This document shows positions 1 through 64,000 of a stretch of DNA of 64,000 bases, piece by piece. A program made the translations under genes and the position numbers. The DNA lies in contig NZ_CP012369.1 of the NCBI RefSeq assembly GCF_001267405.1, forward strand, positions 150,001 through 214,000. The letters run 5' to 3'. Every line of letters begins with the position of its first letter. Within the stretch, counting starts at the first letter, position 1. Source of the stretch: Moorella thermoacetica (GTDB lineage: Bacteria > Bacillota > DSM-521 > Neomoorellales > Neomoorellaceae). The notes below the pieces were generated by a model. That model had not been told where the DNA came from. It made no database searches and saw only the letters and a list, made by a program, of their open reading frames with translations.

Positions 1-2587
<2,587 letters not shown>

Positions 2588-2653
2588 ATGAGTAGAAGGT
2601 AAACTATGACGACCTCGCTGGGTAGTTTTGAAAGAACAAAGAAGAAAACAGAT

Positions 2654-2769
2654 TTCTGGTGGTAATAGCGGAGGGGAAACACCCGTTCCCATCCCGAACA
2701 CGGCAGTTAAGCCCTCCAGCGTCGATGGTACTGGGGAGTATTCCCCGGGAGAGTAGGACACCGCCAGGA
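2654..2769 (+). rRNA. 5S ribosomal RNA
   Basis: About 116 nt lying 66 nt after 23S. It has the internal conserved CCCATCCCGAACACGG stretch near 2687-2702 and complementary ends (TCTGGTGGT at the start and ACCGCCAGGA at the end). The ends are estimated from terminal-stem pairing. Confidence 0.93.
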
Positions 2770-2781
2770 AATATTTTAAAA

Positions 2782-2810
2782 GAGAGCATGGAGTAAACCT
2801 CCATGCTCTC
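2782..2810 (+). other. Perfect 12-bp hairpin between 5S rRNA and tRNA-Asn
   Basis: Arms 2782-2793 and 2799-2810 are exact reverse complements with a 5-nt loop. There is no T run after it, so it is more likely an RNA-processing structure or weak terminator of the rRNA operon than a strong intrinsic terminator. Confidence 0.5.
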
Positions 2811-2819
2811 ACCATACAT

Positions 2820-2894
2820 TCCTCGGTAGCTCAATGGTAGAGCGCCCGGCTGTTAACCGGGTGGTTGCAGGTTCGAGCCCTGCCCGGGGAGCCA
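2820..2894 (+). tRNA. tRNA-Asn (anticodon GTT), CCA encoded
   Basis: A cloverleaf can be folded: acceptor TCCTCGG (2820-2826) with CCGGGGA (2884-2890), discriminator G at 2891 and encoded CCA at 2892-2894. The D arm reads AGCTCAATGGTAGAGC. The anticodon stem CCCGG/CCGGG holds the loop CTGTTAA, and the T arm contains GGTTCGAGCC. The anticodon GTT reads asparagine codons. It follows the rRNA genes closely and is probably co-transcribed. Confidence 0.96.
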
Positions 2895-2902
2895 CGCTTC
2901 CT

Positions 2903-2945
2903 CACCCCCCTGTCAGTTCCTACCCTGACAGGGGGGTGTTAATAT
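2903..2945 (+). terminator. Intrinsic terminator of the rRNA-tRNA operon
   Basis: A 14-bp GC-rich stem pairs 2903-2916 with 2925-2938 around an 8-nt loop, followed by TTAATAT. It closes the rRNA operon before the next promoter. Confidence 0.8.
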
Positions 2946-2946
2946 A

Positions 2947-2975
2947 TTGATATATGTACACAGACGTGTTATATT
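2947..2975 (+). promoter_or_regulatory. Sigma-A type promoter for the ferredoxin/AOR operon
   Basis: A -35 TTGATA (2947-2952) and -10 TATATT (2970-2975) are separated by exactly 17 bp, about 30 nt before the start codon at 3005. The call is by consensus only. Confidence 0.6.
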
Positions 2976-3004
2976 GAGTTAGACATTATGGGTGGGGAAA
3001 GCTG

Positions 3005-3760
3005 ATGTATGATTTAAGGGTCGTAGTTGAAGAAATCAGGGGCTTTTGCGACCTACCCATGCACCCTGGAGATTATTTTGAGGTGCGGGGCGGTCGTATT
3101 TATATCCCTGCAGGAAAGTACATGTGCCTCTGGGCTTTGCAAAGCCTGATGCCCATGCTGCCGGTGAAGCAGCGCCAGATTAACGAAACCAACGACTGGA
3201 TACCCCACACCCACAGAATAGTTTGTCCTGATCCCAACGGCCTGGTTATCTTCCGGATTGATCGTCTGGATCCGGGACAGGGGGAATCGCAGGGGAAAGA
3301 AGGGCGGCTTGAATCACCGGCGGGGGACAGCGCGGCACCTATTCCCCCACGCCTTTTAGTCAATGAAAAGATATGCTCCGGTTGTCGTGCCTGCGAGCTA
3401 GCATGCAGTTTATACCATGAAGATGCCTTTGCTCCCGAACTGGCCCGGTTATGGGTCGAAAAGGACGAGCCTGAAGGCCTTGATCGACCCCATGTTTGCC
3501 GTCAGTGCGGTAATGCTGCCTGCGTTAAAGCCTGCCCCGAGGGGGCCCTGAGCCGCGATGCCCGGACCAGGGCAGTTATCCTGGACCGGGCCCGGTGTAC
3601 CGGCTGCGGGAGCTGTGCCCGGGCTTGCCCCTTCCAGGCCCTCCGCCTCCATCCCCGGGAGAGCTACCCCCTGACCTGCGATCTCTGCGGCGGTGACCCC
3701 CGTTGTGTTCAGCGCTGTGCTACCGGGGCCCTGCGCTTCGGTCGGGCGGGGGACAGGTAG
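3005..3760 (+). CDS. TIGR04076-like domain fused to a four-cluster ferredoxin
   Basis: This is a 251-residue cytoplasmic redox protein. Residues 1-100 (start MYDLRVVVEEI, with GDYFEVRGG and CLWALQSLMP) resemble the TIGR04076 family of unknown function. Residues 115-250 carry four cysteine clusters of [4Fe-4S] type: CSGCRACELAC, CRQCGNAACVKACP, CTGCGSCARACP and CDLCGGDPRCVQRC. The C-terminal half resembles electron-transfer subunits of aldehyde oxidoreductases and formate hydrogenlyases. The next gene is an aldehyde ferredoxin oxidoreductase, so it probably passes electrons to or from that enzyme (inference). The ATG has GGTGGGG upstream, and a good promoter lies at 2947-2975. The fusion of the two parts is unusual. 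Confidence 0.85.
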   Translation: MYDLRVVVEEIRGFCDLPMHPGDYFEVRGGRIYIPAGKYMCLWALQSLMPMLPVKQRQINETNDWIPHTHRIVCPDPNGLVIFRIDRLDPGQGESQGKEGRLESPAGDSAAPIPPRLLVNEKICSGCRACELACSLYHEDAFAPELARLWVEKDEPEGLDRPHVCRQCGNAACVKACPEGALSRDARTRAVILDRARCTGCGSCARACPFQALRLHPRESYPLTCDLCGGDPRCVQRCATGALRFGRAGDR

Positions 3761-3792
3761 GGGACACCTATCACACCAAGGGGGGAACCGGA

Positions 3793-5689
3793 GTGTATGG
3801 CTACTGTGGCCGTGTCTTGCGGATTGATTTAACGGCTGAACGTATTTACGATAGAGCCCTTACCCCGGGAGTGGGCTCGTAATTACCTGGGGGGACGGGG
3901 GTTAAATATTAAACGCCTCTATACCGAGGTACCAAGGGAGGCAGACCCCCTGGGCCCGGAGAATAAACTCATTATCGGCGTCGGCCCTTTAAACGGCACT
4001 TTTTTCCCCGGGGCGGCCCGGGTAAACTTTACCGCCCGCTCACCCCAGACGGGTATTCTGGGGGATTCCAATGCCGGCGGCTTCTTTGGCCCCGAATTAA
4101 AATATGCCGGTTTTGACCAGGTCATCCTGGAAGGCCAGGCCGGCAGGCCGGTTTATATCTTCATCCATGACGGCTTTGCCGAGATCAAATCGGCAGGACA
4201 CCTCCGGGGCCTGGACGTCTGGCAGACCCAGGCTGCCATCCGGCAGGAACTGGGGGACAGCCGGGTCCAGGTAGCTGCCATCGGCCCGGCAGCGGAGAAC
4301 GGTGTCCGCTTTGCGGGCATCTTCTGTAACCTGGTGCGGGCGGCGGCCCGGACCGGCATGGGTACCGTCCTGGCCAGCAAGGGAGTAAAAGCTATTGCCG
4401 TCCGGGGACGGCAGCCCCTGGCCCTGGCCGACCCCCGGGGGTTTGCCGACCTGGTGCAGGCCATTGACCGGGAAATATACGACCATTGGGAATACCAGAC
4501 CCGGGTCCTCCTGGGAACGACCAAGCTGGTTCATGCCCTCAACGAAGCCGGTTGCCTGGCCACCCGCCATTTTACGACTGGCCGCTTTGAAGCAGCCGAA
4601 GACGTCAGCGGCGAGCGCCTGGCCGAAACCGTAAAGCTAAAATCTAAAGCCTGTTTTGCCTGCACCATACCCTGCAGTCGCTTTTTCCGGATCAAGGAAG
4701 GCCCCTACCGGGGCTTGGCCAGTGAAGGGCCGGAGTTTGAAGGCCTGGCCGGTTTTTCCTCCCGGGTGGGCAACCCGGACCTGGATTTTGCCTTGCAGGC
4801 AGTTGATTGCTGCAACCGCCTGGGGATGGATGTCATAACTACGTCGGAGGTTATTTCCTTTGTCATGGAGCTTTACGCTCGGGGGATGCTCACCTCCTCA
4901 GAAGCCGACGGCCTGGACCTAACCTGGGGCAACAAGGAAACCATCCTGAGTTTAATCAACAAGATTGCCCGGCGGGAAGGCTTTGGCGACATCCTGGCCG
5001 ACGGCGTGCGGGCGGCGGCCCGTCGCCTGGGGAAGGGTGAAGACCTGGCCATGCATATAAAGGGGCTGGAGGTCTTCCAGGCCGATCCCCGGGGATTAAA
5101 GGGCTATGCCCTGGGCCTGGCGGTAGCCAGCCGCGGCGGCGATCACCTGCGCTCGGAACCCTCCTTTGAATTCTATGAGGACCCGGAAGCTGGCCGGCGC
5201 CGCTTCGGCGCGCCGGAGGCCGCCTTCCGCCTGGAATACAAGGGTAAAGGGCGGGTGGTCAAATACTACGAAGAGCGCTGCGCCCTGGCCGACAGCCTGA
5301 ACGCCTGTAAAAATACCCTGGTGAATATGGAGATCCTTCCCTATGAACAGGCGGCGGCCCTCCTCAGGGCAGCCGTAGGGTGGGACTACACTCCCGAAGA
5401 GCTCCGGCAGATAGGGGAACGGATCGTCAACCTGGAACGGGCTTATATAGTCAGCCTGGGCATCCGGCGGGCCGACGACACTCTGCCCCGGCGCTTCCTG
5501 GAAGAACCCCTACCGGAGGGCAGCGGTCCCTCCACAGGTCAGGTGGTGGAGCTGGAGCCCATGCTGGATGAATACTATACCGCCCGAGGCTGGAACCGGG
5601 ATACAGGCATTCCTGAGCCGGAAAAGCTGGCAGCCCTGGGACTGCAGGAAGCCCTTGCCGACCTCCGCAGCCGGGGTATCCTGCCATGA
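3793..5689 (+). pseudogene. Aldehyde ferredoxin oxidoreductase, single +1 frameshift near the N-terminus
   Basis: Tungsten/molybdenum pterin enzyme family that interconverts aldehydes and acids with ferredoxin. A GTG start at 3793 (after AAGGGGGG) opens the typical YGYCGRVLRIDLT N-terminus, but this frame stops at 3880. The correct continuation begins at about 3857 in the next frame (PLPREWARNYLGGRGLN) and is fully open to 5689. Removing one base between 3850 and 3857 gives about 631 residues, a normal family length. The cluster motif CFACTIPC (x2, x3 spacing) near 4651-4674 and the distal DSLNAC cysteine are present. All else is intact, so this may be a very recent lesion or a sequencing error. 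An internal start at 4334 would omit the pterin-binding first domain. It is followed by a MoaD-like gene with ATGA overlap. Confidence 0.85.
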
Positions 5690-5967
5690 CCACCATAAAA
5701 GTCCAGTACTTTGGTGTTCCCCGCCTGCTGACGGGCAAGGCGCGGGATGTCTTCAGCTTTCCGGGCGACGGCGTCACCCTGGAGGCCATCCTGGCCCGAA
5801 TCGGGGAGGCGTACGGCCCGCAAGTCCTTCGGGAATGCCGGCGCTACCTTATTGTAGCCCATGACCCCCACACCGGCCGGCAGCACCGGGTAAGCCCTGG
5901 AGCAGAGGGGTGCCTTCTAAGTAACGGCTGGACCCTCCAGTTTATTACCCCCATTACAGGGGGCTAA
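5686..5967 (+). CDS. MoaD/ThiS-family small sulfur-carrier-like protein
   Basis: A 93-residue beta-grasp protein with N-terminus IKVQYFGVPRLLTGK and a C-terminal Gly-Gly (ITPITGG), the feature through which MoaD-type carriers are adenylated and thiocarboxylated. MoaD supplies sulfur for molybdopterin. The start codon overlaps the AOR stop (ATGA), which suggests translational coupling and a role in making the AOR pterin cofactor; AOR operons often carry such a gene. It could instead be a dedicated carrier for the tungstopterin. Confidence 0.85.
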   Translation: MTTIKVQYFGVPRLLTGKARDVFSFPGDGVTLEAILARIGEAYGPQVLRECRRYLIVAHDPHTGRQHRVSPGAEGCLLSNGWTLQFITPITGG

Positions 5968-6016
5968 AAAACATATCCATTTAAAAAAGAGTTCAGGAGA
6001 GAGGAGAGGAGACTTT

Positions 6017-7405
6017 ATGAGTATAGCGGCAGCCAGGACCCGGAGCCAGGCCGGGCAAAAAGTGGGCCTGCGGCGGGATTTAGGGATCTGGGAGAGCTAT
6101 GCTACCTTAATTGGCGTCCTCATAGGTTCGGGCATTTTCGTGGTTACCGGCCAGGCCGGGGCCGTTGCCGGGCCGTCGGTTCCCCTGGCCTACCTGGTAA
6201 TGTACCCCATCGTCATCTGTACCGCCGTAGCCTACATGGTCTTCTTGAGCACCCCCCTGGGCGAGCGGCCGGGCGGTGCTTACATCCACATCTCCCGCAC
6301 CTTTGGCACCTACTACCCGGGCTATATTGCCATGTGGCTGAAATGGGTGGCTTTTATGGGAGCCCTGGGGGTCCTCTCCCTGGGCTTCGGCCAGTACGTC
6401 ACCTTTTTCATCCCGGGAGCCAATCCCGTTCTGGTGGGAAGCCTGGTACTGCTGTTTTTCTACTTTATAAACCTCTTCGGGGTGCGCATCTATGGCTGGG
6501 CCCAGGTGGCCATGTTCCTGGTCTTAATGATCGCCGTGCTGGTGCTGGTAATTCCCGGCCTGCCGGCGGTAAACCTGAGCTACTACCGCCCCCTGTTCCC
6601 CTTTGGCCTGAAAGGATTCCTGGCCGCCATCCCGCCCCTTTTCCTGTCCTATGCCGGCTTTGAGTCCCTGGCCCAAACGGCCGGTGAGACCAGGGAGGCG
6701 CGGCGGTCCCTGCCGCGGGTCTTCCTGGTTGGTCTTTCCATAACCGTGGTAATTTACTTTGCCATGTCCTTTGTCGCCTTTGGCAACCTTCCATACCAGC
6801 AGTTGGCCCATTCCCGGTCGGCCATGGCCGATGTGGCCGCCAGGTACCTGCCCTTTGGGGCAGCAGCCATTGTCGCCGTGGGGGCCATGATGGCCTTCAC
6901 CACCTCCATTAACGGCACCTTAATGGTACCGCCGCGGGTACTGATGGTCCTGGCCGAGGACCGGATGATACCCGGGTTCCTGGCCCATATCAACCCCCGT
7001 TTCCGGACGCCGGATGTGGCCCTGACCATCAGTACAGGCGTGGCCCTGGCGCTCCTGTGGACGAAAACCCTTGACTACATTCTGGCCGTCACCCTCCAGG
7101 CCATGTTTATCCTCTATATTGTTCACGGCATAGCCCTGATCTGCCTGCCCTTTGTGAACCCGCGCCTTTACAAAACGGCGCTGGTGCGCCTCCATCCCGC
7201 CCTCCTGGTCATTAGCGGCTTGATATCTATTGCTGCTATGCTTCTCTTTAGCTATGCCATGATTATTGCCGCCTGGCGGCTGCTGCTCCTCTGGGTGGCT
7301 GTCGGTACGGGGATCTACCTGTATTCCCGTTACCAGGGGCGCCGGGAGGGTTTCGATTACCAGCGCCGCCTGGTAGAAGAATGGTGTGACGAAGCTGAGG
7401 CATAA
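6017..7405 (+). CDS. APC-superfamily amino acid permease
   Basis: A 462-residue integral membrane transporter with about 12 hydrophobic segments. The first helix carries the APC signature GSGIFVVTG (residues about 38-46), and LSYAGFESLAQTAGE (about 211-225) matches the conserved helix-6 region of amino acid/polyamine antiporters. The ATG is preceded by a purine-rich AGGAGAGAGGAGAGGAG ribosome site. The substrate cannot be deduced. It lies 49 nt after the MoaD-like gene with no terminator between, so it may be part of the AOR operon, perhaps importing an amino acid whose breakdown makes the aldehyde (inference). Confidence 0.88.
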   Translation: MSIAAARTRSQAGQKVGLRRDLGIWESYATLIGVLIGSGIFVVTGQAGAVAGPSVPLAYLVMYPIVICTAVAYMVFLSTPLGERPGGAYIHISRTFGTYYPGYIAMWLKWVAFMGALGVLSLGFGQYVTFFIPGANPVLVGSLVLLFFYFINLFGVRIYGWAQVAMFLVLMIAVLVLVIPGLPAVNLSYYRPLFPFGLKGFLAAIPPLFLSYAGFESLAQTAGETREARRSLPRVFLVGLSITVVIYFAMSFVAFGNLPYQQLAHSRSAMADVAARYLPFGAAAIVAVGAMMAFTTSINGTLMVPPRVLMVLAEDRMIPGFLAHINPRFRTPDVALTISTGVALALLWTKTLDYILAVTLQAMFILYIVHGIALICLPFVNPRLYKTALVRLHPALLVISGLISIAAMLLFSYAMIIAAWRLLLLWVAVGTGIYLYSRYQGRREGFDYQRRLVEEWCDEAEA

Positions 7406-7443
7406 ACGTTAGGCTGCTTTCCCTGGAGTCCTTTCCCCGGACC

Positions 7444-7490
7444 GGCGGCCTGTTAAAACAGGCCGCCCCTTGCCGGGGTTATTTTTTATT
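7444..7490 (+). terminator. Intrinsic terminator after the permease
   Basis: GGCGGCCTG pairs with CAGGCCGCC around a short AT loop (7444-7467), then a second small stem and TTATTTTTTATT. It ends the ferredoxin-AOR-permease unit. Confidence 0.65.
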
Positions 7491-7532
7491 CCCGGCTTGG
7501 GCATATTTTTTCTAGCGGGGAGGTGCGACTTG

Positions 7533-8597
7533 ATGGCAGCAGCCGGAATCAGGCCCCTGGTCACCCTGGGGTACTTCCTCTTCCAGGGCTTCCCCGGGGT
7601 CAACAGGGAACTGGCGGGCTGGCGCCGGCGCGCAGCCGCCATTCCGGACCCCCGGCTCCGGGAGCAGGCCCTGGCCAGCCTTACTTTAAAGAAATTCCAC
7701 TGCCAGGGCGGGAGCGTTTACGCCGCCTGGCCGCGTCGTCATTGCCGGGAGCTCCTGCGGGCCATCGTGGCCCTGCAGACCATCAGCGATTACCTGGACA
7801 ACCTCTGCGACCGGGCCGGGATCCTCGATGAGGAGGCCTTTCGCCAGCTACACCTCGCTGTTACCGATGCCCTTATCCCCGGGGGAGCAGGCCATGACTA
7901 CTACGCCGCCTATCCCTACCACCGGGACGGCGGCTACCTCCGGGCCCTGGTCCGGGCCTGCCGGGAAAGCCTGGCGGCCCTGCCCGGTTATGAACTCGTC
8001 CGGGAAGAAGCCCTCTACCTGGCCGATTTATACTGCCGGCTCCAGGCCACCAAACATACATATCCAGACAGGCGCCGGGAGCGGCTGCAAGTCTGGCTCC
8101 GGCCCCTCCTGGGCCAAATCCCTGCCCCCCTCTACTGGTGGGAACTGGCGGCGGCCACCGGTTCCACCCTGGGGATCTTTGCCCTCATGGCCCTGGCGGC
8201 CAGGGGAGAGACGCAGGCCCGGGACGTGGCCGGGGTAAAGGCTGCTTATTTTCCCTGGATCGGCGGCCTGCATATCCTCCTCGACTACCTCATTGACCAG
8301 GAAGAGGACCGGGCAGGGGGGGATCTCAACTTTTGCGCCTTCTACCGCGATGGGGCGGAGGCCGGCCGGCGTCTCAATTACTTCCTGCAAGAATCCCTGG
8401 TGGCGGCCCGGAATCTGCCCGACCCCGCCTTTCATCTCCTGGTCGTCAGGGGGCTGCCGGCCTTTTACCTCTCCGACGGCATAGCCTCCCGGCAGGAGCA
8501 GCTCCCGGCCCGGCAGGCAATCCTCCGGACCGCCGGCCCCTTCTCCCGCAACCTCTACCGCCTCTGCCGGGTCTTGCGCCGGGCGGGCGTAGTTTAA
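7533..8597 (+). CDS. ytpB: DUF2600 protein, tetraprenyl-beta-curcumene synthase-like
   Basis: A 354-residue protein of the DUF2600 family. In Bacillus subtilis YtpB cyclises C35 heptaprenyl diphosphate to tetraprenyl-beta-curcumene, a precursor of sesquarterpenes. Acidic motifs typical of diphosphate-binding sites are visible: DYLDNLCDR near residue 90 and DYLIDQEED near residue 250. The start chosen is ATG 7533, nine bases after GGGGAGG; a TTG at 7530 is equally usable, while a longer frame from 7470 lacks a ribosome site. The gene converges on a polyprenyl diphosphate synthase with a 4-base stop overlap, so the likely substrate-making enzyme is next door. Confidence 0.82.
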   Translation: MAAAGIRPLVTLGYFLFQGFPGVNRELAGWRRRAAAIPDPRLREQALASLTLKKFHCQGGSVYAAWPRRHCRELLRAIVALQTISDYLDNLCDRAGILDEEAFRQLHLAVTDALIPGGAGHDYYAAYPYHRDGGYLRALVRACRESLAALPGYELVREEALYLADLYCRLQATKHTYPDRRRERLQVWLRPLLGQIPAPLYWWELAAATGSTLGIFALMALAARGETQARDVAGVKAAYFPWIGGLHILLDYLIDQEEDRAGGDLNFCAFYRDGAEAGRRLNYFLQESLVAARNLPDPAFHLLVVRGLPAFYLSDGIASRQEQLPARQAILRTAGPFSRNLYRLCRVLRRAGVV

Positions 8598-9556
8598 CCG
8601 GCAGCAGTCATACCGGGGTATGCGGCCGGACAATCCGGGTCCTCCAGGGGGGCCAGGGTCCGGGCGGCCAGGAGGGCCAGCTCATCCTGGACCGGGTTTA
8701 CCGGCAACCGGTCCAGGGCCGTCAGGGCCCGGGTAACCTCATCAGCCGCCACGGCAGCGGTGTAGGTATCACAGCCGAGACCCCGGGCGGCTTCAACCAG
8801 TTCCTCCATTTCTGCCGCCTCGAGGCCGCGGGCCAGCCTTTCCCGCCAGCAGGCGGCATCCGGCGTGACCGCGAGGAAACGTAAAACCGGCAGGGTCAGG
8901 AGGCCCCGGGCCAGGTCCTGGCGGCAGGGCTTGCCCATCCTTTCCGGGGACCCGAAGAGATCCAGGCAGTCGTCGACAATCTGGTAGGCCAGGCCCAGGT
9001 GCCAGCCGAACTGCGCCAGGCATTCCTGTTGGTTTCGTTTCACCCGGCCCAGGATGGCGCCGCAGCGGCAGGCGGCGCTTATCAGGGCGGCCGTCTTCTG
9101 GCCAATATAGGTAAAGTAGGCCTCCGGGCCGGCAAGCCCGCCCTTCAGCTGCCCGATCTCGCCGCTGCACATGGAGCGAATGGCCTCCGTCACCGTATAG
9201 AGGACGGCCTTCTTGCCCTTGGCCAGGAGGCCGAAGGCGGTGGCAAAGAGGTAATCGCCGGTGAGGACGGCGGGCACCGTCCCGTAGGCGCGGTAGAGGG
9301 CGGGGCGGTTGCGCCGCACCGCCGCCCCGTCGAGGATATCGTCGTGGACCAGGGAAGCCAGGTGAACCAGCTCGATGGCCGCCGCCACCCGCCCGGCCTC
9401 CAGGGCGTCATAGATACCGAAACGGGCGCATAAAAAAACCAGGGTGGGTCGCAGGCCTTTACCGCCTTCCAGGGCGTAGTCCAAAAGTTCCTGCAGCCTG
9501 GGGTCCGTGGCGGCTACGGCTTCGGCCAGGACCCGCCGGGTTTCCGCCAGGTTCAA
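8594..9556 (-). CDS. Trans-polyprenyl diphosphate synthase (heptaprenyl type likely)
   Basis: A 320-residue prenyl chain-elongating enzyme. The first Asp-rich motif is in LVHDDILDGA (about residue 67), and the second is VDDCLDL (about residue 197) where FARM/SARM-type sites bind magnesium-diphosphate. The GKGLRP motif near residue 33 is also family-typical. It starts with TTG at 9556 after CAGGAG. It resembles HepT/HepS-2 and octaprenyl synthases that make the quinone side chain; neighbouring DUF2600 favours a C35 product. Chain length cannot be proved from sequence alone. Confidence 0.88.
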   Translation of the reverse strand: MNLAETRRVLAEAVAATDPRLQELLDYALEGGKGLRPTLVFLCARFGIYDALEAGRVAAAIELVHLASLVHDDILDGAAVRRNRPALYRAYGTVPAVLTGDYLFATAFGLLAKGKKAVLYTVTEAIRSMCSGEIGQLKGGLAGPEAYFTYIGQKTAALISAACRCGAILGRVKRNQQECLAQFGWHLGLAYQIVDDCLDLFGSPERMGKPCRQDLARGLLTLPVLRFLAVTPDAACWRERLARGLEAAEMEELVEAARGLGCDTYTAAVAADEVTRALTALDRLPVNPVQDELALLAARTLAPLEDPDCPAAYPGMTAAG

Positions 9557-9764
9557 AGTAGTTCACTCCTGTCATAAAAAGTTGTCCCCGCTGGCACGCT
9601 CACCACGAGTGCCGGTACCGGACTTCCCGGCAATGCTAGTATTTGCTAAAAGCCGTTAATCTATAGCCGGCGCTCCTGCACCAGCTATAGTGCGCCGGGA
9701 GAAGCTATCAGGGCATAAATGCCGCCGGAACGGCAGGATAATATTATACAGCCCGAAACCGGTA

Positions 9765-9793
9765 TTGCTAAAATCCTTTGCCTGCAGTATAAA
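9765..9793 (+). promoter_or_regulatory. Sigma-A promoter of the ctsR operon
   Basis: A -35 TTGCTA (9765-9770), a 17-bp spacer and a -10 TATAAA (9788-9793), directly abutting the CtsR operator. The 200 bases upstream hold two GC-rich hairpins but no gene. Confidence 0.7.
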
Positions 9794-9795
9794 AA

Positions 9796-9812
9796 AGTCA
9801 AAGAAAGTCAAA
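9796..9812 (+). promoter_or_regulatory. CtsR operator (heptad direct repeat)
   Basis: AGTCAAA (9796-9802), GAA, AGTCAAA (9806-9812) matches exactly the known CtsR consensus of two RGTCAAA heptads three bases apart. It sits at the transcription start of the ctsR-mcsA-mcsB-clpC operon, so CtsR bound here would block RNA polymerase. Heat or stress relieves repression. Confidence 0.92.
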
Positions 9813-9867
9813 GATAAATAATGGCAGCCAGGAAAGGCATCCTGCCCGGCAGGGGAGGTGAAGGCTT

Positions 9868-10353
9868 ACGGGAGACAGAACCCTGGCCGACCAGATCGAG
9901 AACTATATCAAAGGCCTGCTCAACAACAGTACCAGCGGCACCGTCGAGCTGCAGCGCCAGGAACTGGCCGAGCTCTTTACCTGCGTGCCCTCCCAGATCA
10001 CCTACGTCCTCAGCACCCGCTTCACCATCGAGCGGGGGTATCTGGTCGAGAGCCGCCGGGGCGGCGGCGGTTACGTCCGCATCGCCCGGGTGCCCCTGAG
10101 GGCCGAGGACCAGGTCAAGGGCTGGGTCCAGGAAGCCCTGGGGGATTACCTCTCCCAGGACGCGGCCACAGAACTCCTGGCCCGCCTGGGGGAAGAAGGT
10201 CTCTTGACCCGGCGGGAGCGGATGCTCCTGGCGGCGGCTATCAACCGCAATGCCCTGCCCCTGGAGCTCCCCCAGCGCGACCGGGTGCGGGCCTCAATCC
10301 TGAAGGCAGTTATCTTAACCCTGCTCCGGGACGATTTTCCCGGGGAACAGTAA
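9868..10353 (+). CDS. ctsR: Class III heat-shock repressor CtsR, apparent ACG start
   Basis: CtsR dimers bind heptad repeats and repress clp genes. From ADQIENYIKGLL through RGGGGYVRI (the winged-helix and glycine-rich loop) to the C-terminal four-helix part the protein is intact; 161 codons fit the family (about 154). The frame is closed upstream by TGA at 9859-9861, and no ATG, GTG or TTG lies before residue 40. The only codon at proper distance (7 nt) from the strong GGGGAGGTG site (9852-9860) is ACG 9868. Starting at GTG 9985 would remove the DNA-binding domain. An ACG start would lower yield, or the true base may be T. Confidence 0.85.
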   Translation, partial: TGDRTLADQIENYIKGLLNNSTSGTVELQRQELAELFTCVPSQITYVLSTRFTIERGYLVESRRGGGGYVRIARVPLRAEDQVKGWVQEALGDYLSQDAATELLARLGEEGLLTRRERMLLAAAINRNALPLELPQRDRVRASILKAVILTLLRDDFPGEQ

Positions 10354-10367
10354 AAGGGGGCAAAAAA

Positions 10368-10877
10368 ATGCTTTGTGAACGTTGCCAGGAAAGACCGGCC
10401 AGCGTCCACGTCACCCGCATCATCAACGGTGAAAAGACCGAACTCTACCTCTGCCAGGAGTGCGCCCGGGAGCTCCAGCCCCAGCTAAACTTCTCCATAC
10501 CCCAGTTTTTAGCCGGGCTCCTGGACTACGACCCGGAGCTGGAAGTAAAAGCCCCCCCGGCAGTCGAGCGCTGCCCGGAGTGCGGCCTGACCTACGAGCA
10601 GTTTCACGAGACCGGGCGCCTGGGCTGCCCGGAGTGCTACCATCACCTGGCACCGCGCCTGGACCCCCTGATCCGGCGTATCCAGGGCAGCAGCCAGCAC
10701 CGGGGCAAGGTGCCCCGCCGGGCCGGGGGCAACCTGCGGCTGCGGCGGGAGATTGAAAACCTGCGGGCCCGGTTGCAGCAACTGGTCCAGCAGGAAGAGT
10801 TCGAAAAAGCGGCCCAGGTGCGGGATCGCATCCGCGACCTGGAGGGCCGCCTGGAAAAGGGGGAGAGCAGCCAATGA
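10368..10877 (+). CDS. mcsA: McsA, zinc-finger activator of the McsB arginine kinase
   Basis: A 169-residue protein. Two CxxC pairs (CERC at residue 3, CQEC near 30) and two CPEC motifs near residues 70 and 90 form the zinc fingers, followed by a UVR-like coiled region (EFEKAAQVRDRIRDLE) near residues 140-160. McsA binds and activates McsB and delivers CtsR or ClpC to it. ATG 10368 follows AAAAGGGGG. It begins 14 nt after ctsR and its stop overlaps mcsB. Confidence 0.9.
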   Translation: MLCERCQERPASVHVTRIINGEKTELYLCQECARELQPQLNFSIPQFLAGLLDYDPELEVKAPPAVERCPECGLTYEQFHETGRLGCPECYHHLAPRLDPLIRRIQGSSQHRGKVPRRAGGNLRLRREIENLRARLQQLVQQEEFEKAAQVRDRIRDLEGRLEKGESSQ

Positions 10878-11926
10878 GCCTGAACCTGGAGCGCAACAGC
10901 AAATGGATGGAGGGCTCCGGCCCCCAGGCCGATATCGTCATTTCCAGCCGCATCCGCCTGGCCCGCAACCTTAAAGGCCTGCCCTTCCCCAACCTCATGA
11001 ACAGCGACCAGCAGGCCCGGGTAGTCAGCCAGGTGAGCCGGGCCATCCAGGCGCCCATGGTCTTCCAGGCCGTGGGGGAGCTGAAACTCCAGCCCCTGCG
11101 GGAATTGGCGCCGGTGGAGCGGCAAATACTAGTAGAAAAGCACCTCATCAGTCCCGACCTGGCCGCAGGCGGCGGCGAAAAGGCCGTTGTCCTGCGGGAC
11201 GACGAGGCCGTCAGCATCATGGTCAACGAGGAAGACCACCTGCGGCTGCAGTGCCTCCTGCCGGCCATGATGCTCCACGAAGCCTGGCGCCTGGCCGACG
11301 CCGCCGACGACGCCCTGGAGAACGAGCTGGACTTCGCCTTCGACCAGGAGCGCGGCTACCTGACCGCCTGCCCGACCAACGTCGGCACGGGCCTCAGGGC
11401 TTCCACCATGCTCCACCTGCCGGCCCTGGTCCTGACCAGGCAGGCGGGGCCGGTGCTTTCGGCCCTGACCAAGGTGGGGGTGGCCGTCCGGGGCCTCTAC
11501 GGCGAGGGCACCGAGGCCCAGGGCAACATCTTCCAGGTGTCCAACCAGATCACCCTGGGCCGTTCTGAAGAGGAAATTATCAACAACCTCTCGGCGGTGA
11601 CGGTGCGCCTGGCCGATCAAGAACGGGAGGCCCGGGAGCTCCTGCGCCGCCAGAGCCGCTGGCAGCTGGAGGACCGGGTTGGCCGGGCCTACGGCGTCCT
11701 GACCAACGCCCGGATCTTGAGCTCCCAGGAAGCCCTGCAGCTCCTCTCCGACGTGCGCCTGGGGGTGGAGATGAAGATCATCCGCGGCCTGGACCAGCGC
11801 CTGCTGAATCAGCTCATGGTCCGCATCCAGCCGGCCTTCCTCCAGTTTAGCGCCGGCAAAGAGATGACGCCCATGGAGCGCGACGTCCACCGGGCGGCCA
11901 TGGTCCGGGAATTGCTGGCAGGCTAA
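10874..11926 (+). CDS. mcsB: McsB protein-arginine kinase
   Basis: A 350-residue phosphagen-kinase-fold enzyme that phosphorylates arginines and marks proteins for ClpC-ClpP degradation. Visible family motifs are [16 protein letters not shown] near residues 22-37 (nucleotide-binding arginines) and [12 protein letters not shown] near 168-179 (the signature region). Length matches the family. The ATG overlaps the mcsA stop (ATGA), indicating coupling. CtsR, McsA, McsB and ClpC form one regulated proteolysis unit. Confidence 0.95.
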
Positions 11927-11967
11927 TGAAGGGTATTAATCCCCATCATCCAAGGAGGGATTTAACA

Positions 11968-14490
11968 ATGGCACGTTTTACCGAAAGAGCGAACCGGGTC
12001 CTGCGCCTGGCCCAGGAAGAAGCCCTGGCCCTGCGTCACCCGGCCATAGGCACCGAACATATCCTGCTGGGGATCTTACGGGAGGGCGACAGCGTCGCCG
12101 CCCGCGCCCTGACCAATCTGGGAGTTAACATCAAAGCCGTCCGCGAAGAGGTCCGCAAGGTCATCCGGCCGGGCGAAGCCGTCGTCGGCGGCGAGTTGGG
12201 CCTGACCCCGCGGGCGAAAAGGGTCCTGGAGCTGGCCAACGAGGAAGCCCGGCGCCAGGGGGTCAACTACGTCGGCACCGAGCACCTCCTTTTAGGCCTG
12301 CTGGAGGAAGGTGAGGGCCTGGCGGCCCAGGTCCTGGGCGGCCTGGGCTTAAGCCCCGAGAAGATCCGCGAGCAGGTAATCGCCCTGCTGGGAGGGGCCG
12401 GCCAGCCCCAGACCGGCGGCTGGACCGTCCTCTTCGGCAACCTGCCCTTCGGCATGGCGGCTTTCCCCGGGGGCATGGGCTTCCAGGCCCAGGGTATGCC
12501 CGCGGGGGCCAAGATGCAGGAGCGGCGGCCCGGGCAGACGCCCACCCTGGACCAGTTCAGCCGGGACCTCACCCGCCTGGCCCGGGAAGACAAACTCGAC
12601 CCGGTAGTCGGCCGGGAGAAAGAGATTGAGCGGGTCGTCCAGATCTTAAGCCGCCGGACCAAGAACAACCCGGTCCTCATCGGCGACCCGGGCGTGGGCA
12701 AGACGGCCATCGTCGAGGGCCTGGCCCAGAAGATCGTCCAGAACCAGGTGCCGGAGGTCCTGCGGGACAAACGGGTGGTGGCCCTGGATATGTCCGGCAT
12801 GGTGGCCGGCACCAAGTACCGGGGCGAGTTCGAAGAGCGCTTTAAAAAGGTCATGGACGAGGTCCGGGCTGCCGGCAACGTCATCCTCTTTATCGACGAG
12901 CTCCACACCCTCATCGGCGCCGGGGCCGCCGAGGGGGCCATCGACGCCGCCAACATCTTAAAACCCGCCCTGGCCCGGGGCGAACTCCAGACCATCGGCG
13001 CCACCACCATCGACGAGTACCGCAAGCACATCGAGCGGGACGCCGCCCTGGAGCGCCGCTTCCAGGCCGTCATGGTGGAAGAGCCCACGGTGGAGGAAAC
13101 CATCGCCATCCTGAAGGGCCTGCGGGACCGGTATGAAGCCCATCACCGGGTCAAGATCACCGATGAGGCCCTGGAGGCCGCCGCCCGGCTCTCCGACCGC
13201 TACATCACCGACCGCTACCTGCCGGATAAAGCCATCGACCTGGTGGACGAGGCCGGCTCCCGGGTGCGCCTCAAAGTCTACACGGCCCCCGACGACGTAA
13301 AGAAGCTGGAGGCCCGCCTGGAAGAGCTCGAGAAAGAAAAAGCCGCGGCCGTCAACGCCCAGGAGTTTGAAAAGGCCGCCACCCTGCGGGATGAAGAGAA
13401 GAAAATCAAAGAAGAGCTGGAAGCCAAAAAGGGCGAGTGGCAGAAGGAAAAGGGCCTGGAGAAATCCGTGGTCACGCCGGAGGACATCGCCCAGATCGTC
13501 TCCAGCTGGACGGGGATCCCCGTTACCCAGCTCGCCCAGGAGGAGAGCGAGCGGCTGCTGCACCTGGAGGACGTCCTGCACCAGCGGGTCATCGGCCAGG
13601 ACGAGGCCGTCCACGCCGTGGCCCGGGCCGTGCGCCGCGCCCGGGCGGGCCTCAAAGACCCCAAGCGGCCCATCGGCTCCTTCATCTTCCTGGGACCCAC
13701 CGGCGTCGGCAAGACGGAGCTCGCCCGGGCCCTGGCCGAGGCCCTCTTCGGCGACGAAGACGCCATGGTCCGCTTCGACATGTCCGAGTACATGGAGAAG
13801 CACACCGTCTCCCGGCTGGTGGGCGCCCCGCCCGGCTACGTCGGCTACGAGGAGAGCGGCCAGCTGACGGAGGCCGTCCGGCGCCGGCCCTACAGCGTCG
13901 TCCTCTTCGACGAGATCGAAAAGGCCCACCCGGACATCTTTAACGTCCTGCTCCAGGTCCTGGACGACGGCCGGCTCACCGACGCCAAGGGCCGCACGGT
14001 GGACTTCCGCAACACGGTGATTATCATGACCTCCAATATCGGCGCCAGCACCATCAAGCGGGAGAGCCTGGGCTTCAAGGCCTCCACCAGCGAAGTGGCG
14101 GCCGAGTCTTACGACAAGATGAAGAAGCACATCCTGGAAGAACTGCGGCGGACCTTCCGGCCCGAGTTCTTAAACCGCATCGACGACCTCATCGTCTTCC
14201 ATGCCCTCTCCAGGGACGACATCCGGAAGATAGTCGACCTGATGCTGGCCGAACTAAACCGCCGCCTGGAGGACAACAACCTCTCCGTCGAGGTAACCGA
14301 CGAGGCCAAAGATATCCTGGTCCGGGAGGGCTTCGACGAGGCCTACGGCGCCCGGCCCCTGCGCCGCGCCATCCAGACCCTCATCGAAGACCAGCTCTCC
14401 GACGAGATGCTGGCCGGCAAATTTAAACCCGGCGACAAGGTCCGGGCCGTCGCCCGGGACGGCAAGATCGCCCTGGAAAAGGCGGCTTAA
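11968..14490 (+). CDS. clpC: ClpC AAA+ unfoldase
   Basis: An 840-residue Hsp100 protein. It contains the N-terminal double Clp-N repeat (about 1-145), first AAA module with Walker A GDPGVGKT and Walker [10 protein letters not shown], a middle UVR-type coiled coil (about 410-460) that binds McsB or adaptor proteins, a second AAA module with GPTGVGKT, and the C-terminal D2-small domain. It feeds unfolded or phosphoarginine-tagged proteins to ClpP. The start is ATG 11968, nine bases after AAGGAGG; the longer open frame from 11926 only extends into the mcsB stop. It is the last gene of the CtsR operon. In many relatives radA follows clpC, but here a foreign-looking sugar operon does. Confidence 0.96.
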
Positions 14491-14513
14491 GGCCGCAACG
14501 GGATAAAACCCAT

Positions 14514-14550
14514 AAAGCACCCGCGCGCCACGGGTGCTTTTTCTTTTTCT
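14514..14550 (+). terminator. Intrinsic terminator after clpC
   Basis: A perfect 10-bp stem AAAGCACCCG/CGGGTGCTTT (14514-14523 with 14531-14540), 7-nt loop, followed by TTCTTTTTCT. Confidence 0.9.
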
Positions 14551-14588
14551 ATCCATATTCTATATGCTTCAATATTGATGAAAAAAAC

Positions 14589-15277
14589 ATGCGAAGGTTG
14601 GTATATATAGTCGATTATTGCACCGACGAGGTTTACGGCTCCCTGGGGGCGGAAGGGTATTTTACGGAAATCTCCCCCCTGAATCCCAGCAGTCCTTACT
14701 CGGCCAGCAAGGCGGCGGCTGACCTGCTGGCCCTGGCTTACTATAAAACCTACAATCTGCCGGTGATCGTTACCCGCTGCTCCAATAACTACGGGCCGTA
14801 CCAGTTTCCGGAAAAACTGATCCCCCTGATGATTACCAATGCTTTGGAGGACAGGCCCCTGCCGGTGTACGGCGACGGGCTGAACGTGCGCGATTGGTTG
14901 CACGTGCGGGACCACTGCATCGCCCTGGACCTGGTCCTCCATAAAGGCCGCCCCGGGCAGGTGTACAATATCGGCGACAATAACGAAAGGACCAACATCG
15001 AGATAGTCCGCCGGGTGTTGCGCGAGCTGGGCAAGCCGGAATCTCTGATCACCTTTGTCCAGGACCGGCCGGGCCATGACCGCCGCTACGCCATAGACGC
15101 TACCAGGCTGCTCCGGGAGCTGGGCTGGCAGCCGGCCTATGATTTTGAGCAGGGCCTGAAAGAAACCATCAGGTGGTACTGCGAGAACCGGACTGGTGGC
15201 GGAAAATCAAGTCCGGGGAGTACCGGGGCTACTACCGGCGGATGTACGCCGCCAGGCTGGGGAAGGCCCGGGGATGA
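14589..15277 (+). pseudogene. rfbB: dTDP-glucose 4,6-dehydratase, truncated and frameshifted
   Basis: RfbB makes dTDP-4-keto-6-deoxyglucose, the second step of dTDP-rhamnose synthesis. The remnant starts at TDEVYGSLG; the roughly 110 residues before it, including the NAD-binding Rossmann glycine motif, are absent. The catalytic SPYSASK (Tyr-x3-Lys) is present. Near 15191 one base is missing after AACCGG: the expected end [18 protein letters not shown] reads only in the -1 frame and stops at 15277, overlapping rfbD. The product cannot be active. Confidence 0.88.
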
Positions 15278-16124
15278 AAATTATCATTACCGGCGGCCGC
15301 GGGCAGCTCGGGCGGGAGCTGGCCGGGGTGCTTCTGGAGGCCGGCGGGCATGAGGTGATCAGCCCGGGCGCCAGGAACTCGATGTGACCAGGATGGAAGA
15401 GCTCATCCGGGCGTTTAAAGCCTTTTCGCCGGAGGTAGTTATCCACGCCGCCGCCGCAAATGTGGATCAGTGCGAACTGGATCATGACCTGGCCTACCTG
15501 GTGAACGCCCTGGGCAGCCGCAACGTGGCGGCGGCCGCCGCTATGGTGGGGGCCAAGCTTGTTTTTATCAGCACCGATTATGTCTTTAACGGCCGGGCGG
15601 GGCGGCCCTATACGGAGTTTGACGCCCCGGATCCCATCAACATCTACGGCAAATCAAAGCTGGCCGGGGAGCGCTACGCGGCCGAACTTTGCCGGCGGTA
15701 TTTTATTGTCCGCACCTCCTGGCTTTACGGCCGCCATGGGAAGAACTTTGTCAAAACGATGCTGGACCTGGCCGGGAAACGAGACGAAATCGCTGTGGTT
15801 AATGTTCAGGTCGGCTCGCCTACTTATGCCGGGGATCTGGCCCGCTTTATCGCCGGCCTGATTGAAACTGAGCTGTACGGTATCTATCATGCCAGCAACG
15901 GCGGCGAGTGTTCCTGGTTTGCCTTTGCCCGGGAGATCTTTCGCCTGGCGGGACTGAACCACGTCAGGGTCCGGCCCATTTCTTCGGCGGAATTAAACCG
16001 AACGGCCCCCCGGCCGGCCTATTCGGTGCTGGACAATTACTGCATAAGGCTGCAGGGCCTGCCGGATTTACGCTGCTGGCAGGAAGCCCTGCGGGATTTC
16101 TTGAAGGGAGAGGTGCTATCATGA
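15274..16124 (+). pseudogene. rfbD: dTDP-4-dehydrorhamnose reductase, frameshifted
   Basis: RfbD is an NADPH-dependent reductase for the last dTDP-rhamnose step. The start [13 protein letters not shown] (ATG 15274) is in frame 1, but from RQELDVTRMEE onward (15369) the protein continues in another frame to 16124. One base is missing in the CCCGGGC run at 15363-15369. The rest is complete, with NVDQCE, ISTDYVFNG and the YGKSKLAGE catalytic motif. Repair by one base would give a normal protein of about 284 residues, so a sequencing error is possible. Confidence 0.87.
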
Positions 16125-16576
16125 TTGCCGGGGTGCAAGTCAAAAAACTGGTCAGGCACTGCGACGACCGGGGCTTCTTTATGGAAATCTTACGGGAAGA
16201 TGACGAAATATTTTCCCGCTTCGGCCAGGCTTCCATGTCCAAGTCCTATCCCGGCGTTATCAAGGCTTTTCACTATCACGAGCACCAGGACGACCTGTGG
16301 TTTTTCCCGGTGGGCAATGCCCAGGTGGTCCTTTACGACCTGCGGGAGGATTCCCCTACCAGGGGCGAAACAAATGTTTTCTACCTGGGTGAGGACAACC
16401 CCATTTTGCTTCTCATACCCCGCATGGTGGCCCACGGCTACCGCGTGCTGGGCAACGAGCCGGCCATTATAATCTACTTCACCACTGCTTCCTACAACCG
16501 TTCCCATCCGGACGAAAAACGCATCCCCTGGGACGACCCGACCATCGGCTTTGATTGGACAACCAGGTACCGTTAA
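16121..16576 (+). CDS. rfbC: dTDP-4-dehydrorhamnose 3,5-epimerase-like cupin
   Basis: A 151-residue cupin resembling RfbC epimerases. [17 protein letters not shown] near residues 48-64 carries the catalytic-type histidine, and VAHGYRVLG near 106-114 is family-like. ATG 16121 overlaps the rfbD stop and has GGGAGAGG upstream. It is the only undamaged gene of the block, and is shorter than classic RfbC (about 180), so it may belong to a related 3,5- or 3-epimerase group. Without its partners it has no obvious substrate supply here. Confidence 0.75.
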
Positions 16577-16592
16577 AAAGAGGTGGATGGCA

Positions 16593-17333
16593 ATGAAAGC
16601 CCTGATTCTGTCCGGGGGCAAGGGTACGCGCCTGCGCCCCCTTACCTACACGACGGCCAAGCAGCTCATCCCCGTAGCCAACAAGCCTATTATCTTTTTT
16701 GTCCTGGACCAGATTGTCGAGGCGGGGATTCGCGATATCGGCGTGATCATCTCCCCGGAAACGGGGACCCTGGTCAGGGATGCCCTGGGGGACGGGTCCC
16801 GCTGGGGAGCGCGAATAACCTAAAACCCTCCTGGCGGGGGGGAGCTGGAGATTACCGACGCCATCCAGGAGCTTTTGAATATGGGTTACAACGTAGCTGC
16901 CCGTAAGATTGAGGGCTGGTGGCTGGATACGGGCAAGAAGGACGATATCCTGGAGGCCAACCGGGCGGTGCTTGATGCTTACGCCCGGCTGGAAATCAGG
17001 GGCGAAGTCGATGCGGAAAGCCACTTAAGTGGCCGGGTGGAAATCGGCGCCGGCACGGTGGTGAAAAACAGCGTGGTCAGGGGACCGGCCGTTATCGGGA
17101 AGGATTGTGTAGTGGAAAACTGCTTCGTCGGCCCCTTTACAGCCGTCGGCGATAACTGCCGGCTTTATAATGTGGGTCTGGAATATTCGGTGATCCTGGA
17201 AGGCTGCGAGATCAAGGACGTCCAGCGCATTGAGGACAGCCTGCTGGGAAAGAGCGCCCGGGTCTGCCACTCCGGGGACAACCGCCGCGCCCTGCGCATG
17301 TTTTTGGGTGATGATGCGGAACTGGTGATATAG
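16593..17333 (+). pseudogene. rfbA: Glucose-1-phosphate thymidylyltransferase (long form), internal deletion
   Basis: RfbA makes dTDP-glucose. The first 76 codons, with [19 protein letters not shown], are intact and end at TAA 16821. The C-terminal part resumes at LKPSWRGELEITDAI and runs through the left-handed beta-helix repeats to 17333. About 115-120 residues of the catalytic core are missing at the junction near 16815, and a run of seven Gs at 16836-16842 carries one extra base. The gene is dead. Confidence 0.88.
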
Positions 17334-17415
17334 ACCGATAAATTTGCCTGCCCTGAATTCCACCCTTGAAAGTTTTTATCGTCCCCAAAAGGGGCTATAG
17401 GAGGAAAGGGCAAAA

Positions 17416-17676
17416 ATGGGAAGAGGGGCATTCACTACTTTCATACAGGCAGCAATGAAAGAAGCTGTCATCGAGCAGCTTGAAGATGGTACTTTCTTCG
17501 CCGAAATACCTCCGTACCCTGGTGTTTGGGCTGACGGAAAAGATGAAAAGGAATGCCTAGCCACTTTGCAGGAAGTACTTGAAGAATGGCTTCTTTTTAA
17601 ACTGCGGGATGGGGATAACGATATTCCTGTTTTAGGCGGCGAGGATTTAAATCATAAATGGCAAGTAAAGCTCTAA
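17416..17676 (+). CDS. hicB: HicB-family antitoxin, orphan
   Basis: An 86-residue protein with the HicB partial RNase-H fold motif: AVIEQLEDGTFFAEIPPYPG then VWADGKDEKECLATLQEVLEEWL. HicB proteins neutralise the HicA mRNA interferase and repress their own operon. The ATG follows AGGAGG (17398-17403). No intact hicA is next to it, only a relic, so it may now be a free regulator or simply persist. Confidence 0.8.
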   Translation: MGRGAFTTFIQAAMKEAVIEQLEDGTFFAEIPPYPGVWADGKDEKECLATLQEVLEEWLLFKLRDGDNDIPVLGGEDLNHKWQVKL

Positions 17677-17812
17677 GTATGATTTTATGCGTCGGGGCCG
17701 GCATAAACTTCGCATACCCAATCACCATGGTGATGATATAAGCGTTTCATTATTAATCAGAATTTTAATAAGCAACGTTAGCAAGGAAGAATGGGATAGC
17801 TTGAGTGAATGA
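17658..17812 (+). pseudogene. hicA toxin relic
   Basis: Frame 17678-17812 reads FMRRGRHKLRIPNH, then ILISNVSKEEWDSLSE and stop. This resembles the HicA double-stranded-RNA-binding fold with its catalytic-histidine region and the C-terminal ISxEEW motif. A possible original start, ATGGCAAGTAAA at 17658, is in another frame, and the central part is shortened. It follows hicB directly, as expected for a hicBA pair. Confidence 0.55.
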
Positions 17813-17881
17813 ATAAAACTCATTTCTATAGTTGTATATCGCAGTGGCCAAGCTGATGACCGTGTTGGCCGGTGCTTAGTT

Positions 17882-18087
17882 AAATTTCACTTTATAAGAT
17901 CTATGTCCATAATACGGAGTGGGATCGGAGATGGTACGGCGATGGTCACCGCTGTGTAGTTAAGTATAATTTAATTTGTTCAGGTGAAGGTGATGGAGAG
18001 GCGCCTGTTGCCCCGGGATGTTATATGATAAAATAAAAAAAGGAGAATTATCCCTGATGCCCTCAATCGATCTCCCGATCAAACGTT
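17882..18087 (+). repeat. Rpn-gene leader repeat, copy 1
   Basis: About 206 bp nearly identical to 27696-27901; the last 70 bp also match 24138-24210. It contains GTTAAGTATAATTTAATTTG, an AAGGAG site and a conserved short frame starting MPSIDLPIKRL. It marks the 5' flank of an Rpn/DUF4351 gene. Confidence 0.8.
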
Positions 18088-18480
18088 TGGTCCAGCGAAG
18101 AGCTGGTGACTGGATAAGATTTCTACAACGGTCATGCCGGGAAGAGTGGATCAGGCCATGAGCCCATGGGCTATTACGACCCGGCTCTACCGGCCCGGAT
18201 GATGCGCTACCGGAGTGATATCTGGGAGGCAACTTTACAAGCTGGCAAAGGAACGCCTCCAATTCTCCAGGCAGTGTTTTTCTTTTACCCTGAACATGAT
18301 AACAAAAACCACCAGCTCAGTGATTACTGGGGTAACTTAAAGACCCTGGAATTTACCTACCGGGTAGTTCGGGTTTGGGAAGAGCCCAGGCAATCCGTGA
18401 TAGAGCGGGGACTTATCGGTCTTTACCCCCTGCTTCCGTTAATGAAGGGAGAAAAAAACAACTGCGCTGCCGGCTCCGGA
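18058..18480 (+). pseudogene. Degenerate Rpn/DUF4351-type nuclease gene
   Basis: ATG 18058 starts MPSIDLPIKRLVQRRAGDWIRFLQ, like the N-terminus of Rpn-family PD-(D/E)XK putative transposases. The frame then breaks. A second piece (frame from 18166) gives LPARMMRYRSDIWEA and TYRVVRVWEE, then GLIGLYPLLPLMKGE, the conserved later part. At about 18458 the coding part joins directly to AACAACTGCGCTGCCGGCTCC, which in the intact copies lies downstream of the stop. So both the middle and the 3' part are deleted. Confidence 0.7.
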
Positions 18481-18509
18481 GTACGCCTAAATTATCCCTG
18501 CGGTGCAGA

Positions 18510-18776
<267 letters not shown>

Positions 18777-18792
18777 ATTAAGGGGAATAAAG

Positions 18793-19158
18793 ATGCTGAG
18801 ATTTAAAATCGATGAAAATCTTCCCATTGAGATTGCTGATCTTCTCAGGGAAGCAGGTTATGAAGCTGAAACTGTCTGGTCAGAACAAATCCAGGGATTT
18901 TCTGATATTGAACTTTTAGGTATTTGCCGGAATGAAAAACGGGTTCTAGTTACCCTTGATATGGATTTTTCGGATATTCGCAGGTATAGACCTGAAGATT
19001 ATCAAGGAATAATTTTACTTCGTATAGCGTCTCAAGGCAAACAGAGTGTTATAAATCTTTTCAAAAAAGTCATCCCCCACCTACGTTATCAGAATCTTAT
19101 TGGATATTTATGGATAGTACAAAAAGATCGAATCAGGATTAGAGGACCTGAAAGATGA
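18793..19158 (+). CDS. DUF5615 PIN-like toxin
   Basis: A 121-residue protein. MLRFKIDENLP carries the first acidic residues and RVLVTLDMDFSDIRRY the second acidic patch typical of Mut7-C/DUF5615 PIN-fold RNases. A GIILLRI strand follows. It is preceded by its DUF433 antitoxin, forming a toxin-antitoxin pair. Its RNA target is unknown. Right after the stop the sequence changes abruptly to an Rpn 3' relic. Confidence 0.83.
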   Translation: MLRFKIDENLPIEIADLLREAGYEAETVWSEQIQGFSDIELLGICRNEKRVLVTLDMDFSDIRRYRPEDYQGIILLRIASQGKQSVINLFKKVIPHLRYQNLIGYLWIVQKDRIRIRGPER

Positions 19159-19159
19159 A

Positions 19160-19263
19160 AGGTCCAAATCCTGGACCGCATTCTAGATGAGCTGTTTGCT
19201 GCTGATACTATAGAAGAAGCGCGGGCAGTTATTTTAGGAAAGATCGCCGGGGGCCTCCAGTAA
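19160..19263 (+). pseudogene. 3' end of another Rpn/DUF4351 gene
   Basis: About 104 bp match the last 34 codons and stop of the intact copies at 24248-25201 and 27941-28918 (LQILDRILDELFAADTIEEA). There is no start or body in front. The right-hand 15-bp repeat (19283-19297) follows. Confidence 0.85.
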
Positions 19264-19282
19264 GTGCTTTTATGAGCGAAAC

Positions 19283-19297
19283 ACCTAATTCTAGTTG
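19283..19297 (+). repeat. 15-bp direct repeat, right copy
   Basis: Exact copy of 18510-18524. The two copies are 773 bp apart. Confidence 0.7.
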
Positions 19298-19427
19298 AGT
19301 CGCCAGCTGAGATTGGGGATGAGTATAAGTTGTCTGGATAATAAAGTCCCATTATGTAAGCCGCCAGGCAGCCCCGAACCCCGTCATCAGGTCGGTGTGG
19401 GAACCCTGTTGTTTGGAGGATTAAACC

Positions 19428-20453
19428 ATGCATGACAAGTTAAGGCGACTTATAGACCGCTTATTTAGAAAAATGATTGTACCTTTCCTTGGTGCTGGCG
19501 TTAGTTACAATGCCAATCCAGATGGACTAACTAGAACGCCAGATATGATTAGACGTTTGGCACAAGAATTAATATTAGAAGCTAAAAAATCTACCGAACT
19601 AGCAAAGTTTTTATTATGCATCTGTGGCAAACAAGATGGGACAGAATCTGATCTTTGCATAGATAAGTTATGTAATGCTGGTATGGCTGTTCTTGCAGAA
19701 GTTTATATACATCTACATAATGAAGTTAAAGCCTGTAATATTTTAAGGGTTGCCGAGTTTTGTGATTTAGAACCTACCCCGACGCATTGCTATATTGCTT
19801 ACATAGCACGGGAAGGCTATATAAACGAGATTATTACTACGAATTACGATACCTGCATGGAAAAGGCTTATGAAAAAAGCTTTAATAGGAATTTTACTAG
19901 TCGACAGGTAAGAGTGGTAACGAATTTATCTGAATACCGTCATTTTATCGATGATAGTAATCCCAAATACCCACTTCTACATATTTATAAAATTAATGGT
20001 TGTGCTAAAAAGTTTAAAGAAGATCCCCAAAACGAAGCTGCTAATATTGTTCTTACAGAACGCCAATTGCAGAACTGGCGCGAAAATAAATGGGCCCAGG
20101 ACATGTTCCGTGACCGATGCCGTACGCGGTCGATATTATTTTCAGGTTTTGGAAGCGAGGAACCTCAGATAAGGCATACTGTTTTACAGGTGATGGATGA
20201 ATTTATAAACAACGGGCAGAATTCAGGTAATAATGTAGAGGTATGGGATTATGAGAACTCTCCGTTTATTGCTGAATGGGGTGAAATGACTTTTTACCAG
20301 TTTCAAATTTTGAGTTCTTACTTGAGAGCCCACGGGTTAACTCAAATTACTATTAATGAAGTCCAAGAAGGAGCTTTTACTAAAAGTGATAAGGAGCTTT
20401 TTGACCGTTACCTACCTTGGAATGGTAAAAACCTTGATATGGAGCAGTTTTAG
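19428..20453 (+). CDS. SIR2-like NADase domain protein, cut by an in-frame amber codon
   Basis: The first 341 codons of a larger SIR2-family effector. Motifs: VPFLGAGVSYNA (residues about 16-27, NAD-binding), ITTNYDTCMEKAYE (about 135-148), HIYKINGC (about 185-192) with the His expected for NAD hydrolysis, and GFGSEEPQI (about 239-247). Bacterial SIR2 defence proteins kill infected cells by depleting NAD. The frame ends at TAG 20451, but the same frame stays open for 249 more codons. The end MEQF[stop]GVVYLLFIQRLL would read naturally with Trp (TGG to TAG). It starts with ATG after GGAGGATTAAACC. The next two genes overlap in tandem, so one operon is likely. Confidence 0.82.
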   Translation: MHDKLRRLIDRLFRKMIVPFLGAGVSYNANPDGLTRTPDMIRRLAQELILEAKKSTELAKFLLCICGKQDGTESDLCIDKLCNAGMAVLAEVYIHLHNEVKACNILRVAEFCDLEPTPTHCYIAYIAREGYINEIITTNYDTCMEKAYEKSFNRNFTSRQVRVVTNLSEYRHFIDDSNPKYPLLHIYKINGCAKKFKEDPQNEAANIVLTERQLQNWRENKWAQDMFRDRCRTRSILFSGFGSEEPQIRHTVLQVMDEFINNGQNSGNNVEVWDYENSPFIAEWGEMTFYQFQILSSYLRAHGLTQITINEVQEGAFTKSDKELFDRYLPWNGKNLDMEQF

Positions 20454-21203
20454 GGCGTTGTTTATTTACTATTTATACAGCGATTATTATCTGAAAAATA
20501 TTTTTCCCCAGGGAGTAAATTTAGCAATTATCTCCCTATAAGCCTTTCAATTCAACAACTTTTATTACAAGAATTTCGCCAGGAGATCTTGGGCCAGGGA
20601 GGTAATGAGTTTAAATTACAGGATCTTTTTATTTGGCATGAGAACGCCAGTTATCTCCAAGTCTCAGCTTTGCATCATAGGATACTTTTTCCGGGGGAAG
20701 AACTTGAGCCATATAATTATTGCGCTTTTCGCGATGAACCGGTGGCTCTTTGCATGCTCTACTTCCTCTGGTGGCTTTGCTATCGTGCTTATAATTATAA
20801 AGATAAAAGCTGGTTGCTTCCTTGTGCAGAAGGAAAAGCATTAGTACGAATATTTGTTGCTGAAGATAATAAGATCAAAATTCCGGTATACGTTTGCGGT
20901 AGGGATGGCTATTATAATTTAAATCAATTGGTTATGGGTTATGAGCCACCTTATTCTTTGGGCGTAATTTTTGTTCTAAATGGATATGGTCTTGAACCTA
21001 AAGTATTTCCCATATCCAATATAATAGATAGCCAGTTAGATATAATCCAATTTTATATAATCCCCGATGTTTATTGTTTTCGTAATTCATGCCAGAGCCT
21101 GGAGGATATATTAGAGGGTATAAGAAATCTTATTACAGACCCTGCTAAAATAAAAAAAGAAGCAGTTCATTGGAAGAAATGGGTGGAGGAAATCTATCAA
21201 TGA
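20454..21203 (+). pseudogene. C-terminal part of the SIR2 effector, after the amber codon
   Basis: Open in the same frame as the SIR2 gene from 20454 to TGA 21201. The translation runs GVVYLLFIQRLLSEKYF, then a mixed alpha/beta region without recognised motifs, ending AVHWKKWVEEIYQ. No good independent start exists: TTG 20589 has AGGAG only 3 bases before it. Its stop overlaps the next start (ATGA), so the region was once translated in the operon. It probably couples the SIR2 domain to the partner proteins (inference from multi-gene SMC defence systems). It is expressed only if the amber is suppressed or re-initiated. Confidence 0.7.
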
Positions 21204-21856
21204 TAGAGCATTTCAAGGAACTTTCAACCAAGATAAATGGGATACCTATTAAATGTCAAAGGGAGTACTTTGAAAATGATGGAGCATTACCACCTTCTTT
21301 ATTAATAACCTCTCCGGCTATGGTAGTTGCCATTTTTGCTCCTGATGCAAATAAAACATGGAATGAGCAACATGCTGCTTCATTTAAAAAGGCAGTCAGA
21401 ATGATTAATTACGTTATTCAATACCATGATACTCATCAAAACCTCGTTGTAATATATGTGGCACCTGATAAAGAACACTATAAAAATGCTGAAAGAGATT
21501 TTGTTAACCCATCGTTTACTGAGGGGGAATATGTTCTTTATTTATTCCGTGAGGAAGATATAAAAAAAGTAGACAAAATACTTTCGTTATTTGAAAATAT
21601 CCAATGGCGAATCGAAAAAATAACCTTTGAAGAATGGTTAGAGGCTGTCTTGAAAATTCAGGACAATAAACTCGTTAAAGAATGGTTGCAGGATTTTTTA
21701 GAGGAATTGTTAAAAAAAGAGATAGCCCTTGATTTACGTCAGGTAATTATAGATTCAATTCGCCAAAAAGCAGAAGAAATAGTTCGGCAAATAGAGGGAG
21801 GTTCTCGCAATGGAAGAAACGATCAGGATAAAAGAGATTACACTGGAGGGCTTTAA
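21200..21856 (+). CDS. Uncharacterised middle protein of the SIR2-SMC operon (LmuC-like by position)
   Basis: A 218-residue soluble protein with no recognised motif. The N-terminal half is alpha/beta (SLLITSPAMVVAIFAP and NLVVIYVAPDKE); the C-terminal half is acidic and helical with coiled-coil character (WLQDFLEELLKKEIALD). It starts at ATG 21200, overlapping the preceding stop. Its end overlaps the next gene by 47 bases in another frame. Its position between a SIR2 effector and an SMC ATPase is like LmuC of Lamassu systems, but sequence resemblance was not established. Confidence 0.75.
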   Translation: MIEHFKELSTKINGIPIKCQREYFENDGALPPSLLITSPAMVVAIFAPDANKTWNEQHAASFKKAVRMINYVIQYHDTHQNLVVIYVAPDKEHYKNAERDFVNPSFTEGEYVLYLFREEDIKKVDKILSLFENIQWRIEKITFEEWLEAVLKIQDNKLVKEWLQDFLEELLKKEIALDLRQVIIDSIRQKAEEIVRQIEGGSRNGRNDQDKRDYTGGL

Positions 21857-23999
21857 GTGTTTTTTTAAAAAGCAGTCAATTAATTGTGATGCCGATGTCA
21901 TAATTCTTACCGGAAATAATGGTTTTGGTAAAACTTCATTTATTGAGGCCCTCGAACTTATGGCTACAGGGAAAATTGAGCCGCGGATAGGTGAAAATAG
22001 CACTAAGAGGCCTTTCGAGAACTATATCAATAGGAATTTGTTATCAGGAGAAGCCAAAGCCAGGATAAAGGTCAAATGTCAAGACGGGCGAGTTTTTCAA
22101 GCAACGCTATTACCGGAAAGATTAGATGAAGAAAGTACTCTATTTCCACTCAATGGTTTTTCAACTTCATTTGTACGCAGTAGTTGTTTTTTTTATCAGG
22201 ATGGGGTAGAGAGTACATTTGGCAGGTCCCAGGAAGGAATTCAAGGAATAGCTGATGCTTTCGTAGGCGATTTTCCTAATAGAGAAATCCTGCTGGATGC
22301 GCTGGTAAAAGCGGCCGCTGAGGTTGAGAATATTCGAAGTAGCTTTCGAGCCAATTTAGGCAATGAGGATATTTTAAAAAATGAAGCGGCTGAGCAGGCC
22401 AGAAATTTACAAGCAATCATAGAATCAAATGAGTATCTAAAACAGCTAATTCCATTCCCAGCAAAGTTGGTTATCGCAAGTGGAAAATTGTCCATTCGGT
22501 ATAAGGAAAATATACAAAAATGGGTTGCAGCTTTAACCGGGCATGAACAGGGAGACCAGCCTGTATGTAAATTACTTGAGGAAGCAATTAAAGCAATTGA
22601 AAGTATAAGGAAGCAAGCTTTGGCTGATATACCACCACAAGCTGATATAAATGAAGGAGTTGCCAGGTTAAAAGAATTATTGGATAACCTTCCTGATTTT
22701 TTTCCTGTAACTGAAACTTCCCCTAAGGGAAATATTGCCTTAAAAGAGCTTACTGAGAAGGAAAAAGCCCTTGAACTAGAGCTCGCCAGGATCAAGACGC
22801 AGATGGGGCTTCTTTTAAGTGAAGAACAACTACCTATTCCAGGCACAAATATTTCAACCTGGATGGGGGAAATCCCCCTTATTGCTTCAATCGATTATAT
22901 GTTAAAGGTAAAGGCTAATTCCTCGGAAGTAGTAGTTGATGAGATATGGTCGATGTTGGAGAAGCATGGTGGTGATTGGAGCGATAAATTAAAAAGCAAG
23001 TGGCTTCAATATAAACAACTCCGTGACGAAGCCACGGCAATTACCCAAAAGATTTTTGAGATTAGGAAAGAAATTACTGGTATAAAGAAAAAAGAGGTGG
23101 ATTTTGATAATCTTTTGCAAGCCCTCAAATTATGGAGTGCCATTTTTGGAGCTCCTTTAGAAAAAGTAAACTTGGAAGATGGTACTGGATATGATCTTAA
23201 AAAGGCCCGTATGATGCTAAAAGAAAAATTCGTGAATATAAATGCTGCTGAAACAATGACAGCTTGGAATAAAGTATTGGAGTATCTACATAAATGGCAA
23301 CAGATTGAACAAAAGCTAGAAACAATTAAATTAAATTGGACCCCAGCAGCAAGAGAAGCCGATAAAAAGCTTTCAGATTTTATTAGCTGGGTCACTAAGA
23401 GAAATTTAGATAAATGGATTGAGGAAATAAAAGGCAATGCTTTAAGGGAAAATTATATTTCTAAATTAAACCAAGCCCTTGAGTATATTCTTTTTCAATT
23501 CGGTATGGGTAAAGAACTGGCCAAAAATGTACATTTTAAACGTAGTAATGGTAAGTTATATATACAGCGGTGGTCTGAAGATAATATAATAAGAGAAACA
23601 AATATTTTTCCTACTTTCTCGACAGCCCAAATAAATCAATTGGCAATTGCCTACATGCTTGCCCTTAATTGTGGGGTTAAAAATCATCCATTAGGTTTTA
23701 TTTGCCTGGATGATGTATCTAGCGCATTTGATTTAAATAATCTTGCAGCCGATGCCCATCTAATTCGCATGTTGGCTTATGGTAATAATCAGAGGCGGCA
23801 GGTTTTTATTACCAGCCATCATGATATTATTACTTCACGACTTTTGCCCTTACTATTGCCACCTAGTGGATTTAGACTTAAAGTGATTGAATTTACTTCT
23901 TTCCGGCCAGAAACAGGACCAGAACTAAGGTTTTATGAATGTAAGCAGGCAAGATCAGGGTACATAGCCTTGCAGAATGTTTTTAAGGTGGAGGCATGA
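21810..23999 (+). CDS. SMC/Rad50-like ATPase (LmuB-like)
   Basis: A 729-residue ABC-type ATPase of RecF/SMC organisation. Walker A is LTGNNGFGKTSFIE near residue 32; the N-terminal lobe starts IKEITLEGFKCF. A long helical middle (about 165-560) is rich in charged heptads. The C-terminal lobe has the ABC signature-like FSTAQINQLAIAYMLA near 605-620, Walker B LGFICLDDVSSAFD near 630-643, and a switch histidine in ITSHHD. Such proteins sense DNA ends or replication structures. ATG follows GAGGGAGG. With SIR2 upstream it fits a Lamassu-type anti-phage operon. Codon use is AT-richer than the chromosome, consistent with transfer. Confidence 0.85.
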   Translation: MEETIRIKEITLEGFKCFFKKQSINCDADVIILTGNNGFGKTSFIEALELMATGKIEPRIGENSTKRPFENYINRNLLSGEAKARIKVKCQDGRVFQATLLPERLDEESTLFPLNGFSTSFVRSSCFFYQDGVESTFGRSQEGIQGIADAFVGDFPNREILLDALVKAAAEVENIRSSFRANLGNEDILKNEAAEQARNLQAIIESNEYLKQLIPFPAKLVIASGKLSIRYKENIQKWVAALTGHEQGDQPVCKLLEEAIKAIESIRKQALADIPPQADINEGVARLKELLDNLPDFFPVTETSPKGNIALKELTEKEKALELELARIKTQMGLLLSEEQLPIPGTNISTWMGEIPLIASIDYMLKVKANSSEVVVDEIWSMLEKHGGDWSDKLKSKWLQYKQLRDEATAITQKIFEIRKEITGIKKKEVDFDNLLQALKLWSAIFGAPLEKVNLEDGTGYDLKKARMMLKEKFVNINAAETMTAWNKVLEYLHKWQQIEQKLETIKLNWTPAAREADKKLSDFISWVTKRNLDKWIEEIKGNALRENYISKLNQALEYILFQFGMGKELAKNVHFKRSNGKLYIQRWSEDNIIRETNIFPTFSTAQINQLAIAYMLALNCGVKNHPLGFICLDDVSSAFDLNNLAADAHLIRMLAYGNNQRRQVFITSHHDIITSRLLPLLLPPSGFRLKVIEFTSFRPETGPELRFYECKQARSGYIALQNVFKVEA

Positions 24000-24137
24000 T
24001 TACCATGTTATTTGCCTCTGCACCGGCCTGCTGGGGTGAATTTATTCTCTTGCGGGATAGATAGTGCTATGAACTTGCAGCAGCTCTGTATGGAAGAAGA
24101 CTGGTGAACGGGATGAAATATGCCTGTGGCTCCAGGT

Positions 24138-25345
24138 TGTTATATGGTAAAATAAAAAGAAGAGAATTATCCCTGAAGCCCTCAATCGATCTCCCTATCA
24201 AACGTTTGATTAACATTCTTGCAGCATTTATGGGGGAACAGTAGCGAATGAACATCGATCACGACCGTCTTTTTAAGGAACTAATCGAGACCTTTTTTGC
24301 TGAATTCATGCAAGCCTTTTTCCCCCGGGCATATGAAGCCATTGATTTTACCCATGTAAGATTCCTGCAGCAGGAGGTCTTTACCGACGTCACTGTCGGC
24401 GAAAAACACGAGGTTGATATTCTGGTAGAGACCCGCCTTAAAGGCGAAGAAGGCCTGATCATGGTCCACATCGAGCCGCAAAGTTATGTGCAAAAAGAAT
24501 TCAACGAGAGGATGTTTATCTACTTCAGTCGTCTTTACGAGCAATACCGCTGCAAGATCCTGCCGATAGCCATTTTTACTTACGACCAGGTGCGGGACGA
24601 ACCCGATACATTCACGACAGGATTTACTTTTCTGGACGTATTGCGCTTTCGTTTCTATAAACTGGAACTAAAGAAGCTGCCGTGGCGGGAATATATTCAC
24701 AGCAACAATCCGGTAGCAGCCGCGCTTCTTAGTAAAATGGGTTTTAAAGACGAAGATAGGGTCCAGGTAAAGTTAGAATTTCTGCGCATGCTGACGAGGT
24801 TAAAACTGGACCCGGCGCGGATGGAGATGCTGGCCGGATTCTTCGAGAGCTACCTGAAGCTAAGCCAGGAGGAAGAAGAAAGACTCAACTGTGAACTGGG
24901 TAGAATTGATAAAAAGGAGGCTGAGCCAATCGTGCAGATTACTACCAGTTGGCATGAAAGAGGCCGGATGGAAGGCAGAATGGAAGGCAGAATGGAAGGC
25001 CGGATGGAAGCAAAAAAAGAAACGATTCTTAAATATCTCTCCCGCAGGTTTGGGGATCAGCCGGCTGACCTGGAAGAAAAGGTGCAGAAAATAAGCGACC
25101 TCCAAATCCTGGACCGCATTTTGGATGAGCTGTTTGCTGCTGATACTATAGAAGAAGCGCGGGCAGTTATTTTAGGAAAGATCGCCGGGAACCTCCAGTA
25201 GGTGCTTTTGAGCCCCCGAACAACTGCGGTGCCGGCTCCGGGGTGACTTCCTTTACTATATTACCTTGACTGCCTAACGGGCGATTTGGGGATCGGCGGT
25301 AAGAATGGGCAGGTTTTCTATCTGGGCGTGGGAGACGAGAAGCTG
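24138..25345 (+). repeat. Duplicated Rpn segment, copy A (matches 27830-29050)
   Basis: From the leader (GTTATATGGTAAAATAAAA) through the nuclease gene and the downstream vapC relic, this segment is nearly identical to 27830-29050. The main differences are scattered substitutions, two fewer RMEG repeats in the gene and a slightly different spacer after the stop. Confidence 0.9.
24248..25201 (+). CDS. Rpn-family PD-(D/E)XK putative nuclease, DUF4351 tail, copy A
   Basis: A 317-residue protein. The nuclease core is in residues 1-130: the pattern EVDILVETRLKGEEGLIMVHIEPQSY shows the D...(D/E)xK-like core of Rpn recombination-promoting nucleases, where the lysine position appears replaced (HIEPQ). 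RMEG tetrapeptides occur three times near 240-252, followed by RMEAKKE and a DUF4351-like helical tail. ATG 24248 has a weak GGGGGAA site. Rpn proteins are DNA endonucleases that stimulate recA-independent recombination. A second copy lies at 27941. Confidence 0.8.
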   Translation: MNIDHDRLFKELIETFFAEFMQAFFPRAYEAIDFTHVRFLQQEVFTDVTVGEKHEVDILVETRLKGEEGLIMVHIEPQSYVQKEFNERMFIYFSRLYEQYRCKILPIAIFTYDQVRDEPDTFTTGFTFLDVLRFRFYKLELKKLPWREYIHSNNPVAAALLSKMGFKDEDRVQVKLEFLRMLTRLKLDPARMEMLAGFFESYLKLSQEEEERLNCELGRIDKKEAEPIVQITTSWHERGRMEGRMEGRMEGRMEAKKETILKYLSRRFGDQPADLEEKVQKISDLQILDRILDELFAADTIEEARAVILGKIAGNLQ

Positions 25346-25350
25346 AATGG
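25242..25350 (-). pseudogene. VapC (PIN) C-terminal relic, copy A
   Basis: On the minus strand the sequence reads LLVSHAQIENLPILTADPQIA, then a stop where Arg-Tyr would be, then AVKVI. This is the end of a PIN toxin with the ILTADP motif. The same relic follows Rpn copy B at 28955-29060. No start or upstream half remains. Confidence 0.6.
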
Positions 25351-25360
25351 CCTTGCATAT

Positions 25361-25391
25361 CACGTAAATATGGGTTACACTTATTTACGTG
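25361..25391 (+). promoter_or_regulatory. Inverted repeat before vapBC, likely autoregulatory operator
   Basis: CACGTAAATA (25361-25370) and TATTTACGTG (25382-25391) form a perfect 10-bp inverted repeat with an 11-base spacer, just before the GGAGGTG ribosome site. Its position suits binding by the ribbon-helix-helix antitoxin; as RNA it could also form a hairpin. Confidence 0.55.
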
Positions 25392-25403
25392 GAGGTGTTT
25401 AAA

Positions 25404-25646
25404 ATGGAATATCAAAATATTACTTTATCCCTACCTAAGCAGGTACTGCAAAGGGTTAAGCATATAGCCATAGAGAGGCAAACTTCTGTGTCGGGCCTTT
25501 TGGCTAGAACCCTTGAGGAACTCGTCCGGCAAGAAGATAGCTACGCTAAGGCTCGTGAACGCCATACCACTTTGTTAAGAAATGGTACTTACCTTGGTAC
25601 CCAGGGCAGAATTACCTGGCGGAGAGCAGATATCCATGAACGATAA
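25404..25646 (+). CDS. Ribbon-helix-helix VapB-type antitoxin
   Basis: An 80-residue protein. NITLSLPKQVLQRVKHIAIE followed by TSVSGLLARTLEELV is a typical CopG/MetJ-type DNA-binding fold; the tail should bind the toxin. ATG 25404 follows GGAGGTG. It overlaps the toxin gene by 11 bases and lies behind a perfect inverted repeat. Confidence 0.85.
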   Translation: MEYQNITLSLPKQVLQRVKHIAIERQTSVSGLLARTLEELVRQEDSYAKARERHTTLLRNGTYLGTQGRITWRRADIHER

Positions 25647-26070
25647 TTTAAGGCGCCAGTTCGTCGATACTAATGTACTCGTTTATGCTCATGATATCTC
25701 AGCGGGTATAAAACATGAGAAGGCCAGGGATCTTATATTAAGTTTGTGGGACTCCCGTCGGGGCTGTATTAGTTTGCAGGTGCTGCAAGAGTTTTACGTG
25801 ACGATAGTTCAAAAGGTAGCAAAACCGGTTGCGCCGGAAACGGCCGCAAGGATAATTGCCGATTTAGGCCAGTGGACGCTGCATGTGCCTGATGTCGAGG
25901 ATGTTCTGGAAGCTATTGAAATCCAGCAGCGGAATGAACTATCATTTTGGGATTCTCTTATTATCTGTAGCGCCAAAAAGTTGGGCTGCGATGTTATCTG
26001 GACCGAAGACCTTAATACCGGACAGCGTTACGAAGGGGTAGTGGTTTTAAACCCGTTCCATCTGGATTGA
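25636..26070 (+). CDS. vapC: PIN-domain toxin VapC
   Basis: A 144-residue RNase toxin. Acidic residues: FVDTNVLVYAHD near residue 9, LQEFYV near 50, SFWDSLIICSA near 108-118 and VIWTEDLNTG near 124-133. VapC enzymes cut tRNA or rRNA. Its start ATG 25636 lies within the antitoxin gene, the standard coupled arrangement. Confidence 0.9.
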   Translation: MNDNLRRQFVDTNVLVYAHDISAGIKHEKARDLILSLWDSRRGCISLQVLQEFYVTIVQKVAKPVAPETAARIIADLGQWTLHVPDVEDVLEAIEIQQRNELSFWDSLIICSAKKLGCDVIWTEDLNTGQRYEGVVVLNPFHLD

Positions 26071-26083
26071 GCAATCTGCTGAT

Positions 26084-26359
26084 TTGCAAGAAAAATTGCA
26101 GCCCAGGATGCTTAAAGTCAGCGAGGGCACTATAAGGCGTTGGGTGCAAAAGGGGGATTTGCCGGCCTTGCGTTATGGACGACAACTGCGCATACCGGCG
26201 AGCGCTTTAGAAAAATTAGGACGCCCGGCAACAGAAATATCTAACAAAAGCGATTGGCTGGCAAAATGCCGGGCCGCGCGGGTAATGATGCCCCTGAGGG
26301 GCGATAGGGCGAAGATCTTGCAGCAGCTCCGGGATAAGGTAGTGGAGAAAAATGAATGA
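26084..26359 (+). CDS. Excisionase-family HTH protein, N-terminus altered
   Basis: About 91 residues from TTG 26084, or 83 from ATG 26108. MLKVSEGTIRRWVQKGDLPALRYGRQLRIPASALEKL is a MerR/excisionase-like winged helix. The close paralogue at 29357 begins with a proper FYPPAELAR helix; here the corresponding bases are scrambled (LQEKLQPR), so the first helix is damaged or replaced. It overlaps the nucleotidyltransferase gene, suggesting it regulates the MNT/HEPN pair. Confidence 0.7.
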   Translation: MQEKLQPRMLKVSEGTIRRWVQKGDLPALRYGRQLRIPASALEKLGRPATEISNKSDWLAKCRAARVMMPLRGDRAKILQQLRDKVVEKNE

Positions 26360-26843
26360 GTTGGAGGAAGACATTCTTTACAGGTTTCAAGGCTTTTTTA
26401 AGACAAGGAATATTGATCTTGCTTATCTTTTTGGTTCTAGAGCCCGTGGGAAAGCCAGCCCTTTAAGCGACTATGATTTTGCCATCCTGGCACCCGATAT
26501 GGGAACGGAGGAGTATTATCGTCTTTTGCACGAGCTTTCTATGTTCATGGGTGGTGCCAAAGTGGATGTAGTTATGCTAAAATTTGCGCCGGTAGAATTG
26601 CAGTACAGAGTGATCAAAGATGGGATCCTCCTGTACCAGAAAGACGGTTATACCAGGGTCGAGTTTGAGGGCAATATCCTGAGCCGGTATTTTGATTTTT
26701 TACCTGTCTTACGCCAACAAAGGGAGAATGTTTTAAAGGAGGGTAAGAGTGAAAAGCGAGTTCAGCGGTATCGAGAGGCGCTTGGAAAAACTCTCGGAGT
26801 GCTTAACGAAATTAGAACCGCTCAAAACCAAATCATTCGATGA
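26352..26843 (+). CDS. MNT-domain nucleotidyltransferase antitoxin (MntA-like)
   Basis: A 163-residue protein. LAYLFGSRARGKASPLSDYDFAI matches the minimal nucleotidyltransferase motif GSx10DxD of MntA antitoxins, which add AMP to a tyrosine of the HEPN toxin. The ATG overlaps the HTH stop. The last 30 codons overlap the HEPN gene by 95 bases; the paralogue at 30134 lacks this tail, so a lost stop codon may have extended the protein. Confidence 0.85.
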   Translation: MNELEEDILYRFQGFFKTRNIDLAYLFGSRARGKASPLSDYDFAILAPDMGTEEYYRLLHELSMFMGGAKVDVVMLKFAPVELQYRVIKDGILLYQKDGYTRVEFEGNILSRYFDFLPVLRQQRENVLKEGKSEKRVQRYREALGKTLGVLNEIRTAQNQIIR

Positions 26844-27168
26844 CTTCGAGCAGGACCCCTATTTGCGGGATATTGTCGAGAGAAATCTGGAAGTAGCGGC
26901 CCAGTGTTGCATCGATATCGCTAACAGGGTAATATCCATTGAGGACCTGGAAAAGCCCGAGGATTATTACAGCGCTTTTATTACTTTAGGCCAAGCAGGG
27001 ATATTGCCGTTAAAGTTTGCGCGCAGTTTTGCCGGCATCGCTGGCTTTCGAAATATACTTGTCCATGAGTATATCCAGATTGATTGGCATGAAGTTTACC
27101 GCAACCTGCACAGGCTTGACGATTTTTATCATTTTGCCGACTGTATCAAAGCCTGGATGAAAAAATGA
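26749..27168 (+). CDS. HEPN-domain RNase toxin (HepT/DUF86-like)
   Basis: A 139-residue helical protein. GFRNILVHEYIQ near residues 102-113 contains the RX4HXY motif: Arg and His form the RNase site and the Tyr is the AMPylation target in HepT. GTG 26749 follows GGAGGG. Together with the MNT gene before it, it is a type VII-like toxin-antitoxin pair. Confidence 0.87.
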   Translation: MKSEFSGIERRLEKLSECLTKLEPLKTKSFDDFEQDPYLRDIVERNLEVAAQCCIDIANRVISIEDLEKPEDYYSAFITLGQAGILPLKFARSFAGIAGFRNILVHEYIQIDWHEVYRNLHRLDDFYHFADCIKAWMKK

Positions 27169-27274
27169 GATGTATGCGAAAGGATGCGCCTTAAAATAAA
27201 TGAGTTCCCTATATTACTTTGAAATGTAGGGGGCAGTTTACCATTCTAGAAATTCAAGAAGACACGATCAACGT

Positions 27275-27605
27275 GAGGGTTTCTGGGAGTCTGTTTTATA
27301 CGGCATTTTAGAGGGAGCCTGCAGTGCCTTGGATATCGAGCAATCCTTATAGCCCTGCGCTGGTATTATTTGATAATGTGCCGGGTGGCGCAGGCCATGT
27401 CAAGCGGATTGCAGAAAAAGATAATCTGATGCGAACTTTGTAGCGGACGTTGGCGATACTCTCCAGATGCGAATGTGGTGGTAGTCTGGCCAACACAAGT
27501 TGCTACGGTTGCCTGCGTAATTATATCAACCAGTATTGCCATGATAAACTGAACAGGGGCTATGTGATAGAATTTATACAGAAACTGTTAAGTATTTCTC
27601 CTTGA
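27275..27605 (+). pseudogene. DUF1998 domain relic of a large helicase
   Basis: Pieces in different frames read EGFWESVLYGILEGACSALD, then YSPALVLFDNVPGGAGHVKR, then LSRCECGGSLANTSCYGCLR, then NQYCHDKLNRGYVIEF and stop at 27605. These match in order the C-terminal DUF1998 (MZB-like, Cys-rich) domain of DEAD/DEAH helicases, including DISARM DrmB and similar defence genes. At least two frameshifts or small deletions separate the pieces, and the helicase body is gone. Confidence 0.65.
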
Positions 27606-27695
27606 GGCGATGCTTTGCTTCTCTTTCCAGGCAGCCGGTTGCTGGCATTTGGTACTTCTGGAAGGGATGGCTCAGGCCGGCGGGCGTTCGATTTA

Positions 27696-27901
27696 AATTA
27701 TACTTTATCGGCCTTATGTCCATAATACGGAGTGGGGACGGAGATGGTACGGCGATGGTCGCCCTTATGTAGTTAAGTATAATTTAATTTGTTCGGGTGA
27801 ACGTGATGGAGATGCGCCTATTGCCCTGGGATGTTATATGGTAAAATAAAAAAGGAGAATTATCCCTGATGCCCTCAATCGATCTCCCGATCAAACGTTT
27901 G
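27696..27901 (+). repeat. Rpn-gene leader repeat, copy 2
   Basis: Nearly identical to 17882-18087. It ends with a short frame from ATG 27868, MPSIDLPIKRLIQIIAAFMG, stopping 5 bases before the nuclease start; AAGGAG lies 11 bases upstream. The peptide matches the N-terminus of a different Rpn subfamily, so this leader looks recombined. Confidence 0.8.
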
Positions 27902-27940
27902 ATTCAAATTATTGCAGCGTTTATGGGGGAACTGTAACGA

Positions 27941-28918
27941 ATGAATATCGATCACGACCGTCTTTTTAAGGAACTAATCGAGACCTTTTTTGCTGAATTC
28001 ATGCAAGCCTTTTTCCCCCGGGCATATGAAGCCATTGATTTTACCCATGTAAGATTCCTGCAGCAGGAAGTCTTTACCGACGTCACTGTCGGCGAAAAAC
28101 ACGAGGTTGATATTCTGGTAGAGACCCGCCTTAAAGGCGAAGAAGGCCTGATCATGGTCCACATCGAGCCGCAAAGTTATGTGCAAAAAGAATTCAACGA
28201 GAGGATGTTTATCTACTTCAGTCGCCTTTACGAACAGCACCGCTGCAAGATCCTGCCGATAGCCATTTTTACTTACGACCAGGTGCGGGACGAACCCGAT
28301 ACATTCACGACAGGATTTACTTTTCTGGACGTATTGCGCTTTCGTTTCTATAAACTGGAACTAAAGAAGCTGCCGTGGCGGGAATATATTCACAGCAACA
28401 ATCCGGTAGCAGCCGCGCTTCTTAGTAAAATGGGTTTTAAAGACGAAGATAGGGTCCAGGTAAAGTTAGAATTTCTGCGCATGCTGACGAGGTTAAAACT
28501 GGACCCGGCGCGGATGGAGATGCTGGCCGGATTCTTCGAGAGCTACCTGAAGCTAAGCCAGGAGGAAGAAGAAAGACTCAACTGTGAACTGGGTAGAATT
28601 GATAAAAAGGAGGCTGAGACAATCATGCAGATTACTACCAGTTGGCATGAAAAAGGCAGGATGGAAGGCAGGATGGAAGGTAGAATGGAAGGCAGGATGG
28701 AAGGCAGAATGGAAGGTCGGATGGAAGCAAAAAAAGAAACGATTCTTAAATATCTCTCCCGCAGGTTTGGGGATCAGCCGGCTGACCTGGAAGAAAAGGT
28801 GCAGAAAATAAGCGACCTCCAAATCCTGGACCGCATTTTGGATGAGCTGTTTACTGCTGATACTATAGAAGAAGCGCGGGCAGTTATTGTAGGAAAGATC
28901 GCCGGGGGCCTCCAGTAG
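27941..28918 (+). CDS. Rpn-family PD-(D/E)XK putative nuclease, DUF4351 tail, copy B
   Basis: A 325-residue near-identical paralogue of the gene at 24248. The N-terminal 1-130 nuclease core and the C-terminal helical tail are the same. Differences include YEQH for YEQY, ETIMQ for EPIVQ, and five RMEG repeats instead of three, exactly explaining the 8 extra residues. Both copies appear intact. Confidence 0.82.
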   Translation: MNIDHDRLFKELIETFFAEFMQAFFPRAYEAIDFTHVRFLQQEVFTDVTVGEKHEVDILVETRLKGEEGLIMVHIEPQSYVQKEFNERMFIYFSRLYEQHRCKILPIAIFTYDQVRDEPDTFTTGFTFLDVLRFRFYKLELKKLPWREYIHSNNPVAAALLSKMGFKDEDRVQVKLEFLRMLTRLKLDPARMEMLAGFFESYLKLSQEEEERLNCELGRIDKKEAETIMQITTSWHEKGRMEGRMEGRMEGRMEGRMEGRMEAKKETILKYLSRRFGDQPADLEEKVQKISDLQILDRILDELFTADTIEEARAVIVGKIAGGLQ

Positions 28919-28949
28919 GTGCTTTTAGGCTCCGAACAACTGCGCTGCC

Positions 28950-29241
28950 GGCTACCATATTACCTTGACTGCCTAACGGGCGATTTGGGGATCGGCGGTA
29001 AGAATGGGCAGGTTTTCTATCTGGGCCTGGGAGACGAGAAGCCGGTCAAAAGGAGAGCTTTCATTCTTCAAACTCCTTGAGAATAGCTTCGGGCAGGGGG
29101 GCATTAAAATCCAGGGCTATAGTGATTTGGCCCTTAGCGCTGCCGGGATATCGTTCAGGTTTCTCGCTTGTTATCGGGACCGGCCGAGCCACAGGCGTGC
29201 CGGCTTTGGCAATAATGACTTCCCGTCCCTCTTTCACCTAG
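28950..29241 (-). pseudogene. Phd antitoxin and VapC toxin relic
   Basis: On the minus strand, frame 29241-29061 reads VKEGREVIIAKAGTPVARPV, then GQITIALDFNAPLPEAIL and EEFEE stop, the C-terminal two thirds of a Phd/YefM antitoxin; an in-frame TAG replaces its upstream helix. ATGA at 29064-29061 starts a vapC whose middle is deleted, leaving FDRLLVSQAQIENLPILTAD. Both genes are dead. Confidence 0.65.
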
Positions 29242-29356
29242 CGCGATCTGTGATCCAGAAGCTTGAGTTAAATTTGAGTAAATGAGTTGACATAGCGGTC
29301 ATAAGGGCATAAAATTTGCCATAAGGGAACCGATGACTTTCAGGGGTGGGTACCTA

Positions 29357-29641
29357 ATGAGCGAAATATTTTATCCACCGGCAGAATTAGCCAGAATGCT
29401 TAAAGTCAGCGAACGCACTATAAGGCGTTGGATCCAAAAGGGGGATTTGCCGGCCTTGCGCTATGGACGGCAACTGCGCATACCGGCGAGCGCTTTAGAA
29501 AAATTGGGACGCCCGGCAGCAGAAATATCTAACAAAAGCGATTGGCTGGCAAAATGCCGGGCCGCGCGGGCAATGATGCCCCTGAGGGGCGATAGTGCGA
29601 AGATCTTGCAGCAGATCCGGTTAGATAGGGCAGACCGGTGA
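29357..29641 (+). CDS. Excisionase-family HTH antitoxin/regulator
   Basis: A 94-residue protein. FYPPAELARMLKVSERTIRR and IQKGDLPALRYGRQLRIP make a complete MerR/excisionase winged helix; the C-terminal tail from SNKSDWLAKCRAAR is shared with the paralogue at 26084. Its stop overlaps a PIN toxin start (GTGA), so here it probably acts as the antitoxin or repressor of that toxin. Confidence 0.83.
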   Translation: MSEIFYPPAELARMLKVSERTIRRWIQKGDLPALRYGRQLRIPASALEKLGRPAAEISNKSDWLAKCRAARAMMPLRGDSAKILQQIRLDRADR

Positions 29642-30117
29642 ACGAGATGGACGTGCGCCTTAAAGAAGTTTGTGTCGATGCCTGCCTGGTAGTCAAACTG
29701 GTTATAAACGAACCGGACAGCGCGCTGGCAGACGCCCTTTTTGCATGGTGGCAGGAGCAGGGGGTGCAGTTAATAGCCCCCGTCTTTTGTCCTGTAGAAA
29801 TAGATAGTGTCATTAGACGCAGGACAGTAATTACCACCCCCGAAGAAAGATTGACGCCGGAACAGGCGGAAATTGCTTTTGAAGCCGTGCAGGCCATCCC
29901 CTTAAAAACTATCAGTGTCCCCGGTCAACGGCGCCGGGGATGGGAGCTGGCAAAAGAGTTGAAATTACCTGTCGTCTATGATAGTCACTACCTGGCGTTA
30001 GCCGAATTGCGCAACTGTGATTTTTGGACTTCTGACGCAAGACTGTATAATAACGTTAAGGGCAGGTTGCCTTATGTCCATCTCCTCAGTGAATTTGCTT
30101 CGGAGTTGATGAGGTGA
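29638..30117 (+). CDS. PIN-domain toxin (VapC-like)
   Basis: A 159-residue PIN protein. Acidic residues: VCVDACLVVKLV near 13, PVEIDSVIRR near 53, VVYDSHYLALAE near 116-127 and FWTSDARLYN near 133-142. GTG 29638 overlaps the HTH stop; ATG 29647 is an alternative. It sits between the HTH gene and an MNT/HEPN pair. Confidence 0.87.
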   Translation: MNEMDVRLKEVCVDACLVVKLVINEPDSALADALFAWWQEQGVQLIAPVFCPVEIDSVIRRRTVITTPEERLTPEQAEIAFEAVQAIPLKTISVPGQRRRGWELAKELKLPVVYDSHYLALAELRNCDFWTSDARLYNNVKGRLPYVHLLSEFASELMR

Positions 30118-30133
30118 GAGATGCCTCATAGGG

Positions 30134-30598
30134 ATGACAATCAAAGTGAAGGAAGGTAGGAGTTTGGAACGGTTTAAGTTCTATTCCTTGACTAATGAGG
30201 AGAAGCATAGCCTGCTTCAAAGAATTGCTGCCTGCTTAAAAGGGAAAGAGGAGATAGTCTTTGCCTATCTCCACGGTTCTTTTCTCGGTGAAGGACCTTT
30301 CAGGGATATTGATCTAGCCGTTTATATCAATGATGAGGGGATAGATACAGATTACTTCTTTTATGAGATGCAGTTGGAAGATTCCCTCCGGCAGCTCATT
30401 CCTTTCCCGATCGATGTCAGGGTTATTAATAGAGCTCCTTTATCCTTTAAATATAGCGTTTTAAAAAACGGTTACCTGCTAATAGAGAATGTCCCCAATA
30501 TCAGGGTTGATTTTGAGGAACACACGCTGGACAGGTATTTTGATTTTGCCCCGTTTCGGAAACGCTATTTTAAGGAGACGTTTGGCCTTGAAATTTGA
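30134..30598 (+). CDS. MNT-domain nucleotidyltransferase antitoxin, second module
   Basis: A 154-residue protein. FAYLHGSFLGEGPFRDIDLAVY carries the GS...DxD nucleotidyltransferase motif with an 8-residue spacer. It resembles the gene at 26352 only distantly. The start codon is uncertain: ATG 30134 lacks a strong site, while TTG 30164 follows AGGTAGGAG closely. It overlaps the HEPN gene by 11 bases. Confidence 0.85.
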   Translation: MTIKVKEGRSLERFKFYSLTNEEKHSLLQRIAACLKGKEEIVFAYLHGSFLGEGPFRDIDLAVYINDEGIDTDYFFYEMQLEDSLRQLIPFPIDVRVINRAPLSFKYSVLKNGYLLIENVPNIRVDFEEHTLDRYFDFAPFRKRYFKETFGLEI

Positions 30599-31031
30599 TG
30601 CGTTAAAAGCCGGCAAACTTCTTGCCGCGTTCAGGCAGGCTCAAAAACGGCTGCAAGACCTGGCCCGCCTGCCTAAAGAGGAGTTTTTGACTGATCCTGA
30701 TAAAATAGGCAGTGCTAAATATCATTTCATCGTGGCCATTGAAGCAGCCATTGATTTAAGCAATCATATTATCGCCCGGAACAATCTGAGAATACCAGAG
30801 GATTACGCTGATACCTTTCGCATTTTGGGTGAGGCCGGCATTTTTCCTCCTGAATTTGTTACTACTCTTATTAAGATGACGAGATTCAGAAACAGGCTGG
30901 TTCATATTTACTGGGACGTAGATAGTGATACCCTCTATAATATTTTAGTGAATGGGCTTAAAGACCTGGATGCTTATTTAAAGGCAATGGGCAAATTTTT
31001 CACTGGTAACAAGGAAGAGCCATACTGCTAG
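30588..31031 (+). CDS. HEPN-domain RNase toxin, second module
   Basis: A 147-residue helical DUF86 protein. MTRFRNRLVHIYWD near residues 100-113 contains RX4HXY (RNRLVHIY). TTG 30588 is chosen because AAGGAG lies 10 bases before it; the longer frame from 30489 overlaps the partner gene. Partner of the MNT protein at 30134. Confidence 0.86.
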   Translation: MKFDALKAGKLLAAFRQAQKRLQDLARLPKEEFLTDPDKIGSAKYHFIVAIEAAIDLSNHIIARNNLRIPEDYADTFRILGEAGIFPPEFVTTLIKMTRFRNRLVHIYWDVDSDTLYNILVNGLKDLDAYLKAMGKFFTGNKEEPYC

Positions 31032-31107
31032 ATACACGGCCCTGTCCATTTTTATGCCACCGCGATGTTGATTATTTTTTTAGAAAGGAAGCACGTGGGT
31101 ATAGCTG

Positions 31108-31668
31108 ATGCTGTTTTTAGGTCACGCTGGTTTGACCCTGGCGGCAGCCAGGGTGATGGAAAAGATGATGGTTCCCGGCGGCAGGCAAAGGCCGGGCAGC
31201 AGGCCGGGGCCGCCGGAACTGATAGATTACCGCCTGGTCCTTATCGGTTCTATGCTGCCGGACATTATCGACAAGCCCCTGGGCGGGGTAATTTTCAAGG
31301 AAACCCTGGGTAACGGCCGTATTTACGCCCATACCCTGGTTTTTTTATTATTTGCCTGGGCCGCCGGCCTGCTGTGGTGGCGGCGTTACCGGCGGCCGGG
31401 GGGCCTGGTCCTGGCCGGGGGTAGCCTGATGCACCACCTGCTGGACGGGATGTGGCGCTACCCGACTACTTTCTTCTGGCCTCTGTACGGCTGGGGTTTT
31501 CCCCGGGGCCACCCGGAAGAGTGGTTCTGGCAGTGGCTGGCGGGGCTCCTGCACGACCCTTTGGTGTATGTGCCGGAAGCAGCGGGCGGTATTGTTCTCC
31601 TGTTCTTTTTTGGACAACTTGTTTACCGGGGAGGGGTGATGGAGTTTTTGAAGCGGGGAAGGTTCTAA
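31108..31668 (+). CDS. Putative membrane-bound metal-dependent hydrolase (DUF457/YdjM-like)
   Basis: A 186-residue membrane protein with about four hydrophobic segments. Conserved polar motifs typical of the family: LGHAGLTLAAARV near the start, LIGSMLPDIIDKP near 46-58, YAHTLVF near 73 and SLMHHLLDG near 106-114. These His/Asp residues would bind metal. The physiological substrate is not known. GC-rich codon use returns to the chromosomal norm here, marking the right border of the accessory island. Confidence 0.75.
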   Translation: MLFLGHAGLTLAAARVMEKMMVPGGRQRPGSRPGPPELIDYRLVLIGSMLPDIIDKPLGGVIFKETLGNGRIYAHTLVFLLFAWAAGLLWWRRYRRPGGLVLAGGSLMHHLLDGMWRYPTTFFWPLYGWGFPRGHPEEWFWQWLAGLLHDPLVYVPEAAGGIVLLFFFGQLVYRGGVMEFLKRGRF

Positions 31669-31953
31669 CGGGCAGGCTGTAATTCCGGCGGCCGGGCCCT
31701 ACGGGGCCGGGTCCCGGGGACCCATATCGGCAAAATTTCTGGGATTTGCAGCCTGCAAAATATCATTACTGGCTGGGAGGCGGTCATCAGTTTTTGACTG
31801 ATTGAATGTAAAACTTTTCTTATTTGGACCTGGTTTTTAGGAGGATTATTGCCAAAAATGGCGAATATAGCAAGTGAACTGGAGCGCGTTAACAAAATTT
31901 GCCTCTGCCAAGGCTCGCTTCGCCGGCCTTAAGGGGCGATAGGAGGGTTATAT
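31669..31953 (+). other. Intergenic region before the SLH genes
   Basis: It contains a small GC hairpin at 31690-31722 and a TAGGAGG site (31838-31844) before a possible 24-codon leader frame, ATG 31858 to TAA 31932. Otherwise nothing was recognised. The leader frame is weak evidence only. Confidence 0.3.
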
Positions 31954-34224
31954 GTGCGCATCAAGGGTTTATGGTCGTATCTGGCGGTTGTTGTTTGCCT
32001 GAGCCTGGTGCTGGCCGGCATCCCGGCGATGCCCACCGCTGCCGCGGCGTCGAGCGACCCGGTAGCCGATCTGGTGAACAGGCTCCAGCCGGTGTATAAC
32101 TGCCTGGACGCCGGGGATAAGCAAGTTATCCAGGCGGCGAAGGATGAGATTGCGGGGCTTAGTGATGATGAGATAGCAAAGATATTAAAGGACAAAAGGT
32201 TGATAACGGAACAAGTTAAAAATAATCTTAGAGTTGATGAAGATAACGCCGCCTCTACCCTGGCGGGTATGATAAAATACGCGGCGGGGATCTATTACTC
32301 TCCAGATGCGAGCACGTTGGAAAATGAATTGCAAGGTTTCCGCAGCCAGTATAGCTCTACCTTCAGTCAATTGCTTGGAAGCGGTGTAACCGTTGACGAC
32401 GCCTGGCAGTTCGCCCTGGCTACTGAAGCAAATTTACCTGCAGCCTTGCAGAGCAATCTTGGCAATATATTGGAGCAATTTATAACAGGTTCGAGCTATG
32501 ATGCAGTCTTGAATAGTTTCAGCGATATTGTTTCTGACGCCGCGTCGGGGGTCACTTCTGATTTTAAGGACGCCCTGACGGGTTTGGGTTGGAATATCGG
32601 GCTGTTGATGCAGGTTAAAGACGCATTGCGCTCTAAAGTGCCTGACGGCAAAGCCGCGGAGCAGGCCCTGCTGAAGGGCTACATACGCTCCCAGACGCAG
32701 CCGTTAGGCAGCACCACTTTGACTGTCGGCAACACCCAGGAATACGGCTTAAAGGTTTTAAACCAGTTTGAAGTAAGTTCTTCCATAGCCAGCGTCTTGG
32801 GGTGGCAGTCATCCGATCCGAGTATCGCCAGTTTTAACGGGAACAAGCTTACAGCCAATAAACCCGGGACTATCAGGGTCCGCGCTTATCATCCCTCTGC
32901 CGGAACGAATCCGGATTTTAACAACTCCCTCTGGCTGGCTGAATTTCAAGTGACAGTAAACGCTGCTTCCGGCGGTGGCGGAGGCGGCGGTGGTGGCGGA
33001 GGAGGCGGAGGCGGTGCCTCCCAGCCCGGGCAGTCTACCTCCACTACTACTGACTTCGGCCAGGTAACGGTCGATAAATCCACTGGCAGTGTGACGACCA
33101 CCATCGATGCGGCCAAAGCAGCCGATCTGATCGCCCAGGCTTCCGGCCCGGTGGTCTTTAAAGCCGACATCCCGACCGATGTGACCGTGAAAACGGCTAC
33201 AATGGAATTGCCGGCCGCCGTCTTTACTAAGGCCGCGGAAGCCGGTAAGGCCCTTTCCCTCGAAGTGGCGGGTGTAAAGGCGCTTCTCCCGGCAGGGGTG
33301 ATACCGCCGGAGATCCTGGCCGATCCGGCAGCAACGATTAATTTTGCCTTCCAGGTTTTGGATACTACAGAAGCCCAGGCGGTTACCGGCAATCTCCCGG
33401 CCAGTATGCGCCAGGCGGCAGACGTTATCGAAATCGACCTGTATACTGTTAAGGGCGATAACCAGCAGATGGTGACCCCGGCCAAGCCGGTAACCCTCAC
33501 TTTGACCTATCGCCCGGAGGGTGTGGATGCCGATAAGCTGGGTGTCTATCGTTACAATGTGGCTGCCGGCACGTGGGAATACAAGGGCGGCCGGGTCGAT
33601 AAGGCCACCAATTCGATCAGCGCTGTCCTCAACTCCTTCTCAAAGTACACGGTACTGGCTTATGATAAGACCTTCAGCGACATCCAGGGACACTGGGCCC
33701 AGCGGGATATCGAGATCATGGCTGCCCGCCATGTTGCGGCAGGCATCTCGGCCAGCGAATTCAAACCCGAGGGCCAGGTAACGCGGGCGGAATTTACGGC
33801 CTTCCTGCTCCGCACCCTGGGTATCAGTGAGGATAGGTCCGCTGCCAATCGCTTTGCGGATATCCAGCCCGGAGACTGGTACTACGGCGCCGTAGTAACT
33901 GCCTCCAGGACCGGCCTGGTGGCGGGCTATGAAGACGGCAGCTTCCGTCCCGACAAGGCTATAAGCCGCCAGGAAATGGCCGCTATGCTTGCGCGAGCCC
34001 TGGCTTACGCCGGGCAGAAGGTGGACGTCGCGGGACGGGTGGACGATATCTTGAGTAAGTTCAGTGACAACGGCAGCCTCGCGAGCTGGGCCAGGGAGAG
34101 CGCGGCTGTGGCGGTAGAATCCGGGCTTATTGTCGGCCGGACGGCTACCACCTTCGTGCCCCTGGGCAACGCCACCCGGGCGGAAACGGTGGTCATGCTC
34201 AAGCGGCTGCAGGATCGGATCTAA
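31954..34224 (+). CDS. Secreted S-layer-homology protein with poly-glycine linker
   Basis: A 756-residue exported surface protein. GTG 31954 follows GGAGGG. The signal peptide (about 1-30) ends TAAAASSD. A helical region (about 30-250) is followed by a Big-like beta domain (SSDPSIASFNGNKLTANKPG). A run of about 15 glycines lies near residue 340. Then comes a beta-rich domain (about 355-570) and three SLH repeats (about 575-756), each with features like FSDIQGHWAQRDIEIMAARH and ITRAEF-type motifs. SLH repeats bind pyruvylated secondary wall polymer, which CsaB at 61224 would make. Confidence 0.88.
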   Translation: MRIKGLWSYLAVVVCLSLVLAGIPAMPTAAAASSDPVADLVNRLQPVYNCLDAGDKQVIQAAKDEIAGLSDDEIAKILKDKRLITEQVKNNLRVDEDNAASTLAGMIKYAAGIYYSPDASTLENELQGFRSQYSSTFSQLLGSGVTVDDAWQFALATEANLPAALQSNLGNILEQFITGSSYDAVLNSFSDIVSDAASGVTSDFKDALTGLGWNIGLLMQVKDALRSKVPDGKAAEQALLKGYIRSQTQPLGSTTLTVGNTQEYGLKVLNQFEVSSSIASVLGWQSSDPSIASFNGNKLTANKPGTIRVRAYHPSAGTNPDFNNSLWLAEFQVTVNAASGGGGGGGGGGGGGGGASQPGQSTSTTTDFGQVTVDKSTGSVTTTIDAAKAADLIAQASGPVVFKADIPTDVTVKTATMELPAAVFTKAAEAGKALSLEVAGVKALLPAGVIPPEILADPAATINFAFQVLDTTEAQAVTGNLPASMRQAADVIEIDLYTVKGDNQQMVTPAKPVTLTLTYRPEGVDADKLGVYRYNVAAGTWEYKGGRVDKATNSISAVLNSFSKYTVLAYDKTFSDIQGHWAQRDIEIMAARHVAAGISASEFKPEGQVTRAEFTAFLLRTLGISEDRSAANRFADIQPGDWYYGAVVTASRTGLVAGYEDGSFRPDKAISRQEMAAMLARALAYAGQKVDVAGRVDDILSKFSDNGSLASWARESAAVAVESGLIVGRTATTFVPLGNATRAETVVMLKRLQDRI

Positions 34225-34305
34225 CCTACCTGTTGTCAAATAAGGGAAGGGGGCTGCCCTGCCGCTGGCGGGCATGCCCCTGCTTTTTAACCGGAGGGGA
34301 GAAGG

Positions 34306-35952
34306 TTGTTGCGGAGGGTTTCTACGAGGGTTTTAATCTGCTGGACGTTGTTGTTCTTGATGCTGTTGTCCCTGGTGGGCGGGGCGGTCGCCCTGGCCGC
34401 GGGGCTGGACCTCCCCGGCCTTTACGACCAGTTGAAGAATGATCCCACCTACCAGCCCTATCGCCAGGAACTGCTGAATGAATACCTTAAGTTAAATAGC
34501 AACGAGCAGGCCATGGATAACGACCTGCGGTCTTTCCTGGCCGATGTGCAGGCCCGGCTTTCCCAGGCTGATACGAGCAGCCTCAAGGATGAAGCCGGCG
34601 TGAACGCCCTGGTCATGAAAACGGCGGCGGAAGTGCTGTTTACGGATAAGAAATACACTACCCTGGCAAATGCCTTGGCGGCAACTTCGGACATTCAATC
34701 CATCCTGAAGGGCAATTTCCCGCCGTCCCTGGAGCCTGTCCGGAAAGAGGTTGTGAACGCTTTGCTGGGGAGCGGCGGTCAGGCCGCGGCCGGCGGGGGC
34801 GGGACCGCGGCGCCGTCGGCCGGTACGGAAGAAGAGATCCAGCGCGACACTGCCGCCGGGGTTGTTACCTGGCGGGTGAACCCGGAGGCGGCCGCCGGGA
34901 TAAAGGATAACAAGCTGGTCCTTTCCCTGGCCGGGGAGACCGCTCCCACCCGGACCTTCTCCCTGCCGCCGGCTCTCCTCCAGGACCTGGGGCAAAAAAA
35001 GGCGGACCTGGAGCTGGACTACGGCCCGGTGGTCCTGACCCTGCCGGCAGCCTCCCTGGCGGATTTGAGCAGCTCCGGGGGAGCAGACCTGACGTTTAGG
35101 CAGGAGAGCCTGGACCCGGCGCGGGTAAAAGACGTCAACGGGCCGGGCTACAATGGGGCCGGCATGGTTTATACCCTCACCGCCGGGGATAAGGGAGGGC
35201 TCCCGGCCGGCGTCCCCGCTAGGATAAAATATGAAGAGCGGCAGGGGTTGGACCGGGACCTCCTAGGCGTTTACCAGGTGAAAAGCGATGGTTCTCTGGT
35301 TTACCTCGGCGGTCATGGGGTGGACGGGAGTCCCTACCTGGAATTTTCGTTACCGGGTGATGGCAGTTATGCCGTTTTGGAGTACCGGGCTGATTTTGCC
35401 GACCTGGCGGGCCACTGGGCGGCCAGGGATGTCCAGGTCATGGCGGCCAGGCATATCGCCGCCGGCGTGGGCGAGGGGCGGTTTGAGCCCGACCGAGACA
35501 TTACCCGGGCCGAATTTACGAGCCTCCTGCAGCGGGTCCTGGGCCTGCCGGTAAAAGGAACGGTAACCGGCTTTAGCGATGTGCCGGCCGATGCCTGGTA
35601 CGCTCCCTCCGTGGCCGCCGCCGTCCGGGCGGGGCTGGTGCACGGGTATGAGGATAGTACCTTTAAACCCGATAATCCGGTGACCAGGGCCGAGATGGCG
35701 GCCATGCTGGGCAACGCCCTGGCCTTGCAGGGCCTGGCCGTGAAGGTGGAGCCTGGTCAGGTAGAAGCCGTCCTGCAACCCTATCGGGACCAGGCGGCCG
35801 TACCTTCCTGGGCCCGGCCGGCCATGGCCGCGGCTGTGACGGCCGGTATTGTCGGCGGCCGCGAAGGCGGCCTGGCGCCCCTTGAGCGCGCCACCAGGGC
35901 CGAGGCCATAGTGATGCTTGAGCGGCTGATGGATAAAGCCGGCTGGAGATAG
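34306..35952 (+). CDS. Secreted S-layer-homology protein, second
   Basis: A 548-residue exported protein. TTG 34306 follows GGAGGGGAGAAGG. The signal peptide is residues 1-30 (LICWTLLFLMLLSLVGG then ALAAG). A helical N-part, a glycine-rich hinge near 155-170 and a beta domain precede three SLH repeats (about 365-548) with FADLAGHWAARDVQVMAARH. Sequence and architecture are parallel to the gene before it, so the two probably arose by duplication and are co-transcribed (82-nt gap). Confidence 0.88.
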   Translation: MLRRVSTRVLICWTLLFLMLLSLVGGAVALAAGLDLPGLYDQLKNDPTYQPYRQELLNEYLKLNSNEQAMDNDLRSFLADVQARLSQADTSSLKDEAGVNALVMKTAAEVLFTDKKYTTLANALAATSDIQSILKGNFPPSLEPVRKEVVNALLGSGGQAAAGGGGTAAPSAGTEEEIQRDTAAGVVTWRVNPEAAAGIKDNKLVLSLAGETAPTRTFSLPPALLQDLGQKKADLELDYGPVVLTLPAASLADLSSSGGADLTFRQESLDPARVKDVNGPGYNGAGMVYTLTAGDKGGLPAGVPARIKYEERQGLDRDLLGVYQVKSDGSLVYLGGHGVDGSPYLEFSLPGDGSYAVLEYRADFADLAGHWAARDVQVMAARHIAAGVGEGRFEPDRDITRAEFTSLLQRVLGLPVKGTVTGFSDVPADAWYAPSVAAAVRAGLVHGYEDSTFKPDNPVTRAEMAAMLGNALALQGLAVKVEPGQVEAVLQPYRDQAAVPSWARPAMAAAVTAGIVGGREGGLAPLERATRAEAIVMLERLMDKAGWR

Positions 35953-35970
35953 GCCCGTGGGTTGCCCCCT

Positions 35971-36004
35971 GCCCCTGCCGTGAAAGCGGCAGGGGCGTTT
36001 TTTC
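35971..36004 (+). terminator. Intrinsic terminator after the SLH genes
   Basis: A perfect 10-bp stem GCCCCTGCCG/CGGCAGGGGC (35971-35980 with 35987-35996), loop TGAAAG, then GTTTTTTC. Confidence 0.92.
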
Positions 36005-36048
36005 GCCCTGGAGAAAGCAAGTACCCTGGCGCCCCGTCGCTGTCCGGA

Positions 36049-36825
36049 TTACCGGGACGCGGCGGGGCCCAGGGTACCCAGGAGGCAGAAGGGTTTTTCC
36101 GCCCGGCGCCCCGTGGTCTCCAGGGCGGCCCGGTCGCCGGCGGCGAGGATGCAGGTGGCAGGGCCGGCCGACTTTAGCAGGGCCGGCCCTGTGAGGCCCG
36201 GCCTCCAGTTGATTTGCAGCCCGTATAATGCGGCCAGGTCCCTGGCCTCGGCCAGGATGCCCCTGGAGCCGGCGGGGACGATTTCCCGGATGCCCGGCTG
36301 GTCAAGGAGCAGGCGCACGGTTTTCAGGTCTACGATTTCCGGGTCGTCGAGGAAGACCTCGGTTCCGACCTTGGGCCGTCCGAAGAGGGCCAGGGTATCG
36401 CCGGCAGCCAGGCGTCCCATTAACAGCTCTGCGGTTGTTGCCAGGCCGATGACGGTGATCCCTATCCCGGACTGGGTAGTAGGTATATTTTTTTCGCTGC
36501 TGCCGGTAAGGGTTTTCTCCGGGTCGATGCCCAGGACGCGCATCTCGTCGGCCACACCCTCCCGGATGGCCGCACCTGCAGGCTCCGGCTCGACACAGAG
36601 GGTGTTGACGACGCATACCGGCCAGGCACCTAACGCCAGGACTTCCATCAGGGCCACCCTGGCGGTAAAACGGCCCAGGACGTACCCGGGCACCCGCACC
36701 ACGTCGGCTTCCTTGGGGCCGATGGCCCCGGCGGAGTCGCAGGCGATCACCAGGGATCTTTGCGCATCCAGGTCCAGGATGGTCAAGTCCCGGTAGCGGC
36801 GGGGGGAAAGGGTGGCCGGGGTCAT
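36049..36825 (-). CDS. cblS: Alpha-ribazole kinase CblS (AIR synthase-like)
   Basis: A 258-residue protein of the PurM/AIRS fold. In Listeria and Geobacillus CblS phosphorylates imported alpha-ribazole for the lower ligand of cobalamin. Visible here: LVIACDSAGAIGPKEADVV (the metal/ATP Asp loop) near residues 25-43 and a glycine-rich QSGIGITVIGLA near 118-129. The start overlaps the cblT stop by 4 bases. Regulation by a cobalamin riboswitch upstream supports the assignment; the name rests on family plus context. Confidence 0.8.
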   Translation of the reverse strand: MTPATLSPRRYRDLTILDLDAQRSLVIACDSAGAIGPKEADVVRVPGYVLGRFTARVALMEVLALGAWPVCVVNTLCVEPEPAGAAIREGVADEMRVLGIDPEKTLTGSSEKNIPTTQSGIGITVIGLATTAELLMGRLAAGDTLALFGRPKVGTEVFLDDPEIVDLKTVRLLLDQPGIREIVPAGSRGILAEARDLAALYGLQINWRPGLTGPALLKSAGPATCILAAGDRAALETTGRRAEKPFCLLGTLGPAASR

Positions 36826-37376
36826 TTGCCTTCACCTTTCCCCCGGCCGGCGGCATAGCTGGCGGGAAATACCCGGCGCAGGCTGGTGAAGGCCGTCGCG
36901 GCCAGGACGATGTTCAGGGCGGAAGCGATCAGCAGGGGCACCACCATGGCCAGGAAGAATGCTTTGCCGAACCCCGGCAGGGGGATGAACAGCGCCGGGA
37001 GTAAGAGACCGTTGAGGGCTATTCCCGCTGCTATCCCCAGCCAGGGGGAAAAGCGGTAGAAAATGGCAAAGAGGGCGACGACAGCGGCCATGCCGGCGGC
37101 AATAACCAGGTGGAGGGGCGGGGTGAGGGGGAACCCGGCGGTAAAGGCGGTGAGCAGGTGCCCCAGGGCTGCTATCAGGGCCCCGTCGGCGGGACCCAGG
37201 ATGAGGGCGCCGAGAAAGCCGGGAAAAGAATCGAAGGCCGGGGTGCCGGTGATGCTGGGTATTTTTAGATTGGCGCCCACAGTTGACAGGGCGATGAGCA
37301 TGGCCAGGGTGGCCAGGCGTCTGGCCGTCCAGCGGCTTGCCTTAACGGCCGGGGAGGAAAGTTCCGGTTTTGCCAT
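36822..37376 (-). CDS. cblT: Alpha-ribazole ECF transporter S component CblT
   Basis: A 184-residue membrane protein with about five or six hydrophobic helices, typical of ECF substrate-binding subunits. LSTVGANLKIPSITGTPAFDS and LGALILGPADGALIAALGH are family-like motifs. It needs an EcfAA'T energising module encoded elsewhere. ATG has AAAGGAG eight bases before it. It is the first gene behind the cobalamin riboswitch and terminator. Confidence 0.82.
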   Translation of the reverse strand: MAKPELSSPAVKASRWTARRLATLAMLIALSTVGANLKIPSITGTPAFDSFPGFLGALILGPADGALIAALGHLLTAFTAGFPLTPPLHLVIAAGMAAVVALFAIFYRFSPWLGIAAGIALNGLLLPALFIPLPGFGKAFFLAMVVPLLIASALNIVLAATAFTSLRRVFPASYAAGRGKGEGK

Positions 37377-37437
37377 GTTTGCTTCTCCTTTCTAAAGAAG
37401 ATTTTGTCAGGGGCGAAATGGGGCCGGGCCACCCGCA

Positions 37438-37475
37438 ACAAAAAAGTCCCCAGCCGTCTACCGGCTGGGGACTTT
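37438..37475 (-). terminator. Riboswitch-controlled terminator before cblT
   Basis: A perfect 14-bp stem (37443-37456 with 37462-37475), loop of 5, and a U run on the minus-strand transcript (A run 37438-37445 on the plus strand). It lies between the riboswitch aptamer and the genes, so it is the expected off-switch when cobalamin binds. Confidence 0.92.
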
Positions 37476-37528
37476 ACCATCATCCCCGGTTGCTTCTCCC
37501 CTTTCCTGGCGAAGGTGAGAGGTCATAT

Positions 37529-37704
37529 GGACAGGCAGGTCTCCTGGCTCGCGCTTCCTTGTTTAGCGATGCCTTCCCGGGAACTATCCCAGTGGCGTTA
37601 TATCGCCAACTCCACGCTCACAGTGGCGGGACCGCGCCGGATCGCCGCCTGAAAAGGCGGTTACCGGACTTCCCTATTCTCCCCCTCCCGGGGGCACCTG
37701 TCCA
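37529..37704 (-). promoter_or_regulatory. Cobalamin (B12) riboswitch
   Basis: On the minus strand the conserved blocks appear in order: an opening stem near 37704, GGTCCCGCCACTGTGA near 37640-37625, GCCACTGGGA near 37597-37588, GGGAAGGC near 37577-37570, and the B12 box GAGCCAGGAGACCTGCC at 37550-37534. The terminator at 37438-37475 follows. Control of cblT-cblS by adenosylcobalamin is expected. Confidence 0.95.
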
Positions 37705-37913
37705 TTTTTTTCATATATGGTTGTCAATTATTAATATAATCCACCACCGGGCTTTTGGCAAGCCCTGTTTCCGAAAGTAAGCCCGGGAAAGACTTCCCGG
37801 GGGCAGGTAGCCGCACCCCCGCCTTTGGGTGTACTGGAACTCCAATCAATTGGTAGCTTACCTGATACAGATACCCTTATAAAACCACGGGACTAACCCT
37901 AGAAGAGATAAAC
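37705..37913. other. Intergenic stretch between riboswitch and amtB terminator
   Basis: No gene. It should hold the promoter of the cblTS transcript at its left end (AT-rich 37705-37742). It also has a hairpin CCCGGGAAAGACTTCCCGGG (37782-37801) and a partly complementary GGTAGC/GCTTACC pair (37808-37863). The structure is not recognised. Confidence 0.35.
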
Positions 37914-37952
37914 AAGCCCCGCCGCTGTTCGATTACCGGGCCGCGACGGGGC
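37914..37952 (-). terminator. Intrinsic terminator after amtB
   Basis: On the minus strand AGCCCCGTCGCGG (37952-37940) pairs imperfectly with CAGCGGCGGGGCTT (37927-37914), followed by GTTTATC. Confidence 0.6.
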
Positions 37953-37964
37953 TATGTTGTCCGT

Positions 37965-39449
37965 TTATTCCTGGCGGAAAAGACCGGTTCCGGCCGGGTT
38001 ACCCTGGCTCACCATCCAATTTACCGCCAGTTCTCCCGGGGCGGTAACCCGTTTACCCTCTGCTACCTCCAGGGCTGCCAGGCCGGTGTCGGGATAGGCG
38101 CTTTCGCCGTGCTGGGAGAGATCCAGGCCGGCTTCCTCTTCCTCGGCTGTGACCCGCAGAGGTGTCAACAGGGAGACGACCTTGAGAATGCCGTAGGTCA
38201 CTGCGGCGGTAAAGATCCAGGCCGCCGCCACGCCTACCACCTGTACCCCCAGCAAATGGGCGTTGCCGTAAAGCAGGCCGTCGGCCCCGGCGGGGTTCAC
38301 GGCTTTGGTGGCAAAGATGCCGGTGGCAATGGCCCCCCAGGTACCGCCGACGCCGTGGCAGCCAAAGGCGTCCAGGGAATCGTCGTAGCCCAGTTTAACC
38401 TTGGCCACGGCCACTGACAGGCAACAAAGGGCGCCGCCGATACCGCCGATTACCAGGGCCGCCGGGGGAGTGACGAAACCGGCCGCCGGGGTGATGGCGA
38501 CCAGGCCTGCCACCGCGCCGCTGGCCGCTCCCAGGGCGGTGGGTTTGCCGTGGAGCAGCCACTCTACCGCCAGCCAGCCCAGGATGGCGGCCCCGGCAGC
38601 CGTATTGGTAGTGACGAAGGCGTTACCGGCCAGACCGTTGGCCCCTAGGGCGCTGCCGGCATTAAAACCGAACCAGCCGAACCATAACAGCGCGGCGCCC
38701 AAAACGGTCATGGGGAGGTTGTGGGGCGGCAGGGGGATCCGGCCGTAATCCCGCCGGCGTCCCAGGACCAGGGCGCAGACCAGCCCGGCCACGCCGGCGC
38801 TGATATGCACCACCGTGCCGCCGGCAAAGTCCAGGGCGCCGAGTTCCCGCAGCCAGCCCCCCGCGCCCCAGACCCAGTGGGCCAGGGGGTCATAGACCAG
38901 GGTAGCCCACATTAAGGTAAAGAGCAGGAAGGCCGGGAAGCGCATTCGCTCGGCAAAGGCACCGGTTATCAGGGCCGGGGTGATTATTGCGAACATGAGC
39001 TGGAACATGGCGAATACCTGGTGGGGGATGGTGGCGGCGTAAAGGGGATTGGGTTCCAGACCGACGCCCCGGAACCCCGCCCAGTCCAGCCCTCCCAGCA
39101 GGTGGAGATGGTCGGGACCAAAGGCCAGGGAATAGCCCCACAGGACCCACTGGACGGAAATAAGGGCCAGAGTGGCCAGGCATTGCATGATGATACCCAG
39201 GACGTTCTTCTGGCGGACCATACCGCCGTAAAAGAAGGCCAGGCCGGGGGTCATCAACATGACCAGGGCGCTGGCTACTAAGATAAAAGCGGTATCGCCG
39301 GTATCAACCGCGTCCCCGGCTGCCGCCAGCGCCGGCCGGGCCAGGACGGTCCCGGCAGCCAGGAACAATAATAGTAAAAAAGCTGTTTCTACTGGCCGGA
39401 GCAGGATGTTTGACCTGCCCCTTACGTCGCTGACATTCCTTTGCTTCAA
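37965..39449 (-). CDS. amtB: Ammonium transporter AmtB
   Basis: A 494-residue membrane protein with a signal-like first segment and eleven further helices. Family motifs: LVMLMTPGLAFFYGGMVR, WFGWFGFNAGSALGANG, and FGCHGVGGTWGAIATGIFA containing a pore-region histidine. The start is TTG 39449, just after GAAGGAGGGC; the longer frame from 39554 crosses the leader terminator. It is divergent from the PII gene glnB, its usual partner. The leader contains an ANTAR-like two-hairpin element and a terminator, so expression is probably controlled by antitermination. Confidence 0.94.
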   Translation of the reverse strand: MKQRNVSDVRGRSNILLRPVETAFLLLLFLAAGTVLARPALAAAGDAVDTGDTAFILVASALVMLMTPGLAFFYGGMVRQKNVLGIIMQCLATLALISVQWVLWGYSLAFGPDHLHLLGGLDWAGFRGVGLEPNPLYAATIPHQVFAMFQLMFAIITPALITGAFAERMRFPAFLLFTLMWATLVYDPLAHWVWGAGGWLRELGALDFAGGTVVHISAGVAGLVCALVLGRRRDYGRIPLPPHNLPMTVLGAALLWFGWFGFNAGSALGANGLAGNAFVTTNTAAGAAILGWLAVEWLLHGKPTALGAASGAVAGLVAITPAAGFVTPPAALVIGGIGGALCCLSVAVAKVKLGYDDSLDAFGCHGVGGTWGAIATGIFATKAVNPAGADGLLYGNAHLLGVQVVGVAAAWIFTAAVTYGILKVVSLLTPLRVTAEEEEAGLDLSQHGESAYPDTGLAALEVAEGKRVTAPGELAVNWMVSQGNPAGTGLFRQE

Positions 39450-39474
39450 ACCATTGCCCTCCTTCAGTCTGTAA

Positions 39475-39512
39475 TAAAAAAGGCACAGGAGACGGGTTAT
39501 CTCCTGTGCCTT
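39475..39512 (-). terminator. Leader terminator of amtB
   Basis: On the minus strand AAGGCACAGGAGA pairs perfectly with TCTCCTGTGCCTT (39512-39500 with 39492-39480), 7-nt loop, followed by a U run. It is 26 bases upstream of the TTG start, so it works as an attenuator. Its 5' arm is shared with hairpin P2. Confidence 0.92.
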
Positions 39513-39552
39513 CTTTGGCGACCCCCTGGTTACACCGTTGTAACTAGGGATC
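39506..39552 (-). promoter_or_regulatory. ANTAR-type antitermination target (two hexaloop hairpins) in the amtB leader
   Basis: On the minus strand, P1 (39552-39520) has stem GTTAC/GTAAC extended by CCCT/AGGG and the hexaloop AACGGT. P2 (39522-39506) has stem GCC/GGC with outer GT/AC across a bulge and the hexaloop AAAGAA. Both loops have A at position 1 and G at position 4, the known ANTAR recognition rule. The 3' arm of P2 (GGCAC) is the first part of the terminator stem, so P2 and the terminator exclude each other. No ANTAR gene lies in the window. Confidence 0.75.
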
Positions 39553-39575
39553 AAATAAAATAAATTGTTAACATC

Positions 39576-39604
39576 ATTCTACCTTAGGATCCTTGCCGCG
39601 TCAA
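39576..39604 (-). promoter_or_regulatory. Sigma-A promoter of amtB
   Basis: On the minus strand -35 TTGACG (39604-39599), 17-bp spacer and -10 TAGAAT (39581-39576). Transcription would begin near 39569, giving a leader of about 120 nt that contains P1, P2 and the terminator. Confidence 0.75.
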
Positions 39605-39728
39605 GCTAAAAATTTTTGATTGTCACCGGACTGTGATATTGTCACCCTGTAAGCGGACGACATTTTCTCGGTCCCGTTGAGGCCATTTTGGGGTGTTATT
39701 TTCACTGTCCCTTGACAGCTAAAAAATT

Positions 39729-39758
39729 TTGACTACACCCGCTGTTACAGGCTAAAAT
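39729..39758 (+). promoter_or_regulatory. Probable promoter of glnB
   Basis: -35 TTGACT (39729-39734), 18-bp spacer and -10 TAAAAT (39753-39758), about 80 bases before the gene. Between this and the amtB promoter lie two TTGTCACC repeats (39620-39627 and 39639-39646). Confidence 0.5.
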
Positions 39759-39816
39759 ATATTCAAATTGGTCACCGCAGCCGGCAGCGGCGGTAGCGTT
39801 TAAATTATGGCTTTAA

Positions 39817-40176
<360 letters not shown>

Positions 40177-40247
40177 ATGCCGCCCCGCGCCCATGAACTT
40201 GCTGTTGCCGGGGTATACTAGATTTGATTGACAGCAAGGGAGTGGGC

Positions 40248-40745
40248 ATGATGGACGATGTTTCTTTACGGGAAAAGGTGCAGCAAGCCTTACGCGAGGA
40301 CAAGGACCTGCGCGGTTACGGCCTTAACGCCGACGTGGCGGCGGGTGAGGTCCAGCTCCAAGGGATCGTCGATACCCTGAAGGAGAAGGAGCGGGCCGAA
40401 AGGCTGGTGCGGCAGGTTCCGGGGGTAAAAGGCGTAGCCAATGCCGTGGCTATCAGCACCGACGGGACCATCAGGGATGAGGACGTAACCCTGGAAGTCC
40501 ATGAAGAACTGGACTTAGATCCGCGCGTTGACCTGCGACATATTGGCGCCGAAAGCGTTGACGGCCACGGTACGGTGGTTTTGAAAGGCCGGACGGAAGA
40601 CCCGGCCGAAGTGGAAGCGGCCCGGGAGGCGGCAGCTAAAGCCCGGGGCGTGACCCGGGTGGTGAGCCAGGTTAAGGTAGGGGAAGAGGAAATGAGCCTT
40701 AAGGATATTTTCCACAGCCAGGTGAACAACGATAGGGAAGGATGA
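40248..40745 (+). CDS. BON-domain protein (two BON repeats)
   Basis: A 165-residue protein without a signal peptide or membrane segment. Two BON domains are visible: LREKVQQALREDKDLRGYGLNA to VANAVAIS (about 6-68), and a second one covering VTLEVHEELDLDPRVDLRHI to VVSQVKV (about 77-150). BON domains bind phospholipid or small ligands in other proteins. ATG 40248 is directly followed by a second ATG (40251). The function here is unknown. Confidence 0.85.
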   Translation: MMDDVSLREKVQQALREDKDLRGYGLNADVAAGEVQLQGIVDTLKEKERAERLVRQVPGVKGVANAVAISTDGTIRDEDVTLEVHEELDLDPRVDLRHIGAESVDGHGTVVLKGRTEDPAEVEAAREAAAKARGVTRVVSQVKVGEEEMSLKDIFHSQVNNDREG

Positions 40746-40754
40746 ACTTTAGCG

Positions 40755-40782
40755 TATAGCCGCCGGCTTTTCGGCGGCTATA
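40755..40782. terminator. Shared hairpin terminator between convergent genes
   Basis: TATAGCCGCC (40755-40764) pairs with GGCGGCTATA (40773-40782). It lies between the BON gene and the convergent vapC and overlaps the vapC stop; flanking T and A tracts are weak. Confidence 0.5.
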
Positions 40783-41218
40783 GATTTAGCGGGGTAGCAT
40801 TGCCTATCCAGATTACCTCGAAACCAAGTTTTGGTGCCAACTTGCGGATTTCCGGATCACCAGTAATAATCGGTGCCTGTAGCTCTTGAGCCAGGGAAAC
40901 AACGAAAGAATCAGCATAGGATAATCCCCCGCCGGCTTTTATCCGTGCCGCCTCTTTAATCCTCGTCCAGGGACATTCAATTAGAGTTATACCTTCATCG
41001 GCAAAAATGGTTTCGACCAATTCAGCGGCAGCCTTTTCGCCTTTTTTCCTCAGGAGCATATAGTAGGCCTCGCCCAGATTGATAAGGCTTAAGAAGCTCA
41101 TATTATTATCATCACTTATAATATCTGCTATTATCTGGGCGCCTGGTTCCTCTTCCAGCAAAGCCAGGAGGGCGTATGTGTCAAGAACAAATTTTCCTGC
41201 TTCCATGTAGCTATTCAT
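40778..41218 (-). CDS. vapC: PIN-domain toxin VapC
   Basis: A 146-residue RNase toxin. FVLDTYALLALLEEE near residue 10, NLGEAYYMLL near 46, GLSYADSFVVSLAQE near 98-112 and IITGDPEIRKL near 116-126 give the PIN acidic residues. It starts within the last codons of the AbrB-type antitoxin gene (4-base overlap), the standard coupling. It lies outside the main accessory island. Confidence 0.9.
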   Translation of the reverse strand: MNSYMEAGKFVLDTYALLALLEEEPGAQIIADIISDDNNMSFLSLINLGEAYYMLLRKKGEKAAAELVETIFADEGITLIECPWTRIKEAARIKAGGGLSYADSFVVSLAQELQAPIITGDPEIRKLAPKLGFEVIWIGNATPLNL

Positions 41219-41463
41219 CCTTTTTCCCGGAAGCGCTCAGCAGTTCTTTCTTTTATCAAGACTGTAGTAAGCTTATCTTTAGGACTGCTGCTTTTATATT
41301 TACCGCGGAGCGCGAGAAAGGGATGTCTGGGAAGCGGTCGTAGGGTTATAATACCGTTATTATCTTCTACTGCAAGCTGATCCCCTTTTTTTAAACCATA
41401 GTTTTTACGTATCTCCAGGGGAATAACGATTTGTCCCTTTTGGGAAACGGTTATTTTATACAC
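41215..41463 (-). CDS. vapB: AbrB/MazE-fold antitoxin
   Basis: An 82-residue SpoVT-AbrB swapped-hairpin protein: ITVSQKGQIVIPLEIRKNYG then KKGDQLAVEDNNGIITLRPL. The C-terminal tail (LTTVLIKERTAERFREKG) would bind the toxin. It starts with GTG. Confidence 0.9.
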   Translation of the reverse strand: MYKITVSQKGQIVIPLEIRKNYGLKKGDQLAVEDNNGIITLRPLPRHPFLALRGKYKSSSPKDKLTTVLIKERTAERFREKG

Positions 41464-41500
41464 TGTTCTTACCCCCCGTTGCCCGTCTTACTAAAATTAA

Positions 41501-43471
41501 TTATACTACTAAGGGGGGCGCCTGTAAATAATATACCCTTGTCTCACTTCCAGGGGGACCGTAGTAAAAGAAGACTATGGTAGGGTTGTCTTCTTCCGGC
41601 CTTTCCGGGTGGCAGGGGAAGAGTTCGATAAAGCCGTGGCGGCGTAAATTTGCCGGGGATTCTTTCACCAGCCCCGGCATATATTTTTCCATGGAGCGGG
41701 GAGTGGTTATCCGCGCCATCCAGTTTGAACGCTCCTCCTCCGTCAAGGGCGAGGGCGGCATCCAGCCCGGGAAATTGCGGCTGCGGTCGCGGCAGAGGCA
41801 GTCGAATTTAAGGAGCTGGTAGAAGCGGTCCAGCTGGGCCGGCGTCAGGTTGCGGGCGCACCCCGAGTGTTCTGCTCCGGAGGCGGGGGTATCGCCGTGG
41901 CTGTTTATCTCAAGAATGCTATCATGATAGCCAGGTAAGGGCGGTACGGTAACCCTTGTGGCGATCCCCCGGGCCAGGTGGATGGCGAAGGAGGCCAGGT
42001 GGTTGAAGAGATCCTGCTGGCTGTGGCCCCGGCGCAGGAGGCCCCGGGCCTCCCACCAGGCGGCCAGGGCCTCGTAGATGGCGAAGTAGCTGCCGTCAAA
42101 GGCGGTGGCGGCCAGGTAGGCAAAAGCGTGGTCGGCCAGGTGGCTGTTGCCGTAATACTTAAGGAGGCCTTCAATGGCGTGGAGGCGCAGCATCTCCTCG
42201 TAGGTGATGGCGCTGCTGGCCAGGACCTGGTAGGGCGGCCGGTCGAGGAAGAGGTAGCCGAACTCATCGGCCCGGGCGCGCAGGGTCGTGCCTTTCAGGA
42301 GTTTCAGAAAACCGAGCTGGATCTCGTGGGGTTTCAGGGCCACTACGGCGTCGAAGCTTTCGCCGACTCCTGCGTAAGTCTCCCCGGGCAGGCCGGCGAT
42401 GAGGTCCAGGTGCAGGCGGATGCTGCCCATCTCCCGCAGGCGGCGGGTGTTGGCAGCCAGGCGGGCCCAGTCCTGGCGGCGATTGCAGCGGGCGTTCACC
42501 CCGGCATCGATGGTCTGGACGCCGATTTCGAACTGGAACAGATCCGGCGGCACCCGGTTGAGATGGGCCAGCATCTCTTCGTCCAGGCGGTCGCCGGCGA
42601 TTTCAAAGTAACAACGGGCGCGGGGCCTGCGGGAAAGGAGGAACTCCCAGATGGCCAGGGCCCTTTTTTTATGGGCGTTAAAGGTGCGGTCGACGAACTT
42701 GATCTCCCGGACGCCGGCCTTGAGCAGGCGTTCCAGGTCGTCCCGGACACGCTCCAGGGAGAAGTAGCGCAGGCCCTCCGTGGTGGATGAGAGGCAGAAA
42801 CCGCAGGCGAAGGGGCAGCCGCGGGAGGTTTCGTAGTATACCGTGCGCTGGCTGAGTTCGTTGCCGGCGGCGTCCAGGTCTTCCTGGTAGGGGAAGGGTA
42901 TAGTGTCCAGGTCGCGGAGAGGCGGCGCCGGCGGGTTGACGATCGTCTCTGCGCCCCGCCGCCAGGCCAGGCCGGGGATGGCCGCCGGGTCGGGCACAGG
43001 CCCCGGGGCAGGCCTCCCCCCGGCCGGCCGGTACATGGAGGCGGTAAGGGGTTCCTCCCGGTTCCCTGCCGGGGGGCGCTGCTGCCCGGCCAGTTGTTCC
43101 AGGAGGGCACGGAAGGGGATTTCCCCTTCACCGGTGATTACCAGGTCGATCTGGGGGTTTTGCGCTAGAAAAGCGGCCGTATCGAAAGAGACCTCCGGGC
43201 CGCCGCAGAGGATGGTGAGTTCCGGCCGTACTTTCTTAAGAATCGCCGCTACGGCCAGGGTGGGCTCAATGTTCCAGATATAGCAGGAGAAGGCCACCAG
43301 GTCGGGCCGGTGCCGGTAGATGGCGGCGGCGATATGCTCCGGGTGGTCGTTGATGGTGAACTCATCCAGGATAAAGGTGTGGGGCAGGTCGCGGCAGCAG
43401 GCCCGCAGGTAGCGCAGCGCCAGGTTGACGTGGATGTATTTGGCGTTGAGGGTGGTTAACAGGATGCGCAA
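41501..43471 (-). CDS. B12-binding-type radical SAM protein (DUF4080)
   Basis: A 656-residue protein. The N-terminal Rossmann-like cobalamin-binding domain covers about 1-150 (NAKYIHVNLALRYLRACC, then VAFSCYIWNIEPTLA and ILCGGPEVSFD). The radical SAM core has the cluster motif CPFACGFC near residue 218, and the C-terminal part is DUF4080-like. Such enzymes use S-adenosylmethionine radicals, often for methylation or other unusual modifications; the substrate is unknown. It starts with TTG 43471. Confidence 0.87.
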   Translation of the reverse strand: MRILLTTLNAKYIHVNLALRYLRACCRDLPHTFILDEFTINDHPEHIAAAIYRHRPDLVAFSCYIWNIEPTLAVAAILKKVRPELTILCGGPEVSFDTAAFLAQNPQIDLVITGEGEIPFRALLEQLAGQQRPPAGNREEPLTASMYRPAGGRPAPGPVPDPAAIPGLAWRRGAETIVNPPAPPLRDLDTIPFPYQEDLDAAGNELSQRTVYYETSRGCPFACGFCLSSTTEGLRYFSLERVRDDLERLLKAGVREIKFVDRTFNAHKKRALAIWEFLLSRRPRARCYFEIAGDRLDEEMLAHLNRVPPDLFQFEIGVQTIDAGVNARCNRRQDWARLAANTRRLREMGSIRLHLDLIAGLPGETYAGVGESFDAVVALKPHEIQLGFLKLLKGTTLRARADEFGYLFLDRPPYQVLASSAITYEEMLRLHAIEGLLKYYGNSHLADHAFAYLAATAFDGSYFAIYEALAAWWEARGLLRRGHSQQDLFNHLASFAIHLARGIATRVTVPPLPGYHDSILEINSHGDTPASGAEHSGCARNLTPAQLDRFYQLLKFDCLCRDRSRNFPGWMPPSPLTEEERSNWMARITTPRSMEKYMPGLVKESPANLRRHGFIELFPCHPERPEEDNPTIVFFYYGPPGSETRVYYLQAPPLVV

Positions 43472-43602
43472 GGGTCGACCGTCCCTTTCTTTAGAGCTTT
43501 CATGGGGGCTGACGCCACCGCCAGCGAACCACGAAAATGCAAGTTGGGCAAGTGACTGGCGGGTACAGGCGAAGGGCGACTTGGTTCGGAGGATCCCACA
43601 GC

Positions 43603-44775
43603 TTACACTACGTCAGCTTCGGGCTCCACCGTCAGGATTTCTAGATTTTCCAGGCACTCCGCGACGAGTTCCACCACGGCCAGATTCTTTTCGGCCGCTT
43701 CCACCCGGGCCAGGGGCGGTTTGGTGGCCGGGTGTTTGGGGACAAAGAGGGTGCAGCAGTCCTCGTAGGGCCGGATGGAGATGTCGTAGGTGCCGATGCG
43801 GCGGGCCACCTCGATAATCTCGCTCTTGTCCCAGGCCACCAGGGGCCTTAAGACCGGCAGGTCGACCACCTTGTTGATTACCGCCATGCTCTGGAGGGTC
43901 TGGCTGGCCACCTGGCCCAGGCTCTCCCCCGTGAGGATGGCCGGGGCCTCCTCTTTGGCAGCCACCGCCCTGGCGATGCGGAACATCATCCGCCGCATGA
44001 TGGTGACGTAAAACTCCTGGGGGCAGTTCTGGCGGATGGCCTTCTGGATATTGGTAAAGGGGGCCACCACCAGGCGCAAAGGTCCGCTGTAGCCTGCCAG
44101 GACCCGGCAGAGGTCGATGACCTTTTCCTTGGAGCGCTCGCTGGTAAAAGGGAAGCTGTGAAAATGGAGGGCCGTGAGTTCCAGGCCCCGTTTCATGCCC
44201 ATATAGCCGGCCACCGGGCTGTCGATGCCGCCGGAGATCAGGAGCAGCCCCCGGCCGGTGACCCCTACGGGCAGGCCGCCGGGTCCGGGGATGATGCGGG
44301 AGTAGATATAGGCCCCTTCGTCGCGGATTTCCACATGGATAACCCGGTCGGGATGGTGAACGTCTACCCGTTGGCCCTGGCTGTGGGTGAGGAGGTAGGC
44401 CCCCAGTTCCTGGTTGACTTCAGGTGAGGTGAGGGGAAAGCGTTTATTGGGCCGCTGGGCCTGGACTTTAAAGGTGCTGCCGGGGGAATCCTTTAAGACG
44501 GCCAGGGCGGCTTTTTTGATGGCTTCCAGCTCCAGGGGAGCTGTGGCTACCGGGCTCATGGAGACGATGCCAAAGACGCGCTGCAAACGCCGGGCTACGG
44601 CTTCCAGGTCGTCATGGAGCTCCACGAAGACGCGGCCGAAGGTCTTGCGCATTCTGCGGGGCGGCAGGCCGGCCAGGGCCCGGCGCATGTTGGCCAGGAG
44701 TTTATCTTCAAAGTATGGGCGGTTGTTGCCCTTGAGGCTGATCTCGCCGTAACGGACCAGTAGGGATGTATACAT
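43603..44775 (-). CDS. thiI: tRNA 4-thiouridine synthetase ThiI
   Basis: A 390-residue protein. N-terminal ferredoxin-like and THUMP domains (about 1-165, RYGEISLKGNNRPYFE) are followed by a PP-loop ATPase with LLISGGIDSPVAGYMGMKRG near 180. No rhodanese domain follows, as is usual in Firmicutes, where the cysteine desulfurase gives sulfur directly. That desulfurase is the next gene upstream. It makes s4U8 in tRNA and may also serve thiazole synthesis. ATG follows GGAGGTTTGAC. Confidence 0.94.
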   Translation of the reverse strand: MYTSLLVRYGEISLKGNNRPYFEDKLLANMRRALAGLPPRRMRKTFGRVFVELHDDLEAVARRLQRVFGIVSMSPVATAPLELEAIKKAALAVLKDSPGSTFKVQAQRPNKRFPLTSPEVNQELGAYLLTHSQGQRVDVHHPDRVIHVEIRDEGAYIYSRIIPGPGGLPVGVTGRGLLLISGGIDSPVAGYMGMKRGLELTALHFHSFPFTSERSKEKVIDLCRVLAGYSGPLRLVVAPFTNIQKAIRQNCPQEFYVTIMRRMMFRIARAVAAKEEAPAILTGESLGQVASQTLQSMAVINKVVDLPVLRPLVAWDKSEIIEVARRIGTYDISIRPYEDCCTLFVPKHPATKPPLARVEAAEKNLAVVELVAECLENLEILTVEPEADVV

Positions 44776-44993
44776 GTCAAACCTCCAAAAATAGGTTTTC
44801 CAGAAGTGGCTGCTAATGGCGTTACTCTGCTACGATGCTGGCGATACAGGCTTCAGGCTCCGCCTGTAGCCGCCAGCACCTTCCCTGCCCCATATGCTAT
44901 TTTCATGCTTCGTTGCGGCGCGTGTCGCCATCAGGGGCCCGCCGAGGCCTTCGGCTCTGCTCGAGTTTGCTCTGCTGTACCCGCCAGCCCTGT

Positions 44994-46142
44994 CTATAAC
45001 GACCACAATTCTTGCACGCATTCCTTAAAGGCCTCCACGGTAGGTTCCACCTCTTCCAGCCGGTTCAAGGCCCCCAGGCTGATGCGGATGGCGCCGTCCT
45101 GGCGCCAGCGTTCCAGGTGCAGGGCCTGGAGGACGTGGCTGGCGCTCTCCCTGCGGGAGTGGCAGGCCGAGCCGGTGGAGACGTAGATGCCCCGCTGCTC
45201 CAGCATGTGGACCAGGACCTCGGCCCGCACCCCCGGGAAGGAGACGTTTATGATGTTAGGGGCGCCTTCCTCGGGGGGCGGGCCGTTGATGACGGCGCCG
45301 GGGATCTCGGCCACCAGCCGCCGGGCGAGTTCGAGCTTTATCTCCTGCATCCTGGCAGTCCGCCGGGCAAAGTCGGCTGCGGCCAGTTGGGCGGCGACGC
45401 CGAAACCGGCGATGCCGGCAGTGTTCTCGGTACCAGAGCGCTGGCCGGCCTCCTGACCGCCGCCGGTCAGCAGGGGCTCCAGCCGCAAACCTTCCTTTAT
45501 GTACAGGGCGCCCACGCCCTTGGGCCCGTGAATTTTATGGCCGCTTAAGGACATCAGGTCGATGCCGGCTTCATGGCAGTTCAAGGGTATCTTGCCGTAG
45601 CCCTGGATGTGATCGACGTGCAGGACGGCCCGGCTGCGGCTGTGGACCAGGCGGGCGATGTCAGCTACAGGTTGCCGGGAACCCACCTCGTTGTTAACGC
45701 TCATGACGCTCACCAGGATGGTGTCCTCCCGCAGGGCCGCTTCCAGGTCGGCCAGGCGGATGACCCCCCGGGCGTCTGCCGGCAGGTAGGTTACTTCAAA
45801 GCCGTCGGCCTCCAGCCGCCGACAGGTGGCCAGGATGGAGGGGTGTTCGATGGCCGTGGTGATCAGGTGCCTGCCCTGGCGCCGCCGTGCCCGGGCTATC
45901 CCCAGCAGGGCCCAGTTGTTGGCCTCGGTGCCGCCGGAGGTGAAGTAGATCTCCGTGGGCCGGGCGCCGATGAGGCCGGCCACCTGGCGCCGGGCTTCGC
46001 CCAGGGCCTTTTCCGCCTTTATCCCCAGGCCGTGGAGGGAAGAGGGGTTGCCGTAGTTTTCCGTCAGCATTTCCTTCACGGCGATTGCTACTTCGGGTAA
46101 AGCCGCTGTGGTGGCGCTGTTATCGAGGTAAATAATGGCCAA
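44994..46142 (-). CDS. Cysteine desulfurase (NifS/IscS type)
   Basis: A 382-residue PLP enzyme. LSLSGHKIHGPKGVGALY near residue 205 holds the PLP lysine, and VSTGSACHSRRESASHVL near 325-342 holds the active cysteine. It converts cysteine to alanine and gives the persulfide to ThiI, the next gene. TTG 46142 is chosen, seven bases after GGGAGGT; TTG 46148 is too close to it. A 218-base gap separates it from thiI, without recognised structure. Confidence 0.92.
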   Translation of the reverse strand: MAIIYLDNSATTAALPEVAIAVKEMLTENYGNPSSLHGLGIKAEKALGEARRQVAGLIGARPTEIYFTSGGTEANNWALLGIARARRRQGRHLITTAIEHPSILATCRRLEADGFEVTYLPADARGVIRLADLEAALREDTILVSVMSVNNEVGSRQPVADIARLVHSRSRAVLHVDHIQGYGKIPLNCHEAGIDLMSLSGHKIHGPKGVGALYIKEGLRLEPLLTGGGQEAGQRSGTENTAGIAGFGVAAQLAAADFARRTARMQEIKLELARRLVAEIPGAVINGPPPEEGAPNIINVSFPGVRAEVLVHMLEQRGIYVSTGSACHSRRESASHVLQALHLERWRQDGAIRISLGALNRLEEVEPTVEAFKECVQELWSL

Positions 46143-46302
46143 AACCAATACCTCCCAGGGGGTATATCAATATTGATACCGGCGCGGCGGGATCTCTGCT
46201 AGTATTATACAACAAAAGGCACTACCTTAAAGGCCCTTTGCACCACTCCCATTACGCCAGCATATTGTAAAGTACAATCGTCACCTGCGGGGAGTGGCGC
46301 CT

Positions 46303-47304
46303 ATGCAAAGGGTGGAAAAGGCTTTATCCAGGCATCAATTAGACCTTCTGAGCCTGCCCAACGTCGTCGGGGTGGGCAAGGGTTTTAAGAGCGTGCGCGG
46401 GCAAACGACCAAAAAGCCGGCATTAATAATCCTGGTGGAGAAGAAACTGCCTGCCAGCAGATTAGAGCGAGGGGCCAGGGTGCCCCAGGTTTTAGATGAG
46501 GCGGAAACCGACGTCCTGGAGGTGGGGGAACTACGCCTCCTGGCCCGCACCGATTACCGGCGGCCGGCCCAGCCGGGGATGAGTATCGGTCACTATAAGA
46601 TTACGGCCGGTACCTTCGGGGCGGTGGTGAAAGACCGGCAGACGGGAGAACCCCTCATCCTTTCCAACAACCATGTCCTGGCCAACATCAGTAACGGCAG
46701 CGACGGTAGGGCCAGCGTCGGCGATCCCATCCTTCAGCCCGGTCCTTATGACGGTGGCACCAATGAGCAGGTAATCGGCTACCTGGAACGCTTTGTCCCC
46801 ATCAACCCGGTCGTCCAGGAGGTAACCTGCGGCAAGGCCCTGCGCTTCGAGCGCGCCCTCAACCGGCTGGTTCACCTCGTCCGGCCCTACTATCAGGTGC
46901 GGATGCAGAAAATAACGGCCGCCGCCAACATCGTCGACTGCGCTGTGGCCAGGCCGGTGAAGAAGGACGCCATTACGCCGGAGATCCTGGAGCTGGGGCC
47001 GGTGCGGGGGGTGCGGGAGCCCCAGCTGGGTATGGAAATAGTAAAGAGCGGGCGCTCCAGTGGCGTCACCCGCTCTACCATCAAAGTTCTCCAGGCTACT
47101 GTCAAGGTGGTTTTAGATGAGGGTCTGACCGGTCTCTTCAGCGACCAGTTTGTTACCGGGCCCATCGCCCAGCCGGGAGACAGCGGCTCCCTTATCCTGG
47201 ATAAGGAGAATTACGCCGTCGGCCTTCTCTTTGCGGGTTCCGATCAGACTACCGTCGGCAACTATATCCAGAACGTCCTGGATAAGCTGGATGTGGAGTT
47301 CTAG
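46303..47304 (+). CDS. Trypsin-fold serine protease, Nal1/S1-like, cytoplasmic
   Basis: A 333-residue protein. The catalytic triad is visible: His in LILSNNHVLANIS near 125, Asp in NIVDCAVARP near 208 and Ser in PGDSGSLILD near 291. An N-terminal domain with LPNVVGVGKGFKSVRGQ is typical of the Nal1-like group. There is no signal peptide, so it appears to be intracellular or forespore located. ATG 46303 follows GCGGGGAG. Confidence 0.85.
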   Translation: MQRVEKALSRHQLDLLSLPNVVGVGKGFKSVRGQTTKKPALIILVEKKLPASRLERGARVPQVLDEAETDVLEVGELRLLARTDYRRPAQPGMSIGHYKITAGTFGAVVKDRQTGEPLILSNNHVLANISNGSDGRASVGDPILQPGPYDGGTNEQVIGYLERFVPINPVVQEVTCGKALRFERALNRLVHLVRPYYQVRMQKITAAANIVDCAVARPVKKDAITPEILELGPVRGVREPQLGMEIVKSGRSSGVTRSTIKVLQATVKVVLDEGLTGLFSDQFVTGPIAQPGDSGSLILDKENYAVGLLFAGSDQTTVGNYIQNVLDKLDVEF

Positions 47305-47356
47305 CTGGTGGCCGGTGGCAGGTACGGCGGGCCGGCCGGAGGATGCGGGGTGGCGT

Positions 47357-48736
47357 CTACATGGTGAGCTGGCCGCCGGGTACGTCGATTATCTGCAAGA
47401 CCTTTTCTTCCTCACCGGTCAAGGCATTAATATAGTTGAGGTAATAAGTGTTGTCCATTTTGGTTTTAACCTCGTAGGTCAACTTCTCCTGCCCCCCGGG
47501 CAAGGGTATGAGGGCCAGCCTGACGCCTTCTACCTTGATCCCGGGGTTTATTTTGGCCCGGGCCTGCTCTGGTGTCAGCTTCGGCCGGGGCAGATCCCGT
47601 TTGTGGTGGGACATATAATAGGGTGTGGCGTCCCAGCCGGTTATTTCGCCGTTGTCCAGGGCGACCTTCACCTTCACCTGATCCGGGTAGAGGATGACAT
47701 CCCCTTCCTTGGCGGCAAAGGTGATGACCTGGTTGTTATCGGTGCGTACCGTGTAGGTCGGCTGCATCCCGGTGAAGCCCTGGGCCTGGAGAAAAGCCCT
47801 GGCCTTTTCCAGGGCCGCGGCGGCGTCCAGGGTAGGAGCTCCTACAGGACGGGTGTTTAACAGGGAGACGATCTGGCCGCCCTGCTTGCTGACGTCTATA
47901 TGGGTCGTCACATTGGGCCGCCTGCTATCCAGCAGCCGGAGGGAAAAGGTGGGGATGCGGCCGTTGCTGGTGCGAGTGGCCTGGACCCGGTAATTGCTGT
48001 TACTGGCGGCGTTGCTGAAGTTCATCGCCCGTCGTTCAGCCTCGGCCTGGGTTACCTCGCCACCACCCAACCCCAGGGGTCGCTGTTTCTCCAGGTGATC
48101 GGAAAAGGGGCCGTCATAGTTCAGGCTGGGGAGGGTCTGCAGGCGCCGGTCGGTATTGACGAAACCATCCAGGGGGCCGGGTCGCGCCTCGACCGGAAGG
48201 GCCCGGCCGGCTATGGTCCGCGGCAGGGACGGCATCTTGAAGCCGTAAAAGCTGCTCCAGCGCAAAGTCTTGCCGGCCACCTGGCCTTCTGTCTGGTGCA
48301 AATCGGCGGCCAGACGCCCCATTTCTTCCCGCAGGCTGGCCAGTTGCTGCCTTTCCTGGGGGGTCATTTCTTCGCCCCGGGCCAGTTTTTGCGCCAGGTA
48401 GTTACTGTAATCGCTGGTCTGGGACAGAAATTTGCTGGTATTCACCGGTTTAAAACCGGGGGTGGGGAGCTGGGTCAGGGAGTGTTGCGCCGCAGCCGCC
48501 TGGTTCCAGGCTTCCGTCAGGTGGACGGCCTGTTGACGGGGGGAACTGCTGGCCAGGGTTTTGCCCATACTTACCTGGGCCTGCTCGACATAGTTCAGGA
48601 GATTATAAAAATCACGTTGGCCGCCGGCCTCGACGGCGTTGGCCAGGGTTAGCCGGTTGGCCCTCTCCCACAGTCCCCAGCCGATAGCCAGCAGGAGGGC
48701 CAGGGAAAGGAGAATGGTTGAAAGCTTGCGTGTCAA
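47357..48736 (-). CDS. ypeB: Germination protein YpeB
   Basis: A 459-residue protein with one N-terminal membrane helix (about 5-22, LSTILLSLALLLAIGWG) and C-terminal PepSY-type repeats (AAAALEKARAFLQAQGF region and LTPEQARAKINPGIKVEGV). YpeB stabilises the lytic enzyme SleB in the spore and is processed at germination. It starts with TTG 48736, 30 bases after sleB, forming the sleB-ypeB operon. Confidence 0.93.
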   Translation of the reverse strand: MTRKLSTILLSLALLLAIGWGLWERANRLTLANAVEAGGQRDFYNLLNYVEQAQVSMGKTLASSSPRQQAVHLTEAWNQAAAAQHSLTQLPTPGFKPVNTSKFLSQTSDYSNYLAQKLARGEEMTPQERQQLASLREEMGRLAADLHQTEGQVAGKTLRWSSFYGFKMPSLPRTIAGRALPVEARPGPLDGFVNTDRRLQTLPSLNYDGPFSDHLEKQRPLGLGGGEVTQAEAERRAMNFSNAASNSNYRVQATRTSNGRIPTFSLRLLDSRRPNVTTHIDVSKQGGQIVSLLNTRPVGAPTLDAAAALEKARAFLQAQGFTGMQPTYTVRTDNNQVITFAAKEGDVILYPDQVKVKVALDNGEITGWDATPYYMSHHKRDLPRPKLTPEQARAKINPGIKVEGVRLALIPLPGGQEKLTYEVKTKMDNTYYLNYINALTGEEEKVLQIIDVPGGQLTM

Positions 48737-48766
48737 GTTCCAACACCTTCCTTTTTTGGGATTTGC

Positions 48767-49258
48767 TTAACGGGCGAAGACATGGCGGCCGATCTGGGTG
48801 AGAATGCTCCTGGTCCAGATCCAGGGGCTGACTTCCTTAGCCGGGTTCCAGAAGAACAGAGCCCCGTAGGTGGGGTCCCAGCCGTTCAGGGCGTCGGCCG
48901 CCGCCCGGCTGGGGGATGCCAGGTCCGTGACCTGCCAGATACGGCCGTTGCTTACGCTCTCAAAGGCCCAGGGTTCAAAGATGACGCCGCTGATGGTGGA
49001 AGGGAAGAGGGGGCTGCGGACCCGGTTGAGGACGACGGCACCCACGGCCACCTGGCCCTCGTAGGGTTCGTCACCGGCCTCGGCGGCAATCAACCTGGCC
49101 AGGAGATTCATTTCATCACTGGTGCCCACCGGCGTCCCGGCCTGGGTGGGGATGGCGCCGGGGGCCTGTCCCTGGTGGTGATACTGCCACAGGGCGGCAC
49201 TGAGCAGGGTGGCTGCCAGGAGGACCGGCAATAGTAAGCGCAGGCGACGAGGAAGCAT
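48767..49258 (-). CDS. sleB: Spore cortex-lytic enzyme SleB, short form
   Basis: A 163-residue secreted enzyme. Signal segment about 5-25 (LRLLLPVLLAATLLSAAL); catalytic Hydrolase_2 domain from MNLLARLIAAEAGDEPYEG, with the glutamate in LIAAEAG as the likely catalytic residue. The peptidoglycan-binding repeat found before the catalytic domain in Bacillus SleB is absent. It should cut cortex muramic-lactam peptidoglycan in germination. Confidence 0.92.
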   Translation of the reverse strand: MLPRRLRLLLPVLLAATLLSAALWQYHHQGQAPGAIPTQAGTPVGTSDEMNLLARLIAAEAGDEPYEGQVAVGAVVLNRVRSPLFPSTISGVIFEPWAFESVSNGRIWQVTDLASPSRAAADALNGWDPTYGALFFWNPAKEVSPWIWTRSILTQIGRHVFAR

Positions 49259-49295
49259 GGTCTGGTCCTTTCCTCCTTCATTTATTTTTCAGCCT

Positions 49296-49326
49296 TAGTG
49301 TGGATAGGCAACCGTAACCTTATACA
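49296..49326 (-). promoter_or_regulatory. Sigma-G-like promoter of sleB-ypeB
   Basis: On the minus strand -35 TGTATA (49326-49321), 18-base spacer and -10 CACACTA (49302-49296), close to the forespore sigma-G consensus (TGAATA, CATACTA). This agrees with the known forespore expression of sleB-ypeB. It directly abuts the terminator of the upstream gene. Confidence 0.6.
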
Positions 49327-49350
49327 AAAAAAGAGCGCCCGGGGGCGCTC
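49326..49350 (-). terminator. Intrinsic terminator after the 49352 gene
   Basis: GAGCGCCC (49333-49340) pairs with GGGCGCTC (49343-49350), followed on the minus strand by seven Us. Confidence 0.88.
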
Positions 49351-49351
49351 G

Positions 49352-49759
49352 CTAGCTATTGCGAAACCGGCTACTGCGGCTATGATACTGCGGCTGTTCT
49401 TCCTCCGTGGGGGTGTTTTCTTCCCCGGCCTCCTTTTCCCGGGCAGCCTTGCTCTCTCTGGCGCTCATAAGGAGATTCATCAGGCTCGTTAACAGGGCGG
49501 GGTTTTTGCCCAGGAGACCGGCCAGTTCGCCTGGCGGTTTGAGGTTTCCGGACCCAGCCTGCCCCAGAACGGCGTTTAGAGCCTCCTGGATGGCGTTGCC
49601 GGCCCGTGCCGGGACGCTGACGTTGCCGTTGAGGAGGTTCAATATTCCCAGGAGATCGATCAGACCCACCAGCCCGGCCAGCTCATTGAAGCTTAAGGTT
49701 TGTTGTTGCTGGGGTCCCAGCAGTTGCATCAACATCTCGACCAGATCGGTTTTTTCCAA
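49352..49759 (-). CDS. Hypothetical protein, helical with charged tail
   Basis: About 135 residues, not recognised. The middle is hydrophobic and helical (LVGLIDLLGILNLLNG and LTSLMNLLMSA); the tail is strongly charged (KAAREKEAGEENTPTEEEQP). TTG 49759 has GAGGGG eight bases before it; GTG 49768 is in frame but too close to the site. It is monocistronic, with its own terminator, and next to sleB. A spore role is conceivable only from position. Confidence 0.65.
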   Translation of the reverse strand: MEKTDLVEMLMQLLGPQQQQTLSFNELAGLVGLIDLLGILNLLNGNVSVPARAGNAIQEALNAVLGQAGSGNLKPPGELAGLLGKNPALLTSLMNLLMSARESKAAREKEAGEENTPTEEEQPQYHSRSSRFRNS

Positions 49760-49926
49760 TCCCGCCACCCCTCTTTGGCAAAAATTGCAGGCGTTTGGCC
49801 TCTTGATTTAAATATATGCGACCGGCGGGGGATGCAAGTGCTGCACCAACCCCTTTTCACCTGCATATTTTTAACTAAGGAGGATTTTATTTGCTTTACT
49901 AACTTCAAAGATAGGGGGGTACACAG

Positions 49927-50160
49927 GTGGGCGACCATATCGTCGATCCCAATCTCTTGGCCGTTATCCAGAGCCTGAAGCCCTATATGAGCAGCCGGGC
50001 TTTACAGTGTACTGAGTTGGCGGAAACCCTCCTGGAGGTCCTTGCCAGCGAGGAGGCGCGGCGGGTTCAGGAGAAATTGCGGAATTTGCGGGTGGAATAT
50101 AAACAAACAATCCAGGTGTCCGGGTTACAGAAGAAAGAGTTCAGGAAAAATGATAAATGA
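49927..50160 (+). CDS. Small hypothetical protein
   Basis: A 77-residue helical protein without known motif. GTG 49927 follows AGGGGGGT. The middle (LQCTELAETLLEVLASEEA) is amphipathic; the end is basic (KKEFRKNDK). The coding frame has a clear ribosome site and chromosomal codon use. Confidence 0.55.
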   Translation: MGDHIVDPNLLAVIQSLKPYMSSRALQCTELAETLLEVLASEEARRVQEKLRNLRVEYKQTIQVSGLQKKEFRKNDK

Positions 50161-50269
50161 AAGGATGGCCAGAGAGGGCGGGACCCTTTCTCTCTTTTTT
50201 TAATCCTCATTTTACTGCTGCTGTCCACCGGCAGTTTCCCCGGGCCCGGCACCTCTCCAGGTAGTAAAC

Positions 50270-50680
50270 CTAAGAATAGTGCAAACGAAGGCGGGCCGGC
50301 CTGGAGCCGGCAACCCGGCCGGCAGGGTGGGTGGCCGCCGGGGCGGCTGGCGGAGGGACGATTCCTGGTACCGAACCGCAACCCTCGGATTTCCCGGCCG
50401 GGCCGGCAGGGATTGTTCCAGAGCCAGGCCCGGCGGCCGGGGGCCTTTCTCCGGTGGGAGGGCGCTGGGGGGAGTGGACGACGGTCAGGCTATTTAAGAT
50501 TACCTCTTCTTCCCAGGCCAGCCGGCCGTTTTCGTATCGCCGGCGGCGGATTTCGGCCCTGGGGATAAAGGCTGAGACTTCGTGGGGCAGGTCGTAAGTC
50601 AGGCGGCGAATAACCCGGATGACGGCATTATCGATGTGGAGTTCAACTTCGTCGGTGTTCAAGTGGCAATCGGACAGCAA
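50270..50680 (-). CDS. Hypothetical protein with proline/glycine-rich tail
   Basis: A 136-residue protein, unknown. TTG 50680 has GGAGGT eight bases before it. The N-terminal half is beta-like and ordered (VELHIDNAVIRVIRRLTYDL then AWEEEVILNSLTVV); the C-terminal half is proline, glycine and alanine rich and may be disordered. GC skew makes the far 3' end of the frame uncertain. Confidence 0.5.
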   Translation of the reverse strand: MLSDCHLNTDEVELHIDNAVIRVIRRLTYDLPHEVSAFIPRAEIRRRRYENGRLAWEEEVILNSLTVVHSPQRPPTGERPPAAGPGSGTIPAGPAGKSEGCGSVPGIVPPPAAPAATHPAGRVAGSRPARLRLHYS

Positions 50681-50729
50681 GGGAGACACCTCCTTTGCTG
50701 CCAGTATATGCCATGGAGGGTGAGGTTGC

Positions 50730-50771
50730 AAAAAAATTGATGGCCGGCCCTTTTTCCAGGGACCGGCCATC
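50730..50771 (-). terminator. Intrinsic terminator after the FmdB-like gene
   Basis: GATGGCCGG (50739-50747) pairs with CCGGCCATC (50763-50771), partial inner pairing CCC/GGG, then a U run on the minus strand (A run 50730-50736). Confidence 0.85.
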
Positions 50772-50773
50772 TT

Positions 50774-51013
50774 TTAACTGGCTTTGCTTACTTCAGAGGT
50801 TTTGCTCTCTTCTTTGGCTTTGTTTTTATATTCCTGGCTGCGGTTTTCGGTGGTGTAGAAACCGCCGGCCTTATAGATAACACCTATGTTGCGGCTGATT
50901 ATCCGGTGCACCGGACCCCCGCAGGTGGGGCATTCCATTAGCGGCGGGGCGGTTATCCTCTGTTCTTTTTCAAATACCCCGCATTTGGCACATCTATACT
51001 CGTATACTGGCAT
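50774..51013 (-). CDS. FmdB-family zinc-ribbon protein
   Basis: A 79-residue protein. MPVYEYRCAKCGVFEKEQ and ECPTCGGPVHRII form the two CxxC pairs of the putative regulatory FmdB zinc ribbon; a lysine-rich tail follows. ATG 51013 has GGAGGTGG before it, so the longer frame from 51049 is rejected. The role is unknown; FmdB-like proteins are linked to C1 and urea/amide operons in some bacteria. Confidence 0.87.
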   Translation of the reverse strand: MPVYEYRCAKCGVFEKEQRITAPPLMECPTCGGPVHRIISRNIGVIYKAGGFYTTENRSQEYKNKAKEESKTSEVSKAS

Positions 51014-51313
51014 GGCTACCACCTCCGCTGGTCGATTTAGTTCCAGCATTGGTTATACGCCAGGAACCTTAATTTGTCAAGACCGGGCCGCTGTCCGGGC
51101 AGCACCCCTGTTGTTGAACGGTGTTTGATCGGGTATGTTATGATGAAAGAGGATTCCATGGGGGCTTGCGCCCCCGCCAGCGAACAATGCAATTTGAGCT
51201 TAAATAAAGCCGAGCCGCCGCTTTAGCAATTGAGCACATAGTTTGCAAGCCAAAAACCACCGGGGGCCGGAGGCTGTACCCTTCAGCCCCCAGGAAGCTT
51301 AAAGTGAGGTTTT
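51014..51313. other. Intergenic region before pucR, with a repeat element
   Basis: No gene. Bases 51157-51205 (CATGGGGGCT...CGCCAGCGAAC...ATGCAA) resemble 43499-43546 near thiI. A GGGGGC...GCCCCC stem spans 51262-51291, just before pucR, and could fold in the leader. Confidence 0.4.
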
Positions 51314-52990
51314 ATGGGCATAACGGTAAGGGAAGCCTTGAAGCTGGGCGGCCTGCGCCGGGCTAAAGTAGTGGCCGGCGAGGCCGGGCTGGAAAGAATT
51401 ATAAAATATGTGGACATCCTGGAGATACCCGATCCCCGCGGGTGGTTCAGGGCCAACGAGCTTATCATTACAACTAGTTATGCTATCAGGAACGATCCCC
51501 GGGCGCAGGCGAATCTACTGCTGGAGCTGGCCAGGACAAATGGGGCCGGCCTGGCTGTAAAGTTCGGCCGTTTTATCGGCTCGGTACCGGAGGAGATGCG
51601 GCGCCTGGCGGATGAATTAAAGATACCCCTCCTGGATGTTCCCGATGATATTCCCTACGTCGAGATTACCAACCCCCTCATGGCGGCCATTGTCAATGAA
51701 CAGGCGCGGCAACTGGAGTATTCGGAAAGGGTCCACCGTGAGCTCACCAGGGTGGCCCTGGAGGCGAGCAACATCCAGGCGGTGGCTGCGGCCCTGGCGA
51801 CCCTGGTGGAGCGGGAGGTGGTTATTTGCGACGAGGAATTGCAGCCCCTGGCAGTGTCAGGGGCAGTGTCAGGTAAGGGGTCTGCGGGCGGGTCCCTGCA
51901 ATTGCCACCGGAGGAAATCAAGAGGTTACATTCAGCCCAGAAAGCTGTGGAGATAACCCTCTGGTCCAGGAATGTCCGGAGGCGGTATTTTGTCGCCCCC
52001 ATTGATGTCAGGGAGCACCGCTATGGCTATATACTGGTGGATGGGCAGACGCCCCTGAGTGAACTCAATCAGATCGCCCTGGAACACGCCGTCACAGTGA
52101 CGGCATTGCAGATGGTCAAGGAAGAAGCCGTTGTCGAGGCCCGGAGGAGCCTGCAGCGGGATTTACTGGAGGACCTGATAGCCGGAGCCCTGCGCCACCG
52201 TGAACTCGCCATCAGCAGGGCCGAGGCCCTGGGGATTCTCCTCGAGGAACCCAAGGTCATTATGGCCATTGATATAGATGATTTCACCGGTTACCTCCTG
52301 CACCAGCCCGGTGCCCAGGAGGCCAATGCCGGCGTGTTAAAGCGCCGCTTCCACCGGGCGGTAAACTCCTGCTTCATGGCCTTTGACCGGCGGGTGCTGA
52401 CCGTGCAGCGCAGTGACAGTGTTGTCGGCATTTTGCCGGCAAACGGCAGGGAGATCCGGGGGGCGGAAGACTGGCGGGTATTGCGCGGTATGCTGCAGGA
52501 ACTGGCCGCTTCTATCCAGCTTAAAATCGCCCGGGAACTGGATGGCGTGACCGTTACCATTGGGATAAGCTCCATAGCCGCGGATCCTATGGAGATTAGC
52601 GAGCGCTACCAGGAAGCGAGGACGGCCATCAGGCTGGCCCGGCGTCTCAATGGGAAAGGCACCGTCGCCTTCTGGGAGGATGTGGAGTTATATCATGTCC
52701 TGGGACAATCGGGTGAGACCCTGGAGAGGTTTTACCGTTCGGTTCTGGGGGAACTGGACCGGCCGGAAGTGAAAAACCGGGAAGAACTCCTGGAAACCCT
52801 GCGGGTCTATCTGGAGTGCCAGGGGAATGTAATGGCTTCCGCCGCGAAACTCTATATCCACCGCAACACCATGCGCTACCGTTTACAGCGGATTGAGGAG
52901 CTCCTGGGGCGGGACCTGGATTCGCCGGATGAACGGCTGGCCCTCTGGCTGGCCCTCAAAGCCCGGGGCCTCATCAGGTCGGAACAGTGA
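51314..52990 (+). CDS. PucR-family transcriptional regulator
   Basis: A 558-residue regulator. N-terminal PucR sensory domain about 1-125 (GITVREALKLGGL), a central GGDEF-related and GAF-like part, and a C-terminal PucR helix-turn-helix (VYLECQGNVMASAAKLYIHR then NTMRYRLQRIEELLG). PucR controls purine catabolism in B. subtilis; relatives respond to many nitrogen compounds. It starts the co-directional transport and catabolism cluster 53118-59170 and is the likely activator. Confidence 0.9.
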   Translation: MGITVREALKLGGLRRAKVVAGEAGLERIIKYVDILEIPDPRGWFRANELIITTSYAIRNDPRAQANLLLELARTNGAGLAVKFGRFIGSVPEEMRRLADELKIPLLDVPDDIPYVEITNPLMAAIVNEQARQLEYSERVHRELTRVALEASNIQAVAAALATLVEREVVICDEELQPLAVSGAVSGKGSAGGSLQLPPEEIKRLHSAQKAVEITLWSRNVRRRYFVAPIDVREHRYGYILVDGQTPLSELNQIALEHAVTVTALQMVKEEAVVEARRSLQRDLLEDLIAGALRHRELAISRAEALGILLEEPKVIMAIDIDDFTGYLLHQPGAQEANAGVLKRRFHRAVNSCFMAFDRRVLTVQRSDSVVGILPANGREIRGAEDWRVLRGMLQELAASIQLKIARELDGVTVTIGISSIAADPMEISERYQEARTAIRLARRLNGKGTVAFWEDVELYHVLGQSGETLERFYRSVLGELDRPEVKNREELLETLRVYLECQGNVMASAAKLYIHRNTMRYRLQRIEELLGRDLDSPDERLALWLALKARGLIRSEQ

Positions 52991-53117
52991 GCTGTGCGAG
53001 TTGCACAAAACAAGCCCCGCTATTTTTATGCCGTTCGGCCATGGATGCCAGGCGGCTTTTTTTATATAATCCTGCTCTAGGTATTAATTTGTCGATATTT
53101 GTAAAGGAGGATCAGGT

Positions 53118-53753
53118 ATGCTGGCGGTTATTAGAGTCCTGACTACTGACGACGAAGACCTGCTAAATGCCCACGGCCGCCTGATCAGCGAGCGCTACGG
53201 GATACCTACCCGCAGCTATTGCATCCCGGATCAGCCCCGGGGCATTTATGACGACGAGACTGAAAGGGTGGCTGTACCCAAAATTGTGCAGCTGGCCCGC
53301 CGGGTCGAGGAGGAAGGAGCCGGGGCGATCTTTATCAGCTGTGCCGCGGATCCGGCCCTGGCCGAGGTGCGGGCAACCTGTAAAGTACCCGTTATCGGCG
53401 CCGGGTCGGCGGCAGCGGCCGTAGCCCTGGCCGCAGGGGAAAGGATAGGGGTTTTAAACCTCATGGAATCTACCCCGGCAGCCGTGGCCGCGGTCCTGGG
53501 CCGGCGTATGGTTGCCCAGGCCAGGCCCGAGGGGGTTACCAACACCCGGGACCTGATGACACCCGAGGGCAAAAAGCAGGCCCTCAAGGCCGCCGGGTTG
53601 CTGGTCGAAAAAGGAGCCGACGTCATCGTTTTTGCTTGTACAGGTTATTCAACCATTGGCCTGGCAGGAGACATAAAAAAGCATTTAGGGGTAAGGGTCA
53701 TCGATGCGGTGGAGGCCGGTGGACTCATCGCCTCGTATGTCCTGCCGCGCTGA
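53118..53753 (+). CDS. Aspartate/glutamate/hydantoin racemase family protein
   Basis: A 211-residue protein. The two expected cysteines are in IFISCAADPALAEV near 76 and VFACTGYSTIGLA near 174, typical of cofactor-free racemases. It might racemise an amino acid or hydantoin released from an imported compound. ATG follows AAAGGAGG. First metabolic gene of the cluster. Confidence 0.85.
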   Translation: MLAVIRVLTTDDEDLLNAHGRLISERYGIPTRSYCIPDQPRGIYDDETERVAVPKIVQLARRVEEEGAGAIFISCAADPALAEVRATCKVPVIGAGSAAAAVALAAGERIGVLNLMESTPAAVAAVLGRRMVAQARPEGVTNTRDLMTPEGKKQALKAAGLLVEKGADVIVFACTGYSTIGLAGDIKKHLGVRVIDAVEAGGLIASYVLPR

Positions 53754-53769
53754 AAGGAGAAGGAGTAAT

Positions 53770-55350
53770 TTGATCGAAGGGAAAGCTACAGTGGAAAAGC
53801 ACCCCAGGGCATTTGAACCAGCCGTCCTCATCCTCAATATTATTCTCTCGGTATTGGGGTCGATTATCGGTCTGCAGATCCTTACTACCCTGGGGGTCAC
53901 ACCCAACACGGCCATCATTGGGGTACTGGTAGCCCTCGCCCTGTCGCGCATCCCGGGAGGGTGGATGGCCAAATACCGTTCCATTCACCGCCAGAACCTG
54001 GTCCAGTCGACCATTTCCGGCGCCACCTTCGGGGCAGCCAACTCCCTGCTGCTGCCTATCGGCATTCCCTACCTCTTCGGCCGTCCCGACCTGGTTGTGC
54101 CCATGCTCATAGGAGCGACCATGGGCATGTTCATTGACTGGGCCATGCTGTACTGGTTCTTCGATTCCCGGATTTTCCCCGGCCAGGCCGCCTGGCCGCC
54201 GGGTGTGGCGGCAGCCGAAGCCATCTATGCCGGTGATGAAGGCGGCAAGAGGGCCTGGTTACTCGTCTGGGGCACCATTATCGGGATCATTGGTTCTTAC
54301 TTCAAGGTTTCCATGTCCGCCTTCGGGGTGGCCTTTATCGGCAATGTCTGGGCTTTGACCATGTTTGGCCTTGGGCTGCTGCTGAGGGGTTATTCTGTAA
54401 AACTCTTTGGCTTTGATATTGATAAACTCTATATCCCCCACGGGATGATGATTGGAGCCGGTCTGGTGGCCGGAATCCAGATATTGCTCATTCTTCTAAA
54501 GGGAAGGAAAGAAACGACGGCTTCCGGGGATGCCCCTGCGGCCGCTAACTATACGCGGAGTGAAAAACAGGTCGCTAAAGGCCTGGCCCGGGGTTTTGGC
54601 CTCTATATCGTCGCAGCCCTGGTCCTGGCCATGCTGGGCGGCCTCTACACCAGCATGCCGGCGTGGCAGTTGCTGTTCTGGGCCGTTTTCGCCGCCGTTT
54701 CCTGCATCCTGGCTGAGTTTATCGTGGGGCTTTCAGCCATGCACGCCGGCTGGTTCCCGGCCTTTGCCACGGCCCTGATTTTCCTGGTCATCGGCATGGC
54801 CCTCGGCTTCCCGGCCCCGGCCCTGGCCCTGCTGGTGGGCTTTGTCGCTTCGGGGGGGCCGGCCTTTGCCGACGCCGGTTATGATTTTAAGGCCGGCTGG
54901 ATCCTCAGGGGTGAAGGCCGGGATCGCGGTTTTGAGCTTGACGGCCGCTGGCAGCAGTTCCTGGCAGGTGCTTCAGGCCTGGTCGTGGCCTGGGCCATGG
55001 TCACCCTGACCCACGGTATCTATTTCCGCCAGGGCCTCTTCCCGCCGGTGGATAAGGTTTACGCGGCGACCATCAAAGCGGGGGTAGACGCGGCTATCAT
55101 CAAAAATCTGGTCCTGTGGGCCATACCCGGAGCCCTGATTCAGGCCCTGGGCGGTTCTGAAAAACAGCTGGGCATCATGCTGGCCACCGGCCTTTTAATC
55201 CTCAATCCCCTGGCGGGTTATGCCGTGCTGGCGGGGATTTTGATCCGCACCCTGGTTTTGAAGTTTAAGGGGCGGGAAGCGGAGACCCCCATGACCATCC
55301 TGGCAGCTGGCTTTATCGCCGGCGATGCCCTCTACGGTTTCTTTAACTAG
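53770..55350 (+). CDS. OPT-family oligopeptide transporter
   Basis: A 526-residue membrane protein with about 14 hydrophobic segments. LSVLGSIIGLQILTTLGVTP at the N-terminus and SGATFGAANSLLLPIGIP are typical of bacterial OPT proteins, proton-linked importers of peptides or metal-siderophore. TTG 53770 follows AAGGAGAAGGAG; GTG 53791 is an alternative. The upstream ORF extension lies in the racemase gene. Confidence 0.87.
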   Translation: MIEGKATVEKHPRAFEPAVLILNIILSVLGSIIGLQILTTLGVTPNTAIIGVLVALALSRIPGGWMAKYRSIHRQNLVQSTISGATFGAANSLLLPIGIPYLFGRPDLVVPMLIGATMGMFIDWAMLYWFFDSRIFPGQAAWPPGVAAAEAIYAGDEGGKRAWLLVWGTIIGIIGSYFKVSMSAFGVAFIGNVWALTMFGLGLLLRGYSVKLFGFDIDKLYIPHGMMIGAGLVAGIQILLILLKGRKETTASGDAPAAANYTRSEKQVAKGLARGFGLYIVAALVLAMLGGLYTSMPAWQLLFWAVFAAVSCILAEFIVGLSAMHAGWFPAFATALIFLVIGMALGFPAPALALLVGFVASGGPAFADAGYDFKAGWILRGEGRDRGFELDGRWQQFLAGASGLVVAWAMVTLTHGIYFRQGLFPPVDKVYAATIKAGVDAAIIKNLVLWAIPGALIQALGGSEKQLGIMLATGLLILNPLAGYAVLAGILIRTLVLKFKGREAETPMTILAAGFIAGDALYGFFN

Positions 55351-55391
55351 GTATATAAAGCCAGGTGGCGGTAGTGAAAGGGGAAATGGTA

Positions 55392-56483
55392 ATGGGCTCA
55401 AGGATAATCCTTGATAATGAGGTCGTGGAGGCGGCCGTCCTGGGAGGGGCCATCCTGGGCGGAGGCGGGGGCGGCTCCATGGAAATGGGGCGCCAGGCCG
55501 CCCGCCTGGCGGTAGAACTCGGCAGTCCCGAATTGATAACCCTGGATTCCCTCCCTGAGGACGCCGTCCTCCTTACCGTTTCGGCTGTAGGCGCGCCGGC
55601 GGCCAGGACGGTCTATGTCAAGCCGGTGCATTATATCCGTACCGTGGAGTTATTTCAAAAGTACACGGGCCAGGAGATCCGGGGCTTAATCACCAATGAG
55701 TGCGGCGGCCTGGCTGCTGTCAACGGCTGGCTGCAGGCCGCCGCCCTGGGGATACCGGTTGTCGATGCCCCCTGCAACGGCAGGGCCCACCCCACCGGGG
55801 TCATGGGCTCCATGGGCCTGCACCGGCTGTCCGGTTATGTTTCCCGGCAGGTGGCCGTTGGCGGCAACCCGCAAACCAATAGCTATGTGGAGGTTTTCGC
55901 CTCCGGGTCCCTGGAGACTGCCGCCGCCCTGGTCCGGCAGGCCTCGGTGCAGGCCGGCGGCATGGTGGCCGTGGCCCGGAACCCGGTTACCGCCGGTTAT
56001 GCCAGGGAGAATGCCGCCCCCGGAGCCATCGGCAGGTGTATTGCCGTGGGCCGGACCATTATCGAGAACCGGTCCAGGGGGCCCCTGCCGGTCATCGAAG
56101 GGGTGGCCGGGGTTTTACAGGGAGAGATTGCCTTTACAGGCCGGGTAGCCGCCGTCGACCTGGAAACGACCGGAGGTTTCGACGTCGGCAGGGTGGTTGT
56201 CCGGGATGGTGACAGGCTGGCAGAACTCACCTTCTGGAACGAGTATATGACCCTGGAAATCGGCAGTGTGCGGAAAGGGACCTTTCCTGACCTGCTGGCC
56301 ACCATGGACCTGACCACCGGCCTGCCCTTATCTTCGGCGGAGATCAAGGCCGGCCAGGAGATAGCCATTCTACACGTTCACCGCGACCGGCTGATCCTGG
56401 GGCGGGGCATGAAGGCCCCCGAACTCTTCCAGGTGGTCGAAAAGGCCACCGGCAAAGAAGTAATCAAGTATATCTTCTCATAG
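55392..56483 (+). CDS. DUF917 protein (hydantoinase/CoA-type unknown enzyme)
   Basis: A 363-residue protein. ILGGGGGGSMEMGRQAA near 20-36 is the glycine-rich DUF917 start; NECGGLAAVNGWLQAAALG and DAPCNGRAHPTGVMGSMGL follow. DUF917 proteins are often annotated near hydantoin and amino-acid catabolic genes; no reaction is proved. ATG 55392 has AAAGGGG eight bases before it. Confidence 0.83.
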   Translation: MGSRIILDNEVVEAAVLGGAILGGGGGGSMEMGRQAARLAVELGSPELITLDSLPEDAVLLTVSAVGAPAARTVYVKPVHYIRTVELFQKYTGQEIRGLITNECGGLAAVNGWLQAAALGIPVVDAPCNGRAHPTGVMGSMGLHRLSGYVSRQVAVGGNPQTNSYVEVFASGSLETAAALVRQASVQAGGMVAVARNPVTAGYARENAAPGAIGRCIAVGRTIIENRSRGPLPVIEGVAGVLQGEIAFTGRVAAVDLETTGGFDVGRVVVRDGDRLAELTFWNEYMTLEIGSVRKGTFPDLLATMDLTTGLPLSSAEIKAGQEIAILHVHRDRLILGRGMKAPELFQVVEKATGKEVIKYIFS

Positions 56484-56532
56484 GCATCTTCGCCAGAGTT
56501 ATTTCCATTTCCAGACGAGGGGTGTATTGACA

Positions 56533-57470
56533 GTGTCCTTCAAACAAGTTATCACCGCCTATGAGCTCCTTGACAGCGCCCGTGTCGATGGCTGGGCTGT
56601 GGCCGGGTTGCTGAAGGAAGCCGGCCTGGAAGACGTGGAAGTCAAGCGTATCACCGGGCCCAAAGGTTCCACCGATTTCATCAAAGTCAGGATTCCCGGG
56701 AGCAACGGGAAAATGGGAGGCGGGGAGGCGCCCACCCTGGGGATTATCGGCCGCCTCGGCGGCATCGGCGCCAGGCCGGAGAGGATCGGCTTTGTCTCCG
56801 ACGGTGACGGCGCCCTGGCGGCTGTAGCCACGGCTTTGAAACTGGGGCCATGCAAAAGAACGGCGACACCTTAACCGGGGACGTCATTATCGCCACCCAT
56901 ATCTGTCCCCAGGCGCCTACCAGGCCCCACGATCCGGTACCTTTTATGGATTCACCGGTAGATATCGCCGAAATGAACCGCAACGAGGTCGACCCGGCCA
57001 TGGACGCCATTCTTTCCGTCGACACTACCAAGGGTAACAGGGTCATCAACCATCGCGGTTTTGCCATCTCGCCGACGGTTAAGGAGGGGTATATCCTGCG
57101 GATCAGCGAGGACCTCCTCGACCTGATGCAGATTGTCACCGGTAAACTGCCGGTGGTCTTCCCCCTCACCACCCAGGATATTACCCCCTATGGCAACGGC
57201 CTTTATCACCTGAACAGCATTTTGCAGCCGTGCGTAGCTACAGCGGTGCCGGTTGTCGGGGTAGCCATTACCGCCGAGGTGCCGGTGCCGGGATGCGCCA
57301 CCGGGGCCACCCACCTGGTAGATATAGAGGCGGTGGTGCGTTTCTGTATCGAAGTGGCCAAGGCCTTCGGCCAGGGTAAGTGCCATTTCTATGACGGGGA
57401 AGAATTTGAGCGCCTAAAGGCCCTTTACGGCGCCATGAACCACCTCCAGACCCTGGGGAAAGAACAGTAG
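56533..57470 (+). pseudogene. DUF1177 protein split by a one-base frameshift
   Basis: The N-part (GTG 56533, VSFKQVITAYELLD, APTLGIIGRLGGIGARPE) ends in the wrong frame at 56874. The C-part is open from ATG 56850 (MQKNGDTLTGDVIIATHICP) to 57470. One base is missing in GGGGCC near 56845-56850; restoring it gives 312 residues, the usual family length, and a continuous TALKLGAMQKNGD join. It may be a sequencing error. As written, two coupled halves could be made, since ATG 56850 overlaps the first stop. The family resembles metallo-aminopeptidases and may act on peptides. Confidence 0.85.
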
Positions 57471-57534
57471 GCCCTGCCGGGGACACCTGTCCCCGCGTAC
57501 CGGTACCGGTAAAAAAGGAAGGGAGGACATCCGA

Positions 57535-58206
57535 GTGACCAGGAAAGTTGGCGCGATAACCATCGGGCAGTCGCCCCGGGTTGACGTGGTCCCGGAAATA
57601 AAGGAGATCCTCGGGGACAGTATAGAAGTGTTGGAGGCGGGCGCCCTGGACGGTTTGACCCGTGAGGAAATAGCGGCTCTGGCGCCGGGACCCGGGGATT
57701 ATGTCCTGGTTACCAGGCTGCGGGACGGCAGTTCGGTAAGGATTGCCGAGGAGAAGATCCTGCCGCTGATGCAGGCCCGGATCGACGGGGTGGTAGCAGC
57801 GGGGGCGGAGGCTGTTTTGCTCCTGTGTACAGGAGAGTTCCCGCCCTTTTCTTGCCGGAGGTTAATTCTGAAACCCCAGCTAATCCTGCATCATTTTACC
57901 GCCGCTGTGGCGACCGGGAGGCGGCTGGGAGTGATCGTCCCCGATGCCGGCCAGGTAGAGGAGACCCGGAAACGCTGGGCCGGGGTCGGCAGCGACCTGG
58001 CTGTCGAGGCGGCTTCGCCCTACGGGCCGGTCGACGCCATCTGGGAGGCGGCGGCCAGGTTACAGGCATGGCAGGCAGAATTAATTGTCCTGGACTGTAT
58101 AGGATTTAATATGAGCATGAAGAGGGAGATCAACAGGCGCACCGGTATCCCGGTTATACTGCCGCGGGCGGTGGCTGCGCGTACCCTTATAGAACTGGTA
58201 TCCTGA
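57535..58206 (+). CDS. AroM-family protein
   Basis: A 223-residue protein of the AroM family (unknown function; named for linkage to aro genes in E. coli). VGAITIGQSPRVDVVPEI at the start and IVLDCIGFNMSMKREI near 183-198 are family signatures; two cysteines lie at positions like those of Asp/Glu racemases. GTG 57535 follows AAGGGAGG. Part of the peptide/amino acid cluster. Confidence 0.88.
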   Translation: MTRKVGAITIGQSPRVDVVPEIKEILGDSIEVLEAGALDGLTREEIAALAPGPGDYVLVTRLRDGSSVRIAEEKILPLMQARIDGVVAAGAEAVLLLCTGEFPPFSCRRLILKPQLILHHFTAAVATGRRLGVIVPDAGQVEETRKRWAGVGSDLAVEAASPYGPVDAIWEAAARLQAWQAELIVLDCIGFNMSMKREINRRTGIPVILPRAVAARTLIELVS

Positions 58207-58222
58207 CGGGGAGGTGGTTGCT

Positions 58223-59170
58223 TTGCCAACCCTAAAAGAAGTAGCCAGGGAGCTCTTGCGGGTGAATATGGCCCTGGAGAAAGGCGAGACCCTGCTGGTT
58301 GTTACCGACACGGAGACGGCAGCTATCGGGGAAGCCATCTTTCAGGCCGGCGTAGAAAGCGGTGCCGTGGCCTCGATCATTAAAATGCCGCCTACCGCCA
58401 GGCCAGGGGCCGAACCCCCCCTGCCGGTAGCGGCGGCTATGGAAAAGGCCAGGGTGGTTATCTGCCCGACCAGGAACTCCCTGACCCACACCCGGGCCAG
58501 GATTCAGGCCTGCCAGGTCGGGGCGCGGGTGGCAACCATGCCCGGCATCAGCGAGGATATGTTTTTCGCCGGAGCGGTGGCGGCCAATTATGACGAAGTG
58601 GCCCGGCTGAGCACAGAGCTGGCCCGGCGCCTTTCGACGGCCCAAACGGCCCTGCTGGTAAAAGACGGCCTTAAGCTGCGCCTTTCTCTGGCCGGGCGCC
58701 AGGGTGTAGCCAGCACCGGCCTGTACCGTCACCCCGGGGAAGCGGGTAACCTGCCTTCCGGTGAGGCCTATATCGCCCCCCTGGAGGGGAGGGCCGAAGG
58801 AGAAACCATTATTGACGGCTCAGTAGCTGGTATGGGTCGCCTGAGAGGGCCTATTAAGGTCACTATCCGCGGAGGGAGACTGGCGGCCGTCGAGGGACCG
58901 GAAGGGGAAGAGCTCCTCAAGCTACTCGGCGATGATCCTGCGGCCAGGAACCTGGCCGAGCTGGGTATAGGCACCAATGAAAAGGCCCGGGTTACGGGCA
59001 ATATTTTAGAAGACGAAAAGGTCTATGGCACCGTCCACCTGGCCTTTGGCGACAACACGACCTTTGGCGGCGAGACCAGGGCGGGGGTGCATATTGACGG
59101 CGTGATTACGGCCCCGGATTTATACCTGGATGGCGAACTGGTCCTCTCCGGAGGGAAGATAATCCTGTAA
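58223..59170 (+). CDS. M29-like aminopeptidase
   Basis: A 315-residue metallopeptidase-like protein. EAYIAPLEGRAEGETIIDGS near residues 180-199 and NILEDEKVYGTVHLAFGDN near 257-275 match the thermophilic aminopeptidase T (M29) C-terminal metal site. It would release N-terminal residues from imported peptides. TTG 58223 has GGGGAGGT seven bases before it. Last gene of the cluster. Confidence 0.84.
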   Translation: MPTLKEVARELLRVNMALEKGETLLVVTDTETAAIGEAIFQAGVESGAVASIIKMPPTARPGAEPPLPVAAAMEKARVVICPTRNSLTHTRARIQACQVGARVATMPGISEDMFFAGAVAANYDEVARLSTELARRLSTAQTALLVKDGLKLRLSLAGRQGVASTGLYRHPGEAGNLPSGEAYIAPLEGRAEGETIIDGSVAGMGRLRGPIKVTIRGGRLAAVEGPEGEELLKLLGDDPAARNLAELGIGTNEKARVTGNILEDEKVYGTVHLAFGDNTTFGGETRAGVHIDGVITAPDLYLDGELVLSGGKIIL

Positions 59171-59195
59171 TCGAAACCGCCGTACAGGGTTGGTG

Positions 59196-59227
59196 AAACT
59201 CCGCCGGTCATAACCTGGCGGAGTTTT
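59196..59227 (+). terminator. Intrinsic terminator after the peptide cluster
   Basis: AAACTCCGCC (59196-59205) pairs with GGCGGAGTTT (59217-59226), 11-nt loop, then TTGC. Confidence 0.75.
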
Positions 59228-59325
59228 GCATTAACTATAAGTTACCTGGCGCCCCAAGAAGGATTCAGTCGCTGCGTGGCGAATATCTCCTTTTTGTAAC
59301 CTTCAGGGGAAGAAGGGATTTTGTT

Positions 59326-61236
59326 TTGTCACGTTGGCGTTACCGGCCGTTGCTGTGGGCCGTGATTATTCTGGCGACTTTGGCGGCCGGGGTGGTGGTC
59401 GTCAACAGGGTGCGCCTGGAGGAGGCCAATAAAGCCGTAACTGTGGCGGTGGACTTCCAGCAGGTGCAAGAGCTGGCCAGGTGGAGCGGCTTGACGACCA
59501 GGGAAACCCTCATCCGCCTGCAGCAGCAGGGAGTAAATGCCGTCCTTTTCAAAGAACCGACTATTGCCGATCTCCAGCAGGAAATCTGGGTTAAACCCGG
59601 GGATGAAGCGCTCGCCTTCTTCCCGGCGGCCCTCCAGGGGCAGGTAAGGCACGACTATACCTATCTCTTTACCCGGGACCGGGAGCTGGCCGGACAACTG
59701 GAGCTCCAGCTGGAGAATAAAGTCCCGGGCCGGCTTCAGGTACTTGACGGCCCGGGCTTTACCGCCCTGGGGGTACCCCTGCCGGTCCAGGAATTAGGGA
59801 ATCTGGGCCTGGGGTTCCCGGTTAAAGACCTGGAAATGGCCCGCCAGCTTGGTCTCTTGATTGTTCCCCAGGTAAAGAACTGGTACGGCGCCAACCCGGC
59901 GACCCTGGCGGCGACCCTGCGGCCCCTGGCCGCCTACAGGGATGATCTTGCCGCCCTGCTTTTTTCCGATAAAGACCTGCCCGGTTACCCCCGCTATCTG
60001 GTCAACCTGGCGGCTCAGGTAGACCAGCTCCAGGTACCCGTGGGGTTGGTGGAGTTCTTCCCCCAGACGGGAATCAACCAGCTGGTCATGCTCCTGGATA
60101 AAAGGGCCATCCGGGTGCACAGCATCAGCGCCGAGGAAATGAATACTATGTCTCCGGCAGCAGCCCTGGAACGCCTTGAGCTGGCGGCCCGGGAGCGGAA
60201 CGTGCGTCTCCTCATTGTCCGGTTCAGGTTTGCCCCGGGTTCGGCCAGCTGGCTGGAGGACAACCTTAATTTTGTGGGCAAAGTAAGTAAGATGCTGGCG
60301 GCCGACGGCCTGACCACCGGCCGGGCCATGCCCTTCGCCGCCTTTCCTTACTCGCGGTTATGGGTATTTTTAATCGGCCTGGGGATCCTGGCAGCCGGGG
60401 TCCTGCTACTAGCGGAGCTGGGCCTCGAAGGTCCGGGTCTGGTCCTCGGTCTCCTGGGACTCCTGGCCTGGACGGGAGTCCTGGGCTTGAACTACCAGGT
60501 ATTGCTGGCCCGGAAGATTATGGCCCTGGGGGCGGCGATTATTTTCCCGACCCTGGGACTGCTCACGGCCTGGTCGCCGGAGCCCCGTAGTTTGCGAACC
60601 AGTGTGGCCATTTTACTCCGGACGGCCCTCATCTCCCTGCTGGGGGCCGTGGCCATCGCCGCCATCCTGGCTGACAATACCTTCATCCTTAAGATCAATC
60701 AATTTAGCGGCGTCAAGATCGCTTTTATCGTACCCCTGGTTATCTTTGCCGCGGCGGTTATTATTCGCCGGGAGGGGCGACGCACGGGGACTATCCTCAG
60801 GGGTTGGCTTGATGCCGATCTGACCGTCAAACTCGTCATCCTGGCAGTGGTGGTTGCTGCAGCCGGCCTGGTTTATATCAGCCGCAGCGGTAATGATGGA
60901 GTGGGGCTCCTGCCCTTTGAAGGGCAGATGCGTTCTTTCCTGGGCAATGCTTTGCTGGCCCGGCCGCGGACCAAGGAGTTTCTTCTGGGCTACCCCTTCC
61001 TGCTCTTGAGCCTGACCCTGGGTTACCAGCACCGTTACCTGCTCCTGTGGCTCCTGGGCCTGGTAGGGCAGATATCCCTGGTCAACACCTACTGCCACCT
61101 TCATATTCCCTTCCTTATTTCCCTGCTCAGGACCTTCAACGGCCTCTGGCTGGGCCTCCTGATCGGCGTCCTGTTGGTTCTGGCAGTCCGCCAGGCCGGG
61201 CATTTCTGGAGGAGGAACGGAATTTGGCCAGGGTAG
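59326..61236 (+). CDS. DUF5693 polytopic membrane protein
   Basis: A 636-residue protein. One N-terminal membrane helix (about 8-25), a large extracytoplasmic domain (about 30-340), then about eight membrane helices (345-630). The DUF5693 family is common in sporulating Firmicutes next to csaB and murJ; its function is unknown, probably in wall polymer export or modification. It starts with TTG 59326. Its end overlaps csaB by 13 bases, showing coupling. Confidence 0.83.
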   Translation: MSRWRYRPLLWAVIILATLAAGVVVVNRVRLEEANKAVTVAVDFQQVQELARWSGLTTRETLIRLQQQGVNAVLFKEPTIADLQQEIWVKPGDEALAFFPAALQGQVRHDYTYLFTRDRELAGQLELQLENKVPGRLQVLDGPGFTALGVPLPVQELGNLGLGFPVKDLEMARQLGLLIVPQVKNWYGANPATLAATLRPLAAYRDDLAALLFSDKDLPGYPRYLVNLAAQVDQLQVPVGLVEFFPQTGINQLVMLLDKRAIRVHSISAEEMNTMSPAAALERLELAARERNVRLLIVRFRFAPGSASWLEDNLNFVGKVSKMLAADGLTTGRAMPFAAFPYSRLWVFLIGLGILAAGVLLLAELGLEGPGLVLGLLGLLAWTGVLGLNYQVLLARKIMALGAAIIFPTLGLLTAWSPEPRSLRTSVAILLRTALISLLGAVAIAAILADNTFILKINQFSGVKIAFIVPLVIFAAAVIIRREGRRTGTILRGWLDADLTVKLVILAVVVAAAGLVYISRSGNDGVGLLPFEGQMRSFLGNALLARPRTKEFLLGYPFLLLSLTLGYQHRYLLLWLLGLVGQISLVNTYCHLHIPFLISLLRTFNGLWLGLLIGVLLVLAVRQAGHFWRRNGIWPG

Positions 61237-62324
61237 TAATCTCCGGTTATTACGGTTTTCAGAACGCCGGGGACGAGGCGGTCCTCTACAGCATCGTTAA
61301 AGCCTTGCGCTCCCTGGAACCGGACATAGAGATCACTGTCCTTTCCCGGCGTCCGGAGCAAACGGCGGCCTGTTTAAAGGTCCGGGCAGTAGACCGCTGG
61401 CACCCGGTCCGGGTGGCCGGGGCTATCCGCCGGGCCGACCTGGTTATCAGCGGTGGGGGTAGTTTGTTCCAGGATGTTACCGGGCCTAAAAGCCTGCTCT
61501 ATTACCTGGGTATAGTGTTGCTGGCCCGGTTATTGCGGAAGCCGGTAATCGTCTATGCCCAGGGACTGGGCCCTTTGAAACGCCACTGGAGCCGTTGGCT
61601 GACGGGCCGGGTATTAAACCGCGTCCAGCTTATCTCCCTGCGGGACAGCGAGTCACGGCGGCTGCTGGAAGAGCTGGGGGTTACCCGGCCGCCGGTCTAT
61701 GTAACGGCCGACCCGGTCCTGGGCCTGGAGCCTGAAAATATGGACCTGCGGCCCGGCCAGGATAAATGGGAGCAACTGGAGCTTTCCGGGCCGGTGATCG
61801 GGATTTCAGTGCGCTCCTGGCCGGGGTATGAGGAGTGCTGGCCGTCCCTGGCCAGGGTAGCTGACGAGCTCGTGGCCGGGGGGTGGCAGGTTTTATTTTT
61901 GCCTTTTCACTTTCCCGCTGATGTCGACGCCTGCCGCCAGGTAGCCCGCCTGATGCACAGTCCGGCAGTTGTTCTACGGGAAAACCTGGACCTGCCGGCC
62001 CTGATGGGCCTGATGGGCCGGTTGCAGTTTTTGATCGGCATGCGTCTCCACGCCCTGATCCTGGCTTCTTTGATGGGGGTTCCTTTCCTGGCCCTGCCCT
62101 ATGACCCCAAAGTGACGGCCCTGGCCAGGATGATGGAGCAGCCGGTCGCCGGCTTTCTGGCGAGTGTCAGTTATACCGGCCTGGAAGCAGCCGTCAAACA
62201 GGCCCTGGCCGAACGTGAGGAAAACGCCCGGCGGGTACAGGCCGCGGTGGCCGAACTGCGGCCTCTGGCCCTGGACACCGCCCGGCTGGTAATAGAGTAT
62301 TTGCGGAAAGGAGCAAGGGGCTGA
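61224..62324 (+). CDS. csaB: CsaB polysaccharide pyruvyl transferase
   Basis: A 366-residue enzyme. VVISGYYGFQNAGDEAVLYS at the start, VISGGGSLFQDVTGPKSLLY near 75-94 and IGMRLHALILASLMGVPF near 272-289 are the typical polysaccharide pyruvyl transferase motifs. CsaB adds pyruvate ketals to secondary wall polymer; this is needed for SLH proteins to bind. TTG 61224 follows GGAGGAGG, within the last codons of the gene before it. It provides the anchor for the SLH proteins at 31954-35952. Confidence 0.93.
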   Translation: MARVVISGYYGFQNAGDEAVLYSIVKALRSLEPDIEITVLSRRPEQTAACLKVRAVDRWHPVRVAGAIRRADLVISGGGSLFQDVTGPKSLLYYLGIVLLARLLRKPVIVYAQGLGPLKRHWSRWLTGRVLNRVQLISLRDSESRRLLEELGVTRPPVYVTADPVLGLEPENMDLRPGQDKWEQLELSGPVIGISVRSWPGYEECWPSLARVADELVAGGWQVLFLPFHFPADVDACRQVARLMHSPAVVLRENLDLPALMGLMGRLQFLIGMRLHALILASLMGVPFLALPYDPKVTALARMMEQPVAGFLASVSYTGLEAAVKQALAEREENARRVQAAVAELRPLALDTARLVIEYLRKGARG

Positions 62325-62340
62325 TTACCGGCCCTGACCT

Positions 62341-63942
62341 ATGGCAGTCGCGAATGATGGCAAGCCAGCCCGGGGTCCTGAGGGCACGCCGGTAGCCCGG
62401 ATGGCCCGGGCGGCGAGTGTTGTATTGGTATTGAACCTTTTGAGCCGGGTGCTGGGCTTTGTCCGGGATGCCAGTATTGCCGCCCGCTTCGGCGCCGGGC
62501 CGGCCACCGATGCTTACCTGGTGGCCTACACCATCCCCTTTTTCCTGCAAACCATCCTGGGGATGGCCTTTGTGACGGTGATGGTGCCGGTGGTCACTAC
62601 TTACCTGGTGCGGGGCGACCGCGACCAGGGGTGGGCGGTAGCCAGCGCCGTGGGCAACTGGACGGCCCTGATCCTGGGATTGCTGACCATTGTGGGCCTT
62701 GGGGTGGCGCCCTGGCTGGTCCGGCTCATGGCGCCGGGTTTTCCGGCGCCGGTCTTCGATCTGGCTGTCAAGCTGACCCGGATTATGTTCCTCTCCCTGG
62801 CCTTTATGGGTACAGGCATGCTGGTCAGCGGTATTTTAAACGCCGGTTATATCTTTACTTCCCCGGCCCTGGCGCCGGCAGTGAGCAACCTGGTGATTAT
62901 TGCCACGGTGATCTTTGCCGGGTCAGCCTTTGGTATCACCGGACTGGCGGTGGGTACTGTCCTGAGCTTCGTGGCTTACCTGTTAATCCAGCTTCCCGAC
63001 CTGCCGCGCCTGCAGTTCCACTACACCTGCAGCCTCATGGCAGGTCACCCGGCAGTGCGGAGAATCGGCCGGCACCTCCTGCCGGTATGTTTCAGTTTGG
63101 CGGTAGTCCAGCTCTACCTGGCGACGAACCGCTTTTTTGCTTCCCAGCTGGAGCCCGGGAGTATTACCGCCCTGGACTTTGCCAACCGCCTGGTGAACCT
63201 GCCCCTGGGGGTCTTTGTCGCCAGCGTGACCACCGCCATCTTTCCCTCCCTGGCCGAGCAGGCGGCCCTTAATGACCGCCGGGAAATGGCCCACCTGACG
63301 GACCGCGGCCTGGGGCTGGTGGCTCTGACTATTTTGCCGGCGGCGGTCGGGATGATTGTCCTGCGGGTGCCCCTGGTGCAATTGGTCTTCCAGCGCGGGG
63401 CCTTCGATCCCCGGGCTACGGCCATGACGGCTGTGGCGGTACTCTTTTATTCTGTTGGCCTCCTGGCTCAGGCCATGCATCCCATCCTTACCCGGGCCTT
63501 TTACGCCCTCCAGGATGTGGTTGTCCCGGTGGTTACAGGTATTATTTCCGTTGGCCTGAACATCCTCCTTAGCTATTTCCTGGCCCCGCGCCTGGGGCAC
63601 GGCGGCCTGGCCCTGGCCAATTCCCTGGCGGCCAGCATCTACGCCCTGATGCTTTACCTGGCCCTCTACCGGCGCCTGCCGGAGTTAAAAGTAACCTTGC
63701 TCTTAAGTACCATGTTGCGGATTTTCCTGGCGGCCATGGGCATGGGACTCCTGGTCTGGCTGGCCGGAAGAGGCCTGCATGTTTTCACCTGGTCGCGGCC
63801 CCTCCTGGGGCTCCTCGTGCGGATGACGTTGTTAATGGGGGGCGGGGGCCTGGCTTTCTGGGTTCTGGCCCGGTGGCTGAAGGTAGAGGAAGTGACCTTC
63901 ATCACCGCCATGATCCGGCGGCGCCTGGAGCGAGTTTTCTAA
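62341..63942 (+). CDS. murJ: Lipid II flippase MurJ (MviN)
   Basis: A 533-residue membrane protein of the MOP flippase superfamily with about 14 helices. SRVLGFVRDASIAARFGAGP near 37-56 and TDAYLVAYTIP hold the charged residues needed for flipping lipid II. NDRREMAHLTDRGL near 309-322 is the family-typical loop. ATG 62341 is 16 bases after csaB. A second flippase role (for wall polymer precursors) cannot be excluded. Confidence 0.92.
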   Translation: MAVANDGKPARGPEGTPVARMARAASVVLVLNLLSRVLGFVRDASIAARFGAGPATDAYLVAYTIPFFLQTILGMAFVTVMVPVVTTYLVRGDRDQGWAVASAVGNWTALILGLLTIVGLGVAPWLVRLMAPGFPAPVFDLAVKLTRIMFLSLAFMGTGMLVSGILNAGYIFTSPALAPAVSNLVIIATVIFAGSAFGITGLAVGTVLSFVAYLLIQLPDLPRLQFHYTCSLMAGHPAVRRIGRHLLPVCFSLAVVQLYLATNRFFASQLEPGSITALDFANRLVNLPLGVFVASVTTAIFPSLAEQAALNDRREMAHLTDRGLGLVALTILPAAVGMIVLRVPLVQLVFQRGAFDPRATAMTAVAVLFYSVGLLAQAMHPILTRAFYALQDVVVPVVTGIISVGLNILLSYFLAPRLGHGGLALANSLAASIYALMLYLALYRRLPELKVTLLLSTMLRIFLAAMGMGLLVWLAGRGLHVFTWSRPLLGLLVRMTLLMGGGGLAFWVLARWLKVEEVTFITAMIRRRLERVF

Positions 63943-63965
63943 TGCCGGCAGGAATAAGGGGATAA

Positions 63966-64000
63966 GTGGCGAATATATTTATTACTATTGTCCAAGAACC
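63966..64000 (+). CDS. Start of a further gene, cut by the window end
   Basis: GTG 63966 follows AAGGGG and opens a frame MANIFITIVQE that runs off the end. Too short to identify; being 23 bases after murJ, it likely belongs to the same envelope operon. Confidence 0.4.
   Translation, partial: MANIFITIVQE

Follow-up and report, generated by a model that had tools for sequence, protein, structure and literature searches.

Does a SIR2-type gene of Moorella thermoacetica, followed by a small gene and an SMC-like ATPase gene, belong to an NAD-depleting phage defence of Lamassu or a new type, as a sequence-only reading had proposed? We examined the locus within the window, the whole stretch of 64,000 nucleotides, and compared it with its relatives and with known systems. 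The three genes, in the order A-C-B, look like a defence operon in which an unusual SIR2 protein is predicted to be combined with an ATPase of the SMC type.

A three-gene cassette with an interrupted effector gene

The features of the locus are the following:

18003-19286, no strand: what appears to be left of a first Rpn-like unit (direct repeats D3 and D5, BLAST of flanks)
19428-21203, + strand: effector A, an interrupted gene of about 591 codons (frame reading and alignment with relatives)
19428-20453, + strand: N-terminal part of A, SIR2 domain, 341 aa, ending at the TAG (Pfam SIR2_2, 4.5e-18; alignments with relatives and controls)
20451-20453, + strand: in-frame TAG interrupting the effector gene (alignment with intact relatives)
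20454-21203, + strand: C-terminal half of A, in the frame of the SIR2 part (tblastn and alignments)
21200-21856, + strand: C, a 218-aa middle protein of no known family (no curated Pfam or NCBIfam match)
21810-23999, + strand: B, a 729-aa SMC/Rad50-like ATPase (Pfam AAA_23 and SMC_N)
24122-25224, + strand: second Rpn-like unit (gene 24248-25201, PF04754 at 1e-5)

The SIR2 gene had been taken as complete. It is interrupted by the in-frame TAG, and relatives carry it whole; the first alignment held nine intact single-gene relatives of 577-668 aa. The 746 bases from the SIR2 stop to C stay open in the frame of the SIR2 part, with no further stop before the end of the gene. In the mechanical ORF list this half appears as a 204-aa ORF from 20589, which we rejected as a gene of its own because it reads on in the frame of the SIR2 part and aligns with the C-terminal half of the effector in relatives that have one undivided gene (42.9% over 261 columns with that of L020, tblastn). 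Thus, the tight overlap described earlier holds for C and B (47 bases) and not for the SIR2 ORF and the 218-aa gene, although A counted with its C-terminal half overlaps C by 4 bases. The TAG column falls on residue 370 of L033, an intact relative, within a predicted helix (366-386) into which the best structural matches, ThsA and KomC, still extend. The C-terminal half has no Pfam match in the window ORF, and the nine full-length relatives show SIR2_2 and isolated sub-threshold Pfam rows, with no further domain. Pyrrolysine at the TAG is unlikely, since the relatives have ordinary amino acids at this position; the PylS N-terminal domain, found in the control Methanosarcina acetivorans, has no match in the window's genome.

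How old is the interruption? Between the window and L020, identity is 59.5% before the stop and 45.3% after it, and seven intact pairs with 54-61% before the stop position have 41.5-50.6% after it. Because the part behind the stop has decayed no more than in intact pairs, the stop looks young. A decaying cluster without present function here, or an assembly error that mimics a break, is a possibility that we take seriously without favouring it. The TAG itself speaks for it, as does damage in other relatives: A is frameshifted in L022 and 5'-truncated in L026, B lies in pieces in L045, no C was found in L028, and L056-L058 are fragments of the family. Against it, the window's C and B have open frames, and the sequence behind the stop has diverged no more than expected. 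The window copy stands alone and is probably inactive.

The locus is AT-rich, as had been noted: GC is 0.368, 0.346 and 0.378 for A, C and B, versus 0.598 upstream (1-19000) and 0.597 downstream (30001-64000). The operon sits between the first and second units of an array of Rpn-like (PF04754) repeats. The first unit is represented by a 5' flank copy (18003-18089) and a 3' tail (19163-19286; repeat search and BLAST), and its body was not found between them. A third copy occupies about 27815-28941, and the genes of the second and third copies are 96% identical. DUF433/DUF5615 genes also occur in the island. Of the toxin and nuclease island proposed for this region, the Rpn-like repeats and the DUF433/DUF5615 genes are borne out, and the toxin-antitoxin labels of other neighbours come from inspection.

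A conserved unit with a patchy distribution

Are the three genes a unit? With the SIR2 effector alone used to fetch loci, C and B were present in all 20 assessable loci, and the two are fused in five. This count takes identical loci once (L020/L033, L030/L048, L031/L039) and leaves out L059 (another SIR2 protein, with the His), the fragments L056-L058 and the contig-end loci L035, L040 and L052. Thus, the suggestion that SIR2, middle and SMC genes travel together holds, and they form a conserved unit. Matches were found in 2 of 22 genomes of the class at E<=1e-20 and in 13 of 398 genomes of the phylum at E<=1e-10, the window's own genome included. There was no match in a first search of genome contigs with B, in a plasmid search with C, in an effector search of viral contigs and phages, or to Rfam at gathering score in nine relative loci; PHROGs gave weak rows only. 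Lateral transfer of the cassette would fit this patchy distribution and the low GC within a repeat array, and we infer that the window copy, a GC-poor island, was acquired horizontally.

An Asn at the catalytic-His position of the SIR2 domain

The SIR2 domain contains the FLGAGVS, TTNYD and KING motifs. The sequence-only reading had listed HIYKING as well; the KING part stands, and as an intact catalytic motif it fails, as the position of the catalytic His is an Asn (N190, KINGC), while N139 of TTNYD is kept. This Asn is found in 32/32 readable family members, and the same position is a His in 25/25 distinct outside SIR2 controls (extracted by their TTN motif, which failed for L107 and L124, after removal of four duplicates and three family members). 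Loss of the catalytic Asn and His had been named as evidence against the proposal: the His is lost family-wide and the Asn is kept. The modelled intact effector of L033 has a SIR2 fold (pTM 0.87) that aligns with KomBC, ThsA and DSR2 at Z 20-22; a sequence search of solved structures returned nothing for A at E<=0.1.

What could such a domain do? In passages of PMC11263360 and PMC7272460, ThsA and DSR2 rely on an Asn and a His (H152 in ThsA, H171 in DSR2); H152A abolishes ThsA activity, with oligomers also disturbed, and H171A inactivates DSR2. Because this His is replaced in every readable member, NAD hydrolysis by the SIR2 effector does not stand as it had been written: direct hydrolysis by A is uncertain, and predicted NAD+ depletion may be wrong. 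A might also be no enzyme, its SIR2 domain binding an NAD-derived nucleotide as a sensor or scaffold, with killing residing elsewhere, for example in the C-terminal half of A. We regard this as doubtful. The family-wide Asn and the His mutants of ThsA and DSR2 point towards it, and engineered His-to-Asn exchanges are named in the titles of the ligand-bound structures 9xvc (KomBC H146N) and 1m2j (Sir2 H80N). On the other side, N139, D141 and the glycine-rich motif do not vary across 10 sequences and Y140 hardly does, no known domain was recognised in the C-terminal half, and the Asn that replaces the His does not vary either, which suggests that it has an active part.

Is the cassette a Lamassu system?

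B is a 729-residue SMC/Rad50-like ATPase, as had been recognised: it matches Pfam AAA_23 (4.9e-13) and SMC_N (2e-12) and carries Walker A (GNNGFGKT), signature-like (FSTAQ) and Walker B (FICLDD, Asp-Asp) motifs, and sequence searches of solved structures return SMC/Rad50/PtuA-type proteins with some unrelated rows. Its profile aligns over the C-terminal head with that of a longer LmuB-matching group (hhalign 99.3%, E 1e-20), a likeness that contradicts the absence of any relation to LmuB. B also matches the PADLOC LmuB profile PDLC03859 (4.1e-25; 3.3e-24 in the genome search). We rejected this match as proof of Lamassu because SMC-sized control proteins of 1,000-1,300 aa score nearly as well, down to 1.1e-23; the profile has matches in 8 of 14 control genomes at E<=1e-15. 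The zinc hook CxxC, which a passage of PMC10586767 places in many, not all, LmuB, is present in 13/13 LmuB-matching comparison proteins and in 0/29 distinct B proteins.

The other two genes resemble Lamassu less. The SIR2-type LmuA profile PDLC03856 reaches 1.5e-3 in the window, 4.4e-4 in L033 and 6.1e-3 in L021, with no match in L053, versus 9e-188 in L070. A has no detectable similarity to the LmuA profiles compared (hhalign 0.1-0.2%), though one of these, L070, is a SIR2 protein. PADLOC LmuC gives no row for C of the window, L033, L034, L021 or L053, and C has no detectable similarity to the LmuC profiles compared (hhalign 0.1-0.5%), a measure that discriminates poorly, as the two LmuC groups are mutually unlike too (0.1%). 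Only the generic LmuB profile matches, and nearly as well to SMC-sized proteins; we therefore make no assignment to Lamassu-Sir2. Of the Lamassu proposal, the likeness of B to LmuB-type proteins by profile comparison and the order effector, middle, SMC stand.

Comparison with a PADLOC Lamassu-Sir2 system, L070 (PDLC03856, PDLC03874, PDLC03866), is instructive. It likewise has a SIR2 effector, a small middle protein and an SMC-like ATPase in the order A-C-B. In contrast, its LmuA has 429 aa and an intact HG motif (here 577-668 aa and Asn at the His position), its LmuC 158 aa (here about 190-280 aa, without detectable LmuC similarity) and its LmuB 644 aa and CxxC (here about 675-790 aa in separate B proteins, without CxxC). 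The longer LmuB-matching systems (L094, L096, L098, L099) are alike in the size of B and its Walker B Asp-Asp and give the best B profile match, but they carry CxxC and their C and A profiles are unrelated to those of the cassette (hhalign); for the effector of L094, the match is to LmuA PDLC03848, with none to a SIR2 model. ThsA, KomBC and DSR2 share the SIR2 fold and TTNYD, and ThsA and DSR2 differ in their Asn-His pair. The triggers of Thoeris ThsA, Kongming KomBC and DSR2 are cyclic ADP-ribose, dITP or a phage tail protein (PDB titles and the abstract of PMC11263360), whereas activation of A would come via C and B.

The middle protein had been described as lacking a recognised family, and so it does at the curated cut-offs of Pfam and NCBIfam; PADLOC gives a weak HamB row (0.0091), and solved structures searched by sequence give chance-level rows only. 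Its model is of low confidence (mean pLDDT 70.0, pTM 0.51) and, among the matches listed, has none in Foldseek at E<=0.001 or in VIA-align at Z>=8. About ten of 50 VIA-align rows listed (Z 4.2-5.8) are chains of Mre11/SbcD complexes, matched in what we take to be the Mre11 capping domain, and one Foldseek row is a universal-stress-protein domain; we dropped both likenesses as too weak. Pfam has families for the ABC-3C middle component and C-terminal domain. None matched at E<=1 in 11 C and 10 A proteins, an absence in Pfam that does not exclude ABC-3C.

Some relatives adjoin type III-B CRISPR genes

An association of the relatives with CRISPR, absent from the sequence-only reading, emerged from their neighbourhoods. 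Of 15 loci with sufficient sequence behind B, nine have the cassette beside type III-B (Cmr) genes, namely that of A. lipoferum and 8 of 14 SIR2-found loci (L036, L039, L042, L044, L045 and L050, with <1.2 kb behind B, are left out). The cassette lies directly upstream of cmr1-cas10 in L019, L037, L038, L043, L047, L049, L051 and L055; RAMP genes flank it on both sides in L053, one lies upstream in L052, and the SIR2 fragment of L057 directly precedes cmr1-cas10-cmr3-6. In L043, L047, L051 and L053, the ORF that follows B touches or overlaps it, by mechanical ORF starts. To our knowledge, SIR2 and SMC proteins are not core Cmr components.

Is the cassette then primarily an ancillary module of type III-B, in which crRNA-guided recognition by Cmr triggers C and B and thereby the SIR2 effector? 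These arrangements argue for it, as does a Cmr1 match in 22 of 37 genomes or records with the family or fragments (the record of the outside SIR2 protein L059 included), not always beside the cassette. Stand-alone Bacillota copies, that of the window among them, would then be orphaned or independently evolved. We judge this module reading, including that account of the stand-alone copies, unlikely. Against it, no III-B gene lies behind B in 15 of 24 loci with at least 1.2 kb there (A. lipoferum queries, Cmr1 profile); the window has no cmr or cas10 gene beside the cassette, and its genome no RAMP or Cmr1 match. Unlinked copies occur with Cmr1 elsewhere in the genome (for example L033, L034, L046, G020, G189, G237 and G286). 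The Cmr1 model TIGR01894 misses some loci found by the custom Cmr1 profile, such as the genome of L055, so that absences by TIGR01894 only are weak. Neighbourhood may also mean shared mobility only. The tree requires only two changes of the CRISPR label among 23 rows once contig-end rows are left out; repeated recruitment by CRISPR loci is thus not supported, and we dropped it, an earlier count of four changes (three forced) having taken contig-end rows as unlinked.

Proposed mechanism and significance

We favour, as fairly probable, a stand-alone SMC-gated abortive-infection cassette of the Lamassu/ABC-3C kind, laterally acquired, whose effector gene has since been interrupted. Passages of PMC10586767 describe LmuB as the likely sensor and LmuA as the effector, including NAD-directed types. 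The cassette probably works like Lamassu/ABC-3C. In intact relatives, B, presumably as a dimer, and C would recognise an aberrant structure of invading nucleic acid and then release or oligomerise A through its C-terminal half. The SIR2 domain would then attack NAD+ or a related nucleotide, or transfer ADP-ribose, and this activity would stop the infected cell.

A further reading, which we hold to be rather unlikely, is a distinct SIR2-C-SMC defence family that III-B operons of several phyla have recruited as their effector/sensor front end and whose Asn-Asn active site performs other NAD chemistry, such as the transfer of ADP-ribose or the binding of NAD that is not hydrolysed. A SIR2-C-SMC module in III-B operons is unnamed in the titles and abstract beginnings searched, and a prior description is possible. 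A legend in PMC10910872 places SIR2 among CARF/SAVED CRISPR-linked genes and names no SMC; passages of PMC10952713 report Sir2 in several systems and SMC in Lamassu and do not join the two; passages of PMC12799240 and PMC3506569 also entered the comparison. Such a family, if real, would place an SMC-gated killing switch under crRNA-guided detection, replacing cyclic-oligoadenylate signalling or working alongside it.

Type III CRISPR and SMC-gated defence are commonly regarded as distinct systems. A cassette that occurs on its own as well as heading Cmr operons makes it possible to ask, in a natural setting, whether RNA-guided detection can drive an SMC sensor or work together with it. With His invariably exchanged for Asn in a SIR2 defence protein that is conserved in other respects, a presumed catalytic requirement becomes directly testable, and the window copy provides a natural case in which the effector is interrupted and the presumed sensor genes are still open.

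An interrupted effector gene in the window

The window appears to carry one interrupted effector gene (A), followed by C and B, laid out as follows:

19428–20453: N-terminal SIR2 frame of effector A, ending at an in-frame TAG
TAG to 21203: C-terminal half of A, open in the SIR2 frame
21200–21856: C, the middle protein (218 aa)
21810–23999: B, the SMC/Rad50-like ATPase (729 aa)

A single interrupted gene is argued for by the continuity of the frame to 21203, by alignment of the second half with the C-terminal half of the uninterrupted gene in L020, the nearest relative (42.9% identity over 261 columns), and by the intact effectors of the first alignment, all of which are single proteins of 577–668 residues (9/9). 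Reading of the TAG as pyrrolysine is unlikely, because no PylS N-terminal domain was found in the window's genome, a single contig of 2.53 Mb in which the window spans 150001–214000. Window and L020 are 59.5% identical before the stop and 45.3% after it; seven listed intact pairs with 54–61% before the stop position show 41.5–50.6% after, and divergence behind the stop in the window is no greater than in intact pairs. This pattern fits an interruption that occurred recently, and the TAG could also be an assembly error.

If the stop is genuine, what would be lost? The TAG corresponds to residue 370 of L033 (the L020 locus), within helix 366–386 of its predicted structure. Since the top structural matches extend into this helix (ranges to 374–387 in the first four rows), a truncated product would be without the end of the SIR2 fold and without the C-terminal half.

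Genomic setting

The operon (GC 0.35–0.38; flanks ~0.60) has on either side copies of a repeated unit built around an Rpn-like gene (PF04754):

18003–19286: unit 1, of which only the 5′ flank (18003–18089) and 3′ tail (19163–19286) were detected and the body was not found
24122–25224: unit 2
~27815–28941: unit 3

The Rpn-like genes of units 2 and 3 are 96% identical. Lateral arrival of the operon inside a recombining array would fit this arrangement. DUF433 and DUF5615 genes (18522–19158) occupy the expected place of the unit 1 body. A 230-base repeat (26103–26332 and 29391–29620, 95% identical) is apparently part of a larger duplication, ~24–26 kb versus 28–30 kb. At 26352–27168, a short gene resembling nucleotidyltransferases (PADLOC PDC-S09, weak rows) overlaps a HEPN-like gene (RNILVHEY motif), a putative pair, named by inspection only, that was likened to MntA-HepT toxin-antitoxin.

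A conserved A-C-B family

Counting the window's own genome, searches detected B in 2 of 22 class genomes (E≤1e-20) and 13 of 398 phylum genomes (E≤1e-10). A pattern-based scan of genome contigs with effector alignment gave 27 loci, from which we left out a different SIR2 protein (L059), fragments (L056–L058) and loci with an early contig edge (L035, L040, L052). In all 20 remaining SIR2-found loci A is followed by C and B, and in five (L042, L043, L047, L049, L051) C and B are fused into one protein. That the two genes occur together and are in some loci fused speaks for C acting jointly with B. Damaged copies also occur: A is frameshifted in L022 and truncated at its 5′ end in L026, and B is in pieces in L045. 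At L028:3968–8094 the effector is directly followed by an SMC gene, and no C gene was found between them.

An asparagine replaces the SIR2 histidine

The model of the intact relative L033 (pTM 0.87) matched the SIR2 defence proteins KomBC (Z 22.4, rmsd 2.6, 254 aligned), ThsA (Z 22.2, rmsd 2.7, 263 aligned) and DSR2 (Z 20.5, rmsd 2.9, 258 aligned). According to PMC7272460, ThsA activity is abolished by N112A and by H152A, the latter also disturbing ThsA oligomers; PMC11263360 gives H171A as the inactive DSR2 mutant. Both ThsA and DSR2 thus require an Asn and a His. The family keeps the TTNYD Asn, whereas the His position holds Asn in 32/32 readable rows, window included. Among control SIR2 proteins retrieved with Pfam SIR2_2 and the LmuA profiles of PADLOC, His is present in 25/25 distinct outside proteins. 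Such strict conservation of the Asn speaks against simple decay. The motif around this position (IHGCA, LTRRELQHWR) also occurs in one outside protein, L118/L127, which keeps the His. This protein adjoins an SMC-like protein; at L127:2185–7111 these two genes encode a 650-aa SIR2 protein and a 1078-aa protein with a long N-terminal extension, its P-loop lying after some 340–360 residues. This pair is possibly a sister of the family.

Relation to Lamassu

B matched the PADLOC LmuB model PDLC03859 at 4.1e-25, a model that also matches SMC-sized proteins (1,000–1,300 aa) down to 1.1e-23 and has matches in 8/14 control genomes. The SIR2-type LmuA model scored 1.5e-3 in the window versus 9e-188 in L070, a comparison system. 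C matched none of the PADLOC LmuC models and showed no similarity to LmuC by hhalign (0.1–0.5%), by which two LmuC groups were likewise unlike each other; B resembled the longer LmuB-matching group (99.3%). Given the unspecific LmuB match, weak LmuA match, absent LmuC match and this resemblance, the cassette probably works like Lamassu/ABC-3C, and on these profile comparisons we do not file it as Lamassu-Sir2.

The window B has Walker A, Walker B and a signature-like FSTAQ ([LF]STGQ in most relatives). In 13/13 aligned B proteins the Walker B Asp is followed by a second Asp in place of Glu; pattern search found Asp-Asp in 28/29 distinct B proteins, and the remaining one (L027) shows it in the alignment. 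For LmuB, PMC10586767 describes a Glu-to-Gln change, and zinc hooks in many LmuB. CxxC is present in 13/13 LmuB-matching comparison proteins (LmuA and LmuC also checked for L070 and L094 only), but in none of 29 distinct family B proteins.

Association with type III-B CRISPR genes

Plasmid AZO_p2 of Azospirillum lipoferum 4B carries SIR2, C, SMC, cmr1, cas10, cmr3, cmr4, cmr5 and cmr6 in that order, with cas1, cas2, cas6 nearby and two short repeat arrays. Elsewhere, the proteins of 354–432 aa encoded immediately downstream of B all belong to the RAMP superfamily (7/7); examined alongside were MurJ behind B (L041), a 1075-aa protein without Pfam match (L053) and a UvrD helicase (L054). Searching all family loci added L055 as III-B-linked. 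Cas10 lies behind cmr1 in L019, L037, L038, L043, L047, L049, L051 and L055; in L052 a RAMP gene precedes A. At L057:7914–16490, in Solimonas aquatica, cmr1-cas10-cmr3-4-5-6 is directly preceded by a fragment of the family's SIR2 protein, its N-terminal part, suggesting that this III-B locus has lost its cassette.

Among SIR2-found loci whose available sequence extends 1.2 kb or more past B, 8/14 are III-B-linked (9/15 with A. lipoferum), L053 being counted solely via RAMP genes on both sides. When the SIR2-found loci, A. lipoferum, eight B-found phylum loci and the window are taken together, 9/24 are linked and 15/24 unlinked. GGDD is present in 8/10 Cas10 or Cas10-place proteins examined; the L051 protein is cut off, and that of L053, without GGDD, may not be Cas10. 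The CRISPR label needs 2 changes among 23 rows of the effector tree, rows that cannot be judged being left out, so two gains or losses would suffice. Window and L020 are sisters there (100/100), next to L044, which is without downstream sequence. A Cmr1 match occurs somewhere in 22/37 genomes or records; the window's genome has no Cmr1 or RAMP match. The novelty of the link is judged from a limited literature search.

How might the cassette act? The window copy, its effector being interrupted, would be expected to lack function, unless the cell still produces the split protein. In the family, joint recognition of an invading nucleic-acid state by B and C most likely activates A, and the Cmr complex may take part in this where the cassette is III-B-linked.

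Follow-up and report, generated by a model that had tools for sequence, protein, structure and literature searches.

The amt leader and its surroundings

The window analysed here is a stretch of 64,000 nucleotides of the Moorella thermoacetica genome. Its minus strand carries an ammonium transporter gene, amt (37965–39449; PF00909, 448.6 bits; NCBIfam TIGR00836, 490 bits, above the cut-off), which most likely starts at a TTG codon at 39449, 7 nt past the likely Shine–Dalgarno sequence AAGGAGGG (39457–39464, minus strand). A PII signal protein gene of the glnB/glnK type (39838–40176, plus strand; PF00543, 106.8 bits) diverges from amt and is a neighbor outside the switch described below. Other features surround the pair on the minus strand. 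At 36049–37716, a Cobalamin riboswitch (123 bits) is followed by an ECF transporter S component and an AIR-synthase-like protein, which we take to resemble the CblT–CblS alpha-ribazole salvage pair. A PIN-domain protein with a MazE/AbrB-type partner directly upstream (40778–41463) is probably a toxin–antitoxin pair, and a B12-binding radical SAM protein with DUF4080 lies at 41501–43471.

An earlier reading of this DNA, made from its letters alone (hereafter, the sequence-only reading), had seen at 39475–39604, in 5′→3′ order on the minus strand, a promoter, a hairpin with the hexaloop AACGGT, a hairpin with the hexaloop AAAGAA and a terminator sharing the 3′ arm of the second hairpin. Inspection of the sequence located every one of these elements where that reading had put them. 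The promoter is of the sigma-70 type (TTGACG-17 nt-TAGAAT, 39576–39604), a call made from consensus match only (10/12). The first hairpin, P1 (39520–39552), is seen in the sequence, in the fold and in orthologous leaders of related species. Its outer helix, GATCCCT/AGGGGGTC, encloses the core GTTAC[AACGGT]GTAAC (core 39544–39529, bracketed hexaloop 39539–39534). RNAfold draws P1 with 6 bp and a tetraloop, since the first and last letters of the AACGGT loop, A1 and U6, can pair. The second hairpin, P2, is the putative antiterminator GCC[AAAGAA]GGC (39508–39519, hexaloop 39516–39511). It appears in the nascent fold and is invariant among amt1 leaders, and its stem by itself has just 3 bp.

The terminator (39476–39516) emerges from the minimum free energy fold with 18 predicted pairs, a 5-nt loop and a U-rich 3′ arm (5′ arm 39516–39499, 3′ arm 39493–39476); the segment 39560–39470 folds at −44.4 kcal/mol (z = −7.1). 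The loop and 3′ arm of P2 sit within the 5′ arm of the terminator, and P2 and the terminator are therefore mutually exclusive, as expected from the switch geometry that had been proposed. When the RNA is truncated ahead of the terminator 3′ arm, its minimum free energy fold consists of P1 and P2. The leader has several of the features by which ANTAR targets are recognised: two hexaloop hairpins of at least 3 bp (5 bp plus the outer helix in P1, 3 bp in P2), core stems 2–25 nt apart (here 9 nt, part of it occupied by the outer P1 helix), A1 and G4 in each loop and, as in the attenuating members, an intrinsic terminator overlapping P2.

Conservation of the leader in the family

From the family we took 17 full-length amt genes, picked by amt homology and not by leader, which makes them a fair test. 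They form several paralog groups, down to 38% identity with the window amt. The arrangement of two hexaloop hairpins and a terminator lies upstream of all 17, whereas the same upstream stretches shuffled 300 times gave a mean of 0.01 matches (maximum 1) and the opposite strands gave none. Terminators of 11–19 pairs occupy the same place in each leader and overlap P2. G4 is present in both loops throughout, and position 1 (P1/P2) is A/A in seven leaders, A/G in five, G/A in four and G/G in one. The A1–G4 rule that the sequence-only reading had applied to the loops consequently holds for the window and, in its G4 part, for the whole set, but across the family it has to be widened to purine-1/G4. 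The freedom at position 1 agrees with the EutV–RNA structure, since there A1 makes no specific contact while G4 stacks on Tyr164 (PMC8934654). With the loop letters left unconstrained, G4/G4 was found in 20 of 28 combinations upstream of amt; the window gave 2 of 12.

Loss of the loops or stems in relatives had been named beforehand as grounds for abandoning an ANTAR target; instead, both are kept and the stems change in a compensatory manner. In the alignment, 91.9% of cells are paired, compared with 45% at best after sliding, and both sides of the stem vary in 8 of 10 pairs. There are 38 double-sided changes, a count inflated by the fact that most aligned rows were selected with our descriptor. 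The alignment consists of rows padded in the linker, as the MAFFT version put P1 out of register. Orthologous leaders differ by a paired change in the terminator as well, with GCACAGGAG/CTCCTGTGC in one and GCACTGGAG/CTCCAGGTGT in the other. The small hairpins have different sequences in different paralogs; what is kept are the loop positions and the closing pairs.

Among 18 genomes of the family, 14 have both amt and an ANTAR gene; both are missing from three, of which one is just 58% complete, and one has amt alone. The last is a fragmented assembly of 140 contigs (G015) with the leader and amt present, in which the ANTAR gene was not detected.

These distributions bear on an alternative in which the leader is an ordinary attenuator, or a terminator lying upstream of the gene, and no protein is dedicated to it, the hairpins being accidental and read-through being set by promoter strength or coupling. 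A very stable terminator next to a P2 of only 3 bp is what such an element could look like. Accident would nevertheless have to account for a purine-1/G4 hexaloop pair in fixed order, overlapping a terminator, in every amt leader despite divergent stems, when 0.01 are expected, and for an ANTAR gene in 14 of the 15 genomes with amt. We consider this explanation improbable.

Chance level and covariance models

The descriptor, i.e., two hairpins whose hexaloops have a purine at position 1 and G4, with P2 overlapping a terminator, has a single match on the two strands of the window, the amt leader. Shuffled windows contain 0.24 matches on average. A strict version, which asks for A1 in each of the two loops, a minimum of 5 bp in P1 and a perfect terminator with a minimum of 12 bp, gave no match in 200 shuffles.

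Our own covariance model of the leaders returned three strong sites in a search of the genome, namely, the window amt leader, the leader of glnA and that of an amt2 remnant joined to a second PII gene; all three, or identical copies of them, were within the training set. A model built without the leaders of this genome and close amt1 leaders recovered glnA (E 0.066) and amt2 (E 0.001) and missed the window leader. The remaining matches of the first model (E > 0.8) were not counted, and several of those inspected resemble chance matches inside coding sequences; only one of the weak matches inspected falls in the leader of a nitrogen gene, asnB (1235003). No copy of the leader was found in the plasmid collection.

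A single ANTAR protein with an unusual receiver

The sequence-only reading had also staked itself on the presence of an ANTAR-domain protein in the genome. The genome (2,527,564 bases, one contig) encodes exactly one, which matches PF03861 above the Pfam cut-off (E = 3.2e-23) and consists of a receiver followed by ANTAR. Its gene (1230690–1231313, minus strand, genome coordinates) is flanked by two glnA genes, with glutamate synthase genes downstream. Homology extends over the full length to EutV (6wsh, E 2.1e-27) and Rv1626 (1s8n, E 3e-40). In EutV, Tyr164 is the residue on which G4 stacks and Met172 acts as a hydrophobic plug (PMC8934654). Both align with Tyr164 and Met172 of our protein, by a hand count along the alignment that assumes the EutV chain to be shifted by a tag of 2 residues; on this count, the ANTAR domain here keeps the residues through which EutV touches RNA.

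The receiver is another matter. Its Mg-binding acidic pair is gone in all aligned family members (ACADP, ASADP, VTADK); Asp and Lys are retained, and Thr/Ser is replaced in most members, including this protein, in which a complete active site (acidic pair, Asp, Thr/Ser, Lys) is not found. The sequence-only reading had noted that ANTAR regulators often come with a histidine kinase; a search of the genome with PF07568 gave no match to a partner kinase of the HisKA_2 or PdtaS type. The kinase profile PF12282 was silent even in its control genomes. A receiver without the acidic pair in a genome without a detected HisKA_2 kinase makes a phosphorylation signal doubtful. Judging from the sequence, the signal that reaches the ANTAR protein is probably something other than ordinary phosphorylation.

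Other leaders of the putative regulon

The leader predicted to recur before glnA does exist; both the descriptor and the covariance model find it, and in one further species the same kind of leader precedes a glnA that belongs to another type. The second ammonium transporter gene of this genome, amt2 (about 16005–16860 in L031; 1237005–1237860 in the genome), has suffered an internal loss of about 1.6 kb, with flanks 98–99% identical to a close relative. The deletion joins an ANTAR leader and the 3′ remnant of the gene to a PII gene; a near relative has the gene intact. Besides the antitermination leader, the amt2 leaders of relatives (L015, L018, L021) contain a third hairpin near the start, GTGGGC[AAYGCC]GTCC. 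By inspection, its TGTGGG could instead pair with a CCCACA that overlaps the start codon.

In the interval that separates the ANTAR gene from glnA2 sits another hairpin, AGGGC[AACGGC]GTCCT, strongly conserved across several genera. The copy in this genome is at 1230631–1230644 on the minus strand (genome coordinates; the same site in L091 and, at about 9632–9645, in L031), and further copies are present in the relatives L139, L143, L148, L129 and L134. It is often accompanied by a terminator with the 5′ arm GCGTCCTG, and in several cases the 3′ arm of the hairpin supplies the 5′ arm of a strong terminator. It has no match in Rfam and seems, from its sequence, to be a lone hexaloop of the ANTAR type for which no clear P1 can be made out. 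The same 14-mer recurs, either unchanged or with a single letter altered, about 72 nt ahead of asnB, behind a P1-like hairpin, and also ahead of the ANTAR gene itself in some genomes. In another genus of the family, a further dual-hairpin and terminator leader of the ANTAR type was seen downstream of amt (L007 about 3354, L008 about 3264, plus strand).

The asnB leaders (in this genome, L031 13990–14115; also L127, L132, L144 and L147) carry two hexaloop hairpins, AAGGGN and AACGNC, and the terminator is absent. The predicted fold in several species has the 3′ arm of P1 paired with the Shine–Dalgarno region. Hairpins of the ANTAR type beside the ribosome-binding site make the asnB and amt2 leaders more unusual than the window leader, and these predicted pairings suggest translational activation by ANTAR. 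ANTAR RNAs that overlap ribosome-binding sites and repress are known in mycobacteria (PMC8164766), and Ramesh et al. 2012 (PMC3369931) mention ANTAR RNA matches close to such sites.

Discussion

We propose that the leader is an ANTAR-controlled transcription attenuator of the ammonium transporter gene, a reading that we hold with a probability of about 90%. ANTAR control of ammonium uptake, as originally suggested from the sequence, thereby gains the support of comparison across the family. From the anatomy of the leader, its conservation, the pattern of the regulon and the one ANTAR protein, in which the residues that contact RNA are conserved, we infer the binding of that protein, antitermination, the direction of the response and its signal as follows. 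Transcription would start about 120 nt upstream of amt, and P1 and P2 would fold first in the nascent RNA. If the regulator is missing, the terminator would capture the loop and 3′ arm of P2 and transcription would stop before amt. Under nitrogen shortage, the receiver–ANTAR protein encoded beside glnA would bind both hexaloops as a dimer, with the two G4s as the main contact, and would keep P2 closed, such that the terminator is blocked and amt is made. Glutamine synthetase (glnA) and other nitrogen genes with the same leader would be made alongside.

It could also be argued that ANTAR binding at the amt leader represses, or acts on translation, since in mycobacteria such binding does repress translation (PMC8164766). 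P2, however, overlaps the terminator and not the ribosome-binding site at 39464–39457, which is the geometry of the activating EutV, AmiR and NasR systems, and we find this variant very improbable. A metabolite riboswitch, or an attenuator bound by some other protein (T-box, LicT/SacY-type RAT), with two hexaloop hairpins by coincidence, is the least credible candidate: it shares with the leader only the general attenuation geometry, common to all those systems, no tool result speaks for it, no Rfam family reaches its gathering score at the window leader (relaxed thresholds bring chance matches of the microRNA type only), and small hairpins that vary between paralogs while keeping loop positions and closing pairs fit recognition of the loops by a protein better than they fit a pocket for a ligand.

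ANTAR-controlled attenuation of amt, as we read it, joins a known type of nitrogen control, of which this leader is a sound fresh example. Ramesh et al. 2012 (PMC3369931) already predicted ANTAR RNAs ahead of nitrogen genes, those for ammonium transporters included, and ammonium transporters and PII are among their targets overall. Its Figure 9 gives predicted nitrogen regulons for Desulfotomaculum acetoxidans, with six nitrogen transcriptional units, and for D. reducens, with an ANTAR RNA before glutamate synthase. Those regulons likewise place ANTAR RNAs before nitrogen genes in Gram-positive anaerobes, of a lineage different from the one studied here. Titles retrieved from the literature for Moorella together with ANTAR look like spurious matches (“Antarctic”).

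The targets of EutV (Enterococcus faecalis eutP), NasR (Klebsiella nasF) and AmiR (Pseudomonas amiE) have, according to Ramesh et al. (PMC3369931), the same hexaloop hairpins with G4, mostly A1 and a short linker. Those systems share with ours the overlap of P2 with the terminator and a receiver–ANTAR protein in the genome; ours differs in that the target is amt, that loop position 1 is A or G in relatives, and that the receiver of the regulator has neither the acidic pair nor a recognised partner. Nearer in function is the clostridial NitR, an ANTAR-type antiterminator of ammonia assimilation according to a citation in PMC4676874. NitR is a receiver–ANTAR protein tied to ammonia assimilation, and the gene described here stands beside glnA and glutamate synthase genes. 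The NitR system of C. acetobutylicum also includes an antisense RNA, according to PMC4676874. For the receiver, the closest precedents are ANTAR proteins switched by a bound partner, namely AmiR, a pseudo-receiver controlled by AmiC that cannot be phosphorylated (PMC8934654), and NasT, controlled by NasS. In contrast to both, the neighbors classified here are of the glnA, glutamate synthase and asnB types and not an AmiC- or NasS-like sensor.

A bolder picture can be drawn, to which we give limited credence and which strikes us as rather unlikely in its entirety. A single pseudo-receiver ANTAR protein, which a nitrogen sensor (e.g., glutamine synthetase or PII) would switch by touching it directly and with no kinase, may run the whole nitrogen regulon in two ways, by relief of the terminator at amt and glnA and by freeing a ribosome-binding site paired with an ANTAR hairpin arm at asnB and amt2. 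The latter would be ANTAR-dependent activation of translation.

The apparent pseudo-receiver and its sensor are the part of this system most deserving of specialist attention. With a receiver seemingly unable to be phosphorylated in the normal way, nitrogen sensing by ANTAR proteins linked to glnA becomes directly testable. More broadly, the family allows nitrogen control by RNA attenuation to be compared cleanly within a lineage of acetogens, and a single ANTAR protein with a small, defined regulon makes the whole circuit testable in one organism.
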